NCBI RefSeq assembly: GCF_000217715.1
Contig: NC_015666.1
Location: forward strand, 3,050,270-3,114,269
DNA from: Halopiger xanaduensis SH-6
Lineage (GTDB): Archaea; Halobacteriota; Halobacteria; Halobacteriales; Natrialbaceae
Direction: 5' to 3'
Length of the DNA stretch: 64,000 bases
The first letter of the stretch is position 1; each line of letters begins with the position of its first letter. This document shows positions 1 to 64,000 of the stretch, piece after piece. A program made the position numbers and the translations under genes. The notes under the pieces were generated by a model that made no database searches, had not been told where the DNA came from, and saw nothing but the letters and a program-made list of their open reading frames with translations.

Positions 1-1
1 C

Positions 2-1051
2 GACGGGGAGACGGTCGCGGACGTCGATCCCGACGTGGGCTACCTCCACCGCTGCGAGGAGCAGATGTGCCAGGACGGCACCTACCGCCACCAGATCATT
101 CCCTACGCCGACCGCTGGGACTACACGTCGAACCTGCCCAACGAGTGGGCGGTCGCCCGCGCCATCGAGGACTTGGCGGACATCGAGGTCCCCGAGTACG
201 CGCAGGTGCTCCGGACGATGTCGACCGAGTTCGCCCGGATGCTCGGCCACTTCCTCGCGCTCGGGACGTTCGCCCTGGACGTCTACGGCGAGTTCACCGC
301 CATCTTCCAGTACGCCTTCCGCGACCGGGAGGTCGTTCAGGACATCTTAGAGGACCTGACGGGCCAGCGGATGATGTTCTACTACTTCCGGCTGGGCGGG
401 GTCGCCTGGGACCTGCCCCGGCCTCGCGAGGAGTTCATCGAGAAGTGCCGGGACTTCCTCGACGAACTGCCGGCGAAGGTCGACGAGTACCACGACCTCA
501 TCGTCACCAACGAGATCTTCCGCATGCGGACCGTCGACACGGGGATCCTCGAGCCCGAAGTCGCCAAGGACTACGGCTGTACGGGCCCGGTCGCCCGCGG
601 TTCCGGCATCGACTACGACCTCCGGCGCGACGACCCCTACGGCTACTACGAGAACTTGGAGTGGGACGTCGTCACCCGCGACGGCTGCGACAACCACGCC
701 CGGGTGCTCTGCCGGATCGAGGAGGTCGAGGAGTCGGCCAAGATCATCGAGCAGTGTCTCGACCTGCTCGAGGACTGGCCCGAGGACGAGCGCGAGGTCC
801 AGAGCAACGTGCCCCGGACGCTGAAACCCGACGCCGGGAAGGAGACCTACCGCGCGGTCGAGATCGCGAAGGGCGAACTCGGCGTCTACATCCGCTCGGA
901 CGGCACGAACTCGCCGGCCCGGTTCAAGATCCGCAGCCCGTGTTTCCACAACCTCTCGGCGCTGCCGGAGATGTCCGAAGGCGAGTACGTCCCGGACCTG
1001 GTCGCCTCGCTCGGGAGTCTGGATATCGTCTTGGGGAGCGTCGATCGATAG
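2..1051 (+). CDS. nuoD: NADH-quinone oxidoreductase subunit D (C-terminal part of NuoCD), 5' end outside window
   Basis: The reading frame is open from the left edge, so the gene is partial. The visible 350 residues match the NuoD (49 kDa) half of complex I. They show the GYLHR and EDLTGQRMMF motifs, IRSPCFHNL and the terminal GSLDIVLGSVDR, which mark the quinone-site subunit of the peripheral arm. In haloarchaea NuoC and NuoD are normally fused, so the missing part is probably the NuoC domain. It is not followed by nuoH or nuoI as in a standard nuo operon: after a 170-base gap comes trpB. This suggests a stand-alone paralogue. Family identity is secure; that it is a second copy is inferred. 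Confidence 0.93.
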   Translation, partial: DGETVADVDPDVGYLHRCEEQMCQDGTYRHQIIPYADRWDYTSNLPNEWAVARAIEDLADIEVPEYAQVLRTMSTEFARMLGHFLALGTFALDVYGEFTAIFQYAFRDREVVQDILEDLTGQRMMFYYFRLGGVAWDLPRPREEFIEKCRDFLDELPAKVDEYHDLIVTNEIFRMRTVDTGILEPEVAKDYGCTGPVARGSGIDYDLRRDDPYGYYENLEWDVVTRDGCDNHARVLCRIEEVEESAKIIEQCLDLLEDWPEDEREVQSNVPRTLKPDAGKETYRAVEIAKGELGVYIRSDGTNSPARFKIRSPCFHNLSALPEMSEGEYVPDLVASLGSLDIVLGSVDR

Positions 1052-1191
1052 CCGTTCTGGCCGGTGCGTCTGCTTTCCGAGCCGGTATCGCGATCTGACG
1101 GCGTGGCTGGAGCGTCGAACGGTCCGAAAGCCCCGACGGCTCGAGCCGGGTCGATCCGGCGTGGCGCTGACGGAACGAAACGGAGGCTACC

Positions 1192-1198
1192 TTTACGG
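1192..1198 (+). promoter_or_regulatory. TATA-like box for trpB
   Basis: TTTACGG lies 24-30 bases before the ATG at 1222. This spacing is typical of leaderless haloarchaeal genes and favours ATG 1222 over the in-frame GTG at 1198. Confidence 0.4.
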
Positions 1199-1221
1199 TG
1201 TCCGAGCGCCAGCAGGGACGT

Positions 1222-2379
1222 ATGCCCGACGGAAACGGAGAGTTCGAGGGATACGGCGGACGACACGTTCCGGAACCGCTCGAGGGACCGCTTGCCCAAC
1301 TCGCCGAGGCCTACGACGAGGTCGCGACCACCGACGACTTTCAGGCGGAGTTTCGCGGCCTGCTCGAGGAGTTCGCCGGTCGCCCGACGCCGCTGTACTA
1401 CGCGCGCAACCTGAGCGAGCGCTACGGCGCCGACATCTACCTCAAGCGCGAGGACCTGCTCCACGGCGGCGCCCACAAGATCAACAACTGCCTCGGCCAG
1501 GCCCTGCTGGCCAAGCGCGCGGGACGCGAGCGACTCATCGCCGAAACCGGCGCCGGCCAGCACGGCACCGCGACGGCGATGGTCGGCGCCCTGCTGGGGC
1601 TGGACACGGAGATCTACATGGGGAAGAAAGACGCCGAGCGCCAGGAGATGAACGTCTTCCGCATGCGGCTGATGGGCGCCGAGGTCAACGAGGTCACCCG
1701 CGGCAACGAAGGACTCGCGGACGCCGTCGACGCCGCGCTCGAGGACTTCGCCGCGAACGTCGACGACACCCATTACCTCGTCGGCAGCGTGGTCGGTCCA
1801 GATCCGTTCCCGCGGATGGTCCGGGACTTCCAGAGCGTCATCGGCGAGGAGGCCCGCGAGCAGTTCCGGGAGCGGACCGGCGGCCTCCCGGACGCCGCGG
1901 TCGCCTGCGTCGGCGGCGGCTCGAACGCGATCGGCCTCTTTCACGCCTTCCGCGACGATGACGTCGACTTCTACGGCACCGAGGGCGGCGGCGAGGGACC
2001 GGACTCGAGCAGGCACGCCGCGCCGCTTTCCAGCGGGACGGACGACGTCATCCACGGGATGAAAACGCGCGTGCTCGAGAACGACGTGGACGTCCACTCC
2101 GTTTCGGCCGGGCTCGACTACCCCGGCGTCGGCCCCGAGCACGCGATGTTCCGGGCCGTCGGCCGCTGCGAGTACACGGGCGTCACGGACGAGGAGGCGC
2201 TCGCGGCCTTCCGCGAACTGAGCGAAACCGAGGGGATCATCCCGGCGCTGGAGTCCAGCCACGCCGTCGCCCGAGCGATCGAACTCGCAGAGGACGGCGA
2301 ACACGAGACGATCCTCGTGAACCTCTCGGGGCGGGGCGACAAGGATATGGAGACCGCGGCAGCGAAGTTCGATCTCTGA
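1222..2379 (+). CDS. trpB: Tryptophan synthase beta chain
   Basis: PLP enzyme that condenses indole and L-serine to L-tryptophan, normally as an alpha2beta2 complex with TrpA. The 385-residue product has the PLP lysine in HKINN ([13 protein letters not shown]), the GTGAGQHG-type loop ([12 protein letters not shown]), the phosphate-binding GGGSNAIG and the C-terminal LSGRGDKD. These are all hallmarks of the TrpB1 type. The start was set at ATG 1222 because a TATA-like box lies about 27 bases upstream; a GTG eight codons earlier is the alternative. No trpA or trpC is adjacent, so this copy is detached from the usual trpCBA order. Function is near certain; whether it is the only TrpB in the genome cannot be seen. 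Confidence 0.95.
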
Positions 2380-2412
2380 GCGGGTCGGTACCCGCGTCAG
2401 CCGTCCGGACGC

Positions 2413-2586
2413 TTAGAAGACGGAGGTTCCGATCGTCAGAATCGCGAACCCGAGCACGACGAGCGCGAGCAGTCCGTCGCCGACCGTGCCGTAGCCGCCG
2501 GCCGTATCCTTCGTCGTCGCGACCATCGCGCCGATGCTGCCGATCAGGACCGTAAGCACCAGTCCGGCGTAGAGCAGATATTCCAT
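2413..2586 (-). CDS. Small two-helix membrane protein (57 aa)
   Basis: A 57-residue frame starts MEYLLYAGLVLT and ends at TAA. It has two hydrophobic stretches (residues about 3-23 and 38-54) separated by a short polar loop containing K26, D28 and GGYG, as in many small haloarchaeal membrane proteins. It lies in a gap between trpB and an oppositely oriented hypothetical gene and would otherwise leave 300 bases empty. Its function is unknown. The coding call rests on hydropathy, start and stop placement and the lack of any competing frame. Confidence 0.6.
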   Translation of the reverse strand: MEYLLYAGLVLTVLIGSIGAMVATTKDTAGGYGTVGDGLLALVVLGFAILTIGTSVF

Positions 2587-2652
2587 GCCGGGAGACTGTC
2601 CGTGTTTCGTACTAAATGTTGTGTGTTCCCGTGCGCGCCTGCGACCGAACGA

Positions 2653-2658
2653 TTATAA
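2653..2658 (+). promoter_or_regulatory. TATA box of the hypothetical gene at 2683
   Basis: TTATAA is centred about 27 bases before ATG 2683, the spacing expected for a leaderless archaeal transcript. It supports that start over the one five codons earlier. Confidence 0.6.
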
Positions 2659-2682
2659 TGCGTCCATTTGCTACTCCGGCCC

Positions 2683-3081
2683 ATGCGGATGGAACTACGG
2701 GTGTGCAAGCACTGCTACAACGGCGAGCACGGGAACCCGCAGAAGACGGCCATCACGAAGGACATGGTCGAGTGTGCGCGTCGAATCCGGGAGTACAAGG
2801 ACCTCATCGGCATCGACTCGCTGTACGTCTCGATGGTCGAAGAGGGGGATAACGGCGGCGCGGAGGCGCTGTCCGTCTACGTGGCGAGCATCGAGCACAA
2901 CCAGATCCAGATGAACGACACGCAACTCGTCATGGAGGACGGCGACGGGAACGTCCTCGTGTATCCGGATCCGGACGACATCCTCGAGGTGCTCACGCGA
3001 AACATCGACCAGATTCAGGACCAGACGAGGCAGGACGTCACCGTCGAACTCTCCTCGGAAAGCGCCGAACTGCTCTCCTAA
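2683..3081 (+). CDS. Conserved-looking hypothetical protein with N-terminal CxxC
   Basis: The product has 132 residues and no signal peptide or membrane segment. It begins MRMELRVCKHCYNGEH, where Cys8 and Cys11 with nearby His10 and His16 could bind a metal. The rest is an acidic alpha/beta-like sequence with many Asp and Glu, including VYPDPDDILEVL. I do not recognise the family. The start was placed at ATG 2683 because of the TATA box 25-30 bases upstream. It is transcribed away from the small membrane protein at 2413-2586 with a 96-base spacer. Confidence 0.75.
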   Translation: MRMELRVCKHCYNGEHGNPQKTAITKDMVECARRIREYKDLIGIDSLYVSMVEEGDNGGAEALSVYVASIEHNQIQMNDTQLVMEDGDGNVLVYPDPDDILEVLTRNIDQIQDQTRQDVTVELSSESAELLS

Positions 3082-3305
3082 ACTGTCTCGCGCCTGCTGC
3101 CGATTTTGACCCTCGTCGACTCCTTTGTCCCCTTCGTCGATGCGGTGTTTGATATCCACAGCAGTAAGTACAGTCCTGACTGAACGCTGGCACCGAATCA
3201 GTTATCGCTCGAGCGGTAAGGTTTTTCTCTGCAGGCTCTATAGGTGTGTGAAGTAATGACATCCGGGAAACGGAGAGTGATATTTGATCTGGAGGGGACG
3301 GTCCT

Positions 3306-3719
3306 GTGAACTACGTGTTGTGGGCACTGCTGGCGATGGGCTGTTATTCGTTTGCGTTCCTGTTTATGAAAATTGCACTGCAAGATCTGCCGGCATTCAC
3401 CGTCATGCCGATTGCGGTCGGCACACTGGCCGTGGGAGCGACAACTGTGGCGGCCCTGTTCGGTGAGTGGTCAGTTCCGTCGGCGACGAGCTGATCTGTT
3501 GGGTTTGCATTCGCAGCAGGCATCTGTCTCGCTGGTGCTGTCGTCGGGTATTTCCGCGCACTCTCGACTGGCCCCGTTAGCACCGTCGTGCCGATCTTCG
3601 GGATGTCCCTCGTTGGTGGCGCACTCCTCGGAATCGTCGTATTGGGCGAGGGAGTCACTGCGAAGAAGGTCCTCGGCATCGCGTTTGGTGCTGTTGCGGT
3701 CGTCCTCATAGCTACGTGA
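3306..3719 (+). pseudogene. Small EamA/DMT-type membrane protein interrupted by an in-frame TGA
   Basis: The frame starts at GTG 3306 after a good Shine-Dalgarno (GGAGG at 3291) and reads as a four-helix EamA-type half transporter. At codon 63 (3492-3494) it meets TGA. The same frame then continues without another stop to 3719, encoding the typical second half (GPVSTVVPIFGMSLVGGALLG, then GEGVTAKK and a last helix). Total length is 137 codons, the usual size of haloarchaeal single-EamA proteins. A one-base CGA-to-TGA change in the loop would explain it. It may be a pseudogene, a strain polymorphism or a sequencing error. Confidence 0.7.
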
Positions 3720-4018
3720 CGCCTCGAGGCTGAGCGTACGTGACCCTACGTGATCCGAGCGTGTTCTAAGAAACGACACAATACGCACCCGTAGTGAGCG
3801 GTAGTTCCAGGGGAACGACTCTCTGAAGAATAGGATTTCAATGGAACGACTCCCCTGTGTTCGCCTCGAGCGGATCGAGATGGGACCGCTCAGTGGGTGA
3901 CGCTGCTCGAGGATCGAACGGAGGTAATCAGTGAAACGGGAATACTGCAAAACTCGAGGAATCGCCGTCAATCACTGGGAATCGCTACCCCGAGAGCCGA
4001 CCGAAACCGCGGTCGACG
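3720..4018. other. Intergenic region, no gene seen
   Basis: These 299 bases separate the broken EamA gene from the convergent cytochrome b gene. The frames here lack starts, the codon bias of the neighbours and recognisable protein content. No clear hairpin with a T-tract was seen. Confidence 0.5.
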
Positions 4019-5056
4019 TTACTGCGTCTCGCCGCCGTCGGCAGCGATCACGTCCGCGTCGTCGCTCTGACTCTGCTCAGCCTCGCGTTCGCGCTGGGTC
4101 TGCGCCTCGCGCTGGCGTTGGTAGCGAACTCGCAGGATGTTCCCGTACATCGAGAGCGCGAGCCCGATGAACAGCACGAGCACGCCGACGTTGATGGCGA
4201 TCGTGCGGAAGATGTTCCCCTCGTTGAACGCCAGCGTTTCGGGGATCGGGTAGCCGCCGTAGGTCATGCTGCCGGCCAGCACGCCGGCGATGCCGATGAT
4301 GACCATGGCGCCGAACAGGTTCGTCGCCCACTTCCAGGTCGGCTTCAGCCGCAGGTTCTCGATCCCGGTAGTGTCGTAGTCGTCGGCGTCGCCGTGGAAG
4401 TTCGGCGTCTCATCCTTCGGGAGGAACGCCTTCATCTCGACCGGGTAGAAGGCCGGATGACAGGCGTGCTCGAAGGTGTGGAACATCACGCCCATGAACA
4501 TGATGATCCCGAGGAGGCCGTGGAACGCGACGAAGCCCATGGCGACCGACTGCGTGTTGTAGAAGTCGATCAGCCAGGTCTTCTGCCAGATGAGCAGCCC
4601 CGAGATCATCAGCAGGACGAGTTCGACCGCGAAGATGGCGATGACGCCCTTGCCGACGTACGACAGCAGCGGCACCTCGTCGGCCTTGTAGCCGGCGAAC
4701 TGCTTGGCGTGGGGGTGGCGCTCCTCCGCGTAGCCGAGCGCGAACTTGACGTCCTGGACGAACGCCGCGGTGTCCTGCTTGATGTCGGGAATCACGTCGC
4801 CCAGGTTCGACCGGCTCGAGGGGCGCAGCAGCATGTACAGCACCCAGAACACGGTCAGCAGCATGAGGGCGAAGCCGGCGACGCGGTGGATGGTCAGGAC
4901 CCACTCGTTGCCGCCCATCAGCTCGACGAGCCACCACAGCTCGGCGTTGAACGCGATGGAGTACCCCGTAAAGAACAGGAAGAACACGGTCAACGCGAGC
5001 AGCGAGTGGAAGATCGTGGTGACGCGGGAGAACTTCCCGTGGTCGAGGTTGGTCAC
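4019..5056 (-). CDS. Formate dehydrogenase cytochrome b subunit (FdnI/gamma-type), copy A
   Basis: This 345-residue diheme membrane cytochrome b would pass electrons from the periplasm-type Fe-S subunit to menaquinone. His17, His57, His179 and His193 lie in predicted helices with the spacing of the four heme ligands of E. coli FdnI, including the 14-residue gap between the last two. About four to five hydrophobic segments are visible, with a long loop between helices 2 and 3 (residues about 80-125). The charged tail is rich in Gln, Arg and Glu. The GTG start overlaps the stop of the upstream two-helix gene (GTGA), so it is the last gene of a tightly coupled fdhA-fdhB-x-cytb operon. The paralogue is at 31640-32677. 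Confidence 0.88.
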   Translation of the reverse strand: MTNLDHGKFSRVTTIFHSLLALTVFFLFFTGYSIAFNAELWWLVELMGGNEWVLTIHRVAGFALMLLTVFWVLYMLLRPSSRSNLGDVIPDIKQDTAAFVQDVKFALGYAEERHPHAKQFAGYKADEVPLLSYVGKGVIAIFAVELVLLMISGLLIWQKTWLIDFYNTQSVAMGFVAFHGLLGIIMFMGVMFHTFEHACHPAFYPVEMKAFLPKDETPNFHGDADDYDTTGIENLRLKPTWKWATNLFGAMVIIGIAGVLAGSMTYGGYPIPETLAFNEGNIFRTIAINVGVLVLFIGLALSMYGNILRVRYQRQREAQTQREREAEQSQSDDADVIAADGGETQ

Positions 5057-5550
5057 GCGGCGTCACCCCCGTTGGCGCGGGCGTCCTCGTCGGCGGCGGA
5101 CTCGACGCCACCGTCGGATCGAAGCTCCGACGAGGATCGCGGTCCGTCGGACCGCTCACCACCGTCGGTCGCGACGTCGGCGTCCGCTCCCGCTCGCGCG
5201 TCGGGCTCCGCACCCGCCGGCGGCTGCATTCGGTCGCCGAGCCGGCGGAAGGCCGCCCAGTGGATCGCGACCATCACGATGATGAACGCGCCCATGAGCA
5301 CGTCGGCGATGTGCAGGAGCGAGACCAACGCGTTGAGCAGCGGCTCGGTGTTGCCGGCGACCCACGCGGTACCGACGCCGCCGCCGGTGACCGTCGGCCG
5401 GATGCGTAGGAGCGTCTGGTAGCTCGGCCCCTGCACGAGCCAGATCGAGCCGACTGCGACGGCGGCGCTCGCGACCGCGGCGATCCAGAACGCCGCGGTG
5501 TCCGAGAGCCCTCCAGTTTCGGCGTCCGTCGATGTATCTTGCTCGCTCAT
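5053..5550 (-). CDS. Two-helix membrane protein of the formate dehydrogenase operon, copy A
   Basis: The product has 165 residues. Helix 1 is at about residues 16-37 and helix 2 at about 74-96, separated by a conserved loop (LLRIRPTVTGGGVGT and AGNTEPLL). A low-complexity acidic tail follows, rich in Asp, Ala, Gly and Ser. It is translationally coupled on both sides: its ATG overlaps the fdhB stop (ATGA) and its stop overlaps the cytochrome b start (GTGA). The same loop and helix 2 appear in the paralogue at 30798-31643, whose N-terminus is much longer. It is probably an accessory membrane subunit of the dehydrogenase; no family name is recognised. Confidence 0.8.
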   Translation of the reverse strand: MSEQDTSTDAETGGLSDTAAFWIAAVASAAVAVGSIWLVQGPSYQTLLRIRPTVTGGGVGTAWVAGNTEPLLNALVSLLHIADVLMGAFIIVMVAIHWAAFRRLGDRMQPPAGAEPDARAGADADVATDGGERSDGPRSSSELRSDGGVESAADEDARANGGDAA

Positions 5551-6227
5551 GATTCGAACAGTTGGGCGTCCTCCTTTCCGAAGATGATCTCCATCGCCTC
5601 GTCGTTGAAGAACGGCTGGCTGTCGCGCTTCTCGAGTTCGTCGGCGATCTCGCCGGCCGTTCCGACCAGCAGTGCGTTGGTCGCACACTCGTCGACGCAG
5701 GCGGGCCCTTGGTCGGCCATCTGGCGCTCCTTGCAGCCGGTACACTTCTCCATGGTGCCGCCGGTACCGACGATTTCGGCCGAGCCCTCGTCCTCGTTGG
5801 GGAACTGCGGCGCGCCGAACGGACAGGCCGAGAGACAGTATTGACAGCCGACGCAGAGGCTCTCTTTGAGGTCGACGAACCCGTCGTCGCTCTTCTGCAG
5901 GGCGTCGGTCGGACAGACCGAGACGCAGGGCGCGTTCTCGCAGTGGAAACACTGCATCGGCACGTTCGTCTCGCCGGGGTTGGCGCCGTCGGCCAGCGCC
6001 GCGGACTGGCGACCGTTGTAACCCTCGTCGGCCTCCTGCCCCTCGAGCATGTTGACGATGTCGATACGCTCGCGGTCCGGGCCGACGTCCCAGGTGCGTT
6101 TACAGGCGACGACGCAGCCGCCGCAGTCGATACACGCTTCCACGTCCGGGAAGAGGCGCATCCCTTCCCCGGTGCTCATGTTCCCGTCGCTGATTCGCGC
6201 GGTCTGCTGTTGTTCGTTCGTTGACAT
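5547..6227 (-). CDS. fdhB: Formate dehydrogenase iron-sulfur subunit (four 4Fe-4S clusters), copy A
   Basis: This 226-residue ferredoxin-type subunit links the catalytic subunit to cytochrome b. It has 16 cysteines in four blocks: CIDCGGCVVAC (Cys32, 35, 38 and 42), CFHCENAPCVSVC, CVGCQYCLSAC, and CTGC followed by PACVDEC. This is the FdnH/DmsB/NrfC pattern. No signal peptide is present, so export would be by hitchhiking with the Tat-bearing FdhA. No C-terminal membrane helix is seen, unlike E. coli FdnH, which may be why the operon carries a separate two-helix protein. It lies 6 bases after fdhA and overlaps the next gene by 4 bases. Confidence 0.92.
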   Translation of the reverse strand: MSTNEQQQTARISDGNMSTGEGMRLFPDVEACIDCGGCVVACKRTWDVGPDRERIDIVNMLEGQEADEGYNGRQSAALADGANPGETNVPMQCFHCENAPCVSVCPTDALQKSDDGFVDLKESLCVGCQYCLSACPFGAPQFPNEDEGSAEIVGTGGTMEKCTGCKERQMADQGPACVDECATNALLVGTAGEIADELEKRDSQPFFNDEAMEIIFGKEDAQLFES

Positions 6228-6233
6228 TCTTTG

Positions 6234-9200
6234 TTAGTCGTCTGCGAGCATGTCGTGCTCCCGCACGTCGTACTGTTTCTGGAGTCCGAGTCCCGCCTCG
6301 TCCTGCGGGAAGTCGATGAACTCCATGTCGAGTTCCTCGATCCGTTCGGGCGTGGCCTTCTCGACGCGGACCATGCCGACCTTGGTCTCCTGCATCTGGG
6401 TCTCGGCGTCGAAGCCGTGGGCGGTGACGATGTTCACGGAGTCGCCGATCGCCAGCGGCTTCGTGCCCTCGGGCCAGTCGTCGGACTTGTCCTTGCCGCC
6501 GAAGACGCCGCCCCAGTGGTACGGCAGGAAGACCTCGTCGGGGTGGGGTCGGTAGTCGACCTTCGCCTTCACGAGGATCGCGCTCTTGGCGTCGTGGGCG
6601 GAGTGGACGATGACCTCGTCGCCGCCGGAGATCCCCATCTCCTCGGCGCGGTCCGGGTGGATCTCCGCGTACATGTGGGGCTGGCGGTCGGCGGTCATCT
6701 CGTTGTTCCGCGTCTCGGAACCGCCACCCTGGTGTTCGACCTGTCGGCCGGAGGTGAGGATGACCTCGAACCCCTTCTCGTGGACCGCCTCGGTGGCCTG
6801 CTGCTGGGTCTGGCCGTTGTTCTGGTCGAGGCGGTAGACGTTCTGCTGGTGGCCGTTCGCGGGCCACTCCTCGGCGAGGTCCGGGTACGGACTCTCGATC
6901 GGTTCGCGGTGGACCGGCACCGTGTCGAGGAAGTTCCACGCGACCGCGCGCGCCTTCCCGCGACCCGTCGGCGGGTCCGGCTGTTCGACGTCGTACTGCT
7001 CCCAGAACTCCATGTCGAGTTCGTGGTCGTACTCCTCCTCGAGCGCCTGCGCCGCGTCGTAGGGCGACTGATCCGGACTCAGCGCGTACTCGACGGGCAG
7101 GGACATCTCGCTGGGGTTCGTGACGTCCTCGGGGAGCGTCGTCGTGTAGTGGGGGTACTGCGGGACGCCCTCGATCTCCTCGTCCCACCAGTCGGGCTGG
7201 TAGGGCTCGCGGAGCATCTCGAGGCCCTCCTCGCCGTGTTCGTCGTAGGTCTCCTGGAGCGGGTACTCCCGGTCGACGCCCATCGCCTCCCAGTCCTCGG
7301 GCGACGGCGCCTCGGTGCCCCAGTTGGCGCGGAAGTCGTGGCCGCCTTCGCGGGGGTCCATGTCGTCGCGCCAGATGATCGGCGTACCGGTGTGGCCCTC
7401 TCCCCAGTAGGGCCAGGGCAGCGACCAGTACTCGCCGCTGACCGGCAGTCCCTCGGAGTCGGCCCGCAGCGTCTCGGTGTTGAAGGCGTAGTCGTACTCG
7501 CGGTGTTGCTGGAGCTTCTCGGGGGGCTGCTGGTAGCCGATCGAGCGGACGCCGAGGTTGATCTCCCGGAGCGCGTCCTCGTAGGTGCTCTTGCCGTTGT
7601 GGAGCTCCTGGCCGCTCCCCCAGTCGAAGTGCTCGCCGAAGCCGAACCGGTCGGCCAGCTCCTGCATGATCTGGAGGTCGGGCTTGGAGTTGTGCGCCGG
7701 TTTCCCGGCGGGCTCGGACCACTGCACCGACCGGTGCGTGTTCGTCAGCGACCGGTAGTGCTCGTACTGGCTCGAGGCCGGCAGGAGGATGACGTTATCC
7801 TCGTCGGAGAGGGTGCCGGCGACGGCGGGGAAGACGTCGACGACGACCAGCAGATCGAGCGCCTCCATCGCCCGCTTCATCTTGTCCATCTCGTTGATGG
7901 AGTTCGCCGAGTGGCCCCAGAGGAACAGCATCTTCAGCGGGTTCGGCTGGTAGAGGTTCGACTCGTGGAGCCGCTCCTCCTGGGGGAGGGCGGCCTCGTA
8001 CCAGCGGGCGACGGTCAGTCCCGACTGGAACATCATCGACCGGGTCGTCACCTCGTTCGGTCGGTACTCGTCGCCGCCGAGGCTGTCTTCGACCTCGGTG
8101 TCGACCTGCGCGGTCGTGACGGTCTCTTCCGTTTCGCCGAGTTCCTCCATGAGGTCCTCGGGAAGCATGTCGAACCGCCCGTACATGTCGTTGAAGTCCG
8201 TGCTTCCGCTGGTCCACGGGCTCCGATCCCACACGTTAGTCCAGTGGGCCCACGACCCGGGCGAACTCACCGAGTAGTAGCCCGGCAGAATGTCGGCGTC
8301 GACGCCGAGGTCGGTCGCGCCCTGGACGTTCGCGTGGCCGCGCATGACCTGGAGGCCGCCGCCCGAGCGGGCCGCCGACCCCGAGGCGAGACTGAGCAGC
8401 GCGTACGAGCGGATGTTCTGGGTCCCGTTGTTGTGCTGGGTGCCGCCCATCGCCCACTCGATCTGGACGTTGGGCTTGTTCTCGATGATCATGTCCCCGA
8501 TCTCCTCGAGATCCTCGACGGAGAGCCAGGAGATCTCGGCGGCCGTCTCGAGGTCGTACCGGTCGAGTTCGGCGTAGGCGTCCTCCCAGCCGTTGACCCG
8601 GTCGGAGAGCATCTCCTCGTCGAGTTCGTCCTGCTCGTCGAGGTAGTAGAGCAGCCCCATCATGATCGCGACGTCCGTCCCGGGCCGCATCCGGTAATAG
8701 TGGTCGGCGTGAGCCGACGTCTTCGTATAGCGGGGGTCGATCGAGACGATCGTCCCGCCGCGGGCCTGCCCCTCGAGGATGTGCTGCATCGCGATCGGGT
8801 GGGCCTCGGCGGGGTTCTGCCCGATGATGATGTTGAGATCGAAGTTGCGGTAGTCGTTGATCGTGTTGGTCATCGCGCCGAAGCCCCACGTGTTCGCGAG
8901 GCCGGCGACGGTCGGCGAGTGACAGATACGGGCCTGGTGGTCGACGTTGTTCGTGCCCATGAACGCCGCCAGCTTCCGGAAGGCGTAGGCCTCCTCGTTG
9001 GAGTGGTGGGCGCTGCCGACCATCATCGTGCTGTCGGGCCCGTACTCTTCGGTGACCTCCTGCCAGGTCTCGGCGATCTCGTCGTAGGCCTCGTTCCACG
9101 TGATCTTGCGCCACTCGCCGTTTTCCTTCTTCAGCGGGTGCTTCAGTCGGGTCGGCGAGTGCTCCGTCTCGAGGATGCTCGCGCCCTTCGAACAGAGCGA

Positions 9201-9467
9201 GCCGTTGTTGATCGGGTTCTCCTTCCAGGGTTCCTGCCCCACGAAGGAGTCGCCCTCCTTGACGGCCTTGAACCCGCAACCGACGGAGCAGTAGTTACAG
9301 ATGACTTTCGCCGTTTCAGCGTCGTCCTCGACGCCGGTCGATTCGCTCTGGCCGTCGCTGAGAACGCGCCCCGTTGCCCCGCTGCCGAGGATTGTGGCCC
9401 CGGCGAGGGCGGACGCCTTCATGAACGACCGCCGGTCGAGATCCAGCGTAACTGGTTCCGTGCTCAT
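6234..9467 (-). CDS. fdhA: Formate dehydrogenase catalytic subunit, Tat-exported, Cys-type, copy A
   Basis: This 1077-residue bis-MGD oxidoreductase of the FdnG type would oxidise formate outside the membrane. The Tat motif DRRSFMKA is followed by a hydrophobic h-region (residues about 17-33). The N-terminal 4Fe-4S ligands are Cys57, Cys60, Cys64 and Cys92. The Mo/W ligand is Cys182, followed by His183 (ARICHSPT), the Cys-His pair typical of formate dehydrogenases, so it is a Cys and not a Sec enzyme. The MGD-binding C-terminal domain includes TSGRQVEHQGGGSETRNNE. The start was set at ATG 9467 because it places the Tat motif near the N-terminus; the frame extends 14 codons further. The substrate is inferred from family and operon. 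Confidence 0.9.
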   Translation of the reverse strand: MSTEPVTLDLDRRSFMKASALAGATILGSGATGRVLSDGQSESTGVEDDAETAKVICNYCSVGCGFKAVKEGDSFVGQEPWKENPINNGSLCSKGASILETEHSPTRLKHPLKKENGEWRKITWNEAYDEIAETWQEVTEEYGPDSTMMVGSAHHSNEEAYAFRKLAAFMGTNNVDHQARICHSPTVAGLANTWGFGAMTNTINDYRNFDLNIIIGQNPAEAHPIAMQHILEGQARGGTIVSIDPRYTKTSAHADHYYRMRPGTDVAIMMGLLYYLDEQDELDEEMLSDRVNGWEDAYAELDRYDLETAAEISWLSVEDLEEIGDMIIENKPNVQIEWAMGGTQHNNGTQNIRSYALLSLASGSAARSGGGLQVMRGHANVQGATDLGVDADILPGYYSVSSPGSWAHWTNVWDRSPWTSGSTDFNDMYGRFDMLPEDLMEELGETEETVTTAQVDTEVEDSLGGDEYRPNEVTTRSMMFQSGLTVARWYEAALPQEERLHESNLYQPNPLKMLFLWGHSANSINEMDKMKRAMEALDLLVVVDVFPAVAGTLSDEDNVILLPASSQYEHYRSLTNTHRSVQWSEPAGKPAHNSKPDLQIMQELADRFGFGEHFDWGSGQELHNGKSTYEDALREINLGVRSIGYQQPPEKLQQHREYDYAFNTETLRADSEGLPVSGEYWSLPWPYWGEGHTGTPIIWRDDMDPREGGHDFRANWGTEAPSPEDWEAMGVDREYPLQETYDEHGEEGLEMLREPYQPDWWDEEIEGVPQYPHYTTTLPEDVTNPSEMSLPVEYALSPDQSPYDAAQALEEEYDHELDMEFWEQYDVEQPDPPTGRGKARAVAWNFLDTVPVHREPIESPYPDLAEEWPANGHQQNVYRLDQNNGQTQQQATEAVHEKGFEVILTSGRQVEHQGGGSETRNNEMTADRQPHMYAEIHPDRAEEMGISGGDEVIVHSAHDAKSAILVKAKVDYRPHPDEVFLPYHWGGVFGGKDKSDDWPEGTKPLAIGDSVNIVTAHGFDAETQMQETKVGMVRVEKATPERIEELDMEFIDFPQDEAGLGLQKQYDVREHDMLADD

Positions 9468-9744
9468 ATTGATTAACAGGATATTCGGAACGACATTATC
9501 GTCTCCCACACACCGATGATTGCCATCCGGTAGGGCTCTCCGCGAGTATAATGAATCTTTGGAATTTATACTTCTTTTTCGGATTAATGTATGGAGAATT
9601 AACCGTTCTCGACTATCTTACTCCGAGTAACGAAACTACCCTTGCTTCTATCGATAGAATAGTTGTTAGAATGCAATAATTTGAGTTCGAAAACCGAATT
9701 CCGTCACGCAACATCTTTTACCGTCCGGCGGTTTCGGCTCGCTA
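9468..9744. promoter_or_regulatory. Divergent promoter region of FDH module A
   Basis: An AT-rich 277-base spacer between fdhA (minus) and the Hdr/MvhD-like gene (plus). A TTTTAC box at about 9717-9722 lies 23-28 bases before ATG 9745. On the other strand, GATAATG at about 9494-9500 lies some 27-33 bases before the fdhA ATG. Both fit leaderless initiation. The equivalent spacer in module B is 26474-26737. Confidence 0.5.
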
Positions 9745-11904
9745 ATGAACGTCGGCTCTTTCGTCTGTTCGTGCGCTGGCACCTGCGACATCGATCTCGA
9801 GGCGGCGCGCGACGGGATCGACCACGTCGACGTCGCCGCCAGTTCCCGGATGCTCTGTCAGGACGGGCTTCCCGCCATGGAACACGTCATCGAGGAGCAC
9901 GACCTCGATCAACTCATCGTCACCTGCCCGGAGGCGCCGGCCCAGGAGAAAATCACCGAAACGGCCACCGAGAACGGACTGCACCCCGACGCGGTCTCGT
10001 TCGTCGACCAGCGCGAGGGCGCGGGCTGGGTCCACGGCGAGTCCGAGGCGACGGCCAAGACCGCCCGGATGGTCAACGCGCGCTACGCGGGCTTAGAACA
10101 CGAGTCGGTCCACCAGTCGCTCACTCACGAGGCCGGCGACGCCGTCGCGGTCGTCGGCGACGCCGAAACCGCCGCCGCGCTAGCCGAAGACGCGGACGTC
10201 ACCCTGATCGCGAACGGGAACGACTACGCTGAGTCCGACTACGACCTCGAGGACGTGACGATCGAGCGCGGCCGCGTCGCCGCGGTCGACGGCAAATACG
10301 GCGAGTTCGAGGTCACCGTCCGCGCGCGGGTCACCGAGGACTGTATCTCCTGCATGAAATGCGTCCGCGAGGCGCCCGAGGGGACGGTGACGCGCTACCC
10401 CGTCGATATCGACCCCGACGTCGACGACGAGTCGCTGGCCGAGTGCTGTCCGACCGACGCGATCGAACTGGACGGCGTCGAACGCACGCTCGAGGTCGAC
10501 CAGGTCGTCCACCCGTCGGCGACGGAGTCCGCACGCGGCGGCCGAATCGGCTTCTACACCGCCCCGATCACGTCCGAGAAGATCGCCTCGATCGAACGCC
10601 ACCTCGGCGGGCTTACCAAACCCGAGTTCCTCGACCTCGAGATGGACGTCTGTGCAGCTGGCGACTCGAGCCGCGTCGGCTGTAACGAGTGCGTCGAGGC
10701 CTGCCCGCACGACGCGGTCGAGCGCTCGAGCATTGACGAGGTCGAGTTCAACACGGAACTGTGCCAGAACTGCGGGGCCTGCACCAGCTCCTGTCCGACC
10801 GGCGCGACGCAACTGCGCGAACCCTCGAACGAGCGCATCGCCCGCGAGGTCGAGGAACTGCTTACCCCCGACGAGGTCGAGGGTAGCTGGATTCCGGGCC
10901 GGGGCGGCTCCGGACTCGAGGAGTCCGTCGTCGCCTTCGTCTGCTCGGAGCGAGCGGCCGATGCGCTGGCCGAGTACGGTCGGCTCGCGGCGTCCGGCCG
11001 CGCCGACGTCGAGTACCCGCCGATCCTCCCCGTGCAGGTCAACTGTACCGACACCGTCGGCGAGGCCCACGTCATGCACGCGCTTGCAGCCGGTGCGGAC
11101 GGCGTCGCGATCGTCGGCTGCGGCGGCGACTGTCTGCACTCCGGCCCCGACCCGAAGGCCGACCTCGTCCGTCGGCTCGACGTCGCCACGGACGACCTCG
11201 GGCTCGGCAAGCGCGTGGAGTTCTTCGCTCCCGATCCGAACGAGCCCGAAGCGTTCGTCGAGGACGTCTCGACCTTCGTCGTCGGCCTCGAGGAGTCGCC
11301 GATTCCCGAAGGCGAGCACGAGGCGACCGGTGAGATCGACGATCCCGAGCGCGAGAACCCCGCGTTCGACAGTCACGGCTGGACGTTAGAAAGCGTCCGT
11401 GCGATCCTCGAGCACGTCGAGCCCGAGCGCGAGGTGATCCGCGGCCTGAAGGACTTCGGCCGCGTCGAGGTCGACGACGCGTGCACGCTCACGCCGACGT
11501 GTTCGACGCTCTGTCCGACCGACGCCTTGCGTCGCACGCAGACGGGACTCGAGTTCAACCACGAGCGCTGCGTGAACTGCGGGCTCTGCGAGGACGGCTG
11601 CGTAGAGAACGCGATCACGGTCGAGGAAGGGCTCGATCTCTCCCTGCTGCCCGAGAACCGGGAGGACGACGTCGCGGACGAGGAAGACGCGGACCCCGCG
11701 TGGACGCAGGTCTTCGAAGGCTCGATGCTCGAGTGCAAGAACTGCGGCACGGAGTTCACGAGCGAGCGGTCGGCCGAACGGATCAAGGGCGAAGTCGGCG
11801 ACCTCGTCTCGGGGATGGCCCCGAACGCGGACGGCAGCATCTTCGACTACTGTCCGGAGTGCCGCTCGATGCTGCTGTACAGCCGAAACGGAGGTGACGA
11901 CTGA
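9745..11904 (+). CDS. HdrA/MvhD-like multi-cluster iron-sulfur fusion protein, copy A
   Basis: A 719-residue soluble electron carrier. Order: N-terminal cysteine motif (Cys8, 10, 14: FVCSCAGTC) and a degenerate HdrA-like region whose FAD-binding glycines are lost (AVVGDAETAAA); a ferredoxin block (CISCMKC and CCPTDA, residues about 198-235); two clusters (GCNECVEACP and CQNCGACTSSCP, about 310-350); an MvhD/FlpD-like 2Fe-2S domain (VGCGGDCLHSG, about 395-510); another ferredoxin pair (CSTLCP and CVNCGLCEDGC, about 585-630); and a C-terminal CxxC...CxxC zinc-ribbon-like end. In methanogens MvhD joins hydrogenase or formate dehydrogenase to heterodisulfide reductase. Here it is divergent from fdhA and overlaps torD by one base. 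The exact partner is unknown. Confidence 0.8.
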   Translation: MNVGSFVCSCAGTCDIDLEAARDGIDHVDVAASSRMLCQDGLPAMEHVIEEHDLDQLIVTCPEAPAQEKITETATENGLHPDAVSFVDQREGAGWVHGESEATAKTARMVNARYAGLEHESVHQSLTHEAGDAVAVVGDAETAAALAEDADVTLIANGNDYAESDYDLEDVTIERGRVAAVDGKYGEFEVTVRARVTEDCISCMKCVREAPEGTVTRYPVDIDPDVDDESLAECCPTDAIELDGVERTLEVDQVVHPSATESARGGRIGFYTAPITSEKIASIERHLGGLTKPEFLDLEMDVCAAGDSSRVGCNECVEACPHDAVERSSIDEVEFNTELCQNCGACTSSCPTGATQLREPSNERIAREVEELLTPDEVEGSWIPGRGGSGLEESVVAFVCSERAADALAEYGRLAASGRADVEYPPILPVQVNCTDTVGEAHVMHALAAGADGVAIVGCGGDCLHSGPDPKADLVRRLDVATDDLGLGKRVEFFAPDPNEPEAFVEDVSTFVVGLEESPIPEGEHEATGEIDDPERENPAFDSHGWTLESVRAILEHVEPEREVIRGLKDFGRVEVDDACTLTPTCSTLCPTDALRRTQTGLEFNHERCVNCGLCEDGCVENAITVEEGLDLSLLPENREDDVADEEDADPAWTQVFEGSMLECKNCGTEFTSERSAERIKGEVGDLVSGMAPNADGSIFDYCPECRSMLLYSRNGGDD

Positions 11905-12536
11905 TGAGTATGGACATGGAAGCCGTCTACGCGGCTCGACTCGATCTGGTCGAGTTCCTGATCACCGCGACCCACGACGCGCCGCCCGAGGAGTTCCTCG
12001 AGGACGTCCTCAGCGGCGATATCGCGTCGCCGTCGGGGAGCGTCAACGACGACCTCGATACGGGATTCGACCTGCTGGAACAGTTCATCGAACAAAACCG
12101 CGGCCGGTCGCTCGAGGACGTCGCCGACGAACTCGAGGTGGAGTACACCCGGCTGTTCGTCGGGCCGCGGCCGCCGGTGCTCCCCCACGAGACGTACTAC
12201 CGCGAGGACACGGAGTACCTGGGTGAGGGGCTCCCGAAGGTCGAAGCGAGCTACGGCGCGGCCGGCTGGTCGCCGCCCGAAGACTACCCCGAGGAGAACG
12301 ACCACGTCGCGGTCGAACTCGCGTTCCTGCGGTATCTGGTTCGATCCCAGTACCAGGGCCGGGAGGAGACGCTGGGCTACCAGCGCGTCTTCCACGAGGA
12401 ACACCTCTCGCACTGGATCGACGACTGCGCGGCGTCGATCGTCGAGGAAGCGGACGGCCCGTTCTACGAGGCGGTCGGGCACCTCCTCGCCGGTTACGCT
12501 GCGTTCGAAGAAGAGATCGTCCTGCAGGTTAGCTGA
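11904..12536 (+). CDS. TorD-family molybdoenzyme chaperone, copy A
   Basis: This 210-residue all-helical cytoplasmic protein has the TorD/DmsD signature region (EYTRLFVGPRPPVLPHETYYRED, residues about 77-99, and GAAGWSPPEDYPEEND). Such chaperones bind Tat signal peptides and hold molybdoenzymes until cofactor insertion, so the likely client is the FdhA encoded nearby. The ATG at 11904 shares its A with the upstream TGA stop, which implies translational coupling to the Hdr/MvhD-like gene. The paralogue is at 23634-24266. Confidence 0.85.
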   Translation: MSMDMEAVYAARLDLVEFLITATHDAPPEEFLEDVLSGDIASPSGSVNDDLDTGFDLLEQFIEQNRGRSLEDVADELEVEYTRLFVGPRPPVLPHETYYREDTEYLGEGLPKVEASYGAAGWSPPEDYPEENDHVAVELAFLRYLVRSQYQGREETLGYQRVFHEEHLSHWIDDCAASIVEEADGPFYEAVGHLLAGYAAFEEEIVLQVS

Positions 12537-12611
12537 GCGATTCCGCGGAACGGATCTTCAGATCGAAGTATAGCTGATCCGTTCGATTCCGATTCGAAAC
12601 GCGTCGTCGCG

Positions 12612-12794
12612 TTAATTCGACTCCGACGCGTCCGACGACTCCGAGTCCGTCCGCGACTTCTCCTTCAGTTCGTCGTCGAACTCGACGTTACCGTCGACTT
12701 CGCCCTCGGTAACCTCGTGCGCGCCGGTGTGCGTCCACGCGTCGTCGTCCGTTTCACCGTTCTTCGGCTTCCAGTCGGTCTGTTTGCGCTGCAT
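12612..12794 (-). CDS. Small acidic WTHT-motif protein, copy A
   Basis: A 60-residue protein with a polar N-terminus, the block AWTHTGAHEV (residues about 20-29), then FDDEL and a Ser/Asp/Glu tail. Its counterpart at 23436-23633 keeps WTHT-x2-H-x-V and the FxDE region at the same positions, which supports both as real genes although they are short. There is no membrane segment or cysteine. It is convergent with torD, 75 bases away. Function unknown; its conserved place in both modules suggests an accessory role in dehydrogenase assembly or regulation. Confidence 0.65.
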   Translation of the reverse strand: MQRKQTDWKPKNGETDDDAWTHTGAHEVTEGEVDGNVEFDDELKEKSRTDSESSDASESN

Positions 12795-12889
12795 CGTTGC
12801 TCTCCCGTTGCGTCGATCGTCGTATAATCCTTCCGCTCGCGTCGATTCGCGTCGTCGATTCGCGTCGTCGATTCGTCAGGCCGGTTCGC

Positions 12890-13228
12890 TCAGACCTCGG
12901 GTGCCTGCTCGGTCTCCTCGAGGAACGCCCGCGCGAACAGGTCGACGTGCATCTCGAGGACCGCCGCCGGCTCGAGCCCGCGGGTCTCGGCCTGGCGCTC
13001 GAGCAGCGCCGCGAGATCGGCGGTCGGCTCGTACCGGACGGTCTTCGCTTCGTCGTCGACCGCGAACGCGACGTTCCTTGCCCCCGAGACGAGGTGCTCG
13101 ATCTCGAGCAGGGCCTGTTCGACCTTCTGCTCGACCGCCGTCGTCTCGTCCGTGAGCCGGGAGTCGCCCCACTCGCGGGCGGCCTCGAGGAAGCGGTCGC
13201 TCAGTTCGATCTCGAGGGTCTTGGGCAT
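12890..13228 (-). CDS. Conserved small helical protein, copy A (112 aa)
   Basis: The N-terminus (LEIELSDRFLEAAREWGD) is followed by EQALLEIEHLV and a C-terminal VLEMHVDLFARAFLEE. All three blocks recur in the paralogue at 22965-23318, so the gene is real. Helices dominate and there are no cysteines or membrane segments. It sits 3 bases after the 88-residue membrane protein gene, and the two are probably co-transcribed. I do not recognise the family; a cytoplasmic partner of the membrane protein is one possibility. Confidence 0.7.
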   Translation of the reverse strand: MPKTLEIELSDRFLEAAREWGDSRLTDETTAVEQKVEQALLEIEHLVSGARNVAFAVDDEAKTVRYEPTADLAALLERQAETRGLEPAAVLEMHVDLFARAFLEETEQAPEV

Positions 13229-13231
13229 GCG

Positions 13232-13498
13232 TTACTGGGTTCCTTCCGGCGGGAACTCCTCGGGAAGCGGTTCGGTCTCGCCGAGTTCGCCGTAGACGAC
13301 CACCGCGAGGAGTCCGATCGCGACGAGGGCGGCCAGCCCGACGAGGCCGACGACGCCGCTCTGGCCGACCCAGTCGCCGTAGACGACCGAACCCATGCTC
13401 GCGGCGACGTTCTGTATCGTCAGGAAGACCCACGCACCGAACGCGAGCAGCCCGATCAGTACGAGTTTGTGCTGTCGAAACGCCGTTCGGAGTCCCAT
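13232..13498 (-). CDS. Small two-helix membrane protein, copy A (88 aa)
   Basis: It starts MGLRTAFRQHKLVLIGLL. Helices lie at about residues 11-32 and 47-70, joined by a loop with MGSVVYGDWVGQSG, and a short acidic-proline tail (PLPEEFPPEG) follows. The paralogue at 22583-22843 keeps MGLRTA, the G-x-WVGQ loop and the EW/FPPE tail. It is first in a minus-strand pair with the 112-residue gene. The role is unknown, but it accompanies both dehydrogenase modules. Confidence 0.75.
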   Translation of the reverse strand: MGLRTAFRQHKLVLIGLLAFGAWVFLTIQNVAASMGSVVYGDWVGQSGVVGLVGLAALVAIGLLAVVVYGELGETEPLPEEFPPEGTQ

Positions 13499-13583
13499 AG
13501 CTGTCTCTCGACTGGTCGTGTCTGTCGGGAGAGTATTAACGTTTCGGAGCCCGTGACCGTCCCAAGCGGAAAATAAATCGATT

Positions 13584-14357
13584 CTATGACAGTTCCCAGC
13601 CCGCTTTCTCCGCGGCGGTCTCGAGCGGGATGTACTCCCAGTCGGCGGCCTCGGCGATGGCCTCGCCGCGCTCGCCGGTGCCGATGACGACCATCCGCTC
13701 CGCGTAGAACATCGACGTGCGGTCGATCTCTGAGAGGCGCTCGCTCGGATCCGTTCCGCTGCCGGTGAAAAAGTCGGCGTCGAGGCCGTGATCGCGCTGG
13801 AACTTCGTGATCGCGGGCGTGCCGACGTCGCCGACGATCCCGATCCAGTCGCTCCAGCCGTAGGCGTCCGCGAAGACGGCCGCCGGATGCTCGAGCTGCT
13901 GGAGCGCCCGATACGTGAAGGCGATCGTCATGTCGTCGACGCCGCCGCCGTGGGGCCCCTCCGCGGCCGATCCTGCGGGGCGAGGTTCCGTCGGTTCGGC
14001 CGCGCCCGGCTCCCCACCGTCGTCCGCGCTCGAGCCCGCTCCAGCACCGGCGCCGGCGCCGCCGGACGCCGCCGGAATCCCGACCGGCTTCCCCGACTCC
14101 GCTGTCGGAACGTGGGGCGCCGGCTGCGAGTTCTGGTCGACCGCGTTCCCGTCGGCGCCGGTCGCGTCCGCGGTGTCCGCGGCATCCGCGCCGTCGCCGT
14201 CCTCGTCGTCCGGCTTCACCGCCGGCCCGGTCGTCCGCGGCGGCTCGTTCTCGGGATCGCCCTCGCCGCGCCAGAACCAGTCGCCGGGGTTCGATTCCTC
14301 CTCCGGTTCGTCGTCGTCGCCGACGTCGAGTTCGTCGAGATCGATTCGTTCGGTCAC
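13584..14357 (-). CDS. Hypothetical protein with disordered N-terminus, coupled to the AOR homologue
   Basis: The product has 257 residues. Residues 1 to about 135 are low-complexity (Asp, Glu, Ala, Gly, Pro) and probably disordered. Residues about 140-257 form a compact domain starting DDMTIAFTYRALQQLEHPAAVF and containing GWSDWIGIVGDVG, KFQRDHGL, MVVIGTGERGEAI and WEYIPLETAAEKAGWEL. I do not recognise it. Its GTG start overlaps the TGA of the upstream AOR-family gene (GTGA), so the two are co-translated and probably work together. No counterpart exists in module B. Confidence 0.75.
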   Translation of the reverse strand: MTERIDLDELDVGDDDEPEEESNPGDWFWRGEGDPENEPPRTTGPAVKPDDEDGDGADAADTADATGADGNAVDQNSQPAPHVPTAESGKPVGIPAASGGAGAGAGAGSSADDGGEPGAAEPTEPRPAGSAAEGPHGGGVDDMTIAFTYRALQQLEHPAAVFADAYGWSDWIGIVGDVGTPAITKFQRDHGLDADFFTGSGTDPSERLSEIDRTSMFYAERMVVIGTGERGEAIAEAADWEYIPLETAAEKAGWELS

Positions 14358-16147
14358 TGTCGGTCACCTCGTTTCGCGTTCGCGTCCGTAACTGCATCGA
14401 CCGCAAGCTCCGCGAGCCCGAGTCGCTCGAGCGTTTCCGTGGTCGGCCGCCCCTGCTCGTCCCAGCCGCGGTACTCGTAGTAGCGTTCGAGCATCTCCTC
14501 GAACGCCTCGGCCGCGACGGCGCTGCCGTCGTTGGGGCCGCCCTCGAGCGGCTCGGTCAACTGTGCGGGAAGTTCGTCGTCGGCCCGCGAGAACCCCTCG
14601 CGGACGTTGAACAGCCGCACGAGCGTCCAGATGCGCTCGCCGACCCGCTGGAGTTCGTCGGGGGCGTAGTCGGCCGCCCGGTCGCTCGCGGCGAGCCACT
14701 CCGCGCCGAGGTCGGGCGTGAGCGCCTCGCCGAAGAAGTCGTCCGCGATGAGGCTCCAGAGGACCGCGCGGCGGTCCTGCTCGGCGGCGACGGTCACCAC
14801 GCGCTCGGCGATCGTCCAGTCGCCCTCGATCGCCTCGGTCTCGACCGGGCGAGCCCGCCGGTGGCAGGCGCCCCGGTCGCTGGTCGCGTACGCCAGCGCC
14901 ATCGCGGCCGACCCTCGAGGATCGTAGGAGGGAAGTTCCATCCCCTTCACCGAGGGGATCAACTCGTCGGCGCCGTACGCGTCGGCCGCCGCCTCGACGC
15001 CGTCGGCCAGCGCGTCGCCGAGCGAACTCGAGCGCGTCGCGAGCTCCTCGATGAGGGTGCGGGCGTCGTCCTCGTCGCCGAAGGAGAGGTCGCGATCGAG
15101 GTGTCCCTCCTCGCTCGCCCGCATCGCCCACGCGACGGCGTTCCCGCTCGAGATGACGTCGACCGCGAGCCGGTCGCAGACCGAGCCCAGCGTCGCGACG
15201 GCGTCGAAGTCGTCGATGCCGAGCCCGGACCCTAACGCGATCGGCGTCGAGCCCCGCGGCACGGTGTCGCCGTCGTCGCTCTCGACGCGGAAGCCGCCGG
15301 GAACTGGGTCGTCGGCCCGCTCGCGCTCGTAGGCGGCCTCGCGGACGGCCTCGATGCCGACCGAATCGGCTCCGTCGAAGCGGCCCTTCTGCCAGCCCCG
15401 CGTCGGGAGGACACCGACCTCGTTCGCGAAGTCGACGGTCTCGACCGTCTCGCTGGCAGCGTGCCACCGGCCGGTCTCGTCGTCGGCGAACGCAGCCTCG
15501 TCGCGCTCTCTGAGCCGCCGCAGTTCCGGCGGCGATTCGGGGGACTCGTCGCGGGCGACGACCGCCTTCAGCCGCTTCGAGCCCATGACCGCCCCCGCGC
15601 CGCCGCGGCCGGCGTGGTGGTCGCCGCCGTCCGAGGCGATGGTCGCGTACGAGACGACGTTCTCGCCGGCGGGACCGATACACGCGACCGCCGCGTCGGG
15701 GACCCGTTCGTCGACCTCCCGGGCGTCGAGTCCCCACCAGTCGTCGGCGGGTTCGATCGACACCTCCCCGTCGGCGACCTCGAGGGCGACGGGCTCGTCC
15801 GCGCACCCGGTCACCAAAATGCCGACGTGATCGCCGAGCGATCCCGCGAGCCGGTCGGCCATCGAGCCGCCGGCGTAGGAATCCAGAAAGGCCCCCGTCA
15901 GCGGCGACTTCGTGACGACGACGTAGCGCTGCTCGCCCGGCAGGTGGCCGGTCAGCGGCCCCGTCAGAAAGAGCAGGGCGTTCTCGCCGCCCAGCGGCTC
16001 CGCGCCGGCCTCGAGTTCCTCGTAGAGGTAGCGAGCGCCCAGTCCCTTCCCGCCGACGTACTTCCGGCGCCACTCCTCGGGCACCGGCTCGTTCGTGACG
16101 GATTCGGTCGTGAGATCGACCCGGACGATGGAGTCCCCCGCTCCCAT
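14354..16147 (-). CDS. Aldehyde:ferredoxin oxidoreductase-family protein lacking canonical Fe-S ligands
   Basis: A 597-residue AOR-family protein. The N-terminal domain is well conserved (GGKGLGARYLYEEL, FLTGPLTGHLPG, SYAGGSMADRLAGSLGDH, HAGRGGAGAVMGSKRLKAV). The usual CxxCxxxC block is replaced by ERADDPVPGGF (residues about 275-286) with no cysteine. The first pterin motif is DRLAVD (325-330) instead of DxxGLD, and the second region reads WSLIADDF (about 464-471) where DxxGLC, with the fourth cluster Cys, is expected. It may therefore bind no 4Fe-4S cluster. Start at ATG 16147; the frame is open 22 codons further. It is translationally coupled to the gene downstream. Confidence 0.8.
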   Translation of the reverse strand: MGAGDSIVRVDLTTESVTNEPVPEEWRRKYVGGKGLGARYLYEELEAGAEPLGGENALLFLTGPLTGHLPGEQRYVVVTKSPLTGAFLDSYAGGSMADRLAGSLGDHVGILVTGCADEPVALEVADGEVSIEPADDWWGLDAREVDERVPDAAVACIGPAGENVVSYATIASDGGDHHAGRGGAGAVMGSKRLKAVVARDESPESPPELRRLRERDEAAFADDETGRWHAASETVETVDFANEVGVLPTRGWQKGRFDGADSVGIEAVREAAYERERADDPVPGGFRVESDDGDTVPRGSTPIALGSGLGIDDFDAVATLGSVCDRLAVDVISSGNAVAWAMRASEEGHLDRDLSFGDEDDARTLIEELATRSSSLGDALADGVEAAADAYGADELIPSVKGMELPSYDPRGSAAMALAYATSDRGACHRRARPVETEAIEGDWTIAERVVTVAAEQDRRAVLWSLIADDFFGEALTPDLGAEWLAASDRAADYAPDELQRVGERIWTLVRLFNVREGFSRADDELPAQLTEPLEGGPNDGSAVAAEAFEEMLERYYEYRGWDEQGRPTTETLERLGLAELAVDAVTDANAKRGDRQ

Positions 16148-16297
16148 GTAGTCTCGTCCCAGTAACGGCCGGACGGAACTAAAAGTGTCTCGTTTTCCGA
16201 GATTGATTGTCACGCGCGTTTATAGCTTCTCGCGGCTACGGCCGCCGGATGTGGACCGTGTCGCTTCCGGCTACGGAACGTAATGTCGGTTCGATTA

Positions 16298-17359
16298 TCA
16301 AAAGAGCCCGCTCGATTCCTGCAGCGTCCGGTACCCCACCAGGTACCGGTCCAGAATCTCCGATCGGTCGTACGCCGCGAACCGGTCGTCGTACTCGCGG
16401 TACTCGAGGTCGCCGGCCGCGACGATGGCGTCGGCCAGTTCGTCCTCGCTCGTCGTTCGAAAACCGCGATCCCAGCCTTCGACGAGTTCGTGGGCGCTCG
16501 AGTCGGCGTGGTACTCGACGATGCCGACGCAGCCCGAGGCGAGCGCCCAGAGCATCTCCGTGGGAAAGACGCAGTGTTCGGCCGTCTGCGCGAAGACGTG
16601 GGCGCCGCGGTAGGCGGCGATCCGCTCCTCGAGCGAGCAGTCGCCCGCGAACGTGATCCGATCGTCGATCCGGAGGTCGCTCGCCAGTTGCTCGTAGCGC
16701 TCGCGCTCGGGGCCGTCGCCGACGACCGTCGCCGACCAGTCGCGATCGCGGAGTTCGGCCAGCCCCAGCAGGAGGCTCTCGAGGTTCGCCCCCTCGTCGA
16801 GCCGGCGCGCGTAGACGACGTCGACCCGGTCGTCGGGCTCGACCGACCGCACGCGCTCGAGGTCGATCGGGTTCGGCACGGTCTCGAGCGCGTCCTCGCC
16901 GACGCCGAGTTCCCGGAGCCACGTCGCGACGAGTTCCGACGGCACGTGGATTCGGTCGGCGCGGCCGGCCGCCCAGCGTCGCCACCGGTCGTTCCGGACG
17001 CCGCCGTCGCCGTACCACTCGAGCACCATCGGCGCGCGGGCCAGCGTCGCGCCGACGCTCGCGGCGACCACCTGGCCGGGCGGGTTCGCGCTCGCGTGGA
17101 CGATATCGGGTTTCGCGCCGGCGAGTGCGGTCGGGAGCCGGAGCGCGAACGCCGATCGAGCGTCGGGCTCGCCCACGAGCCCGTGGTAGGTCACGTCCTC
17201 GCGCTCGAACGTATCGTGCTCGCCGTCCCAGAACTGCGCGCAGAAAACGTGGACGTCGTGGCCCGCCTCCTCGAGTAGTTCGCAGATCGTCTGCAGTCGC
17301 CGGTTCGTCTCGGTGTCGCGGTGGTGGACCGTTGCTAACGAGACGAACGCGACGCGCAT
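16298..17359 (-). CDS. Family 4 (GT-B) glycosyltransferase
   Basis: The 353-residue product starts MRVAFVSLATVHHRDTETNRRL. The N-terminal Rossmann half includes GHDVHVF and PDIVHASANPPGQV. The C-terminal half has the GT4 donor-site pattern: VPNPIDLERV, RRLDEGANLESLLLGLAEL, VVGDGPERE, and E-x7-E-like FPTEMLWALASGCVGIVEY. A cytoplasmic enzyme that transfers an activated sugar, perhaps for S-layer, glycolipid or exopolysaccharide glycosylation; donor and acceptor cannot be told. A TATA box at 17384-17390 (minus) is 25-31 bases upstream, so it has its own leaderless promoter. Confidence 0.87.
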   Translation of the reverse strand: MRVAFVSLATVHHRDTETNRRLQTICELLEEAGHDVHVFCAQFWDGEHDTFEREDVTYHGLVGEPDARSAFALRLPTALAGAKPDIVHASANPPGQVVAASVGATLARAPMVLEWYGDGGVRNDRWRRWAAGRADRIHVPSELVATWLRELGVGEDALETVPNPIDLERVRSVEPDDRVDVVYARRLDEGANLESLLLGLAELRDRDWSATVVGDGPERERYEQLASDLRIDDRITFAGDCSLEERIAAYRGAHVFAQTAEHCVFPTEMLWALASGCVGIVEYHADSSAHELVEGWDRGFRTTSEDELADAIVAAGDLEYREYDDRFAAYDRSEILDRYLVGYRTLQESSGLF

Positions 17360-17383
17360 ACTCGGTCGCCACGTAGTCCCGGG

Positions 17384-17390
17384 CTATAAA
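17384..17390 (-). promoter_or_regulatory. TATA box of the glycosyltransferase gene
   Basis: CTATAAA on the plus strand (TTTATAG on the coding strand) lies 25-31 bases before the start codon, with AT-rich flanks on the far side. Confidence 0.6.
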
Positions 17391-17455
17391 GTCACTTTTT
17401 TCGTTTCGTTTGACGAGCGATCACGGCTGTCGCAGCGACGCGACCCGATGCCGTG

Positions 17456-18355
17456 TTACTCGCCGTCGTCATCGCCGATATCGAAGACTTCCTCGAGGAA
17501 GGAACTGATCGGATCTAGGAACCCGTCGTCGTCCGAATCGTCGTCCGATTCGGCGTCGTCGTCGCTATCGTCGTCCTCGGATGCGTCGCCGTCTTCGTCA
17601 TCGATTCCCGTCTCGTCGCTCGTTTCGGTCGTATTGTCCTCGCCGCCGTCATCCTGCTCGTCTTCGCTCTCGTTCGCCGAGGGATCGTCCGGGTCATCTT
17701 CCTCGTCCGCGTCTTCTGCGTCCGCTTCGGGGTCGAACTCGGCGTCCGTCTCGTTGTCCTCGCCGTCCTCGGTGTCGCTTTCGTCGGATCCGTCGTCGTC
17801 ATCGTCAGTCGCCGATTCGTTGTCGGCCTCGTCTCCGTCGTCCGTCTCGTTCGCTTCGTCATCGTCCGTTTCGTCGTCCGCGTCGTCCTCGTCATCTGGC
17901 TCATCGTTCTCCGAATCCTCTTCTTCCTCGTCCGCGTCTTCCTCTTCTTCATCTTCGTCGTCCGCATCCGCGTCGGTCTCGTTATCGTCGTCGTCCGTCT
18001 CTTCGTCTCCGTTAGCGTCCTCCGCCGTGTCAGCACTGCTTTCGTTCCCGTCGGTGTTTGCGTCCGAGTCGTTCGAATCGTCCGAATCGTTTTCGGTCGC
18101 ATTCGCATTCGCGTCCGCGTCGGCCGTCGCTTGCGACTCGTCGACGGCGCGATCCGCCTCGCCGTCGCCGATCGACTCGAGTTGTTCGTCGTCCTCGGCG
18201 CCCTCCGTCTCGACCGGCGACGCGTCGGTGACGAACTCGGGGCCGATAGCGGCGACGATCGCGCCGCACGCGACGAGGATGACGAGCATCGTCACGAGGA
18301 GCGCGCCGACGGGGTCCCCGCGGTCGTCCGTCCCGTCCGCGTCCGCGTCTGTCAT
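17456..18355 (-). CDS. Membrane-anchored, extremely acidic low-complexity protein
   Basis: The product has 299 residues. A short polar N-terminus is followed by one hydrophobic helix (PVGALLVTMLVILVACGAIVAAI, about residues 16-38). Then come roughly 240 residues made almost only of Asp, Glu, Asn, Ser, Thr and Ala, ending with FLDPISSFLEEVFDIG (about 279-294). The tail is probably extracellular and disordered. The start was set at ATG 18355, because upstream codons encode a basic, non-haloarchaeal-looking stretch. No homologous family is recognised. Its DNA is dominated by GAC/GAG-type codons and is repetitive, which makes it prone to slippage. Confidence 0.7.
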   Translation of the reverse strand: MTDADADGTDDRGDPVGALLVTMLVILVACGAIVAAIGPEFVTDASPVETEGAEDDEQLESIGDGEADRAVDESQATADADANANATENDSDDSNDSDANTDGNESSADTAEDANGDEETDDDDNETDADADDEDEEEEDADEEEEDSENDEPDDEDDADDETDDDEANETDDGDEADNESATDDDDDGSDESDTEDGEDNETDAEFDPEADAEDADEEDDPDDPSANESEDEQDDGGEDNTTETSDETGIDDEDGDASEDDDSDDDAESDDDSDDDGFLDPISSFLEEVFDIGDDDGE

Positions 18356-18646
18356 AGCAGGTCCACGGGAGTCGCCGGGCTTTGTTAAGCACGTCACAGC
18401 ACCACACGCACACCGAGCCGAGTCGGCGCTCGTCCCTGTGCATCGCCGGTTTGTCGCAGCTGCTCGCGGAACTCCTCCTCGAACCATACCGGCCGCTATC
18501 GCAGTCGTATGGTCTCCCTATGGCGGTAATCGATCCGTATCGCTGCCGCCGCGTCCAACCTGTTCGGCGGCGTTCGTCGAGCCCGCTCCCTCGAGGCGGG
18601 CTCCGGAACCCAAACGACTACCGCCTCGAGTCGATACGACTCCGGT

Positions 18647-20533
18647 ATGGGTTACGACATCGAACGCTATCTCAACATTCGCAGCGCCTACGGCGCCTCG
18701 TTCGGCCCCGACGGCGAGCGCCTCTCCTTCCTGATGAACACGACCGGTACGGCGCAGGTCTGGACGGTCCGAGAGCCCCAGGAGTGGCCCGAGCAGCGGA
18801 CGTTCTACGACGAAACGGTGAGCTTCGCCTCGTGGTCGCCCGAGCGGCCCGAACTGATCTTCGGGATGGACGAGGGCGGCAACGAGCGCGCGCAACTCTA
18901 CCGGCTCGACGCGGCGACGGGCGAGATCGAGAACCTGACGGCGATGCCCGACGCCAAGCACCGCTGGGGCGGCTGGAGCCACGACGGCGACCGGTGCGCC
19001 TTCGCCTCCAATCGCCGCGACGAGGCGGTTTTCGACATCTACGTGCAGAGCCGCGACGAGACGGGCGACGACGCGGAACTCGTCTACGAGGGCGACGGGT
19101 GGCTCTCCCTCTCGGGGTGGAGCCCTGACGACTCCCGCCTGCTCGTCTCGCAGGCCTACTCCAACTTCGACCAGGATCTGTACGTCCTCGACCTCGAGGC
19201 GGACGATCCCGACCTCGAGCACCTCACGCCACACGAGGGCGACGTCCGCTATCAGAGCGCGAGTTGGGCGCCCGATGGCGAGGGGATCTACCTCGTGACG
19301 GACGAGGGCGACGCGGACACCCTGTATCTGGCCTACCTCGACCTCGAGACAAAAGAACTCGAGACGGTCGCAGACGGCGAGGGCTGGAACGTCGACGGCA
19401 TCGCGCTGGACGACGAGACCGGCCGATTCGTCTACTCGCGCAACGTCGAGGGTTACACCGACCTCACGGTCGGCGAGTTCGACCCCGACGCGCCGACCGA
19501 GTTCGAGACGTTCCCCGAACCCGACCTTCCGGGCGGGATTTCGGGCGGCGTCAGCTTCGGTCCCGACGCCGAGCGGTTCGCGCTCTCGACGACCGGCGAC
19601 ACGGTCAACACGAACGTTTTCGTCGTCGACCTCGAGACCGGCGACGCCGAGCAGTGGACCCGCGCGCCCACCGCTGGCATCCCGCCCGAAACGTTCGACG
19701 AGTCCGACCTCGTCCACGTCGAGAGCTTCGGCGTTGACGGGCAAAGCCCGTCAGCCCGTGGGACTCCAGAGGAGTCCCACGCTGGCCTCGAGGTACCGGG
19801 CTTTCTCACGCTTCCGGACGACTACGAGGAGGGCGACGCGAACGACGGCGACGGCGTCCCCGTCATCGTCGACATCCACGGCGGCCCCGAGAGCCAGCGC
19901 CGCCCCTCGTTCTCGAGCGTCAAGCAGTACTTCCTCGACCGGGGCTACGCGTACTTCGAACCCAACGTCCGCGGCTCCGCGGGCTACGGCGCCGACTACG
20001 CCGCGCTGGACGACGTCGAGAAGCGGATGGACTCCGTGGCGGACATCGAGGCCTGCGTCGAGTGGCTGCAGGACCACCCCGCCGTCGATCCCGACCGCAT
20101 CGCCGCCAAGGGCGGCTCCTACGGCGGCTTCATGGTGCTGGCCGCGCTGACCGAGTACCCCGACCTCTGGGCGGCCGGCGTCGACGTCGTCGGCATCGCT
20201 AACTTCGTCACGTTCCTCGAGAACACCGGCGACTGGCGCCGCGAACTCCGCGAGGCCGAGTACGGCTCGCTCGCCGAGGACCGCGAGTTCCTCGAGGAAA
20301 TCTCGCCGACGAACAACATCGAGCACATCGAAGCCCCGCTGTTCGTCCTCCACGGCGAGAACGATCCTCGCGTCCCGGTCGGCGAGGCCGAACAGATCGC
20401 CGAGAAAGCAGAAGCACAGGGCGTCCCCGTCCGAAAATTCATCTTCGACGACGAGGGCCACGGCTTCTCGAAGCTCGAGAACCGTATCGAGGCCTACTCC
20501 GCGATTGCGGACTTCCTCGACGAGCACGTCTGA
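18647..20533 (+). CDS. S9-family serine peptidase (prolyl oligopeptidase/acylaminoacyl peptidase type)
   Basis: The product has 628 residues: an N-terminal beta-propeller (residues about 1-355, repeated WSPDG/WSHDG blades) and a C-terminal alpha/beta-hydrolase domain. The triad is Ser491 (GGSYGGF), Asp573 (HGENDPRVP) and His605 (DEGHGF). No signal peptide, so it is cytoplasmic; such enzymes cleave short peptides or acyl-amino acids. At residues about 363-380, between the two domains, an in-frame stretch (DGQSPSARGTPEESHA) is encoded by two perfect DNA hairpins at 19735-19781 and looks like an insertion; removing it restores a normal ESF...GLEVPGF junction. The gene stands alone. Confidence 0.93.
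   Translation: MGYDIERYLNIRSAYGASFGPDGERLSFLMNTTGTAQVWTVREPQEWPEQRTFYDETVSFASWSPERPELIFGMDEGGNERAQLYRLDAATGEIENLTAMPDAKHRWGGWSHDGDRCAFASNRRDEAVFDIYVQSRDETGDDAELVYEGDGWLSLSGWSPDDSRLLVSQAYSNFDQDLYVLDLEADDPDLEHLTPHEGDVRYQSASWAPDGEGIYLVTDEGDADTLYLAYLDLETKELETVADGEGWNVDGIALDDETGRFVYSRNVEGYTDLTVGEFDPDAPTEFETFPEPDLPGGISGGVSFGPDAERFALSTTGDTVNTNVFVVDLETGDAEQWTRAPTAGIPPETFDESDLVHVESFGVDGQSPSARGTPEESHAGLEVPGFLTLPDDYEEGDANDGDGVPVIVDIHGGPESQRRPSFSSVKQYFLDRGYAYFEPNVRGSAGYGADYAALDDVEKRMDSVADIEACVEWLQDHPAVDPDRIAAKGGSYGGFMVLAALTEYPDLWAAGVDVVGIANFVTFLENTGDWRRELREAEYGSLAEDREFLEEISPTNNIEHIEAPLFVLHGENDPRVPVGEAEQIAEKAEAQGVPVRKFIFDDEGHGFSKLENRIEAYSAIADFLDEHV
19735..19781. repeat. Double-hairpin palindromic insertion inside the S9 peptidase gene
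   Basis: Two adjacent perfect inverted repeats lie here. TGACGGGC-AAA-GCCCGTCA (19735-19753) has an 8-base stem. CGTGGGACTCC-AGA-GGAGTCCCACG (19757-19781) has an 11-base stem. They are unlike anything else in the gene and add residues in frame. Compact paired hairpins of this kind resemble the subterminal structures of IS200/IS605-type elements, but that origin is an inference; no transposase is present. Confidence 0.8.
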
Positions 20534-20607
20534 GCGGTCGCCGCCGTCCACCGGTCCGACTCGGTATCCGACCCGGCGCTATCAAGTGTTGAAATAACTT
20601 CCAGAAC

Positions 20608-20615
20608 TATTTACA
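20608..20615 (+). promoter_or_regulatory. TATA-like box of the ABC exporter operon
   Basis: TATTTACA-type AT-rich box, ending about 23-30 bases before the GTG at 20638, with an AT-rich flank (20590-20625). Confidence 0.5.
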
Positions 20616-20637
20616 TTTCCTCGCCGTTGAATTTCGT

Positions 20638-21618
20638 GTGCCCGCTATCGAAACCTCCGCACTGACGAAACGGTACGGCGACGACGTCCTCGCCGTCGAC
20701 GACCTCGAGCTGGTCGTCGAGGACGGCGAGATATTCGGCTTTCTCGGCCCCAACGGCGCCGGGAAGTCGACGACGATCAATATGCTCCTAGATTTCGTGC
20801 GGCCTACCACAGGCCGTGCAACGGTGCTCGGCCACGACGCGCAGGAGGAGGCCGACGTCATCCGCGAGCGCATCGGCGTCCTCCCCGAGGGCGCGACGTT
20901 GTACGATCGGCTCACCGGCCGCGAACACCTCGAGTGGGTGATCGACACCAAGGGGGCCGACGAGGACCCCGACGCGCTCCTCGAGCGGGTCGGCCTCGAG
21001 CCCGAGGACGGGGACCGCTCCGCCGGCGGCTACTCGAAGGGCATGCAACAGCGGCTCGGCTTCGCGATGGCGCTGGTCGGCGATCCCGACCTGCTCATCC
21101 TCGACGAACCCTCGTCGGGACTCGACCCGACCGGCATGCAGGGGATGCGCGAGATCATCGCCGCTGAAGCCGACCGCGGCACGACGGTGTTCTTCTCGAG
21201 CCACATCCTCGGCGAGGTCGAGGCGATCTGCGACCGCGTCGGGATCATGAACGCCGGGCGACTCGTCGCGACGGGAACCCTCGACGCGCTGCGGGCGGAT
21301 CTCGACCTCGACGCCTCGATCACGCTCGAGGTCGAGCGCGTGCCGGACGCGCTCATCGGCGACCTCGAGGCCCGCGAAGACGTCCGATCGGTGACCGTCG
21401 ACGACTCGAGGATTACGGTCTCCTGCGCTGCGACGCCCGTGAAGTACGACGTCGTGACAGCGGCGGGTGAGGTCGCCGACGTCCGCGACATCGTTTCGGA
21501 GGACACGTCGCTCGAGCAGTTGTTCAACACGTATACGAACAGCGAGCGAACGGCAGCGGGAGATGCCGACGCTGGCCGTGCCGAGCCGCCGGACGCCGTC
21601 GAGGAGGTGTCCGCATGA
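20638..21618 (+). CDS. ABC exporter ATP-binding protein
   Basis: 326 residues. Walker A GPNGAGKST (about residues 38-46), the signature YSKGMQQRL in place of LSGGQ (about 129-137), Walker B LLILDEPSSGLDP, and the H-loop in FFSSHIL. A C-terminal extension of about 100 residues after residue 220 is typical of the CcmA/NatA/DrrA-type exporters. It begins with GTG and overlaps the permease gene at ATGA. The pair would form a two-subunit exporter; the substrate (drug, sodium or lipid-linked) cannot be inferred. Confidence 0.9.
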   Translation: MPAIETSALTKRYGDDVLAVDDLELVVEDGEIFGFLGPNGAGKSTTINMLLDFVRPTTGRATVLGHDAQEEADVIRERIGVLPEGATLYDRLTGREHLEWVIDTKGADEDPDALLERVGLEPEDGDRSAGGYSKGMQQRLGFAMALVGDPDLLILDEPSSGLDPTGMQGMREIIAAEADRGTTVFFSSHILGEVEAICDRVGIMNAGRLVATGTLDALRADLDLDASITLEVERVPDALIGDLEAREDVRSVTVDDSRITVSCAATPVKYDVVTAAGEVADVRDIVSEDTSLEQLFNTYTNSERTAAGDADAGRAEPPDAVEEVSA

Positions 21619-22445
21619 GCACGCTCTCGGTCGCCAAGAAGGACTTCCTCGACGTCCGCCGCTCGAAAACGGTCTGGACCGTCGGAGCGCTGTACACGCT
21701 GTTCGCGGTGCTGTTCTTCTATTTCGGCCAAACTGGGGTATCCGAACCCAACGTCATCAACCAACTCTTCTCGCTTGCAAGCATCGGATCGCTGTTCATC
21801 CCGCTGATCGCGCTTGTCGCGGCGTACCTCGCGATCGCCGGCGAGCGGGAGTCGGGCAGCATCAAGTACCTGCTCTCCCTGCCGAACACGCGCCGCGACG
21901 TCGTCCTCGGGAAGTACCTCTCCCGCGGGGCCGTTGTCGGCGCCGCGATCGGCTTCGCGTTCGCCGTCGGCGCGGTGCTGACGCTGCTCTGGTACCCCTC
22001 GCTCGAGGCGGCCACCTTCGCTCGCGTCGTCGCCCTGACGCTGCTGTTTACGCTGGCATACGTCGCGGTTGCGATCGGCATCTCCGCGGCGACGAGTTCC
22101 CGGTCGCGGGCGATGGGCGGCGCGGTCGGCTTTTACTTCGTCGGCAACCTGCTGATGATCTTCCCCGGACTCTCGATCGTCGGCGTGTTCCAGTACGCGC
22201 TGAACGGTCGGCTCGGGCTGGATATCTCGGAACACGCGTTCGAGTTCGTGCGGCGACTCAGCCCGACCGTCGCGTACGAGTCGGCAATGCCGCTGGCGAT
22301 CCCGGACGACGAGATCACGCTCACCGGAACCACGGACGTCCCGGCATACCTCGAGCCCGAGGTCGCGCTGCTCGTGCTGGTCGCCTGGCTCGTCGTGCCG
22401 GTCGCGCTCGGCCTGTGGCACTTCGATCGTGTCGATCTCGGGTGA
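21615..22445 (+). CDS. ABC-2 type (NosY-like) permease
   Basis: 276 residues with about six hydrophobic segments. The N-terminus STLSVAKKDFLDVRRSKTVW and the motif AGERESGSIKYLLSLPNTRRDVVLGKYLSR (about residues 74-103) are typical of the ABC-2/NosY permease family. The ATG overlaps the stop of the ATPase gene, so the two are translated together. It is the last gene of the unique centre between the two dehydrogenase modules. Confidence 0.9.
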   Translation: MSTLSVAKKDFLDVRRSKTVWTVGALYTLFAVLFFYFGQTGVSEPNVINQLFSLASIGSLFIPLIALVAAYLAIAGERESGSIKYLLSLPNTRRDVVLGKYLSRGAVVGAAIGFAFAVGAVLTLLWYPSLEAATFARVVALTLLFTLAYVAVAIGISAATSSRSRAMGGAVGFYFVGNLLMIFPGLSIVGVFQYALNGRLGLDISEHAFEFVRRLSPTVAYESAMPLAIPDDEITLTGTTDVPAYLEPEVALLVLVAWLVVPVALGLWHFDRVDLG

Positions 22446-22582
22446 GCGCTCGGCGACCAGACTCGAGATCCCGGTCAAGCCGTCGATTTTCGGCAGCGGT
22501 CGGTCTGTTTCCAGCGCGTGACAGTCATGGCAGCTTACGGGTAGCGTGGGAAGTTTTCACACTGGACGGCGAGTCGTCGCCT

Positions 22583-22843
22583 ATGGGACTTCGAACTGCC
22601 ATCGGACACAACCCGCTGGTCGCGTTCGGACTGCTGTTCGCGGCGGTGTGGACGGGGTTAATCGGTCTCAACATCGCTAGCCAGATGGGCGGCGTCATGC
22701 CCGGCAACTGGGTCGGCCAGCACGGATTCGGCGGGCTGATGGGGTTGATCGTCCTGCTCGCCTTCCTCGCGTTGATCCTCGTCGCACTCGGCGAACTCGG
22801 CGAGCCCGATCCGGCGCCGGACGAGTGGCCGCCCGAAGAGTAA
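22583..22843 (+). CDS. Small two-helix membrane protein, copy B (86 aa)
   Basis: It starts MGLRTAIGHNPLVAFGLLF. Two hydrophobic helices (about residues 11-32 and 48-69) flank a loop with MGGVMPGNWVGQHG, and the tail is DPAPDEWPPEE. Loop and tail match the 88-residue protein at 13232-13498. Function unknown; it is found once in each dehydrogenase module. Confidence 0.75.
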   Translation: MGLRTAIGHNPLVAFGLLFAAVWTGLIGLNIASQMGGVMPGNWVGQHGFGGLMGLIVLLAFLALILVALGELGEPDPAPDEWPPEE

Positions 22844-22964
22844 CCCGCCGACCGCTCGAGACCGCAGGATTCGACACCCGTACGCCGTCACGTACACCAC
22901 AGCCGATGATCCACGACGATACCCGTCTGTCCGTTCAACCGCGATCCAGCACCGGAGGGACAGC

Positions 22965-23318
22965 ATGACCCTGTCGATCACCGTCAGCGACCGCTTTCGG
23001 GACGCCGCGGCCGACTGGGGCGACAACCGACTCATGGACGACGAGGAGGCCCTCGAGGTCAAGGCCGAACAGGCGCTGCTCGAGATCGAACACCTCGTCG
23101 CCGACGCGACCGACGTCGAGTTCACGGTCGAGGGCGACACGATCCACCACGAGCCGAGTTCGGAACTCGAGGCGTTCCTCGAGCGCCAGGCCGAGCGTCA
23201 CGGCATCGATCCCGAGGAGGTTCTCGAGATGCACGTGAACCTGTTCGCGCGGGCGTTCTTGGACGACCGCTCGGAGGCGGGCGGGCCGTCGACGGACGAT
23301 CCGCGACCGGGTCGATAG
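22965..23318 (+). CDS. Conserved small helical protein, copy B (117 aa)
   Basis: The blocks ITVSDRFRDAAADWGDNRL, AEQALLEIEHLVADA and VLEMHVNLFARAFLDD align with the 112-residue protein at 12890-13228. The last ten residues (GPSTDDPRPGR) are extra. No cysteine or membrane segment. It lies 121 bases after the small membrane protein gene, against 3 bases in module A. The family is not recognised. Confidence 0.7.
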   Translation: MTLSITVSDRFRDAAADWGDNRLMDDEEALEVKAEQALLEIEHLVADATDVEFTVEGDTIHHEPSSELEAFLERQAERHGIDPEEVLEMHVNLFARAFLDDRSEAGGPSTDDPRPGR

Positions 23319-23402
23319 CGCTACGGCTCGCTCGAGTCCGTGTTTTTCGCTCGAGTCCGGAAATGCTAGGCCAGTCTGAGTGACAGGGGAATCGCCACAA
23401 AG

Positions 23403-23409
23403 CTATATC
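23403..23409 (+). promoter_or_regulatory. TATA box of the 65-aa WTHT protein gene
   Basis: TATATCC lies 27-33 bases before ATG 23436, fitting a leaderless transcript separate from the genes upstream. Confidence 0.55.
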
Positions 23410-23435
23410 CGTGCTACTGAATCACACGTATACGT

Positions 23436-23633
23436 ATGACCCACACCAACTGGGAGACGAACGCGGGTCCCGACGGGAAACGTGGGAAGAAGGTGTGGAC
23501 GCACACGGCGCCCCACTACGTCAACGACGCCGAGCGCGACGGCGACGTCTCGTTCTCCGACGAAGTGCTCGAGGGGTTCGTCGACGACGCGGAGGATGAG
23601 TCGGAGGCCGACGACGACGCGTCCGAGTCGTAA
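23436..23633 (+). CDS. Small acidic WTHT-motif protein, copy B
   Basis: A 65-residue protein: a Lys/Gly-rich N-terminus, VWTHTAPHYV (about residues 20-29), VSFSDEVLEGF and an acidic Asp/Glu/Ser tail. WTHT-x2-H-x-V is shared with the 60-residue protein at 12612-12794. A TATA box lies 27-33 bases upstream. Its TAA stop directly abuts the stop of the convergent torD gene with no base between. Function unknown. Confidence 0.7.
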   Translation: MTHTNWETNAGPDGKRGKKVWTHTAPHYVNDAERDGDVSFSDEVLEGFVDDAEDESEADDDASES

Positions 23634-24266
23634 TCAGGCCATCTGCACCGCGATCTCTTCCTCGAACGCGATATAGCCCTCGAGCACGTCAGCGACGGCC
23701 GCGTAGAACGGTTCGTCGGTCTGCTCGCGGACGTCCGCGGCGAAGTCCGCGATCCACTCCGAGAGGTGTTCCTCGTGGAAGACCCGCTGGTAGCCGAACG
23801 TCTCCTCGTAGCCCTCGCGCTGTCGCCGGATCAGGTTCCGGAGGAAGGCCAGTTCGACGGCGACGTAGTCGTTCTCCTCGGGGTAGTCCTCGGGCGGCGA
23901 CCAGCCGGCCGCGCCGTAGCTGGCCTCGACCTCGGCCAGCCCCGCCCCGCGGAAGTCGGTGTCCTCGCGGTAGTAGGTCTCGTGGGGGAGGATCGGCGGC
24001 CGCGGGCCGACGAACAGCCGCGTGAACTCGCGCTCGAGATCCTCCTGGACGGCGTCGGGATCGCGGTTCTCGTTTTCGGCGATGAACGAATCCAGTCGCT
24101 CGAAGCCGCGGTCGAGTCGGTCGTCGACGCTGCCCTCCGGGAACGTGATCTCGTCGCCCAGCAGCGTCGCGACGAACGCCGCCGTCGGCACGTCCGCGAA
24201 CGCGTCGATCAGGAAGTTCACCAGCTCGAGGCGGGCCTCGTAGAGCGCGCGCTGATCGACGCTCAT
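23634..24266 (-). CDS. TorD-family molybdoenzyme chaperone, copy B
   Basis: A 210-residue helical protein, same length as copy A, with FTRLFVGPRPPILPHETYYRED and YGAAGWSPPEDYPEEND. It is the likely Tat-proofreading and cofactor-insertion chaperone for the second FdhA. The ATG overlaps the stop of the upstream Hdr/MvhD-like gene (ATGA). Its 3' end touches the stop codon of the convergent 65-aa gene, so the two messages must overlap at their 3' ends. Confidence 0.85.
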   Translation of the reverse strand: MSVDQRALYEARLELVNFLIDAFADVPTAAFVATLLGDEITFPEGSVDDRLDRGFERLDSFIAENENRDPDAVQEDLEREFTRLFVGPRPPILPHETYYREDTDFRGAGLAEVEASYGAAGWSPPEDYPEENDYVAVELAFLRNLIRRQREGYEETFGYQRVFHEEHLSEWIADFAADVREQTDEPFYAAVADVLEGYIAFEEEIAVQMA

Positions 24267-26473
24267 TGGCGCTCACCTCCGGCACCAGTACCGTCGGTGC
24301 CACCGGCGCCGCCGGCTCCGTCCGTCCCGCTCGGGCCGCCGCCGCGGTCGTACAGAAACTGCGCGCGACAGTTGTCGCAGTAGTCGAAGACGCTGCCCGC
24401 CGCGCTCGGTGCGACGCCGGCGACGATCCCGCCGACCTCGCCCTCGATCTTGCGGGCGGTGCCCTCGCTGGCGAACGGCTCGCCGCAGTTGCGACACTCG
24501 CGCATCTCGCCGTCGTGAACCGTGACCCAGGCCGGCTCCGACGCGTCGTCCCGGCGCTCGGGCAGCAGCGACAGGTGAAGGCCGTCGTGCATCGTGATCG
24601 CGTCCTCGACGCAGCCCTCCTCGCAGGTCCCGCAGTTCACGCAGCGCTCGTGATTGAACTCGAGGACGGCCCCCTCCTCGTCGCGCCGGATCGCGTCGGT
24701 CGGGCAGAGCGTCGAACACGTCGGGGTGAACGTACAGCCGTCGTCGACGGCCATCCGACCGAAGTCCTTCAGGCCGCGGATCACCTCGCGCTCGGGCTCG
24801 ACGTGCGCTAAGATTGCGCGGACGCTCTCTAAGGTCCAGCCGTGACTGTCGAACGCGGGATTCTCGCGCTCGGAATCGTCGGTCTCGCCGGTCGCCTCGT
24901 GCTCGCCCTCCGGCACCGGCGACTCCTCGAGTTCGACCGCAAACGTCGAGATCGCTTCGACGAACGCGCCCGGTTCGTCGGGATCGGGCGCGAAGAATTC
25001 GAACCGCTCACCCAACTCGAGGTCGCGGCTCGCCCGATTCAGCCGGTCGACGAGGTCGGCCTTCGGATCGGGGCCGGAGTGGAGACAGTCGCCGCCGCAG
25101 CCGACGATCGCCACGCCGTCGGCGCCGCAGGCCAGCGCGTGCATCGCGTGGGCCTCGCCGACGGTGTCGGTGCAGTTCACGTGCACGGGGAGAATCGGCG
25201 GGTACTCGACCTCGGCCTTTCCCGCGGCGGCGAGGCGGCCGTACTCCCGCAGGGCGTCGTCGGCCTCCTCCGAACAGACGAACGCGACGATCGGGGTCTC
25301 GAGGTCCGATCCCGAGCGGTTCAGCAGCCAGCCGCCCTCGTCGTCGGTCCGGCGGAGGAGTGCCTCGACTTCGCGGGCGATGCGCTCGTTCGACGGTTCC
25401 CGGAGTCGCGTCGCGCCGGTCGGACAGGCGCTGGTGCAGGCCCCGCAGTTCTGGCAGGCGTCCTTGTGAAATTCGACCTCGTCGATCTTCGTGCGTTCGA
25501 CGGCGTCGTGCGGACAGACCTCGACGCACTCGTTGCAGCCCGGCTGGCTCGAGTCGCCGGCCGCGCAGACGTCCATCTCGAGGTCGAGGTGGTCGGGCTT
25601 CTCGAGGCCGCCGACGTGTCGCTTGACTGCGGCGATCGTGGCCGCGTCGATCGGCGCGGTGTAGAAGCCGATTCGGCCGCCCCGCGTTTGCCGGTTCGCG
25701 GCGGGGTAGACGACCTGATCGACCTCGAGCGTACGTTCGACGCCCTCGAGGTCGATCGCGTCGGTGGGACAGACCTCGGTCCACGCGCCGTCGGGTGCGT
25801 CGGGGTCGATGTCGACCGGATAGCGCGTCACGGCGCCGTCGGGGCCCTCGTGGACGCATTTCATACAGGAGATACAGTCCTCGGTGACGCACGCCTCGAG
25901 CCGGATCGTAAAGTCCCCGTAGCGGCCGTCGACGCCGACGACGCGGCCGCGCTCGATCGTCACGTCGTCCAGATCGGCGGCCGAATCGACGTACTCCCGC
26001 CCGTCGGCGATCAGGGTCACGTCGGCGTCCGCGGCCAGCGCTGCGGCGGTCTCGGGGTCGCCGACGACCGCGACGCTGTCGCCGGCTTCCTGGGAGATCG
26101 ACCGAGGAATGGACTCGGCCTCGAGACCAGCCTGACGGGCGTTGATCATGCGGGCGGTCTTGGCCGTCGCGCTGGCCTCGTCGTGGACCCAGCCGGCGCC
26201 CTCGCGCTGATCGACGAACGAGACCGCGTCGGGGTGGACGCTCCGCTGCTCGGCGACGCGCCGAAGTTTCCGCTGGACGCGCTCCTCCGGGCAGGTGACG
26301 ATCACCTCGTCGAGGTCGTACTCTTCGATCACCCGCTCCATCGCGGGCAAGCCGTCCTCGCACAGCAGGCGCGAACTCGCCGCCACGTCGACGCCCTCGA
26401 TCCCGTCCCGAGCACCCTCGAGGTCGATATCGCAGGTGTCGGCGCAGGAACAGACGAAGCTTCCGACGTTCAT
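24263..26473 (-). CDS. HdrA/MvhD-like multi-cluster iron-sulfur fusion protein, copy B
   Basis: 736 residues with the same architecture as copy A: N-terminal FVCSCADTC; a degenerate nucleotide-binding stretch (AVVGDPETAAA) without the HdrA GxGxxG; CISCMKC; GCNECVEVCP and CQNCGACTSACP; an MvhD-like domain with VGCGGDCLHSG; CSTLCP and CVNCGTCEEGC; and a C-terminal CRNCG...YCDNC pair. It ends in a Gly/Thr-rich tail absent from copy A. It is divergent from fdhA of module B and coupled to torD. Probably an electron carrier between the dehydrogenase and a cytoplasmic acceptor; since FdhA is exported, a direct complex is doubtful. Confidence 0.8.
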   Translation of the reverse strand: MNVGSFVCSCADTCDIDLEGARDGIEGVDVAASSRLLCEDGLPAMERVIEEYDLDEVIVTCPEERVQRKLRRVAEQRSVHPDAVSFVDQREGAGWVHDEASATAKTARMINARQAGLEAESIPRSISQEAGDSVAVVGDPETAAALAADADVTLIADGREYVDSAADLDDVTIERGRVVGVDGRYGDFTIRLEACVTEDCISCMKCVHEGPDGAVTRYPVDIDPDAPDGAWTEVCPTDAIDLEGVERTLEVDQVVYPAANRQTRGGRIGFYTAPIDAATIAAVKRHVGGLEKPDHLDLEMDVCAAGDSSQPGCNECVEVCPHDAVERTKIDEVEFHKDACQNCGACTSACPTGATRLREPSNERIAREVEALLRRTDDEGGWLLNRSGSDLETPIVAFVCSEEADDALREYGRLAAAGKAEVEYPPILPVHVNCTDTVGEAHAMHALACGADGVAIVGCGGDCLHSGPDPKADLVDRLNRASRDLELGERFEFFAPDPDEPGAFVEAISTFAVELEESPVPEGEHEATGETDDSERENPAFDSHGWTLESVRAILAHVEPEREVIRGLKDFGRMAVDDGCTFTPTCSTLCPTDAIRRDEEGAVLEFNHERCVNCGTCEEGCVEDAITMHDGLHLSLLPERRDDASEPAWVTVHDGEMRECRNCGEPFASEGTARKIEGEVGGIVAGVAPSAAGSVFDYCDNCRAQFLYDRGGGPSGTDGAGGAGGTDGTGAGGERQ

Positions 26474-26737
26474 CCCGTTGTGCTATTAGGTGACACGGTA
26501 ATAGCGTTATGTAATGAACGATTGTGTTTCACGAGTATTTTCATATAAACGAGTGCCGTCGTGAGAATGTTTGACTCAATTGGGGAATAACATCGGGGAA
26601 TTGTACGTTCATCGCAACGTACTCGAGCAAATATTCATAACTGTCGACGGGGAACGATCCGGTCTAGGTATGGGTGTCTATAGCACGGTGTCGCACCGGG
26701 CAGTGCGATACGCGACCGTCACGACAGGGGTATCGCA
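26474..26737. promoter_or_regulatory. Divergent promoter region of FDH module B
   Basis: An AT-rich 264-base spacer between the Hdr/MvhD-like gene (minus) and fdhA (plus). CTATAG at about 26679-26684 lies some 55 bases before the fdhA ATG, so fdhA of this module may have a short leader, unlike copy A. An AGGGG stretch follows at about 26725-26729. Confidence 0.4.
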
Positions 26738-29700
26738 ATGAGCGCCGGGGAAGACCCGGTCACGATCGACCTCGACCGGCGCTCGTTCGTAAAAGCCAGC
26801 GCGCTCGCGGGCGGGGTCTTCCTCGGCGGCGGGGCCGCCGGGCACGCGCTCGGCGGCACGCAGGAGGAGCAGGGCGACGACGGCGTCCCCGAGGGAGAGG
26901 AGACGTCGAAGGTGATCTGCAACTACTGCGCCGTCGGCTGCGGCTTCAAGGCGGTCAAGGACGGCAACTCCTTCGTCGGGCAGGAGCCGTGGTTCGAGAA
27001 CCCGATCAACAACGGCTCGCTCTGCTCGAAGGGCGCGGGCATCCTCGAGACCGAACACTCGCCCAAGCGCCTGAAGCATCCGATGCGAAAGGAGGACGGC
27101 GAGTGGCGTCGCGTGACCTGGGACGACGCCTTCCGGGAGATCGCCGACACGTGGGAGCAGACGATCGAGGAGTACAGCCGCGAGAGCGTCATGTTCCTAG
27201 GTAGCGCCCACCACTCGAACGAGGCGGCCTACGCCAGCCGCAAGTTCGCGGCGTTCATGGGCACGAACAACGTCGATCACCAGGCGCGGATCTGTCACTC
27301 TCCGACGGTCACGGGGCTGGCCAACACCTGGGGCTTCGGCGCGATGACCAACACGATCAACGACTACCGCAACTTCGACCTGCTCATCATTTTAGGGCAG
27401 AACCCCGCCGAGTCCCACCCGATCGCGATGCAGCACATCTTAGAGGGTCAGGCCCGCGGCGGGACGATCGTCTCGATCGACCCCCGCTACACGAAGACCT
27501 CGGCCCATGCCGACTACTTCTACCGCCTGCGCCCGGGGACGGACGTCGCGCTGGTCATGGGCCTGCTCAACTACATCAACGAGCAGGACGAACTCGACGA
27601 CGAGTTCCTCGCGGGCCGCGTGATGGGCTGGCCGGACGTCGAGTCCGAACTCGAGCAGTACGACCTCGAGACGGTGTCCGATATCACCTGGATCGATCAG
27701 GGCGATCTCGAGGAGATCGGCGATCTGATCATCGAGAACAAACCGCAGATCCAGGTCGAGTGGGCGATGGGCGGGACCCAGCACAACAACGGGACCCAGA
27801 ACATCCGCTCGTACGCCATCTTTAGCCTCGCAACCGGGAGCGCGGCCCGCTCGGGCGGCGGCCTTCAGGTCATGCGCGGCCACGCGAACGTCCAGGGCGC
27901 GACCGATCTCGGCGTCGACGCGAGCATCCTGCCGGGCTACTACGGCGTCGACGCGCCGGGGTCGTGGGAGCACTGGGCCGACGTCTGGGATCGGAGCCCC
28001 TGGACCAGCGGCAGCACCTCGTTCGAGGAACTGTACGAGAAATTCGAGCTGCTGCCGGAGGACGTGTGGGAGGGAACGCAGACGCCAGCCGAGGTCGAAG
28101 CGGGCGGTGCGGGCGTCGACGTCGAGGAAGAAGCGGCGGGCGAAGGCGGCGAGGGTGAAGCGGACGTCCAGGGCGAAGACGAGGAGGCGGAAGGCGACGA
28201 GGACGCGGGAGACGAAGAGGAAGAGGAGGAAGGGCTGCAAGCCGAAGCGCCGATCGACGACGTCGAGGAGCGGTCGATGATGTTCCAGATCGGGCTGACC
28301 GTCGCCCGCTGGTACGAGGCGGCCCTGGAGCAGGGGGATCGACTGCTCGAGTCGAACCTCTACCAGCCCGACCCGCTGAAGATGGCCTTTTTCTGGGGTC
28401 ACTCGGCGAACTCCATCAGCGAGATGGACAAGATGAAGCAGGCGATGGAGAACCTCGACCTGCTGGTGGTCGTCGACGTCTTCCCCGCCGTCGCCGGCAC
28501 CTTACCCGACGACGCGGACGTGCTCCTGTTGCCGGCCTCGAGCCAGTACGAGCACGTTCGGACGGTGACCAACTCCCACCGGTCGGTCCAGTGGAGCGAA
28601 GCCGTCGCGGAGCCGGCGCACAACTCCAAGCCCGACCTCCAGATCATGCAGGAACTGGCCCAGTACATGGGCTTCGGCGAGCACTTCGACTGGGGGAACG
28701 GGCCGGAGGTCCACAACGGGCGCAGTTCCTACGAGGACGCGCTGCGGGAGATCAACCTCGGCGTCCGCTCGATCGGCTACCAGCAGCCCCCCGAGAAGCT
28801 CCAGCAGCACCACGAGTACGACTGGGCGTTCAACGCCGACGATCTGCGGGCGCAGAACACGGGGACTCCCGTGGACGGCGACTACTGGTCGCTGCCCTGG
28901 CCCTACTGGGGCGATGACCACCCCGGCTCGCCGATCATCTGGACGAAGGAGGCCGACCCCCGCGACGGCGGCCACGACTTCCGCGAGAACTGGGGAGTCA
29001 GAGCGCCCACGGCCGAGGAGTGGAACGACCTCGAGATCGACAAGGAGTACCCGCTGCAGGAGACCTACGACGAACACGGTGAGGACGGCCTCGATCTGAT
29101 TGCCGAATCGTTCGAGGCGCCGTGGTGGGACGATCAGGAAATCGAGGGCGTCCCGTCGTACCCCGGCTATTCGACGGTCCTCCCGGACGATCCGACGAAC
29201 CCGTCGACCCAGACGACGCCGGTCGAGATGGCCCTCGACGAGGAGCAGTCGGTGTACGACGCCGCGCAAGCCGTCGCCGAGCAGTACGACGACATCGGCG
29301 TCGATCCGTCGGCCTACGAGGAGTACGACAACGCCCAGCCCGATCCGCCGACCGGTCGCGGGAAGGCGCGCGCGGTCGTCTGGAACTTCCTCGATACGGT
29401 GCCCGTCCACCGCGAACCCGTCGAGAGTCCGCGTCCGGATCTGGTCGAGGAGTGGCCCGCGAACGGGGAGCAGCGGAACTTCTGGCGGCTCGACCAGAAC
29501 AACGCCACCGTCCAGCAGCGGGCGACCGAGGCGGTCCACACGGAACTGGGTAGCGACTCTCAAAACGGCCGCACCGTGATCCTCACGTCCGGCCGGCAGG
29601 TCGAACACCAGGGCGGCGGCGCGGAGACGCGGAACAACGAGTATACCGCCGACCGCCAGCCCCACATGTACGCGGAGATCAGTCCCGCGCTCGCGGAGGC

Positions 29701-30112
29701 ACTCGACGTCGTCGGCGGCGACGATCACGTCATCGTGGAGTCGGCCGACAAGGGCGCGATCCTCGTGAAGGCGAAGGTGACCAACCGCGTCAACGACGAG
29801 GAGATCTTCCTGCCCTACCACTGGGGCGGCGTCTTCCACGGCGAGGATCTGACGCCGAACTGGCCCGACGGCACCGAACCGCTCGCGATCGGCGAGAGCG
29901 CGAACATCATCACGCCGAGCGGCTTCGACGCCGAGACCCAGATGCAGGAGACGAAGTCCGGCGTGGTCCACGTCCAGAAGGCTACCCAGTCGGTGGTCGA
30001 CGACTACGACATGGAGTTCATCGACTACCCGCAGGACGAGCACGGCCTCGGCGCGCAGAAACAGTACGACGTCCGCGAGTGGGACATGTACGAGGGAGGT
30101 GAGCAACTGTGA
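26738..30112 (+). CDS. fdhA: Formate dehydrogenase catalytic subunit, Tat-exported, Cys-type, copy B
   Basis: 1124 residues. Tat motif DRRSFVKA with an h-region to about residue 38. Cys61, Cys64, Cys68 and Cys96 bind the 4Fe-4S cluster, and Cys186-His187 (ARICHSPT) is the Mo/W ligand pair. The order of domains is as in copy A. The main difference is a stretch of about 65 residues (about 442-506) that is almost all Glu, Asp, Gly and Ala, where copy A has a shorter, less acidic loop. It overlaps fdhB at GTGA. The enzyme probably acts outside the membrane with the fdhB and cytochrome b products that follow. Formate as substrate is inferred. Confidence 0.9.
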   Translation: MSAGEDPVTIDLDRRSFVKASALAGGVFLGGGAAGHALGGTQEEQGDDGVPEGEETSKVICNYCAVGCGFKAVKDGNSFVGQEPWFENPINNGSLCSKGAGILETEHSPKRLKHPMRKEDGEWRRVTWDDAFREIADTWEQTIEEYSRESVMFLGSAHHSNEAAYASRKFAAFMGTNNVDHQARICHSPTVTGLANTWGFGAMTNTINDYRNFDLLIILGQNPAESHPIAMQHILEGQARGGTIVSIDPRYTKTSAHADYFYRLRPGTDVALVMGLLNYINEQDELDDEFLAGRVMGWPDVESELEQYDLETVSDITWIDQGDLEEIGDLIIENKPQIQVEWAMGGTQHNNGTQNIRSYAIFSLATGSAARSGGGLQVMRGHANVQGATDLGVDASILPGYYGVDAPGSWEHWADVWDRSPWTSGSTSFEELYEKFELLPEDVWEGTQTPAEVEAGGAGVDVEEEAAGEGGEGEADVQGEDEEAEGDEDAGDEEEEEEGLQAEAPIDDVEERSMMFQIGLTVARWYEAALEQGDRLLESNLYQPDPLKMAFFWGHSANSISEMDKMKQAMENLDLLVVVDVFPAVAGTLPDDADVLLLPASSQYEHVRTVTNSHRSVQWSEAVAEPAHNSKPDLQIMQELAQYMGFGEHFDWGNGPEVHNGRSSYEDALREINLGVRSIGYQQPPEKLQQHHEYDWAFNADDLRAQNTGTPVDGDYWSLPWPYWGDDHPGSPIIWTKEADPRDGGHDFRENWGVRAPTAEEWNDLEIDKEYPLQETYDEHGEDGLDLIAESFEAPWWDDQEIEGVPSYPGYSTVLPDDPTNPSTQTTPVEMALDEEQSVYDAAQAVAEQYDDIGVDPSAYEEYDNAQPDPPTGRGKARAVVWNFLDTVPVHREPVESPRPDLVEEWPANGEQRNFWRLDQNNATVQQRATEAVHTELGSDSQNGRTVILTSGRQVEHQGGGAETRNNEYTADRQPHMYAEISPALAEALDVVGGDDHVIVESADKGAILVKAKVTNRVNDEEIFLPYHWGGVFHGEDLTPNWPDGTEPLAIGESANIITPSGFDAETQMQETKSGVVHVQKATQSVVDDYDMEFIDYPQDEHGLGAQKQYDVREWDMYEGGEQL
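28064..28257 (+). other. Acidic low-complexity insertion within fdhA copy B
   Basis: These bases encode about 65 residues dominated by Glu, Gly, Ala and Asp, placed between the conserved LLPEDVW and SMMFQIGLTVARWYEAAL blocks. Copy A has a shorter, partly unrelated loop here. It is a surface loop by position and composition; no function is known. Confidence 0.7.
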
Positions 30113-30801
30113 CTCAAGATCAAGGCAACTCGGCCGGTCAGGTGATGAGCCAGGGCGTGATGAGTACCGGCTCGGGGATGCGGATCTTCCCCGACGTCGA
30201 GGCCTGTATCGACTGCGGCGGCTGCGTCGTCGCCTGCAAACGCACCTGGGATCGAGAAATCCAGAACCAGCGCATCGACATCACGACCATGGCCGAAGGG
30301 GTCGCCGGCCCGCAGGGCGAAAACGCCGACAAGACCGGCCGCCTCGAGGCCGGCGAGAACCCCGGCGAGACGAGCCTGCCGATGCAGTGTTACCACTGCG
30401 AGAACGCGCCCTGCGTGTCGGTCTGCCCGACCAACGCCTTACAGAAGGACGACGACGGCTTCGTGGCGGTCCACGAGGACCTCTGCGTCGGCTGCCAGTA
30501 CTGCCTGTCGGGCTGCCCGTTCGGCGCGCCGCAGTTCCCCGACAGCGACGACGGCTCCGCGCAGATCGTCGGCACCGGCGGCATCATGGACAAGTGTACC
30601 GGCTGCCGCGAGCGCCAGGAGGCCGGAAAGGGACCGGCCTGCGCCGAGGAGTGCGCCACCGACGCCATCCTCGTCGGCGGCGCCGGCGAGATAGCCGACG
30701 AACTCGAGCAACGGGACAGTCAGCCGTTCTTCAACGACGAGGCCATGGAGGTCATCTTCGGCGCCGAGGACGCCCGGCTCTTCCACACTGATCAGCAATG
30801 A
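30109..30801 (+). CDS. fdhB: Formate dehydrogenase iron-sulfur subunit, copy B
   Basis: 230 residues with four cysteine blocks: CIDCGGCVVAC, CYHCENAPCVSVC, CVGCQYCLSGC, and CTGC with PACAEEC. It begins with GTG overlapping the fdhA stop and ends in ATGA overlap with the two-helix gene. As in copy A, it has no signal peptide and no C-terminal helix. It would carry electrons from FdhA to the cytochrome b. Confidence 0.92.
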   Translation: MTQDQGNSAGQVMSQGVMSTGSGMRIFPDVEACIDCGGCVVACKRTWDREIQNQRIDITTMAEGVAGPQGENADKTGRLEAGENPGETSLPMQCYHCENAPCVSVCPTNALQKDDDGFVAVHEDLCVGCQYCLSGCPFGAPQFPDSDDGSAQIVGTGGIMDKCTGCRERQEAGKGPACAEECATDAILVGGAGEIADELEQRDSQPFFNDEAMEVIFGAEDARLFHTDQQ

Positions 30802-31643
30802 GCGACGAACGATCACCGGACGACAACAACCACGATCGAGACGACCGCGCTGCCGGGTCGCCGGGGCCGCCGGATTCGGACACGGACACGGACTCGAGTT
30901 CGAGCGCCCCGACCGACGACGGGCGAGTAGATGAATCGACTGCAGACGACGCTCCGGGCGCGGCGGACAGCGGTGAGCCGAGTGAAACGAGGCGATCCAC
31001 ATCAGATCCCAGATCTGAGGGCGGCAGTCCGAGCGACTCGCACGAGGGCCGCCACGAGCAGGCTGACGGCGGATACAGCGAGGAACGCACGCCGCCGGAG
31101 CAGCGCGACCGCGAGTCACCACCCGAATCCGGGACGGAACCCGGACCCGAGGAACCGGGCGAACCCGCCGGTCAACCGTCGACCGGCGGCCTCGCCGACC
31201 GGGCCGCGTTCTGGCTCAGCGCCCTGTTCGGGCTGGCGCTGGCCGTCGGCTCCGTCGCGCTCGTCTCCGGCCGCGCGCCGTTCTTCGAGGACGTGCTGCG
31301 GATCCGCCCGTCCGTCGAGGGCGGCGGCGTCGGCGCCGACTGGGTCGCCGGCAACACCGAACCGGTCCTCGAGGCGATGATTACCGTCGTCCACTTCGCG
31401 GACGTCATTATGGGAATCTTCATCCTCGTGATGGTGTTCGTCCACTGGGCGGCGTTCCGCCGGCTGGGCGCGCGGATGCGGCCGCCAAGCGGGACGCAAC
31501 GGCGGGAAGCCGCCGCGGCGACGGACGGCGGCGTCAGCGAGAGCGGTGGCGACACCGATGCCGACGGCGACGGCGCCGGTGCTGACGATGCTACGACCGA
31601 GGACCGAGCCGGCGACGACGGCCCCGGAGGTGATCGGCCGTGA
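30798..31643 (+). CDS. Two-helix membrane protein of the formate dehydrogenase operon, copy B
   Basis: 281 residues. The N-terminal part of about 130 residues is a disordered, very polar Asp/Ser/Glu/Arg/Pro sequence not present in copy A. Then come helix 1 (about 136-157), the loop VLRIRPSVEGGGVGADWVAGNTEP, helix 2 (about 195-218, with VHWAAFRRLGARM) and an acidic tail. Loop and second helix match copy A closely. It is coupled to both neighbours by 4-base overlaps. Probably a membrane accessory subunit. Confidence 0.8.
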   Translation: MSDERSPDDNNHDRDDRAAGSPGPPDSDTDTDSSSSAPTDDGRVDESTADDAPGAADSGEPSETRRSTSDPRSEGGSPSDSHEGRHEQADGGYSEERTPPEQRDRESPPESGTEPGPEEPGEPAGQPSTGGLADRAAFWLSALFGLALAVGSVALVSGRAPFFEDVLRIRPSVEGGGVGADWVAGNTEPVLEAMITVVHFADVIMGIFILVMVFVHWAAFRRLGARMRPPSGTQRREAAAATDGGVSESGGDTDADGDGAGADDATTEDRAGDDGPGGDRP

Positions 31644-32677
31644 CCAACCTCGACCACGGCAAGTTCTCGCGGGCCACCACGATGTTCCACTCGCTGCTGG
31701 CGCTGACCGTGTTCGTCCTGTTCTTCACGGGCTACGCCATCGCCTTCAACACGGAGCTGTGGTGGCTCGTCGAGCTGATGGGCGGCAACGAGGGCGTGCT
31801 CTCGATCCACCGCGCGGCCGGCTTCGCGCTGATCGCGCTGACCGGATTCTGGGTGCCGTACGTGCTGCTTCGCTCGAGCAGTCGGTCGAACTTCCGCTCA
31901 GTGCTGCCGAGCCCGGACGACGCGCGGGCGTTCATTCAGGACGTCAAGTTCGCGCTCGGCCGGGCCGACGAGCGCCACCCGTCGGCGCGCCAGTTTGCGG
32001 GGTTCAAGGCCGACGAGGTGCCGCTGCTGTCGTACGTCGGCAAGGGGGTCATCTGGATCTTCACCGTCGAACTGATCCTGTTGATGATCTCGGGGCTGCT
32101 CATCTGGCAGAAGACCTGGCTGATCGACTTCTACAACTCGCAGTCGGTCGCCATGGCCTTCGTCGCGTTCCACGGCCTCCTCGGGATCATCATGCTGATG
32201 GGCGTGATGTTCCACACCTTCGAGCACGGGTTCCACCCCGCGTTCTACCCCGTCGAGATGAAGGCGTTCCTGCCGAAGGGGATGACGCCGAACTTCCACG
32301 GCGACCCCGACGAGTACGACACGACCGGCATCGAGCGCCTCCGGCGCAAACCCTCGTGGCGGTGGGCGACCAACGTCGTCGCCGTGCTCGTCGTCGTCGG
32401 TATCGTCAGCGTGATGATGGCCAGCCTCGAGTACGGCGGCTACCCGGTGCCCGACACGCTGGCGTTCGGCGAGGGCAGCGTCCTCCGGACGATCGGGATC
32501 AACGCCGGGATCTTCGTGTTGCTGCTCGGGTTGTTGCTCTCAATGTACGGCAACGTCCTTCGGGCGCGGTACCTGAGCCAGCGCGGCGAACAGCGAGCGA
32601 CGGGAGCGGCGACGGACGGGGGCGAGCCGAGCGCGGCGAGTCGAGCCGACGACTCGGCCGATCCCGGCGACGACTGA
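31640..32677 (+). CDS. Formate dehydrogenase cytochrome b subunit (FdnI/gamma-type), copy B
   Basis: 345 residues, exactly the length of copy A, with the heme-ligand histidines at the same positions (FHSLLAL near 17, IHRAAGF near 57, AFHGLLG near 179 and FHTFEH near 193). The GTG start overlaps the stop of the two-helix gene. It ends the module B operon; a T5 run at 32690-32694 just after the stop may help termination. Confidence 0.88.
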   Translation: MTNLDHGKFSRATTMFHSLLALTVFVLFFTGYAIAFNTELWWLVELMGGNEGVLSIHRAAGFALIALTGFWVPYVLLRSSSRSNFRSVLPSPDDARAFIQDVKFALGRADERHPSARQFAGFKADEVPLLSYVGKGVIWIFTVELILLMISGLLIWQKTWLIDFYNSQSVAMAFVAFHGLLGIIMLMGVMFHTFEHGFHPAFYPVEMKAFLPKGMTPNFHGDPDEYDTTGIERLRRKPSWRWATNVVAVLVVVGIVSVMMASLEYGGYPVPDTLAFGEGSVLRTIGINAGIFVLLLGLLLSMYGNVLRARYLSQRGEQRATGAATDGGEPSAASRADDSADPGDD

Positions 32678-32823
32678 GTAGTCCTCGAGTTTTTCTCGCG
32701 GGTATCGTTGACGGACAGGTGGATGAACCGTCGAACCGTAAGCGCTCGTTACGCGCCTCGAGTCCGTCGGAAATCCGACCGCTCGCACCGGGATTTACGT
32801 GTTGTTACGGCGTGTGTGATAGC

Positions 32824-33009
32824 ATGGCAGACTTGCTGTACTCGATCTACGCCGTCGCCGTCCTCGTCGTCGCCGTCGGCGGGCTCGTCGGGGTCGCCTT
32901 CGGGACGCCCAGCGGCGGCGGGACCGCGGGTCGAAACTATCGCTACGACGCGCTCGTGATCGTCGCCGCGCTCTTCATCGCGGCGCTGATCGCCGAGTTC
33001 CTGCTGTAG
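32824..33009 (+). CDS. Small two-helix membrane protein (61 aa)
   Basis: It starts MADLLYSIYAVAVLVVAVGG. Two hydrophobic helices (about residues 4-26 and 43-61) flank a Gly-rich polar loop (TPSGGGTAGRNYRYD). It lies 146 bases after the cytochrome b gene, in the position mirrored by the 57-aa protein at 2413-2586 of the other side. The two have a similar plan, but I cannot show that they are homologous. Function unknown. Confidence 0.65.
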   Translation: MADLLYSIYAVAVLVVAVGGLVGVAFGTPSGGGTAGRNYRYDALVIVAALFIAALIAEFLL

Positions 33010-33122
33010 CCGACTGTCGTCGGCTGTCGATGCTCGAGCGTGCCACCGACGGGTGGTGCTCGAGCCGTCCCGGTAAGTTGCCGCTGACGACTACCGAGGA
33101 CACCGAGAACGAAATCCGCCCG

Positions 33123-34184
33123 TTAGTCGATAACGCCCGTCTTTCGTGCGACTTCGTGGGCCGCTCGTTCGTTCATCCCGTCGCCCAGAATCGTGTACCG
33201 GTCGCGGATCTCGTGGCAGGTCGTCAGCGCCTCAATGACGGTCTCGTCGTCGATGCCCAACTCTGCGGCCGTCGTCGGCGCGTCGATGCTCGCGAGGGCG
33301 TCGCGGATGTCCCGCCAGACGCCGTCCTCGCCGCCGTGGAGGTAGGCCGTCATGATCGAGCCGACGCCGACCTGATGGCCGTGTAAGGCCCCGTTGGGTT
33401 CCAGGCGATCGAGTTGGTGCGAGAAGAGGTGTTCCGCGCCGCTGGCGGGTCGCGAGGAGTCGGCGATGCTCATCGCGACGCCCGAGGACATCAGCGCCTT
33501 GGTGACGACCCAGGCCGACTCCTCGAGGCCGGGCCGGATCAGGTCGGCGTTGTCCACGAGAATCTCGGCGGTCATCTCCGAGAGCGCGGCGGCGTACTCG
33601 GAGTACTCGACGTCCTTGAGCCGCGTGGCCAGCCGCCAGTCCATCACCGCGGTGTAGTTGGAGATGATGTCGGCACAGCCCGCGGTCGTCAGCTCCCAGG
33701 GCGCCTCCGCGAGGATCTCGGTGTCGGCGACGACCGCCAGCGGCGGTTCGGCCGCGACGCTGTGGCGAGTGTCCCCCTCCGGGACGGAGCCACGGTTGCT
33801 GACGATCCCGTCGTGGCTGGCCGCCGTCGGCACCGAGAGAAAGCCCATCTCGAGGTGGTCGCTGGCCATCTTCGCGATGTCGATGGCCTTCCCGCCGCCG
33901 ACGCCGACGAGGTAGGACACCTCCTCGGCTTCCGCGGTTTCGATCACCCGCTCGACCGAGTCGAAGGTCGCGGTCTCGATCGTGACGATCGCGGGGTCGA
34001 TGCCGGCGGCCTCGAAGTCCGCGGCGACCGGATCCGCGGCGACCTCCCGCGGCGTCGGACTCGTGACCAGCAGCGGCCGTCCCTGCAGGTGGAGGTCGTC
34101 GACGACCTCGACGACCGACGAGCGGACGCCGTGGCCGACGACGACGTTTCGCGGCAGGCGAATCCACGTCGACTTCTCGAACAT
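33123..34184 (-). CDS. egsA: Glycerol-1-phosphate dehydrogenase [NAD(P)+]
   Basis: 353 residues. It reduces dihydroxyacetone phosphate to sn-glycerol-1-phosphate, the backbone of archaeal ether lipids. The family pattern is clear: an N-terminal nucleotide-binding domain with VGVGGGKAIDIAK, then SVPTAASHDGIVSNRGS, and a metal-binding C-terminal domain with SGAEHLFSHQLDRL and GALHGHQVGVGS. No signal peptide. It stands alone, convergent with the small membrane protein. As a single-copy lipid gene it is normally essential. Confidence 0.95.
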   Translation of the reverse strand: MFEKSTWIRLPRNVVVGHGVRSSVVEVVDDLHLQGRPLLVTSPTPREVAADPVAADFEAAGIDPAIVTIETATFDSVERVIETAEAEEVSYLVGVGGGKAIDIAKMASDHLEMGFLSVPTAASHDGIVSNRGSVPEGDTRHSVAAEPPLAVVADTEILAEAPWELTTAGCADIISNYTAVMDWRLATRLKDVEYSEYAAALSEMTAEILVDNADLIRPGLEESAWVVTKALMSSGVAMSIADSSRPASGAEHLFSHQLDRLEPNGALHGHQVGVGSIMTAYLHGGEDGVWRDIRDALASIDAPTTAAELGIDDETVIEALTTCHEIRDRYTILGDGMNERAAHEVARKTGVID

Positions 34185-34386
34185 ACCTACCCTGTCTCAC
34201 CGGCGGGTCATACGTGTTTTTCCTCTCGATCGCTCGCGGCGCCGGTCTGCGGTTGTGAGGCCGTACCGGCAACCGACGATTCCACAGATGTCTCGCTGCG
34301 ACCTAATTACCAGATACGAATGGTACTCTGATTTCCGAGTATAATTGTATCGCGTTCAATCCTTCTGTGCGCGGACCGAAATCGCC

Positions 34387-35154
34387 TCAGACCGAACTGC
34401 GATCGTAGCCGCCGTCGATCGTGATGATCTCGCCCGTCGTGAACGACGCCGCGTCGCTGGCGAGGTACAGTGCTGCACCGCTGATCTCGTCGGGCGTCGC
34501 GACTCGCTCCATCGGCGTCCGCTCGTCGACGCCCTCCCGGAACTCCGAGCCGTCCTCGAGTTTCGGGCCGGCCAGTTCCGTCTTGACGAAGCCGGGAGCG
34601 ATAGCGTTGACGCGGATGTCGGGTGCAAGATCGGCTGCGGTCGCACGTGTTAGGCCGTTGAGACCCGCCTTCGCCGACACGTAGCCCGCACGCTCCTCGC
34701 GGGACTGTTCGGCCGACATCGAGGAGATGTTGATGATGCTGCCCTCGTCCATGGCGTCGCCGAACACCTTGGTCGCCCGGAAGACGCCGGAGAGACACAC
34801 ATCGATATCCTGATACCACTCTTTTTCAGTCATCTCCGTGACTGGTGCTGCCGCGACCGAACCCGCCGAGTTGACGAGAACGTCGATCCCGCCGAGGGCC
34901 GCTTCGGCCTCGTCCTTGAGGTTTCGGACCGACTCGAGGTCGCGGACGTTACACGTCACTTCGGCCGTCTCGGCGCCGAGGTCGCGCAGTTCGGCCGCCG
35001 CGTCCGCGACGCTGTCTTCCGACCGGCTGGACGCGATGACGTCCGCGCCGTTGCGCGCGAACGCGCGTCCGATCTCGAGGCCGATGCCGCTGGTTCCGCC
35101 GATAATTACGACGTTCTTGCCGTCGACGCTGATCGCGCCGGAGTCGTCTGTCAT
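34387..35154 (-). CDS. Short-chain dehydrogenase/reductase (SDR)
   Basis: 255 residues. NAD(P)-binding GGTSGIGLEIG (about residues 18-28), NSAG (NNAG-like), and the catalytic Ser with Y-x3-K in AGYVSAKAGLNGLTRA. The last third has PGFVKTELAG, SGAALYLASD and ITIDGGY, standard for classical SDRs. The start was set at ATG 35154; 17 codons upstream of it are basic and unlikely to be translated. The substrate is unknown; proximity to the pentose locus makes a sugar or sugar-acid oxidoreductase possible. Confidence 0.88.
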   Translation of the reverse strand: MTDDSGAISVDGKNVVIIGGTSGIGLEIGRAFARNGADVIASSRSEDSVADAAAELRDLGAETAEVTCNVRDLESVRNLKDEAEAALGGIDVLVNSAGSVAAAPVTEMTEKEWYQDIDVCLSGVFRATKVFGDAMDEGSIINISSMSAEQSREERAGYVSAKAGLNGLTRATAADLAPDIRVNAIAPGFVKTELAGPKLEDGSEFREGVDERTPMERVATPDEISGAALYLASDAASFTTGEIITIDGGYDRSSV

Positions 35155-35310
35155 GTGCGACCGGTACTCGAGGGGCGGCCGTGGTGATGGTTTCGGTTTT
35201 TCCACGGGATCCGGATGCGCACTTGCGTCACAACTGTGCGGGCGCGGGCAGCGCTTCTCACAAGCTCTCTGACTACGGCTGGAATATAGCTGAAGTCCGA
35301 TAGCGGTTTC

Positions 35311-36765
35311 TCAATCTGAGGGGGTCGCCGAATCGGGACGGTACCCCTCGCTGATGGCCTTCCACTTGTTGGTGCGGAACCGCCAGTAGTTGATCGCGGC
35401 GGGAACCGACGCCTCCGCGAGGAATGCGAGGTAGAGTCCCCAGTACCCCAGGCTCGTCGTCGCGCCGAGGTACGCGAGCGGGATCGCCCCGAAGAAGACG
35501 CCCAGGGCCTGGCTGAGGAAGGGAATCCGCGTATCGCCGCTGGCGTCGAGCGGCCCCGCGGCGGCGCCGCCGACGCCCTGGAAGAGCACCGCGACGCAGG
35601 CCGCGTACACGAGGTTGACGGCGATCGGAATCTCCGGGCTCGTCGGATCCTCGGCGAACAGGACGACGATGCGGTCCGCGAACAGCGCGATCAGGACCGC
35701 GAAGAGGACGTACGTCGCCAGTGAAAACCGAACGATGTCCCGGCCGTACGCCTCCGCACCCCGCTCGTCGTTCTTCCCCAGCGACTGGCCGACCAGACTC
35801 GAGGCGGCGAGGCCGAATCCCCATCCGGGCGTGTTCATGATGCCCCAAATGCGCCGAGCGATGACGAACGCGGCCAGAGTCGGCTCCCCGAAGATGGCGA
35901 GGACGGTGAGCATCGGAAACTCCGCGACGGTCCAGACGAGGTTCCGCGCGCCGATCGGCGTCCCGATGCTCACGAGGTCGGTCAGGGTCCCGACGTCGTA
36001 GTACCGGCCGAACGGATCGATTTGGACCGGAAACTCGCCGATCCCGGGCGCCCGGCCGCGAGCGATTCCGACCGCGAACACCGCGGTAACGGCGACGTTC
36101 GAGAGAACCGTTCCCAGCGCGGCGCCGGCGACGCCCCACTCGAGGCCGAAGATGAAGACGGCGTTCAACGCGATGTTCGCGACCGCGCCGCCGGCGCGGA
36201 CCTGCATCGCCGTGTAGGCGTCGTCGGCGCCGACGAGCGTCCGGCTCCCGACGAGGTTCAGGCCCGCGAACGGAATGCCCAGTCCGACGACCCGCAGGTA
36301 CGTCGCGCCGTACTCGATCGCCCGCTCGGAGCTCGCGATCGGCGTTACGAGTTCGTACGGGAACAGCCAGAAGACGACACTCACGGGAACGCTGATCGCG
36401 ACGACCAGCAGCGTGCTCGAGCGGACGGCCAGCGCCAGTTCGTCGTGGGCCTCGGCGCCGAACCGCTGGGAGACGAGCGCGATCGTCCCGCCGGCGACGC
36501 CGCCGCCGAGCGCGAAGGCGAGCCCCCAGTACGGACCCGCGACGCCGACGCCGGCGACCGCGGCCGTGCCGACGGCGACGCCGACCATCGCCACGTCGAC
36601 GGCGCCTTTCGACATCCGCGCGAGCCCCGTGACGACGCGGGGCCACGCGAGATCCGTCGTTTCGACGGCGCGCTCGCGGTCGATCACGCCGATCCGCGCG
36701 AGCGCGAGCCCGATCGCGAGTATCGTCAGCCGCACCGGATTCGAGTCCCGTAGCACGAAAGTCAC
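35311..36765 (-). CDS. MATE-family efflux transporter
   Basis: About 484 residues with roughly twelve hydrophobic helices in two homologous halves. MATE-like segments include TTDLAWPRVVTGLARMSKGAVDVAMVG and GAVANIALNAVFIFGLEWGVAGAALGT near the middle. Such proteins export drugs or metabolites with sodium or proton antiport. The start is uncertain: GTG codons at 36765, 36756 and 36735 are all possible, and I chose the one giving the usual N-terminal length. It is divergent from the hypothetical gene at 36927. Confidence 0.88.
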   Translation of the reverse strand: MTFVLRDSNPVRLTILAIGLALARIGVIDRERAVETTDLAWPRVVTGLARMSKGAVDVAMVGVAVGTAAVAGVGVAGPYWGLAFALGGGVAGGTIALVSQRFGAEAHDELALAVRSSTLLVVAISVPVSVVFWLFPYELVTPIASSERAIEYGATYLRVVGLGIPFAGLNLVGSRTLVGADDAYTAMQVRAGGAVANIALNAVFIFGLEWGVAGAALGTVLSNVAVTAVFAVGIARGRAPGIGEFPVQIDPFGRYYDVGTLTDLVSIGTPIGARNLVWTVAEFPMLTVLAIFGEPTLAAFVIARRIWGIMNTPGWGFGLAASSLVGQSLGKNDERGAEAYGRDIVRFSLATYVLFAVLIALFADRIVVLFAEDPTSPEIPIAVNLVYAACVAVLFQGVGGAAAGPLDASGDTRIPFLSQALGVFFGAIPLAYLGATTSLGYWGLYLAFLAEASVPAAINYWRFRTNKWKAISEGYRPDSATPSD

Positions 36766-36891
36766 GCACCCCGTTTCGATCGGTCGATCATAGGTGATCG
36801 TGAGCCGGCAAGGACTTCCGTTTCGTCCGCGACCGACACGTGGACGTCCCCGTCGATACTGCCGCGTCAAAAACGACCGGCGGAAACCGTG

Positions 36892-36900
36892 GTGATATAT
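36892..36900 (+). promoter_or_regulatory. TATA box of the hypothetical gene at 36927
   Basis: GTGATATAT lies 27-35 bases before the ATG at 36927, supporting that start rather than the upstream ATGs at 36840 and 36909. Confidence 0.55.
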
Positions 36901-36926
36901 CCGTCCCCATGCCATACGGGCACACA

Positions 36927-37292
36927 ATGACAGATCGAACGCGATACGAGGCGGCGCTCGAGAACGGAACCCTCTACCTCGAGGACGACGACGCGCGGAT
37001 CGAGATCGGCCCGATGGACGCCGTCGTCGAACTGATCGGTGGCGAGACGTACACCCTCGAGTACGACGATCGACAGAGCGCAGCCGCCTGGTTGCCGACC
37101 GACGACGACAACACGATCACGATCGACGTCCGCGATTCGGTGCTCGACTGGGCCTACACCGAGGATTTCACCACGAACGTCGGCAACAGCCCGCTCGAGC
37201 AGACGGGCGACAGCGGCTACCCGATTCGAACCGAGGTGTTCGCCGATATGGTGACCTCGATCTGGGATTCGAAGGGACACATGGAAGCGTAA
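36927..37292 (+). CDS. Hypothetical acidic protein (121 aa)
   Basis: A soluble acidic protein, MTDRTRYEAALENGTLYLEDDD at the start, with a beta-rich middle (IEIGPMDAVVELIGGETYTLEY) and GDSGYPIRTEVFADMVTSIWDSKGHMEA at the end. No cysteine and no membrane segment. TATA spacing supports the start. The family is not recognised. Confidence 0.75.
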   Translation: MTDRTRYEAALENGTLYLEDDDARIEIGPMDAVVELIGGETYTLEYDDRQSAAAWLPTDDDNTITIDVRDSVLDWAYTEDFTTNVGNSPLEQTGDSGYPIRTEVFADMVTSIWDSKGHMEA

Positions 37293-38146
37293 TGCCGCGG
37301 TTGCGGCGCTGAGCCCTATCCCGCGTCCATCCCTGTGGAGAGTGTCGGCTTCGGCCCAGTTCGATGTCGCTTAAAAGCCGATATCCGCTGGGTACAATGC
37401 ACTAACCATATTTTCCGTCTCACGTTTCTGCTCGAGTACTGTGTTATCGTTCCGATTTTGTGGCGTGGAACGTGGCACCGTTCGTTGAACCTATCTCCAA
37501 ACAGAATTCTGTAATAGAGAAAGAAACGCTAGCAATGTGATGGTTGATCCCATAGATGGCGCTTATCAGCTATTAGATTACATGAGTACAATCGTAATCC
37601 AATATCGAATCAAACCACTGTTTAGAATTGGATTACAGAAGTACTTGTGTAATATACTGTCCCCCAGATCGTCGCTATTCGTTCGGCAGATAGCATCCTG
37701 TCTCGCTATCACACCGTCCTGATTTCGATTCATCCACTAGCGAACTACCGGTCGATAGCCCCTGTTTGCCGGGTATCTCTCCCGTTTGACGGTGAACTCG
37801 ATGATCTCGTCCGTGCTTGGATACAATTGACGATACGTTCTGTATAACAGAATTGCTTTCTCAGAAAATAATATCTATTGTGTGTATCCTCTCAGTCCAC
37901 TATCGATCCAGAACGACGGCAAGATAGCTGACGACTCCGATTCGTAGCTGGCGCAACGATCAGGGATCTCAGAGTCAAACGAGAGTAAAACGAGGGTGGA
38001 AACCGCGTTCCACCGGCGGAAAACTGAAATGAGCGACGACGATTCAATTCGAGGCGCCGAAACGAACGGAGCGATGCTCCGTGGGTTCGACGTCGGCTTA
38101 CACCTCGTCGAATACCGCGAATCGGTGATTCGCGAACTCGATGAAG
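37293..38146. other. AT-rich gene desert with an inverted repeat
   Basis: About 850 bases with clearly lower GC than the neighbours and no convincing gene. The only frame of note (37537-37722, 61 codons) lacks haloarchaeal amino-acid bias. GTAATCCAAT at 37594-37603 and its reverse complement ATTGGATTAC at 37627-37636 could pair with a 23-base loop. It may hold a small RNA or the remains of a mobile element; neither can be shown. Confidence 0.5.
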
Positions 38147-39382
38147 CTACGCTTCGTCGAACAGCGTCTCGCCCTCGACCATGTGCTCCTCGACGGCGTC
38201 GAAGTCGAGCGTCAGGCCGAGGCCGGGCTTTTCGGGCACTTCCATGCGGCCGTCTTCGATGAGGTTGTCCTCCTCGACGAGATCTTCCCACCAGCCCAGC
38301 TGGTAGCTGTGATACTCGAGGGCCAGCGAGTTGGGGATCGCAGCGGCGGCCTGCGCGGAGGCCATGGTGCCGATCGGCGACGAGACGTTGTGCATCGCGA
38401 CCGGGATGTAGTAGAGATCGGCGAGGTTCGCAATTTTCACGGTCTCGCGGATGCCGCCGACGCGGGGCAGGTCCGGCGCGATGATGTCGACGGCTTGCTC
38501 CTCGAGCAGACGGCGCTGCCCGTGGGTTCGGTAGACGTTCTCGCCGGTTGCGATCGGCGTCGTCGTGTGCTGAGTGACCTCCCGCTGGACGTCGTGGTTC
38601 TCCGGCGGGACAGGGTCCTCGAGCCACCAGACGTCGTACTCCTCGAGTTCGTCGGCCAGTCTGTGGGCCGAGCCGGCGGTGAACGCCCAGTGGCAGTCGA
38701 AGGCGACGTCGGCGCGGTCGCCGACGCGCTCGGTGACTTCCTTGACGATCTGGACCTTGTGGTCGATTTCGGGGTCGCGCAGGTGGCGGTTCGCGCGGTC
38801 GACCTCGTGACCCGAGGGGACGTCGAGGTCGAACTTGATGGCGTCGTAGCCGAGTTCCTCGACGACGCGTTCGCCCTCGTCGGCGCAGGCGGTCGGGTTG
38901 GCCTCGTCCTCGGTGTGCAGGTCGCAGTAAATGCGAACGTCGTCGCGGTACTTCCCGCCGACGAGCTGGTAGGCGGGGACGTCGAGGATCTTGCCGGCGA
39001 TGTCGTGGAGGGCGATCTCGATGCCCGAGATCGCGGAGATCGTCTTGCCCGAGATCGAGCCCTCGCCGGACATCTTCTGGATCATGTGCTCGTACAGGCG
39101 ATCGATGTCCAGCGGGTTTTCGCCGATGATGAAGGGTGCCATCCGCTGGATGATCGCGTCGTCGCCGCCGCCCCAGTAACACTCGCCGTTGCCGACGATT
39201 CCGGCGTCGGTGTAGACGCGCACGAGGATCCACGGGTAGTTCCCGTCGACCATCGTCGTCTGGACGTCAGTAATCTCGACGTCGCGCGGTCCGCGGTCGG
39301 CCTCGAGACCCATCGTCTCCGAGGACAGGTCCCGCATCGTGTACTCTGCGTTCGGATCTCGCAATGTCCGATAGTTCGGCAT
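38147..39382 (-). CDS. xacD: D-xylonate dehydratase (enolase superfamily)
   Basis: 411 residues, very like haloarchaeal XacD, which converts D-xylonate to 2-keto-3-deoxyxylonate. Family landmarks are NYPWILVRVYTDAGIVGNGE near the N-terminus, KFDLD (Lys183), and the Mg ligands Asp229 (FDCHW), Glu255 (WLEDPVPPEN) and Glu281 (GENVY), plus MHNVSSPIGT. The start was set at ATG 39382 because a TATA-like box (GATATACC on the minus strand, about 39405-39412) is at leaderless spacing. It is followed upstream by xacF in the same direction. Gluconate or galactonate dehydratase activity is the alternative within this subgroup; xylonate is favoured by the neighbours. Confidence 0.88.
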   Translation of the reverse strand: MPNYRTLRDPNAEYTMRDLSSETMGLEADRGPRDVEITDVQTTMVDGNYPWILVRVYTDAGIVGNGECYWGGGDDAIIQRMAPFIIGENPLDIDRLYEHMIQKMSGEGSISGKTISAISGIEIALHDIAGKILDVPAYQLVGGKYRDDVRIYCDLHTEDEANPTACADEGERVVEELGYDAIKFDLDVPSGHEVDRANRHLRDPEIDHKVQIVKEVTERVGDRADVAFDCHWAFTAGSAHRLADELEEYDVWWLEDPVPPENHDVQREVTQHTTTPIATGENVYRTHGQRRLLEEQAVDIIAPDLPRVGGIRETVKIANLADLYYIPVAMHNVSSPIGTMASAQAAAAIPNSLALEYHSYQLGWWEDLVEEDNLIEDGRMEVPEKPGLGLTLDFDAVEEHMVEGETLFDEA

Positions 39383-39560
39383 ACGATCAATGCATATGCG
39401 TCGGGGTATATCATGTTTGGCATGTTGCGCTGTCACACGTGGCGACGCGCCGACAGCTGTACCCGCCGCTCGAGGCGTGCCCGAAGTTCACTCCTACAGA
39501 ACGGGGCTGCACCAAAAACAAATGAGCGACGACTCGAGACCGACTACGCGGCTCCCGGCG

Positions 39561-41009
39561 TTAGAAGCCGTCGTAGACGGTCTTTTCGATGGTGTAGAAG
39601 TCGATCCCCGCGTCGCCCTGCTCGCGCCAGGTCTCGCTCGAGGAGCGCTTGAACCCGCCGAAGGGGACGTGCAGTTCGAGGCCGGTGGTCTTGTCGTTGA
39701 CCTTCGCGACGCCGGCTTCGACTTCGCGGACGAAGCGCTCGGCCTCGGTGTGGTCGTCGGTGACGATACTGGCCGAGAGGCCGTACTGGACGTCGTTGGC
39801 CGTTTCGAGGCCGTCCTCGAAGTCCTCGACTTCGATCACTGCGAGGACCGGGCCGAAGACCTCTTCCTGGGCGATGCGGTAGTCGTTGTCGACGTCGGTG
39901 AAGACGGTCGGCTCGACGTAGTAGCCGTCGCCGAAGCGGTCGCCTTCGGGCTGGCCGCCGCCCGTCGCGAGGGTGGCGCCTTCGTTCTCGGCGATTTCGA
40001 TGTAGTCGAGCGTGCCCTCGAGTTCGCTCTCGGTGACCTGCGGACCCATGTCGTACTCGTCGCCGGGGCCGATCTCGATGGATTCGGCCTGCTCGACGAC
40101 GGCGTCGACGAACTCGTCGTAGACGTCCGTGTGGACGATCGCGCGGGAACAGGCGGTACAGGCCTGGCCGGTGACGCCGAAGGCGCCGTTGGCGACGATT
40201 TCGGCGGCCTCGTCGACGTCGGCGCTGTCGGTGACGACGGTCGGGTTCTTGCCGCCGAGTTCGGTCTGGACGCGCTTGCCGTCGTCGGTCGCCTTGTCGT
40301 AGACCATCTCGCCGACCTCGCTCGAGCCGGTGAAGGAGACGGCGTCGACCTCGTCGTGGGTCATGATCGCGTCGCCGACCGTGCTGCCGGGGCCGGTGAC
40401 GACGTTGGCGGCGCCGTCGGGGATGCCGGCCTCGTCGAGCGCCTTGAAGATCTCGAGCGCGACGCCGGGAGCGACCGATGCCGGGTTGAGAACGATCGTG
40501 TTACCGGTCGCGAGCGCGGGTGCGATCTTCCAGGCCGGAATGGCGATGGGGTAGTTCCACGGGGTGATGAGCGCAGCGACACCGACGGGCTCGTCGACCG
40601 TGTAGAGGTTGGTGCGCGGGCCGCTGGCGCTCTTGACGTCGCCGCCGAGGTCGCGGGTCTTCTCGGCGTAGTAGTAGAAAATGTCGATCGCGCGCTGGAC
40701 CTCGCCGCCGGCTTCGGCGTGGGTCTTGCCCTCTTCGCGCGTGAGCAGTTCCGTCAGTTCTTCCTTGCGGTCGGCCAGAATCGAGCCGGCCTCGCGCAGG
40801 ATCGCACCGCGCTCGGGAGCGGGCGTGGTCGCCCACTCGTCCTCGGCGGCCGCGGCGGCCTCTACGGCCGCGTTGGCGTCCTCGGCGCCTGACTGCTGGT
40901 ACTCGGCGACCGCTTCCGCGGGCGCGGCCGGATCCTCCGTTTCGAACGTCTCGCCTGTCTCGGAGTCCGTCCAACTTCCGTCGACGTAGTTTTGGTAGCG
41001 TTCGGTCAC
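39561..41009 (-). CDS. xacF: 2-oxoglutarate semialdehyde dehydrogenase
   Basis: 482 residues of the aldehyde dehydrogenase family, the same length as Haloferax XacF. It would oxidise alpha-ketoglutarate semialdehyde to 2-oxoglutarate, the last step of the oxidative pentose pathway. Catalytic Cys284 (GQACTAC) and Glu250 (ELGGKNP) are in place, with the NAD-binding WNYPIAIPAWK and FTGSSEVG. It starts at GTG 41009 with a TATA box (41031-41037) about 25 bases upstream. It is divergent from xacE. Confidence 0.9.
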   Translation of the reverse strand: MTERYQNYVDGSWTDSETGETFETEDPAAPAEAVAEYQQSGAEDANAAVEAAAAAEDEWATTPAPERGAILREAGSILADRKEELTELLTREEGKTHAEAGGEVQRAIDIFYYYAEKTRDLGGDVKSASGPRTNLYTVDEPVGVAALITPWNYPIAIPAWKIAPALATGNTIVLNPASVAPGVALEIFKALDEAGIPDGAANVVTGPGSTVGDAIMTHDEVDAVSFTGSSEVGEMVYDKATDDGKRVQTELGGKNPTVVTDSADVDEAAEIVANGAFGVTGQACTACSRAIVHTDVYDEFVDAVVEQAESIEIGPGDEYDMGPQVTESELEGTLDYIEIAENEGATLATGGGQPEGDRFGDGYYVEPTVFTDVDNDYRIAQEEVFGPVLAVIEVEDFEDGLETANDVQYGLSASIVTDDHTEAERFVREVEAGVAKVNDKTTGLELHVPFGGFKRSSSETWREQGDAGIDFYTIEKTVYDGF

Positions 41010-41183
41010 ACGTGTTCCTTCGCGGTCATCCTATACGGTTCTTATGATCCCTGCGGGAATTTCGTATGGTACAGTCTGGCACAACGACCGACCGTTCGGC
41101 CGTCGACTCGAGTTCGTGACCGACGCGTCCGACTCGAAATGAACACCAGAGCTAATACGGACGAGCGAATTGGTAGTACCGAC

Positions 41184-42074
41184 ATGCGTTATTACCAGCT
41201 GCGCGAGGAGGGGACTCCTCGCCTTGCAGTGCAAACCACGGACGGATTGTACGATCTGACTGCGGCGAAACCGCAACTCCGAACGCTCGAGGATCTCTTC
41301 ACTGCTGCGACGATTGCCGATAGTTCGCTCGACCGCGTCGCGGAGCGGCTACTCGACGGCGCGGCCGTGCTCTCACCCGACGTACTGGATGCCGACGGCG
41401 ACGGGGACGACGGCGCGGTGTCGGCACCGATCTCGTCGGGCGAAGTGTGGGCCGCGGGTGTCACCTACCGCATCAGCGAGGAGGCCCGAAAGGCTGAGAG
41501 TTCGATGGAGGACATGTATATCGACGTCTACGACAGCGAACGGCCGGAAGTGTTCTTCAAGGCGACGCCGAGTCGAACGGTCGGTCCCGACGAGCGGGTC
41601 GGCATCCGCGCGGACTCCGAATGGGACGTGCCCGAGCCGGAACTGGGCGTCGTGCTGTCGGACGGAGAGATCGTCGGCTACACGATCGGCAACGATATGA
41701 GCAGCCGTTCGATCGAAGGTCGGAATCCGCTCTACCTCCCGCAGGCGAAGGTCTACGATCGCTGCTGTTCGATCGGCCCCTGCGTTCGTTCCGCTGATTC
41801 GGTGGACGATCCCCACGATCTCGAGATGTGGATGACGATCAGCCGGGACGGCGAGGTGCTCTACGACGACTCGACGAACACGGGGAAGATGGTGCGCTCG
41901 GTCGAGGAACTCGTCGACTGTTACACCAGCCACAACGCCGTTCCCGAGGTTTCGGTGCTGCTGACCGGCACCTCGCTCGTTCCCGACGACGATTTTACGC
42001 TTCGGGAGGGCGATCTGATCGAAATCGGCGTCGAGGATATCGGCACGCTCTCGAACACCGTCGTCGAAGTATAA
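41184..42074 (+). CDS. xacE: 2-keto-3-deoxyxylonate dehydratase (fumarylacetoacetate hydrolase family)
   Basis: 296 residues of the FAH superfamily. It would dehydrate 2-keto-3-deoxyxylonate to 2-oxoglutarate semialdehyde. The metal site is indicated by EPELGVVL and GYTIGNDMSSRSIEGRNPLYLPQAKVYD. SGEVWAAGVTY and PEVFFKATPSR are the substrate-side blocks of this subgroup. The start was set at ATG 41184, which follows a TAATAC box by about 27 bases; the frame is open further up without a good start. It is divergent from xacF and would work between XacD and XacF. Confidence 0.88.
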   Translation: MRYYQLREEGTPRLAVQTTDGLYDLTAAKPQLRTLEDLFTAATIADSSLDRVAERLLDGAAVLSPDVLDADGDGDDGAVSAPISSGEVWAAGVTYRISEEARKAESSMEDMYIDVYDSERPEVFFKATPSRTVGPDERVGIRADSEWDVPEPELGVVLSDGEIVGYTIGNDMSSRSIEGRNPLYLPQAKVYDRCCSIGPCVRSADSVDDPHDLEMWMTISRDGEVLYDDSTNTGKMVRSVEELVDCYTSHNAVPEVSVLLTGTSLVPDDDFTLREGDLIEIGVEDIGTLSNTVVEV

Positions 42075-42473
42075 CTCACCGGCTTTCAGCCTGACTAGCT
42101 TCGTTTTGAGAAGTCGCTGCTGCTCGTAGCGCGTCAGTGACTGTATTTCTCGAGAATTGCCACCTTCAGTTCTGCAGCTGCTTCTAACGGCGATAGAACA
42201 GTGCAGTAGTGCAACCGGAAACGGGTCGTCGGGATAGTCTACCCAGAATGACACCGGCGACGTGGTCTGGCTAGGGGCAAGACTCTCGTGGTTGACGACC
42301 GAGACGACCCGATCGGTTCGAGGAGGCGGAGGATAATCAACTGAGTGGTACCAGCAATTATTGCAAAAGGGCTGGGACGGACGGAATGCTGCAACGATAC
42401 TCGGGGCCGAAAAATCGGAATGGATCTAGTGATCGTTCGCGTCGCTATTCGCGCGTCGGTCGCGTTCGTCGTC
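42075..42473. other. Intergenic region between xacE and the lipoprotein gene, no gene seen
   Basis: A 399-base convergent gap. Frames here are short and lack the acidic bias of the neighbours. No strong hairpin or T-tract stands out. Confidence 0.5.
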
Positions 42474-44300
42474 TTACTCCGGCGAGAGGCCGTTCTGGAG
42501 CAGGTAGTGCGTGATGCGGTTCGAGGTCAGCCAGTCGTTGGTCTCGAGGTCGAAGTTCCACTCGTCGGCGTTGACCCAGTAGTGTTCGCTCCACGGGAAG
42601 ACCATCGCGCCGGGGAGGAGTTGGTTGTGCGCCCAGGCGAGGTTGCTCGCGTGCTCCTGGACCTCCTCGTCGCTGTCGGCCGTCGAGAGCGCATCGAGCT
42701 CCTCGGGGATGTTGATCGTGACCGTGTCGCCCTCAGGGTTGCCGACCTCCGGCACCTCGACCTCTTCGCCGAAGAGGTCCCGGTCGGTCTCGTAAATCCC
42801 GCGGGTGGTGCTGTACATTTCCTCGTACAGGTCCGAGTGCGCGTGGTACTCGCGGGCCATCCCGTAGTTGAGGTGGATGGTCAGGTCGTAGGCGAGGTCG
42901 TTCTGGGTATCGGACTGCCAGGTTGGCATCTCCTCGACGTACCAGTCGACGTCGATCCCGAACTCGGCGAGGTTGTTGTACACCATCTCCGAGTGGTCCT
43001 CGAACCAGTCCCCGACCGGGAAGTTCAGCGTCCAGGTGTCGCCGTCGGGCGTCTCCCACATGTCGTCGCCGTTGCGCGAGAAGCCGACCTCCTCGAGCAG
43101 TTCGGCCGCTCGGTCGGTGTCCTGCGGCGCGTAGTTGGGCATCGCGTCGAGCACGTCCTCCGAGACGAAATTCTCGATGTAGCCGGAGTCGATGCCGCCG
43201 GAGTACTCGTCGACCGGCGTCCCCGGCGCCGTCACTTCGGTGACGTTCTCCATGTCGACGGCGTACGCGATCGCTTTGCGAACTTCGGGGTTGTCCCGGA
43301 TATACTCGTCCTCGGCGCCGAAGATGATCGCGAGCGACTGCCCCGAGTAGGAGACCGGCGGACTGTCGTACTTGTCCGGGAGGCCCTCGAGGGTCGGGTC
43401 GTTGTGGATCCAGTCGGCGTCGCCCGACTGCATGCCCGCTTCGCCCGTGTAGTATCCGCAGCGCTGGTAGAAGTCCCAGTCCTTCGCGATCGGGTGGTTC
43501 TGGTTCGGCACCCGGTCCCCGTACTGTTCGTTCGCCTCGGCGTAGAAGAGCGGCCCCGAGAACTTGACCTGGTTCCACTCCGGCTCGAAGCCGATCACCT
43601 CTTCCTGAACCGTCTGCTGCTCCTCCTCGGAACTCGCCTCCTCGAACTGCTCGAGGAAGTCACCGTACTGCTCCGCGGAGACCGACAGCAGCGTCTCGGC
43701 CCACTGGGCCTCCCAGAGCCCCTGCTCGAGGTTCGCGTAGTCGTCGCGGGGTTCGATCTCCAGCGTGTAGTCGTCGACGGCGCGGACGCCCTCGTCGGGG
43801 TCGATGTACTGCTCGAGCCCCATCTGCATGTAGCAGTCCATCCGGATCCGCGCGGCGAAGTCCTCGGCCGTGATGTCGCTGCCGTCGTGCCAGCCGTAGT
43901 CCTCGCTGAGCTGGACCTCCACGAGGTTGTCCTCGCCGACGGTCCAGTCCTCGGCGACCCGCGGAACGTACTCGCCCATGTCCGTGTTGTAGATGGCAAG
44001 GTACTCGAAACAGGACTCCTGGATGTCGCCCGAGTTCCAGAGCTGGTGGTACTCGTTGAAGATATACTCCCCGTTGTACGGATTGGCGTTACTCGCGGGA
44101 AGCACCTCGTTCATCTCGTCTTCGTAGTTCTCCGGGACGTCCGCCTCGATCTCCTCTAGGTTGTTGCCGGTGACGTTGTCCGGATCCTCCCCGTTGCCGC
44201 CGCCGGAACAACCCGCGAGCGTCGCCGCTCCGGTTGCACCGGTCAGGGCCAACATCTTCCGTCGGGACAGATACTCCTTGCTCTGATGGTCTGCTGGCAT
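42474..44300 (-). CDS. Extracellular solute-binding lipoprotein, family 5 (Opp/Dpp type)
   Basis: 608 residues. The Tat-lipobox SRRKMLALTGATGAATLAGCSG places a lipidated Cys at about residue 31, so the protein is anchored outside. The rest is an SBP family 5 fold (WTVGEDNLVEVQLSEDYGWHDGSDITAEDFAARIR). Family 5 proteins bind peptides, but several bind oligosaccharides; in this locus xylo-oligosaccharides are likely. A palindrome lies between its TATA box and start codon. It probably works with the ATPases at 45817-48035 and the fused permease at 61568. Confidence 0.87.
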   Translation of the reverse strand: MPADHQSKEYLSRRKMLALTGATGAATLAGCSGGGNGEDPDNVTGNNLEEIEADVPENYEDEMNEVLPASNANPYNGEYIFNEYHQLWNSGDIQESCFEYLAIYNTDMGEYVPRVAEDWTVGEDNLVEVQLSEDYGWHDGSDITAEDFAARIRMDCYMQMGLEQYIDPDEGVRAVDDYTLEIEPRDDYANLEQGLWEAQWAETLLSVSAEQYGDFLEQFEEASSEEEQQTVQEEVIGFEPEWNQVKFSGPLFYAEANEQYGDRVPNQNHPIAKDWDFYQRCGYYTGEAGMQSGDADWIHNDPTLEGLPDKYDSPPVSYSGQSLAIIFGAEDEYIRDNPEVRKAIAYAVDMENVTEVTAPGTPVDEYSGGIDSGYIENFVSEDVLDAMPNYAPQDTDRAAELLEEVGFSRNGDDMWETPDGDTWTLNFPVGDWFEDHSEMVYNNLAEFGIDVDWYVEEMPTWQSDTQNDLAYDLTIHLNYGMAREYHAHSDLYEEMYSTTRGIYETDRDLFGEEVEVPEVGNPEGDTVTINIPEELDALSTADSDEEVQEHASNLAWAHNQLLPGAMVFPWSEHYWVNADEWNFDLETNDWLTSNRITHYLLQNGLSPE

Positions 44301-44310
44301 CGGCCTAATA

Positions 44311-44324
44311 TGTAATATTATACA
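44311..44324 (-). promoter_or_regulatory. Putative operator TGTA-N6-TACA at the lipoprotein gene start
   Basis: TGTAATATTATACA is a nearly palindromic site 11-24 bases before the start codon, directly inside the TATA box (about 44325-44332). A repressor bound here would block initiation. A related ATTACA...TGTAAT repeat lies at 61106-61127, upstream of the permease gene. Confidence 0.45.
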
Positions 44325-44459
44325 TTATAAACGTTTCGGGAGTGTCTCACACACAATGGGGGTGCGTTACCGCATCGTTCGAGTCCGTTCGGTATCGATT
44401 CAATCGGTCCGACGCAACGATGCTTCACTATTCGGATTTACCATTATATATCTTTTCCG

Positions 44460-45533
44460 TCAGAGCGTGCGGGTCTCGTTCCCCTCGGCGGCGTCGTAGA
44501 TCGCCTCGATTGCCTGCATATCCACGAGGCCGTGCTCGGGCGTCGCGTGCGGCGATCGATCGTCGAGCACGCAATCGGCGAAGTAGTCGAACTCCTCTTC
44601 CATCTGGTCGACCTGCGGCGTCTCGATATCGATCGTCGTCTCGCCGACCGTCGCTCGAAGGCTGCTCTCCGAGTGGAACGCGGGCTCGATGCACAGCCGT
44701 CCGTCGCTGCCGACGATCTTCAGGAAGCTATCGAGCTGCGAGTGCTGGCTGGCCGTACAACTCGCGAGCGTTCCGTCCTCGAAGGTCACGTTGAACGCCG
44801 CGACCTCGTCGGGCACGTCCTCGAAGTACTCGTGGCTCGAGTCCATCATCGACTGGACGGCGACGGGGTCGCTCTCGAGGACGAACCGCGTCGTGTTCAG
44901 CGGGTAGATGCCGAGGTCGGTCACGCTCGTCCCGGGGCCGGCCAGGTCGGGATCCAGCCGCCACTGATCGGGCCCCCAGCCGGTGATCGACTGGGACATG
45001 TTTCCGTGCACGTGGACGGGGTCGCCGATCGCACCCTCTCGAACGAGTTCGCGGGCGCGCCTGACGGCCGGCTCCGTGTGCATCCGGTAGGCGATCATCG
45101 CCGGCACGTCCGCGGCCGCGTCCGCGAGTCGCTCCGCGCGCTCGAGGGTCGCTTCCATCGGCTTCTCGCAGAGGACCGCCTTGCCGCGGGCGGCCGCGCT
45201 CTCGACGAACTCGAGGTGGCGAGCGTTCGGCGTGCAGACGTAGACGGCGTCGTAGGCGTCGGCGGCAGCGCCGTCGTGGAACTCCTCGGACGACAGACCC
45301 GCTTCCACTGCGTCGTGCTCGGCGGCGACCCGCTGTGCCTTCTCCGCCGATCTGCTGACGACGACGGTCGTCTCGCAGAACGTCGAGTTCTCGATCGCGG
45401 GCATCGCCCGCTCTTTGGTCCACCAGCCGAGTCCGACCAGCGCGAACCGGACGACGCCGTCGTCGTCCGCCGACGCTTGCCAATCCCGATGTGTAAATGA
45501 CTCTAGGTAGTCGCGTACGTCGTCTAACCCCAT
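44460..45533 (-). CDS. xacA: D-xylose 1-dehydrogenase-like Gfo/Idh/MocA oxidoreductase
   Basis: 357 residues. N-terminal Rossmann fold with LVGLGWWTKERAMPA, the family lysine in CEKPMEATLERAERL and AYRMHTEPAVRRA. The C-terminal domain has DLGIYPLNTTRF, VPDEVAAF and DQMEEEFDYFADC with EHGLVDMQAI. It matches haloarchaeal XacA (D-xylose to D-xylonolactone, NADP-dependent) in these blocks and belongs with xacD, xacE and xacF. A TATA-like box (45558-45565) is about 25-32 bases upstream of the ATG. No XacC lactonase is in the window. Another aldose or uronate substrate is possible. Confidence 0.78.
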   Translation of the reverse strand: MGLDDVRDYLESFTHRDWQASADDDGVVRFALVGLGWWTKERAMPAIENSTFCETTVVVSRSAEKAQRVAAEHDAVEAGLSSEEFHDGAAADAYDAVYVCTPNARHLEFVESAAARGKAVLCEKPMEATLERAERLADAAADVPAMIAYRMHTEPAVRRARELVREGAIGDPVHVHGNMSQSITGWGPDQWRLDPDLAGPGTSVTDLGIYPLNTTRFVLESDPVAVQSMMDSSHEYFEDVPDEVAAFNVTFEDGTLASCTASQHSQLDSFLKIVGSDGRLCIEPAFHSESSLRATVGETTIDIETPQVDQMEEEFDYFADCVLDDRSPHATPEHGLVDMQAIEAIYDAAEGNETRTL

Positions 45534-45648
45534 GTACAGTTGATTGCGGATACCCCGTAATAAATCGCGGCGGTTACGTGCGCGCTGTGCTGACCGGCAG
45601 CCGATGACAGTTCGTTACGGGTCGTTGCCACCGACGCCGGGGAACGAA

Positions 45649-45684
45649 CGGATAGCCGGAGGCTATCCGCCCCAAAACTCGGGG
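45649..45684. repeat. Double hairpin upstream of the ABC ATPase genes
   Basis: CGGATAGCC-GGA-GGCTATCCG (45649-45669) is a perfect 9-base stem. It is followed at once by CCCC-AAAACTC-GGGG (45670-45684). They lie in a divergent spacer, about 17 bases before a TATATAT box at 45701-45709, so a terminator role is unlikely. Possibly a binding site or a mobile-element remnant. Confidence 0.65.
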
Positions 45685-45700
45685 TCTCACATGATGGAAT

Positions 45701-45709
45701 GATATATAT
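45701..45709 (+). promoter_or_regulatory. TATA box of the importer ATPase operon
   Basis: GATATATAT lies 26-34 bases before a possible leader ORF (ATG 45735) and about 108-116 bases before the ATPase ATG, which has its own Shine-Dalgarno (GGTGA at 45806). Confidence 0.5.
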
Positions 45710-45734
45710 GACGAAAGCCCGAACGTGATATCGA

Positions 45735-45827
45735 ATGTCACGTGCCACCGGTCTGTGGTCTCTCAACACCGTGTGTGCCAACCGACCGCACACGTCGTCC
45801 GACAGGGTGAGTGAACATGTCAAGTAA
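45735..45827 (+). CDS. Possible 30-aa leader ORF overlapping the ATPase start
   Basis: The ATG at 45735 sits at leaderless distance from the TATA box at 45701. It opens a 30-codon frame (MSRATGLWSLN at the start) that ends at TAA 45825-45827, ten bases inside the downstream ATPase gene. Such an arrangement could couple translation or act as an attenuator. Its short length and lack of a homologue in view make this tentative. Confidence 0.25.
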   Translation: MSRATGLWSLNTVCANRPHTSSDRVSEHVK

Positions 45828-46878
45828 TACGCTCGATACGGCGGAGGTGAACGATCGAACCGCGGCGGATCCCGTCATCACGGTTCGAAATGCAAACGTT
45901 CGGTTCGAGATGGACAAGGGGACGTCGAACGTGCTCAACGACGTCAGCATGGACATCCACCGCGGGGAAACCCTCGGGGTGGTCGGCGAGTCCGGCAGCG
46001 GGAAGTCGATGTTCGCCGACGCGCTGCTCGACGCCGTCGTCGATCCGGGAATCCTGACCGGCGAAATCACGTTCTATCCGAAAGACGGCGAACCGATCGA
46101 CGTGCTCAACCTCGAGCCGTGGGAGCTGCGCGAACTGCGCTGGGAGAAGATCTCGATGGTGTTCCAGGGCGCGATGAGCGCGTTCAACCCGACGATGAGC
46201 ATCGGCGAGCACTTCGAGGAGACGCTCGACGCCCACAACTGGGACAAGGAAGAAGGACTCGAGCGGGCGCGGGAACTGTTCTCCGATCTCCACCTCGAGC
46301 CCGACCGGATGATGTCCTCCTACCCCCACGAGCTCAGCGGCGGACAGAAACAGCGCGCCCTGATCGCGCTGAGCCTCATTCTCGAGCCGGAGGTGCTCGT
46401 CATGGACGAGCCGACGGCCGCGCTCGACCTGCTGATGCAGCGGTCGATCCTGAACCTGCTGTACGACATCAAGGACAAGTACAACGTCACGCTCGTGTTC
46501 ATCAGCCACGACCTGCCGATCGTCTCCGGGTTCGCCGACCGGCTGGCGGTGCTCTACGCGTTCGAGTTCGTCGAGGTCGGCGAGGCGAACGAGATCCTCG
46601 GGAACTCGGTCCATCCCTACACGCGGGCGCTGCTCAAGTCGACGCCGAACCTCGACATCTCGCTCGACGAGATGCGGCCGATCGAGGGCGAGAGCCCGGA
46701 CCCGGTGAGCCACCCGCAGGGCTGTTCGTACCACCCGCGGTGTCCGCTCGGCGACGAGCGCTGCGAGGTCGACGATCCGGAGTTTATCACGGTCAACGAC
46801 GAGCACGAGGTCCGCTGTCACTACTGGGAACGCGCCGACGAAGCCGTCCCCCTCGCGTTCGGAGGTGACGACGAATGA
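45817..46878 (+). CDS. Opp/Dpp-type importer ATP-binding protein (OppD-like)
   Basis: 353 residues. Walker A GESGSGKS, LSGGQKQR signature, Walker B VLVMDEPTAALD, and the oligopeptide-transporter C-terminal cysteine block (CSYHPRCPLGDERC). The ATG at 45817 follows a Shine-Dalgarno-like GGTGA; GTG two codons earlier is an alternative start. It overlaps the next gene at ATGA. It is one of two ATPases that would energise the fused permease at 61568, given that no permease gene is adjacent. Confidence 0.92.
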   Translation: MSSNTLDTAEVNDRTAADPVITVRNANVRFEMDKGTSNVLNDVSMDIHRGETLGVVGESGSGKSMFADALLDAVVDPGILTGEITFYPKDGEPIDVLNLEPWELRELRWEKISMVFQGAMSAFNPTMSIGEHFEETLDAHNWDKEEGLERARELFSDLHLEPDRMMSSYPHELSGGQKQRALIALSLILEPEVLVMDEPTAALDLLMQRSILNLLYDIKDKYNVTLVFISHDLPIVSGFADRLAVLYAFEFVEVGEANEILGNSVHPYTRALLKSTPNLDISLDEMRPIEGESPDPVSHPQGCSYHPRCPLGDERCEVDDPEFITVNDEHEVRCHYWERADEAVPLAFGGDDE

Positions 46879-48035
46879 GCGACGCCGACGACCCCGTCAT
46901 CTCGGTTCGCGATCTCGACGTTCACTTCGAGGACTCGTCGATGCTGAACTCCGTGACGCCGTCGTGGCTCAGCGACCGGCTCGGGCTGGAGGAGGACCCG
47001 ACCGTCCACGCCGTCGACGACATCAGCCTTGACCTCGGCGAGAACGACGTCCTCGCGCTGGTCGGCGAGAGCGGCAGCGGCAAGACCACCCTCGGCAAGA
47101 CGATGGTCGGCCTGACCCGCCCCACCAGCGGCTCGGTCGAGTACCGCGGCCACGACATCTGGGACGTCCGCGAGGGCGAGGACGACGAGATCACCTTCGA
47201 GGAGATCCGCCGCTCGCTGCAGATTATCCACCAGGACCCCGGCTCCGCGCTGAATCCCTACCGCTCGGTCCTCGAGAACCTCGAGGTCCCGCTGAAGCGC
47301 TGGCACCCCGAACTCAACTACGCCGAGCGCCGCGGCCGGATCCTCAAGCTGCTCGAGCGGACCGGGATCAGCCCGCCGGAGGACTACGCCGAGCGGTACG
47401 TCCACCAGCTCTCGGGCGGGGAACAGCAACGCGTCGCCCTGATCCGCGCGCTGCTCGTCGAGCCCGAGGTCATCCTCGCCGACGAGGCGGTCTCGGCGCT
47501 GGACGTCTCCCTGCGCATCGGCGTGATGGATCTGTTCCTCGAGATGCAGGAGATCTTCGACACCTCGTTCGTGTTCATCAGCCACGACCTGGCGAACGCC
47601 CGCTACCTCGCCGGCAAGTCCGGCGGAAAGATCGGCGTGATGTACCTCGGGGAACTGGTCGAACTGGGGACGGCCGAGGAGATCATCCAGAACCCCAAAC
47701 ACCCCTACACCAAGGTGCTCCAGTGGGCGACGCCGGAGCTCGATCCCGAACAGGCCGAACAGGCGATGCGCGAGTCGCCGCCGGTCCGGAAGATCGACAT
47801 CCCGGACGCGACGAACCCGCCGTCGGGCTGTCGGTTCCACACCCGCTGTCCGAAGGCCCGGGAGGCCTGCCGCGAGCAGTCGCCGGAGTTCTACGAGAGC
47901 GACAGCGACGAGCCCCACAAGACGAAGTGCTTCCGCGAGGTGGACGACCACGAGTACTGGGAGAGCGAGGACCTCGTCGACGAGGACGCGTTCGAGGAGT
48001 CGTCGACGATCGACGATTCCTCGGCGGCCGACTGA
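46875..48035 (+). CDS. Opp/Dpp-type importer ATP-binding protein (OppF-like)
   Basis: 386 residues. Walker A GESGSGKTT, LSGGEQQR signature, Walker B VILADEAVSALD and the C-terminal CRFHTRCPKAREAC block of the Opp/Dpp family. An insert with acidic residues follows Walker A (EYRGHDIWDVREGEDDE). It starts in ATGA overlap with the OppD-like gene. Together with that protein, the lipoprotein at 42474 and the permease at 61568 it would make a complete importer. Confidence 0.92.
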   Translation: MSDADDPVISVRDLDVHFEDSSMLNSVTPSWLSDRLGLEEDPTVHAVDDISLDLGENDVLALVGESGSGKTTLGKTMVGLTRPTSGSVEYRGHDIWDVREGEDDEITFEEIRRSLQIIHQDPGSALNPYRSVLENLEVPLKRWHPELNYAERRGRILKLLERTGISPPEDYAERYVHQLSGGEQQRVALIRALLVEPEVILADEAVSALDVSLRIGVMDLFLEMQEIFDTSFVFISHDLANARYLAGKSGGKIGVMYLGELVELGTAEEIIQNPKHPYTKVLQWATPELDPEQAEQAMRESPPVRKIDIPDATNPPSGCRFHTRCPKAREACREQSPEFYESDSDEPHKTKCFREVDDHEYWESEDLVDEDAFEESSTIDDSSAAD

Positions 48036-48184
48036 ACTCGTTTCAGTGTATTCTACGACGACGTCGAGATTGACTTGCACTTCGTAACTGCGTCCGACCC
48101 GCGACCGACGACCTGCAACTCACGTTCTCCGCTCGAGTTCCCGTACTGCTACCGTCGCGTCGGTGCGAAATCGGCCGCCGACCG

Positions 48185-48412
48185 TTAGAACGGTTCCCAG
48201 TCGGAGTACAGTGCGATTCCCGTCCCGACGGCCGTCACCGCGAGGACCGCCGCACTCACCTGGCCGATGACGTACGACGCCGTTCCCGGCTCGAGGTAGA
48301 GGAACGACCAGCCGAGCAACAGCAGGAACCCGACCGACAGGGTGAACATCCACAGCCAGAGTTGCTGACTGTAACTGGATGGTTGGCGCGCGTGAGAGGT
48401 CGAGCGTGACAT
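48185..48412 (-). CDS. Small membrane protein (75 aa)
   Basis: It starts MSRSTSHARQPSSYSQQLWLW, then two hydrophobic helices (about residues 18-37 and 46-68) and ends YSDWEPF. The start was set at ATG 48412; the upstream part of the frame has arginine- and serine-rich shadow character. It is divergent from another small membrane protein at 48567. Function unknown. Confidence 0.65.
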   Translation of the reverse strand: MSRSTSHARQPSSYSQQLWLWMFTLSVGFLLLLGWSFLYLEPGTASYVIGQVSAAVLAVTAVGTGIALYSDWEPF

Positions 48413-48566
48413 CGATGCGAACGAGTAGCGCGTCGACGTAGATAAACGTACGGGAGCGCTGATCGCGTCGCTGCAGCCACGTCCGAGGCGGCCGGTCGCG
48501 GGCGAATCGGTCGTCCGTGATGGCAGACCGCATGATTGATATGGTGTGGCATCAAGCCATTCTATC

Positions 48567-48815
48567 ATGATCGACGTTTACATGGAGACGTTCGAGCACC
48601 CGTACCTGCTGGCGCTCGTGCCGATCGCCTGCGTCCTGTTTACGTTCGCAGTGGTAGCGAGCGTTCTCGGCGCCAACACGTGGGCCGGATTCCTGGCCCT
48701 GTACACGATGGCCGTGCTGATCATCTGCGTTATCGGCCACGTCGCCGTCTACACCATCGCGTACAGCACCGAAGTGCTGCGCCAGTGGCGCATCCGTCGC
48801 TCGAAACTCGAGTAA
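48567..48815 (+). CDS. Small two-helix membrane protein (82 aa)
   Basis: It starts MIDVYMETFEHPYLLALVPIAC. Two helices (about residues 14-33 and 38-62) are followed by a basic end (RQWRIRRSKLE), implying a cytoplasmic C-terminus. ATG 48582 is an alternative start. Family not recognised; it sits between the ABC ATPase genes and GH67. Confidence 0.7.
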   Translation: MIDVYMETFEHPYLLALVPIACVLFTFAVVASVLGANTWAGFLALYTMAVLIICVIGHVAVYTIAYSTEVLRQWRIRRSKLE

Positions 48816-48921
48816 CGGCGTCGAACCGCCTGCAACTCTTTTCCCCGGTTTCACACCACTCGTCACGGGTCCGACTCGCGATTCTCGAGGGACTCGAGAC
48901 GAAAACCGAGGGATACCGGCG

Positions 48922-50997
48922 TTACGCCTGCGGAACGCGCCCCTTCTCGTCCGGCACGCCCGAGTGCTCGTAGAAGTACTCGCAGAGCCGGTCGCGCCAC
49001 CGTCGGGCCTGCAGGACGTGTTCGTCGAACCGCTCGGCGACGTGGCGGTGCCGGCGCTCGTCGACGACGCCCTCGAGCGACTCCCACTTCGCGCGCAGTT
49101 CGCGGACTTCCTCGACGCCCGCGTAGCAGTTGTCGTACAGCGTCTGGATCACGGTTCGGCCGTCTTCGAGTTCGTACTCCCAGGGGAGGTGGTGGAAGAA
49201 CAGCAGGAGTTCCTCGGGACAGGTCTCCGGATCGTCGTAGCGCTCGGTGATCGGATCGCGGTACTGGGCCGCGTAGCCGCTTCCCTCGGAGGTGCGGTCG
49301 ACGCCGATGCCGTCCGCGGTCGCGCCGATGTACTCGGGCCACTCCTCGGGTCCCGGATCGTAGTGGTTCTCGAGGGCCTCCTCGCCGTTGTACATCATGT
49401 GCATCAGGCCGAGGCCGCCGGTGTGGTAGTCGATGCAGGCCTGCCAGGAGTCGAGCAGGATCTCGCTGACTGTGTCGACGACCTCCTCATCACGACCGAA
49501 GGTCTGGCGCGCCCACTCCTCGATGATCGTCTCGCTCTCGAGGTCGGGGTCCCAGCAGAGCCGGGCGAAGCCGTAGAGGTTCGACTGCAGAAGGTGGTTC
49601 CCGGTCCAACTGGGATCTTCGCCGACGATGCCGACGCCGGCGATGCCCTGACCGTCGCGCTCGGCGAGCACGTCCTTGACCGGCGTGCCCTCGCCGTCGG
49701 CGTAGGTGTCGAACTCGAGGACCTCCTTCCACATCGGGATGTGGGAGGTGGCGTGGACGCCCTGGCCGGTGTACTCGCCGGTGAGCTGGAGTTCGCAGCC
49801 GAGGTTCGTCTCGGGCATCGCGCCGAACAGCGTCGAGACGGGTTCGCGCTGCTGGAAGTCGATCGGGCCGTTCTTGATCTGGACGGTGACCTTGTCGTGG
49901 AACTCGCCGTCGATGTGTTCGAACGCCTCGTAGGCCTGGACGGCGCGGTCGTCGTGCTCGGAGTAGACGAACGCGCGCCACCAGACGCGGCCGTCGTGGC
50001 CCTCGAACGCCTCGCCGAGGACGTTTGCCCCCTCCGCATGTGACCGGTCGTAGTCGTAGGGGCCGGGCTGGCCCTCGGAATCGGCCTTGACGAGGAAGCC
50101 GCCGAAGTCCGGAATGATCTCGTAGATTTCGTCGACCTTGTCCTGCCACCACTGTCGGACCTCGGAATCGTGCGGGTCGGCCGTCTCGAGCCCGCCGAGT
50201 TTGATCGGGGCGGCGTAGTTGACCGAGAGGTAGATCCGAATGCCGTAGCGGCGGAAGACGGATGCGAGCGCCTCCAACTTCTCGAGATTGTCGCGCTCGA
50301 GGAGTTGCCAGCCGGCCCGTTCGGAGACGGCGTCGTTCGCGGTCGGTCGCGAGGGGATGCCCGTGTTGACGTTGTTCGGGACGACGCCGTTGATGCCGAC
50401 CGATGCCAGCAGGCGCGCATAGTCGTAGTACCGCTCGCGGACGTCCGGCAGGCGCTCCCAGTCGAAGATCGACTGGCCCGCGTAGCCCCGCTCGACGGAG
50501 CGGCGGAACGGGTTGTCCCAGTGGTTGATGATCCGGGAGTTGTTCGCGGGCTCCTCGACGACGTCGAGGTCGTCGATCGGCTCGCCCAGCGCCACGCGCC
50601 GCAGCAGATGGAAGGTGCCGTAGACCAGGCCGCGGTCGCTCGGGGCCGTCACGACGGTACACTCGTGGCCCTCCCACTCGACCGTGCGGATGACGTACCC
50701 GTCCTCGTGGAGGTCCCAGACCTCGTCCGGATCGATCGTTTGGTGAATCGGCCGCATCTCTTCGGGGTGGCCGATCACGAGGAAGCTGTCGACCGAACGA
50801 GGCGGGTGCTGCCAGAGATGCAGTTCCCGGCCGAGCATCCCTTCGAGGCCCCGCCTGAGTTCGGCGCGAACGGCGCCCAGTTCCGGGGCGCCCTCGGAGA
50901 CGTACGCGTGGGAGAGCCGCTCGCGGTACGGCGCGAGCTTCGAGTCGTCGACGCGCTCGTACCGGAGCCAGCAGTCGTCGTAGGTCGTATCGAACAT
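48922..50997 (-). CDS. GH67 alpha-glucuronidase
   Basis: 691 residues of glycoside hydrolase family 67. It would remove (4-O-methyl)-glucuronic acid from the non-reducing end of xylo-oligosaccharides. Family blocks include NNSRIINHWDNPFRRSVERGYAG, GINGVVPNNVN, YLSVNYAAPIKLGG, FGGFLVKADSEGQPGP and VQIKNGPIDFQQREP. The C-terminal region has the bulky-residue segment LFFHHLPWEYEL. No signal peptide, so it acts inside the cell on imported oligosaccharides. The start was set at ATG 50997, about 27-34 bases from a TTTTTAG box; ATG 51009 is possible. Released glucuronate would feed the uronate isomerase at 55427. Confidence 0.93.
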   Translation of the reverse strand: MFDTTYDDCWLRYERVDDSKLAPYRERLSHAYVSEGAPELGAVRAELRRGLEGMLGRELHLWQHPPRSVDSFLVIGHPEEMRPIHQTIDPDEVWDLHEDGYVIRTVEWEGHECTVVTAPSDRGLVYGTFHLLRRVALGEPIDDLDVVEEPANNSRIINHWDNPFRRSVERGYAGQSIFDWERLPDVRERYYDYARLLASVGINGVVPNNVNTGIPSRPTANDAVSERAGWQLLERDNLEKLEALASVFRRYGIRIYLSVNYAAPIKLGGLETADPHDSEVRQWWQDKVDEIYEIIPDFGGFLVKADSEGQPGPYDYDRSHAEGANVLGEAFEGHDGRVWWRAFVYSEHDDRAVQAYEAFEHIDGEFHDKVTVQIKNGPIDFQQREPVSTLFGAMPETNLGCELQLTGEYTGQGVHATSHIPMWKEVLEFDTYADGEGTPVKDVLAERDGQGIAGVGIVGEDPSWTGNHLLQSNLYGFARLCWDPDLESETIIEEWARQTFGRDEEVVDTVSEILLDSWQACIDYHTGGLGLMHMMYNGEEALENHYDPGPEEWPEYIGATADGIGVDRTSEGSGYAAQYRDPITERYDDPETCPEELLLFFHHLPWEYELEDGRTVIQTLYDNCYAGVEEVRELRAKWESLEGVVDERRHRHVAERFDEHVLQARRWRDRLCEYFYEHSGVPDEKGRVPQA

Positions 50998-51155
50998 TCG
51001 TGTGCCCATGAGTGACACTGCCCTAAAAACGTTCACGGTCCGTCGGCTATATCGGCGCTCGAGGAACGCGCGAACGGAGCGGAGCCGGGTCGGCGACGCG
51101 CAACTACGTGGATTCCTCCCCTCGAAACAGGCGCCAGTTCTTAGAACAAAAAACG

Positions 51156-51160
51156 TTATA
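51156..51160 (+). promoter_or_regulatory. TATA box of the surface GH10 gene
   Basis: TTATA lies 28-32 bases before the ATG at 51188, in an AT-rich stretch (51140-51165). It supports a leaderless start there. Confidence 0.5.
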
Positions 51161-51187
51161 GTTGTCTGTCTTGACTGCAGTGATACA

Positions 51188-52849
51188 ATGCGAGACGATA
51201 GCACAGAGAGCAGCCGATACTGCGATCGCAAGACGGTCCGGCGCCGGCCGGTTCTGGCGTCGCTTGGGGCGCTGGGGACCGCCGGCGCCGTCGGAATTGG
51301 TGCCGGAACCGCAAGGACGGCCGCTGAGACGACTCAGGATACCGACTGGGAGACCGCGGCCGAGGAACGTATTCAGGAGCACCGAACCGCCAACCTCGAG
51401 GTGGCGGTCACCGACGCCGACGGAAACGAACTCGACGGCGCCGAAGTCGAGGTGACGATGCAGGAACACGCGTACGACTTCGGGACGATGATCCACGCGG
51501 AGTTTCTCACGGAGGGGACCGAGTGGGGAAGCCCTCTCGAGGCGCCCGACGGCACGCCGTTCGACGAGGACGACCAGCAGCGGTACCGCGAGACCGTCGA
51601 CGAGTTGTTCAACACGGTCGTCCTCGAAAACCTCCACAAGTGGAACCAGTGGGAGGATAATCAGGAGATCGCCGACAACGCCGTCGACTGGGCGGTCGAG
51701 CGCGGTATGAACGTTCGCGGCCACGTCTGCCTGTGGGGCAACGTCGACGCCTGGGCGATTCCGGCCGACGTCGTCGAGGCAATGGGAATCGAGTGGGAAG
51801 CCGGCGGCGCGACCGACCCCGATCACGATCCGGAGTACGTCGTCGAGCGTGCGAACGAGCACATCGAGGAGATCATCTCCCACTACGGCGACGACGTCGC
51901 GGAGTGGGAGGTCAAAAACGAGGTCCTCCACGCGACGGCGATGATCGAGGCCGTCGAGGGCGAGGACGTCGATCCGGCCACCGCGGAGATCCTCGGCGAC
52001 TGGTACGAGAAGGCCGAGGCGGTCGCCGACGAGTACGACGTCGACATCGCCGTCAACGACTACAACGCGCTCGAGGGCGGCTACGACGACACCCAGGCCG
52101 AGTACGAGCGGCAGATCGACTACCTGGTCAACGAGCGCGGGGTCGACCTCGACGGGATCGGTTTCCAGTGTCACTTCGCCAACGATGAGACGCTGGAACC
52201 CGACGAACTCCTCGCCGACCTCGAGCGCTACGAGGGGTACGGTGCGGGCTTCCGGGCGACCGAGTTCGACACGTTCCAGGGCAACTGGGAGAGCCCCGAG
52301 GAACAGGGCGAGTACCTCCGGACGTTCCTGAAGACGTGGTTCAGCCACCCCGACACCGACTCGTTCCTCGTGTGGGGCCACTGGGACGGCGTGCACTGGG
52401 CGCCGGACTTCGACGGTTCCGACCCCGACGGCGTCCTCTTCGATCTGGACTGGAACCCCAAGCCGGCCCACGACTACTACACGGAGCTGGTCTTCGACGA
52501 GTGGTGGACCGACGAGACGGGCGAGACCGACGGCGGCGTCTACGAGACGCGCGCGTTCAAGGGCGAGTACGAGATCACCGTCCGCTACGACGGCGCGGAA
52601 ACGACGACGACGGCGACGGTTTCCGACGGCGGCGAGACCGTCGAACTCGCGATCGACGGCGGGTCGAGCAGCGGCGACTCGAGTGACGACGGTGATGACG
52701 ACGGGAGCGGTGGCGACGAGGACGGGGCCGACGGGAGCGAAGGAGCCGACGGCGACAGCGTTCCGGGTCTCGGCGTCGCCACGGGGCTTGCCGGTCTCTC
52801 GGGACTCGCCGGCTACGCCCTGCTGCGAGGCGATGAGGAAGAGTCGTAA
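51188..52849 (+). CDS. Surface GH10 endo-beta-1,4-xylanase, Tat-exported, C-terminally anchored
   Basis: 553 residues. The Tat signal is VRRRPVLASLGALGTAGAVG (about residues 18-37). An N-terminal Ig-like segment (LEVAVTDADGNELDGAEVEV) is followed by the GH10 barrel with the acid/base Glu245 (WEVKNE) and nucleophile Glu359 (ATEFDTF). After about residue 490 comes a Ser/Gly/Asp linker and a final PGLGVATGLAGLSGLAGYALL helix with an acidic end, like a variant archaeosortase (PGF-CTERM) tripartite tail with PGL in place of PGF. It would cut xylan at the cell surface. The barrel is more divergent than the neighbouring cytoplasmic GH10. Confidence 0.85.
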   Translation: MRDDSTESSRYCDRKTVRRRPVLASLGALGTAGAVGIGAGTARTAAETTQDTDWETAAEERIQEHRTANLEVAVTDADGNELDGAEVEVTMQEHAYDFGTMIHAEFLTEGTEWGSPLEAPDGTPFDEDDQQRYRETVDELFNTVVLENLHKWNQWEDNQEIADNAVDWAVERGMNVRGHVCLWGNVDAWAIPADVVEAMGIEWEAGGATDPDHDPEYVVERANEHIEEIISHYGDDVAEWEVKNEVLHATAMIEAVEGEDVDPATAEILGDWYEKAEAVADEYDVDIAVNDYNALEGGYDDTQAEYERQIDYLVNERGVDLDGIGFQCHFANDETLEPDELLADLERYEGYGAGFRATEFDTFQGNWESPEEQGEYLRTFLKTWFSHPDTDSFLVWGHWDGVHWAPDFDGSDPDGVLFDLDWNPKPAHDYYTELVFDEWWTDETGETDGGVYETRAFKGEYEITVRYDGAETTTTATVSDGGETVELAIDGGSSSGDSSDDGDDDGSGGDEDGADGSEGADGDSVPGLGVATGLAGLSGLAGYALLRGDEEES

Positions 52850-52861
52850 TCGGATCCCGAC

Positions 52862-53836
52862 CTACCGCTCCGCGAGCGCCGCTTTCACCGCATCGTAGGC
52901 TGGCTTCTCGTCGTACCGATCGTCGAACAGCAGCGGATCGCCGGTGTAGCGCTCGCCGAAGTCCTTGAAGCTGCGGAGCCAGGAACTGCCGTCGTGGACG
53001 CCCCACGTGACGAGCGTGTCACAGCCCGCGTCGCGGCAGGCTTCGACGACCTCGCGGTAGTAGTCGGCCTGAACCTCGTCGGCGTCGGCCGGCGCCTCGC
53101 CGGCGTGGAACGCCACGTCCATTTCGGTGATCTGCACGTCCAGACCGAGGTCCCGGAAGCGCTCGATGTTCTCGGCGATCGACTCGGGATCCGGGTGGTC
53201 GCCCAGCGCGTGCAGTTGGAGGCCGACGCCGTCGATCGGGACGCCGTCCGCGAGCAGGTCCTCGAGGAGGTCGTAGATGGCGTCGGACTTCTGGTTTACC
53301 TCGTCGGCGCCGTAGTCGTTGTAGTAGAGGTCGGCGTCGGTGACCTCGTCGGCCCAGCGGAAGGCGTCGGCGAGGTAGTCCTCGCCGAGCGCGTCGGACC
53401 AGACGGTCTCGCGCAGCGAGCCGTCGTCGGCGACGGCCTCGTTGACGACGTCCCAGGCGTCGATCTTCGCCCGGTAGCGGCCGGCGACGGTGTGGATGTG
53501 GTCGCGCAGGAAGGTTCGCAGTTGGTCGGGGGTGTAGTCCCAGGCCTGGAACCAGCCGGGCTTCTGGTTGTGCCACACGAGCGTGTGCCCGCGCACGTAC
53601 ATGTCGTGCTCCACGCCGAAATTGACGATCGCGTCGGCGTCCGCGAAGTCGTAGGTGTGACGCGACGGCCGGAGCGGCCCCATCTTCAGGGCGTTCTCGG
53701 GCGTCACCGCGTTGAACTCGTTTTTAGCGGTCTTCCAGTAGCTCGGGTCGACGCGAAGCGCGTCGGGATCGAGCGCGGCGCCGATCCGGAACTCGTTGCT
53801 ATCGGCGACTGTCCGAAGCGTTGACTCGGTAGCCAT
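52862..53836 (-). CDS. Cytoplasmic GH10 endo-beta-1,4-xylanase
   Basis: 324 residues, a single GH10 barrel with acid/base Glu133 (WDVVNEAV) and nucleophile Glu238 (ITEMDV). Other typical blocks are VTPENALKMGPL, RGHTLVWHNQKPGW and ETVWSDALGEDYL. There is no signal peptide: the chosen ATG 53836 starts directly before the barrel, and the frame upstream of it looks non-coding. It would cleave imported xylo-oligosaccharides in the cytoplasm. It is convergent with the surface GH10 gene, 12 bases apart. Confidence 0.92.
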   Translation of the reverse strand: MATESTLRTVADSNEFRIGAALDPDALRVDPSYWKTAKNEFNAVTPENALKMGPLRPSRHTYDFADADAIVNFGVEHDMYVRGHTLVWHNQKPGWFQAWDYTPDQLRTFLRDHIHTVAGRYRAKIDAWDVVNEAVADDGSLRETVWSDALGEDYLADAFRWADEVTDADLYYNDYGADEVNQKSDAIYDLLEDLLADGVPIDGVGLQLHALGDHPDPESIAENIERFRDLGLDVQITEMDVAFHAGEAPADADEVQADYYREVVEACRDAGCDTLVTWGVHDGSSWLRSFKDFGERYTGDPLLFDDRYDEKPAYDAVKAALAER

Positions 53837-53982
53837 CGTCTCGAACAGCGGTAACGAATCACATAAAACGTGTGGAATGCGGCAGGGTGGCACAACAGGT
53901 GGGCGCCAGCGCCGCGCCGCTCGAGCCCCTTGGTCGGCGCACAGGCGTAAGGGTTGTATGGCTGGTTTTCGAACCCTGTCCC

Positions 53983-54225
53983 ATGGGAACGACTGAGACG
54001 CAGCGTACGGTCGCAAAGTGGGGGATGCGCCTCTCCGTGCTGGTCGGCGCGCTCGGCCTCGTGTACTTCACGACGCGCGGAGAACTCGTGACGGGCGTCG
54101 TCGTCGGCGCGCTGTTCGGCGTCGGCAGCTACTGGGAGTACAAACGCCGGATGCGCGACCTCGATCGCGTGGACGCTGCGGAGCAGACGCGGGATCCGTT
54201 CGAAGAGCGAGAGCGTCGCCGCTGA
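53983..54225 (+). CDS. Small membrane protein (80 aa)
   Basis: It starts MGTTETQRTVAKWGMRLSVLVG. Two hydrophobic segments (about residues 13-30 and 35-50) are followed by a charged tail (YKRRMRDLDRVDAAEQTRDPFEERERRR). Function unknown. Confidence 0.6.
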   Translation: MGTTETQRTVAKWGMRLSVLVGALGLVYFTTRGELVTGVVVGALFGVGSYWEYKRRMRDLDRVDAAEQTRDPFEERERRR

Positions 54226-54250
54226 GTGGCTCGCCGACGCGTCGGCTCGG

Positions 54251-55333
54251 TCAGCGGTCGCGGAAGTACGGAACGATCTCGTCCTCGTAGTGGCGCAGCG
54301 TCTCGTCGAAGTCGCCAACCGGGATGAGAACCAGATTGTCCACGCCCGCGTCTGCGAAAGCCTCGATCCGCTCGATCGCCCGCTCGGGGTCGCCCGAGAT
54401 CGTGACTTCGTCGACCGCTTCCGCCGGGATCCGTTCGGCAGCCGAGAGCAACTGCTCCTCCTGCTCGTCGGTGAACGCCATGTCCCGCATGATCGGCGTC
54501 TCCTCGGCGATCTCCTCGTAGCCCATCTCGGCAAGCAGCGGGGGGCGGAGCGCGAGCGTCGTCCGGTTGCGTTCGACCGCGATCTCTCGAGCCTCGTCGG
54601 CGTCGTCGGTCACCGTCGTCGGCACCATCACCGCGCGGTCGATCTCCTCGGGATCGCGGCCCCTGTCTTCCGCAGCCGAGAGCACGCGCTCGAGGTCCGC
54701 GGCGTACTGGTCGGGCGAGTGGATCCACGGGAACCAGCCGTCGGCGACCGCGCCCGCGAAGCCGCGCATGCTGGGGCCGTAGCCGCCGACCCAGATCGGC
54801 GGGCGGGGATCCTGGACCGGCTTCAGTCCCATGTGGGCGTCCTCGAGGCCGTAGAAGTCGCCGTCGAAGGAGAACGGATCGTCGGCCTGCGAGTTCCAGA
54901 GGCCGTCGATCACTTTGACGGCCTCGACGAACTGCGAGAAGGGATCGTCCCACTCGATGTCGGTCATCGGCGTGAAGTTGAACGCTTCGCCGGCGCCGAT
55001 ACCCAGCGCCGCGCGGCCGTCGGTCATCCGGTCGAGGGTGACGGTGCTGTGGGCCAGTTCCGTCGGGTGGCGCCGCACCGAGTCGGTGACGCCGGGCATG
55101 ATCGTCGCGCGGTCGGTGTGCTGGGCGATCGCGCCGAGCACGGTGAAGGCCTCCCAGGGCGGATCGACGAGGAACTCGTCTGAGCCGGTCGGATGGAACA
55201 GGTGGTCGGGCAGCGTCAGCACGTCGAAGCCCGCTTCCTCGGCGCGTTGCGCTTGTTCGACGGTGCCGGTGACGTCGCCGTACGTGACAACCTGGCAGCC
55301 GAACTGCAGGTCGCTCGGATCGGTGCCGTTCAT
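54251..55333 (-). CDS. LLM-class F420-dependent oxidoreductase
   Basis: 360 residues of the luciferase-like (TIM-barrel) family. DVLTLPDHLFHPTG near the N-terminus, GVTDSVRRHPTELAHSTVTLDRMTDGRAALGIGAGEAFN, and WVGGYGPSMRGFAGAVADGW for coenzyme binding. Relatives reduce or oxidise with coenzyme F420, which haloarchaea make; F420-dependent sugar-phosphate dehydrogenases and methylene-tetrahydromethanopterin reductases both belong here. Its place between xylanase and uronate isomerase genes hints at a sugar substrate, but this is inference. Confidence 0.85.
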   Translation of the reverse strand: MNGTDPSDLQFGCQVVTYGDVTGTVEQAQRAEEAGFDVLTLPDHLFHPTGSDEFLVDPPWEAFTVLGAIAQHTDRATIMPGVTDSVRRHPTELAHSTVTLDRMTDGRAALGIGAGEAFNFTPMTDIEWDDPFSQFVEAVKVIDGLWNSQADDPFSFDGDFYGLEDAHMGLKPVQDPRPPIWVGGYGPSMRGFAGAVADGWFPWIHSPDQYAADLERVLSAAEDRGRDPEEIDRAVMVPTTVTDDADEAREIAVERNRTTLALRPPLLAEMGYEEIAEETPIMRDMAFTDEQEEQLLSAAERIPAEAVDEVTISGDPERAIERIEAFADAGVDNLVLIPVGDFDETLRHYEDEIVPYFRDR

Positions 55334-55392
55334 GGACGGGCGATTCGTCCACCCGCGGTAAATAGGTGGGCGGTTCCCCCGCCCGTATCCGT

Positions 55393-55401
55393 AGTTTTAT
55401 A
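55393..55401 (+). promoter_or_regulatory. TATA box of the uronate isomerase gene
   Basis: GTTTTATAG lies 26-34 bases before ATG 55427, supporting that start over GTG 55418. Confidence 0.55.
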
Positions 55402-55426
55402 GTCGATTCGACGGGACGTGACGCGT

Positions 55427-56791
55427 ATGAGCTTCCTCGACGAGGACTACTTACTCGAGACCGCGGCCGCCCGAGAGCTGTACGACGCGATCGCCGACCT
55501 GCCGATCGTCGACCCCCACACGCACGCCGACGTCGCCGAAATCGTCGAGAACGACGGCTGGGACGACATCTGGGAGGTCGAGGCCGCCACGGACCACTAC
55601 GTCTGGGCGCTGATGCGCAACTGCGGCGTCGACGAGGAGCTGATCACCGGGGACGCCGACAACCGGGAGAAGTGGACCGCCCTCGCCGAGGTGTTTCCGC
55701 AGTTCGCCGGTAATCCGACCTACGAGTGGGTCCACCTCGACCTCAAACGGCGGTTCGGTATCGAGAAGCCGATCTCCGCCGAGACGGCCGACGAAATCTG
55801 GGAAGAGACGAAGACCCAACTCGCCGCCGACGATATGCGCCCGCAGGAACTGCTCGCCGAGATGAACGTCGAGGTCGTCGGCAGCACGGACGACCCGACG
55901 GACGATCTCGAGTACCACGAGCGCGCGGTCGAGGAGGTCGAGGGCGTCGACATCGTCCCGACGTGGCGCGCGGATCGGGCCGTCAAGATCGAGCGTCCGG
56001 AATGGACCGACTTCGTCGCCGAACTCGAGGCCGCGACCGAGCTCGGCACCGACGACTTCGACGGCTTCCTCGCGGCGCTCGAGGCGTCCCACGACTACTT
56101 CGCCGAGCGGGGCTGTCGGGCCTGCGACCTCGGGATCGAACAGCCCGTCTCGCGGCCGGTCAGCGACGAACGCGCACGCGAGATCTATCAGCGGGGGATC
56201 GCAGGTGGCTCGCTCTCAGAGCGCGAGGTCGAGGATTTCCAGGCGTATCTCACCGAGTACATCGGCGAACTGAACGCCGCGAAGGGATGGGTCACGCAAC
56301 TGCATATCGGCCCCGTCCGCAACTACCGCGACTCGCTGTTCGAGCGGCTCGGCCCCGCCGCCGGCGGCGATATCTCGACGCAGGACGTCGATCTCGCGAA
56401 ACCGCTCGAGCACTTCCTCAACCGGTTCGACGACGAGATGAACATCGTCTGCTACACGATCGACCCGACCCACTACCCGACGATCGCGACGATCGCCCGG
56501 GTCTTCCCGAACGTGACGGTCGGCCCGGCCTGGTGGTTCAACGACAGCCCGTTCGGCATCGAAGGGCAACTCGAGTACGTCGGAACCGTCGAACTGCTCT
56601 CCCAGCACGCCGGCATGGTCAGCGACTCGCGAAAGCTCCTGTCGTACGGCTCGCGCTTCGAGATGTTCCGCCGCTCGTTGGCGAACGTCGTCGGCAATCA
56701 GGTCGACCGGGGGCAGGTGCCGACGGATGTCGCGCACGACCTCGTCGAGCGGCTCGCGTACGACCGACCGAAAGAACTGTACGGCTTCTGA
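55427..56791 (+). CDS. uxaC: Uronate (glucuronate) isomerase
   Basis: 454 residues of the UxaC family (amidohydrolase fold). It isomerises D-glucuronate to D-fructuronate or galacturonate to tagaturonate. The metal-site HTH is in VDPHTHADV (about residues 27-35). Other blocks are YEWVHLDLKRRFGI, STDDPTDDLEYH, VTQLHIGPVRNYRD and the C-terminal WWFNDSPFGIEGQL. TATA spacing supports ATG 55427. With GH67 in the same locus, glucuronate from xylan side chains is the probable substrate. The downstream reductase and dehydratase (UxaB/UxuB, UxuA) are not in the window. Confidence 0.92.
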   Translation: MSFLDEDYLLETAAARELYDAIADLPIVDPHTHADVAEIVENDGWDDIWEVEAATDHYVWALMRNCGVDEELITGDADNREKWTALAEVFPQFAGNPTYEWVHLDLKRRFGIEKPISAETADEIWEETKTQLAADDMRPQELLAEMNVEVVGSTDDPTDDLEYHERAVEEVEGVDIVPTWRADRAVKIERPEWTDFVAELEAATELGTDDFDGFLAALEASHDYFAERGCRACDLGIEQPVSRPVSDERAREIYQRGIAGGSLSEREVEDFQAYLTEYIGELNAAKGWVTQLHIGPVRNYRDSLFERLGPAAGGDISTQDVDLAKPLEHFLNRFDDEMNIVCYTIDPTHYPTIATIARVFPNVTVGPAWWFNDSPFGIEGQLEYVGTVELLSQHAGMVSDSRKLLSYGSRFEMFRRSLANVVGNQVDRGQVPTDVAHDLVERLAYDRPKELYGF

Positions 56792-56889
56792 AGACGGAGC
56801 GGCGGCTCCGCTTGCTTCACCTCGAGCGGGTGCGGGTGCAGGTGCGACAGGCGGCCGGGCTCACCGTTTCTCGTGCCGCGCGGTCGAGT

Positions 56890-58197
56890 TCAGACCGAGT
56901 CGAACGTCCACCGCTGGTGGGCTTCCCCGTTCCAGGTGTACTGCTGAACGTTGGCCCCGTCCTCGGTCGAGGCGTCCGAAACGTCGAGGGCTTTTCCGCT
57001 GTGGACTGGTTCGATGCGGTACTCGCCGTCGCCCTGGTCGCTGAGGTAGAACCGCTGGTTGTCGCCGCCGCCGTCCGAGTATTGCTGGACGTTCGCGCCG
57101 TCGTCGGTCGAGGAACTCTCGACGTCGAGGACCTTGCCGCTGTTGACGTTCTCGATGCGGTACTCGCCGCCGCCGGTGTCCTCGACGTTCCACTGCTGGT
57201 TCTCGCCACCCCAGTACTCGTACTGCTGGACGTTCGCGCCGTCGTCGGTCGACTCGTCCGCGACGTCGAGTCCCTTGCCGCTGTCGACGTTCTGGATGCT
57301 GTAGGTGCCGTCAGCAAGCGAGCCGGACGATCCGCCGCTACCGTCGTCGCTGTCCGATCCGTCGCCTCCGCCGCCGCCACCGCCGCCGCCACCGCCGCCG
57401 GACTCGCCGACCGTGACGCTCGAGCTCCCGCTGCTCTCGTAGCCTTCGGTAGCTAGGATCTGGTAGTCGTGAGACCCCATGTCCATGCCGTTGCTCTCCC
57501 ACGCGTCGAAGTGGTTGCCGGCGGTGATGGTGCCGCTGCTGCGGGTGGACTGCCGGACGCTCCAGTACTGCGGGAAGGTCGCCTCCCCTTCGATGGAGGG
57601 GGCGTTTTCCCGCAGCGACTCGTAGATATCGTAGGTGCCGCCGTCGCTGGTGACGGTACCCTTGTAGTCGTGTTCGGGTCGATAGCTGCCGTGGTTCTCG
57701 ATGATGTAGTACTCGACGAGCGGATCCGTCGTCCACCCGTAGAGACACAGGTACCCGTTGCTGCCCCCGTTGAACGAGGCCGAGTAGTCCACCTGTCTTC
57801 GCGCGCCGGTTTCCCAGCCCTTGCCGCAGACGAAGTTCCCCGTGTCGTTCCACTCGACGCTGTAGTCGCCGCCGGACTCGAGCGTCATGGTGACCGTCCC
57901 CTCCGAGTCGGTCCAGAACGAGTAGTAGTACCCCTCGTGGGTGCCGGTCTCGTTCGAGGTGACGTCTCGGGCGGCCGCGACCGGGTTCGCTACGGCTCCG
58001 ATGCCGAGGCCGGCCGCTGCGGTGGCCGAAACTGCCTTCATGTAATCGCGGCGGTCGAACTCCCGCGGACGCCTGTCGTCCGCGGCGACCGCATCGGTTT
58101 CGGTCGGTTCGTCGTCGCTGGTCCAGTTCTCGATCGCGTCGCTCTCGGTCAGTTCGTCGGTCGATACGTTCGTCTCGCGCGTATTGTCGTTCGTCAT
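56890..58197 (-). CDS. Secreted GH11 endo-beta-1,4-xylanase with ricin-type lectin domain
   Basis: 435 residues. A long polar N-terminus (1-45), Tat signal [22 protein letters not shown], then a GH11 jelly roll (about 85-265): [20 protein letters not shown], and catalytic Glu162 (VEYYIIEN) and Glu251 ([10 protein letters not shown]). A linker of 12 consecutive glycines plus Asp/Ser follows, and a ricin B-type trefoil with three SGK-x-LDV...QQY repeats (about 300-435), a carbohydrate-binding module of the CBM13 kind. It would cut xylan outside the cell. ATG 58197 is the chosen start; a GTG at 58284 has a TATA-like box at leaderless distance and is possible. Confidence 0.92.
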
Positions 58198-58525
58198 CGT
58201 TCTATTGGTGATCGGATGGCGTCTCGTTCGTCCGATTCGCCGCGTCGTGTTTGACCCTCGGTACCGATCACCGAGGGTTGCCACGACACACCAATGGCCA
58301 ATGGCAATAGTTATTAACTTTTTCTAGAATTTAGTTATTAAAATTATAATACACTATCGTTGTCGGTATCGAACGAACGACCTCGACGACCGACGTTGGC
58401 GTCGTTCGATCGACAGCCGGCGGATCGACCGGGAGTTCGAGCGTGCCACGCTCGAGAACGGCCGTGTATCAGAAACCGCTCGCTGATCGGCGATAGACGC
58501 GAAAAAGACGGCTCGAGAGCTGTCG
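58198..58525. other. Intergenic spacer with AT-rich promoter core
   Basis: 328 bases between the GH11 start and the GH3 stop (both minus). The stretch 58300-58350 is very AT-rich with several TTATTAA-type boxes that could serve the GH11 gene. No gene is seen. Confidence 0.45.
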
Positions 58526-60850
58526 TTACTCCGCGTCGACCGACGTCTCCGTGAAGTACGTCCGCGCGGTCTTCGGGACCTGCTTCGTGTCCGTTACCTC
58601 GAGGTCGGCCGTTCCGACGATACCGTCGGCCGAGCGGCCGATGCGAATCTCGTATGGGCCTTCCTCGACGGCGAGGTTCATACTGAGATCGTGGAACGCG
58701 AGCTGGGTGGCCGACAGGTCGAACGCGACGCGCTTGGACTCGCCGGGCTCGAGCGAGACGCGCTCGAAGCCCAGCAGTTCCTGCACGGGCCGGGCCTGGC
58801 TCGCGTTCGTCGCCCGACCGTAGCACTGGACGATCTCGTCGCCGGCGCGGTCGCCGACGTTCGCGACCGTCACGCTCGCGGTGAACGAGCCGAGCGGCGT
58901 GACCGAGTCGGTCGAGAGCGAGACGTCGCCGTACTCGAACTCGGTGTAGCTCTCGCCGTGGCCGAACGGGTAGACCGGCTCGCTGTCGGTGTAGACGTAG
59001 TCCTTGTTCGCGGTGTTTTCCTTCCGGTTGTAGTAGACCGGCAGCTGCCCGACCGACTTCGGCAGCGAGACGGGGAGCTTTCCGGCGGGGTTGTTCTCGC
59101 CGAACAGCGTCTCGGCGATCGCCGTGCCGCCTTCGTCGCCCGGGAGCCATGCGTAGAGGATCGCGGGCGCTTCCGCGGCGATGTCCTCGATGGCGTGGGG
59201 CTTGCCGCTGACGAGGACGACGACGACCGGCGTGTCCGTCTCGAGCAGTTCCGCGACGAGTTCCTCCTGGACGCCGGGCAGGCCGAGGTGGGTCACGTCG
59301 CAGCCCTCGCCGCTGGTCGGGACGCTCGGCTTTTCCTCCTTCTCGGCTTCGACGTCGGAGAAGTCGACCGCAGAGCGCGCGCCGACGAACGCGAGCGCGA
59401 CGTCCGCGTCCGCGGCGGCGTCGGCCGCCGCGTCGAAGCCGTCGGTCGAGGGGCCGGAGATCGTACAGCCCTGTTCGTAGGTGACGTCGAGTCCGTCGCG
59501 GGCCTCGAGCGCCTCGAGCGGGGTGACGGCGTCGGCCTCGTACTCCTCCTCGGGGTAGTGGGCCGCGTAGGCGTAGTCGCCCATCAGCTCCTTCGGGTTG
59601 TCCGCCTTCGGACCGACGACGGCGACGTCGTCGACGTCAAGCGGCAGCAGGTCGTCCTCGTTCTTGAGCAGCGTCATCGACTGCCGGGCGGCCTCCCGAG
59701 TAACCTCGCGGGCTTCGTCGGTGTGGAACGCGTCTGCGGCCGCGTCCACGTCGACCGCGGGATCGTCGAAGACGCCCTTCCGGAACTTCTCCCGGAGGAT
59801 GCGGCGCACCGACTCATTCAGCGTCTCTTCCGCGAGGTCGCCCTCCTCGACGGCTTCGACGAGGTGTTCGCCGTAGTACTCCGTGTAGGGGAGTTCGACG
59901 TCGATCCCGGCCTCGAGAGCCTGGACGGCGGCTTCGGGTTTCGTGCTCGCGGTCTCGTGTTCGGTTACCAGGTGGCGGACGCTGTAGTAGTCGGAGACGA
60001 CGGTGCCGTCGAAGCCGAACTCGCCGCGCAGGACCTCGGTCAGGAGCCACTCGGAGTTGGCGCAGGGGACGCCGTCGAGGTCGTGGTAGGCGTTCATCAC
60101 CGACTCCGCGTTGGCCTCGCTGATGACTGCCTCGTAGGGGAACAGGTGGGTCTCCCGCAGTTCCCGCGGCCCGACGTTGAGCGAGGAGCGGTTCTTCCCG
60201 CCGTCGGTCGCACCGTGGCCGACGAAGTGTTTCAGCGTGGCCGAGATGCCGTCCGCGCGGCCGTCGCCCTGGAGTCCCGACACGTACGCCCGCGCCATCT
60301 CGGCGACCATGTACGGATCCTCGCCGAAGGTCTCCTCGACGCGCCCCCAGCGTAGATCGCGGGCGACGTCGAGCACCGGCGAGAGCGCGTGGACCGTGCC
60401 GATCCCCTCGAGTTCGCCGCGGATCGTCTCGGTAACGGTCTGTAGTAGCTCCGGATTCCAGCTGCTGGCCATCCCGAGCATCTGCGGGAAGGTCGTCGCC
60501 TCCGGCCCCATGTAGCCGCTGAGACACTCCTCGTGGGGAATCGCGGGAATTCCGAGGCGCGTCTCCTCTCGGAGGTAGGTCTGGAGTTCGTTCGTCACGC
60601 GTGCGGCCTCGCTCGGCGCGAGGCTCCCCTCGCCGCCGAGTCGCGTGAAGTGACCGATCCCGTGTGCGAGCCACTCGTCGACGGCGTCCCAGTCGATCTC
60701 GCCGTCCTCGTCGAGGAGTCGATCGGCGTTGACCGAACCCAACTGGGCGGCCTTCTCCTCTACGGTCATCCGCTCGAGGAGGTCTTCGACCCGGTTTTCG
60801 ACGGATTCCGATTCGTCCTGATACGCAGCGGTAGACAGCTCGGGTGTCAC
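58526..60850 (-). CDS. GH3 beta-xylosidase/beta-glucosidase
   Basis: 774 residues: GH3 N-terminal barrel with nucleophile Asp287 (VVSDYYSV) and LKHFVGHGATDGGKNRS; C-terminal GH3 sandwich (MTLLKNEDDLLPL, VVVLVSGKPHAI, WLPGDEGGTAIAETLFGENNPAGKLPVS); and a final fibronectin-III-like domain (from about residue 640). No signal peptide, so cytoplasmic. It would release xylose or glucose from the non-reducing end of short oligosaccharides. The start GTG 60850 fits a TATA-like box near 60877-60884 and removes a basic upstream stretch. Xylosidase versus glucosidase cannot be told; the locus favours xylosidase. Confidence 0.9.
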   Translation of the reverse strand: MTPELSTAAYQDESESVENRVEDLLERMTVEEKAAQLGSVNADRLLDEDGEIDWDAVDEWLAHGIGHFTRLGGEGSLAPSEAARVTNELQTYLREETRLGIPAIPHEECLSGYMGPEATTFPQMLGMASSWNPELLQTVTETIRGELEGIGTVHALSPVLDVARDLRWGRVEETFGEDPYMVAEMARAYVSGLQGDGRADGISATLKHFVGHGATDGGKNRSSLNVGPRELRETHLFPYEAVISEANAESVMNAYHDLDGVPCANSEWLLTEVLRGEFGFDGTVVSDYYSVRHLVTEHETASTKPEAAVQALEAGIDVELPYTEYYGEHLVEAVEEGDLAEETLNESVRRILREKFRKGVFDDPAVDVDAAADAFHTDEAREVTREAARQSMTLLKNEDDLLPLDVDDVAVVGPKADNPKELMGDYAYAAHYPEEEYEADAVTPLEALEARDGLDVTYEQGCTISGPSTDGFDAAADAAADADVALAFVGARSAVDFSDVEAEKEEKPSVPTSGEGCDVTHLGLPGVQEELVAELLETDTPVVVVLVSGKPHAIEDIAAEAPAILYAWLPGDEGGTAIAETLFGENNPAGKLPVSLPKSVGQLPVYYNRKENTANKDYVYTDSEPVYPFGHGESYTEFEYGDVSLSTDSVTPLGSFTASVTVANVGDRAGDEIVQCYGRATNASQARPVQELLGFERVSLEPGESKRVAFDLSATQLAFHDLSMNLAVEEGPYEIRIGRSADGIVGTADLEVTDTKQVPKTARTYFTETSVDAE

Positions 60851-61567
60851 ACCTGACCCGTTGTGAGCGATCGTCTTAGTATTTCTGACAGTGGTTTCGC
60901 GGCGGCAGTAGCGGCGAGCGCCCGACAAGCGGCCAACGGGTTGGCGACGGGCATCGTTCGCCGCTCGTACAACGACTCGTCTCGTTGCTTCACCTGTATC
61001 CGTGCATACTGGATAGGATTCTCTACTAAAGAACTACGTTCCGTCTACCAGAGAGCGTGCTCAACGCACGGCCGTGCCAGTTGACGTCGCGTTTTACCCT
61101 ACTACATTACATGGGTACGCGTGTAATATTACCTGCGAGGACGAGCTACTCCGTCTCGATCACGATGCTACTGACCCACATATCGTGTGAAATAACTCCC
61201 GCTATGCGATGCAATGAAGAATATGATTCTCTTATTCAGAACAAGATCTAATTATTAGTTCGGTAACTCTCCCCCGTATCCTCAATCGGCGGACGGACGA
61301 TGCGCCGACGCGGGTCGCCGATCGCGCAACCCTCGACCGAGTTGTTGACGACGCCCCACCGAAATCGGCGTTCGAACTCTAACTATCGTTCTACCGGGTT
61401 CCGCCGACGATTCCGAGAGGATACCGTCCATTTTACTGGAAAAGTAACCGATTGCTAGATAATCGCCGGTCAATCTCGAGTAATACGCCTCTTTTCGCGG
61501 CAGTCCGTTTTTATTGAAACAGTAATTTTATTAGGGTTGGGAGGCAGTACATCAGTATCAATAAACG
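60851..61567. other. Long AT-rich intergenic region before the permease gene
   Basis: 717 bases, no convincing gene. It includes the ATTACA-N10-TGTAAT inverted repeat at 61106-61127, the palindrome GTAATATTAC at 61123-61132, and a TTTTATTA box at 61526-61533 about 35-42 bases before the permease ATG, preceded by AT-rich DNA. Probably a regulatory region for the divergent GH3 and permease genes. Confidence 0.5.
61106..61132. promoter_or_regulatory. Inverted repeat ATTACA-N10-TGTAAT with nested palindrome
   Basis: ATTACA (61106-61111) and TGTAAT (61122-61127) form an inverted repeat. The right arm also begins the perfect palindrome GTAATATTAC (61123-61132). A similar TGTAATATTA sequence lies at the solute-binding lipoprotein start (44311), so both may bind the same regulator. 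Confidence 0.4.
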
Positions 61568-63625
61568 ATGACTAATTGGCTCATTAAGCGAGTGGGGCAG
61601 AGCGTGCTGACCGTCGTGGTCGTGTTCCACCTGACGTTCGCGCTGGTGCGGTTGATGCCGGGCAACCCGTTCGAGGCCATGGTCGCCCAGATGTTGTCCG
61701 AGAATCCGAACAACCCGGCTGCGGCGCGGCGGCTCGTCGAGATTTACATCAACATCAATCCCGACGCGCCGATGTACGAGCAGTACCTCGATTACATGTC
61801 GTCGATGCTGCAGGGCGATCTAGGGTACTCGATGTCGCAGCAGGAGTCCGTCAACCAGATCCTCGCCGAGGCGGTACCGTGGACGATCTTCTACATGTCC
61901 ATCGCGATGGTCGTCACGTTCACGACGAGCATCTGCCTGGGTGCGATCATGGCCTACTACGAGGGCTCGAAGTTCGACACGGCGATGACGGTCGTCGCCG
62001 TCGTCGAGAGTTCGACTCCCTACTACGTGGTCGCACTCCTGATGTCGTTCGTCTTCGCGTACCAGCTCGGCTGGTTCCCGACCAACTCCCGGTACCCCGG
62101 CGCTGCCGAGATCGGGCTGAACGGCGAGTTCGTCTTCGGCGCGTTACACCACGCCGCCCTCCCGATCCTCTCGCTGATCGTGACGGGCGCGGCGGCGTCG
62201 CTCAGTATGCGCGGAAACTCGATCAGCGTCCTCGGCGCAGACCACATACGGGTCGCCCGCCTTCGCGGGCTCCCGCCGACCCGGATCGCCCTTCGCTACG
62301 TCATGCGCAACGCAATCCTGCCGCTGTACACCGGACTGCTCTTGCTCCTCGGGTTCATGATCGGCGGCTCGATCATCCTCGAGGACATCTTCCAGTACCG
62401 CGGGATGGGCTGGTACATGTACGAGGGGGTCCAGAACCGCGACTACCCGCTGATGGTCGGCGGCTTCATGGTGATCTGTATCACCGTCGTCATCATGATG
62501 TTCATCGCGGACCTCACGTACAGTCGACTCGACCCGCGCGCGAAGACGGGCGGCGACGACATGGAGGTCTACGGGAGCGCGGCCGGCGTTCCGATCCGGA
62601 CCCAGATCAAGCGGTACATCAAGCGCCTGACGAACAGCAGCGAAAAGCGTGCCGACGGCGGCACGACGACCCACGGCTTCTTCGGCGAGGAGGACGTCAT
62701 CGACGTCGACCGAAAGGACGTCCTCTACCGAAAGTTCGATCGGTCCTTCTACGCGCCCGCGAAGATCGTGCTGAGCGACTGGCGCGGACTCCTCGGCACG
62801 GCGATCCTCGCCGGATTCGTCTTGATCGCGCTCTTCGGCGAACGGTTCGTTCCGAGTCCGACGGCGACGTTCGACCGGTGGGTGTCGCCCCTCGACTTCA
62901 ATCCCGCGCACCCGCTTGGAACGACCAACGGCGGGCAAGACCTGCTCTCGCTGATGGTCCACGGGACTTCGCCCGTGTTGATCATGATCACGGTCGGCGC
63001 GTTCGCGACGGTGACCCTCGGGGTCAGTATCGGCGCGACCGCCGGGTTCCGCGGCGGCAACACCGACCGCCTGCTGATGACGCTCTGTGACATCATCGTT
63101 TCCGTCCCCGGCCTCCCGCTGATCATCGTCATCGCCGCGATCGTCGAACCGCGCCACCCGGCGATGGTCGGGCTCGTCCTCTCCGTCGCAGCCTGGGGAG
63201 GTCTCGGACGCTCGATTCGCTCCGAGGTGCTCAAGGTCAGAAGTCAGGAGTACGTCGAGGCGTCCCGCGCGATGGGGGTCAACACGTTCTCGATCATCCT
63301 GAAGGACATCCTGCCGAACATCTGGCCGTACATCCTCATCAACCTCGCCAACAACGCCCGCAACATCATCTTCTCCTCGGTCGGGCTCTACTTCCTGGGC
63401 TTCCTGCCGCGCAGCACCCGGAATTGGGGCGTCGTCCTCGACGCGGCACAGAGCAATAACGCGCTGTACTCGGTCGGTCAGATCCACTACATCGCCGTCC
63501 CGGCGGTGTTCATCATCGCCCTGTCGATGGGTCTGATCCTCGTCTCGCAGTCGCTCGACCGGATCAGCAATCCGCGGATCCGGGCCCGTCACGCGAAGTC
63601 GGTCGACGAAGAAGAGCCGGTCTGA
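61568..63625 (+). CDS. Fused DppB-DppC type ABC importer permease
   Basis: 685 residues, two permeases in one chain. Residues about 1-330 are DppB-like: an N-terminal helix with LIKRVGQSVLTVVVVFHLTFALVRLMPGNPF and an EAA-type loop HIRVARLRGLPPTRIALRYVMRNAILP. A charged linker (about 331-400) leads to the DppC-like half (about 400-685): LGTTNGGQDLLS and a second EAA loop YVEASRAMGVNTFSIILKDILPN. Each half normally is a separate protein of about 300 residues. No permease gene accompanies the lipoprotein and ATPases at 42-48 kb, so this is their likely channel, forming one heterodimer-like unit. Confidence 0.9.
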   Translation: MTNWLIKRVGQSVLTVVVVFHLTFALVRLMPGNPFEAMVAQMLSENPNNPAAARRLVEIYININPDAPMYEQYLDYMSSMLQGDLGYSMSQQESVNQILAEAVPWTIFYMSIAMVVTFTTSICLGAIMAYYEGSKFDTAMTVVAVVESSTPYYVVALLMSFVFAYQLGWFPTNSRYPGAAEIGLNGEFVFGALHHAALPILSLIVTGAAASLSMRGNSISVLGADHIRVARLRGLPPTRIALRYVMRNAILPLYTGLLLLLGFMIGGSIILEDIFQYRGMGWYMYEGVQNRDYPLMVGGFMVICITVVIMMFIADLTYSRLDPRAKTGGDDMEVYGSAAGVPIRTQIKRYIKRLTNSSEKRADGGTTTHGFFGEEDVIDVDRKDVLYRKFDRSFYAPAKIVLSDWRGLLGTAILAGFVLIALFGERFVPSPTATFDRWVSPLDFNPAHPLGTTNGGQDLLSLMVHGTSPVLIMITVGAFATVTLGVSIGATAGFRGGNTDRLLMTLCDIIVSVPGLPLIIVIAAIVEPRHPAMVGLVLSVAAWGGLGRSIRSEVLKVRSQEYVEASRAMGVNTFSIILKDILPNIWPYILINLANNARNIIFSSVGLYFLGFLPRSTRNWGVVLDAAQSNNALYSVGQIHYIAVPAVFIIALSMGLILVSQSLDRISNPRIRARHAKSVDEEEPV

Positions 63626-63766
63626 GCCGACGGGGCACGTTTCTCGTTCGATTTGAGTCCTCGTTTCGCCGCTTTTCGTAACTACCGGTCGTCTCGAGCA
63701 AGCGGTTAGGGGTTCAGCCAACGGGCGCCGAACGTCGAACTCGAGGCGTCGAAAATCAGCGCTGGA

Positions 63767-64000
63767 TTAGTTCGCCGGGTACGCGTCCGCTTCCGCGAGG
63801 ACGTCCGAATCCTCGAGGGCCCAGTCCTGCAGATACTCCTCTTCTGCGGCGACCAGTTCGGCGAACAGTTCGCGGGCTTCTTCGGTCTGAAGGGTTCGGA
63901 TCTGCTGGTCGATGAGGAAGCCCTGGAAGGCGGCGTCGACGTCGCCGTCTCGGGAGGCTTCGATGACGGTTTCGATGGTGTCGACGTGGCCACGAATGAG
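63767..64000 (-). CDS. C-terminal fragment of a gene cut by the window edge, possibly GH4
   Basis: The last 77 codons of a minus-strand gene, ending in TAA at 63767. The sequence is helical and acidic: IRGHVDTIETVIEASRDGDVD near the start, then FQGFLIDQQIRTL, EARELFAELVAAEEEYL and a short tail. The helix-loop-helix resembles the end of family 4 glycosidases, but similarity is weak by eye. Its place next to the xylan genes fits a glycosidase acting on uronate or galactose residues. Confidence 0.5.
   Translation of the reverse strand, partial: LIRGHVDTIETVIEASRDGDVDAAFQGFLIDQQIRTLQTEEARELFAELVAAEEEYLQDWALEDSDVLAEADAYPAN

Follow-up and report, generated by a model that had tools for sequence, protein, structure and literature searches.

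The large iron-sulfur fusion protein encoded beside each of two formate dehydrogenase (FDH) modules in Halopiger xanaduensis SH-6 is best read as a kind of molybdoenzyme maturation ferredoxin. It belongs to a real and well-conserved family that is wider than first supposed and is not a bifurcating system, and it is probably a NapF-like cytoplasmic polyferredoxin that acts with a TorD-family chaperone in the maturation of an exported Mo/W-bisPGD enzyme. This reading follows from the coupling of the fusion gene to torD, a change of enzyme partner with torD retained, a core shared with bacteria, and neighbouring Fe-S carrier and Moco genes. The window analysed is the whole stretch of 64,000 nt of NC_015666.1 (GCF_000217715.1; positions 3,050,270-3,114,269, forward strand) from a host genome of 4.36 Mb, and contains two modules with the following genes.

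4019..5056, minus strand: cytochrome b561-type membrane subunit 1 (PF01292, 9.2e-19)
5053..5952, minus strand: small membrane-protein ORF of module 1, overlapping the end of fdhB 1
5547..6227, minus strand: fdhB 1, multi-cluster ferredoxin subunit
6234..9509, minus strand: fdhA 1, Tat-exported formate dehydrogenase catalytic subunit with the active-site motif ARICHSP
9745..11904, plus strand: fusion protein 1, an HdrA/MvhD/HycF-like polyferredoxin of 719 aa
11904..12536, plus strand: torD-family chaperone 1 (PF02613, 4.2e-28), overlapping the stop codon of fusion gene 1
23634..24266, minus strand: torD-family chaperone 2 (PF02613, 2.3e-29), overlapping fusion gene 2
24263..26473, minus strand: fusion protein 2, 736 aa
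26738..30112, plus strand: fdhA 2, Tat-exported catalytic subunit
30109..30801, plus strand: fdhB 2
30798..31643, plus strand: small membrane-protein ORF of module 2, with no Pfam match
31640..32677, plus strand: cytochrome b561-type membrane subunit 2 (PF01292, 9.3e-21)

The two fusion proteins are paralogues with 73% identity. In both modules fdhA, with its Tat signal, is divergent from the fusion gene and is followed by fdhB, the small ORF and the cytochrome b561 gene, and the fusion gene overlaps the start of torD by 1 base in module 1 and by 4 bases in module 2. The earlier note had described just such a coupling to torD and an exported FDH with a cytochrome b. A hydrophobic segment in the C-terminal half of the ORF at 5053..5952 is conserved between the modules, and the real start of this ORF is probably further in than called. 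As no signal peptide is seen on the fusion protein, it is presumably cytoplasmic and could not easily face the exported enzyme, which bears out the view that a role other than that of the methanogen proteins is needed. An aldehyde ferredoxin oxidoreductase (AFOR) gene (13584-16213, minus strand) lies about 1 kb from torD 1 and overlaps a DUF7124 gene, and 42 of 60 haloarchaeal loci have an AFOR gene in the vicinity of the fusion gene.

Along fusion gene 1 the following parts can be distinguished.

9745..10104, plus strand: HdrA N-terminal domain (residues 1-120), with cysteines 8, 10, 38 and 61 (66 in relatives)
10129..10620, plus strand: shortened remnant of the HdrA FAD domain (residues 129-292), FAD glycine motif absent
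within 10129..10620, plus strand: four-cysteine site inserted in this remnant (cysteines 200, 203, 206 and 235)
10651..10794, plus strand: ferredoxin module (residues 303-350), its eight cysteines invariant in archaea and bacteria
10912..11322, plus strand: MvhD/FlpD domain (residues 390-526), with cysteines 400, 434, 459 and 463
11410..11883, plus strand: HycF-like module (residues 556-713), with ferredoxin cysteines and a ribbon (664, 667, 703 and 706)

The proposal that the 719- and 736-residue proteins join HdrA and MvhD parts and have lost the FAD motif of HdrA agrees with both profile and structural comparisons. The profile search for MvhD/FlpD (PF02662) gives a match to residues 395-516 in fusion proteins 1 and 2 (E 2.6e-18 and 5.9e-17), which is not a chance match because the scores of 66.7 and 62.3 bits are both above the curated cut-off of 22.3. 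HdrA/HdrA2 models match the N-terminus and the ferredoxin blocks in pieces, far below the family cut-offs (98.9, 76.2 and 65.2 bits vs 1100, 1300 and 1400), so that the protein fails as a member of the HdrA family itself. The FAD-binding glycine motif is absent from the fusion family, where the HdrA position reads VAVVGDAET or similar (VAVVGDxE and VVGD variants), and only 163 of the 428 residues of the HdrA FAD domain align, with more than half of the domain missing. The cut-off of TIGR00402 (NapF) is missed by fusion protein 2 (38.4 vs 102.2 bits), PF02634 (FdhD) has no match in the fusion protein, and domain-profile searches detect no sulfurtransferase domain in either copy. An AlphaFold2 model from a 49-row haloarchaeal alignment (mean pLDDT 82, pTM 0.79) was compared using Foldseek and VIA-align. 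Residues 1-374 of the model align with HdrA at Z 14-15 over 320-361 residues and an overall rmsd of 7.6-10.4 A, a high value which indicates that the HdrA-like domains match better than their arrangement. Residues 390-526 align with MvhD (Z about 15, rmsd 2.3-2.9) and residues 556-713 with HycF of formate hydrogenlyase (Z 8-9), the match of residues 570-713 reaching Z 9.0 and rmsd 3.1 over 125 residues with the ribbon included. The HdrA N-terminal cluster domain and the HycF-like C-terminal module go beyond what the earlier note had recognised.

Because the flavin is lost, the fusion protein would act as a one-electron relay and not as a bifurcating enzyme. Bifurcation with HdrBC was considered and is rejected on the loss of the FAD motif and the lack of any HdrB above cut-off in the H. 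xanaduensis genome (best match 21.8 bits vs 345), and neither a methanogen-like FDH partnership nor flavin-based bifurcation fits the data. The many clusters per chain also fit an electron relay to another partner.

The conservation of the cysteines bears on this point. Thirty cysteines are invariant in all 49 haloarchaeal sequences, and C400, C434, C459 and C463 of the MvhD site are kept in 49 of 49 main-clade haloarchaeal members, with the last three aligning with MvhD cysteines and the set fitting a predicted [2Fe-2S] site. The fourth N-terminal ligand is found at position 61 in 23 of the 49 sequences, at 66 in 26 and at both in none, and appears shifted by five residues within residues 60-66 (window 9922-9942). 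When bacteria and distant haloarchaea are brought into a 10-row alignment (identity to the first row 22-73%), 19 core cysteines stay invariant in every row and belong to the two ferredoxin modules and the C-terminal four-cysteine ribbon, while the MvhD, N-terminal and inserted sites vary between rows. Bacterial and distant haloarchaeal members have lost the MvhD-site cysteines despite the same gene neighbourhood, and the MvhD part therefore cannot be the shared function. Residue 583 (window 11491-11493) is threonine in main-clade haloarchaea and cysteine in the bacterial and distant members, where it takes second place among the cysteines of the first C-terminal ferredoxin motif; judging from the alignment, the cluster at this motif may be altered or three-cysteine-bound in main-clade haloarchaea. 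A function in electron transfer, in which the fusion protein links a cytoplasmic donor or acceptor (ferredoxin, an NADH enzyme and a complex I-like partner were considered) with FDH or the quinone pool, including by reverse electron transfer, would make use of the conserved main-clade MvhD site and of modules, MvhD and HycF, that carry electrons in HdrABC-MvhAGD and formate hydrogenlyase. However, FdhA carries a Tat signal and comes with dedicated fdhB and cytochrome b subunits, the genome has no HdrB above cut-off, the MvhD and N-terminal sites are lost elsewhere in the family with the neighbourhood unchanged, and the same protein type is found with different kinds of anchor, which together make such a function unlikely.

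Across the class, 242 haloarchaeal genomes were searched with the fusion protein and FdhA (the latter at E 1e-100), giving a fusion homologue in 67 and FdhA in 66. Both are present in 65 genomes, the fusion protein alone in 2, FdhA alone in 1 and neither in 174 (Fisher p 1.8e-55, a value overstated as related genomes are not independent), so that the survey of fusion protein against FDH named in the earlier note, here limited to haloarchaea, finds the two mostly together; with the PF02662 match given above, neither result that the note had set against its proposal is seen. Sixty fusion loci were also inspected, from a set that shares species with the genome survey, and the counts of the two are not summed. 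A molybdoenzyme catalytic subunit is present in 59/60 of these loci, torD in the fetched stretch in 57/60, and torD adjacent on the same strand in 56/60. The three loci without torD in the stretch (L044, L046 and L063) have as partner of the fusion gene a second FDH type (identity 43-45%), for which an NrfD-type anchor is confirmed in L063, and by coordinates torD lies about 2 kb past this FDH, just beyond the stretch. The sole genome with FdhA and torD and without the fusion gene (G129, checked by profile and locus) indicates that the second FDH type can sometimes do without the fusion protein. At the Natrialba swarupiae locus (L158, L088) the fusion match is missing ~93 residues at its N-terminus and torD is only partly matched, and this copy is probably decaying; in L120, L155, L164 and L166 in-frame stops occur within the aligned stretch of the fusion gene. 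Fusion homologues are also present in small haloarchaeal genomes that probably represent the anaerobic formate-respiring Halodesulfurarchaeum, of which Halodesulfurarchaeum formicicum grows on formate (PMC5437934).

The two genomes with no close FdhA (G160 and G213) both carry a Natronorubrum-type fusion copy. In G213, at the second locus of G029 and in Natronorubrum bangense, the fusion gene is found with torD, NrfD and a PhsA/ArrA-like Tat enzyme, and the G160 locus is reduced to the fusion gene and a portion of torD. The plasmid cluster of N. bangense (L100:1318-15588) is flanked by the arsenic genes arsR, arsD and arsA, and it is possible that the cluster is an arsenic respiration module. 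A role of the family with FDH only is rejected, as the Natronorubrum-type copies accompany the PhsA/ArrA-like enzyme. The torD gene is constant while the partner varies between FDH with cytochrome b, the second FDH type, and the PhsA/ArrA-like enzyme with NrfD, a pattern more in keeping with a helper of the catalytic subunit than with a component of a single electron chain.

The bacterial survey, by tblastn on plasmid records that are almost all from Proteobacteria, identifies as full-length homologue the '4Fe-4S binding protein' of proteobacterial FDH3 clusters, at 22-25% identity. FDH, torD and DUF3306 genes are present in 8 of 8 annotated bacterial loci inspected (a ninth, L099, carries no annotation). 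In three Roseobacteraceae a gene for an Mrp/NBP35-type Fe-S carrier ATPase lies closely downstream of the homologue, and in other bacterial loci mobA, mobB, moeA-like or fdhD genes are nearby. Among the neighbours of the torD family, a 2015 survey lists a 'fer4' gene and gives no function for it (PMC4464133). In the FDH operon of a Variovorax plasmid, an 83-residue ORF (L096:14820-15071) is labelled as a predicted CAE-1 beta-lactamase, a label that is likely spurious. The suggestion that aerobic halophiles have an electron-transfer system of their own, so far undescribed, is not upheld, given the homologues in proteobacterial FDH3 clusters and in probable anaerobic Halodesulfurarchaeum, the association with a non-FDH molybdoenzyme, and an MvhD site that is not family-wide.

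The FdhD and FdhE proteins are the standard assembly factors for formate dehydrogenases. FdhD (PF02634) is found neither in the H. xanaduensis genome nor in any of the 242 haloarchaeal genomes, the positive controls being E. coli, M. jannaschii and others; another FdhD model applied to 24 genomes at a loose limit gives chance-level matches only, and FdhE is likewise found in 0 of 242. Yet 66 of the genomes carry FDH-type catalytic subunits, the Cys-His signature of FDH, ARICHS[TP], occurs in 110 catalytic subunits of the loci, and those FDHs that have been characterised require a sulfido ligand (PMC10609526). According to a 2023 review, FDH genes often occur in halobacteria without fdhD, which raises the question by which route the cofactor is inserted and sulfurated (PMC10609526). 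The absence of FdhD in halobacteria is thus no new finding; the present analysis adds its extent and a linked pair of candidate genes. Replacement of FdhD by the fusion protein with TorD, in the insertion of Mo/W-bisPGD and the sulfuration of haloarchaeal FDH before export, would account for the linkage of these two accessory genes and could employ the extra, fifth N-terminal cysteine C14, kept in 47 of 49 sequences. It is nevertheless quite improbable, as several bacterial homologue clusters also hold fdhD, no sulfurtransferase domain is found, and the family accompanies a non-FDH enzyme too.

In the favoured maturation reading, TorD would hold the apo-catalytic subunit prior to Tat export, and the polyferredoxin would give low-potential electrons and/or Fe-S clusters to the apo-enzyme, completing its [4Fe-4S] or Mo/W cofactor before export. 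Here we infer that the fusion protein touches TorD or the apo-enzyme directly, and we likewise infer the chemical step; the protein itself descends from an HdrA-MvhD-type protein, with loss of the flavin. In Rhodobacter the exported NapA depends for its Fe-S assembly on NapF, a cytoplasmic four-cluster protein, and NapF binds NapA in E. coli, where napF deletion has little effect, so that the precedent is mixed (PMC10609526); HydN and YsaA raise the dye-linked activity of FDH-H (PMC6004506). The literature search found no study of the fusion protein itself and no biochemical result for any family member. Against a maturation role are the genome that lacks the fusion gene (G129) and the copies in L103, L116 and L122 that stand apart from FDH and torD, both of which are elsewhere in the same genomes. 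The many cysteine sites and the tight coupling to a chaperone gene could also indicate a redox or oxygen sensor that governs export or folding via TorD, with clusters that are regulatory only, and one haloarchaeal FDH is reported to be expressed only anaerobically (PMC6176080); about eight metal sites, however, exceed the need of a sensor, and no DNA-binding or signalling domain is found, leaving this role very improbable. Of the roles offered in the earlier note, cofactor or Fe-S maturation with TorD is therefore favoured, whereas electron transfer to quinol or another partner is less supported. The fusion gene and torD form one gene pair that tracks FDH almost 1:1 and makes the question of FdhD-less maturation testable, a likely role is offered for a large family whose only annotations are '4Fe-4S binding protein' and 'hydrogenase iron-sulfur subunit', and parts of bifurcating methanogen complexes are seen to be reused here without the flavin.

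Compared with known systems, residues 1-374 of the fusion protein have the N-terminal domain and C-terminal ferredoxin in common with HdrA/HdrA2, which keep the FAD domain and motif, whereas the fusion protein has lost the motif and more than half of the domain. Residues 390-526 share fold and cysteines with MvhD/FlpD, but this part sits inside a longer chain with no hydrogenase nearby. The C-terminal module shares its fold and ribbon with HycF; unlike HycF, it is found outside a hydrogenase complex and scores below the NCBIfam cut-off. NapF resembles the fusion protein in being a multi-cluster ferredoxin of the cytoplasm whose gene accompanies those of a Tat-exported molybdoenzyme and its signal-peptide chaperone, although it is much smaller and its chaperone partner is NapD, not TorD. 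The '4Fe-4S binding protein' (fer4) of FDH3 clusters has full-length homology, the same ferredoxin and ribbon cysteines and, likewise, torD and a Tat-exported FDH as neighbours; in contrast to the main-clade haloarchaeal fusion protein, the bacterial members lack the MvhD cysteines, have kept the cysteine at 583 and in many cases are without the N-terminal or inserted site, and their clusters hold DUF3305/DUF3306 and often fdhD.
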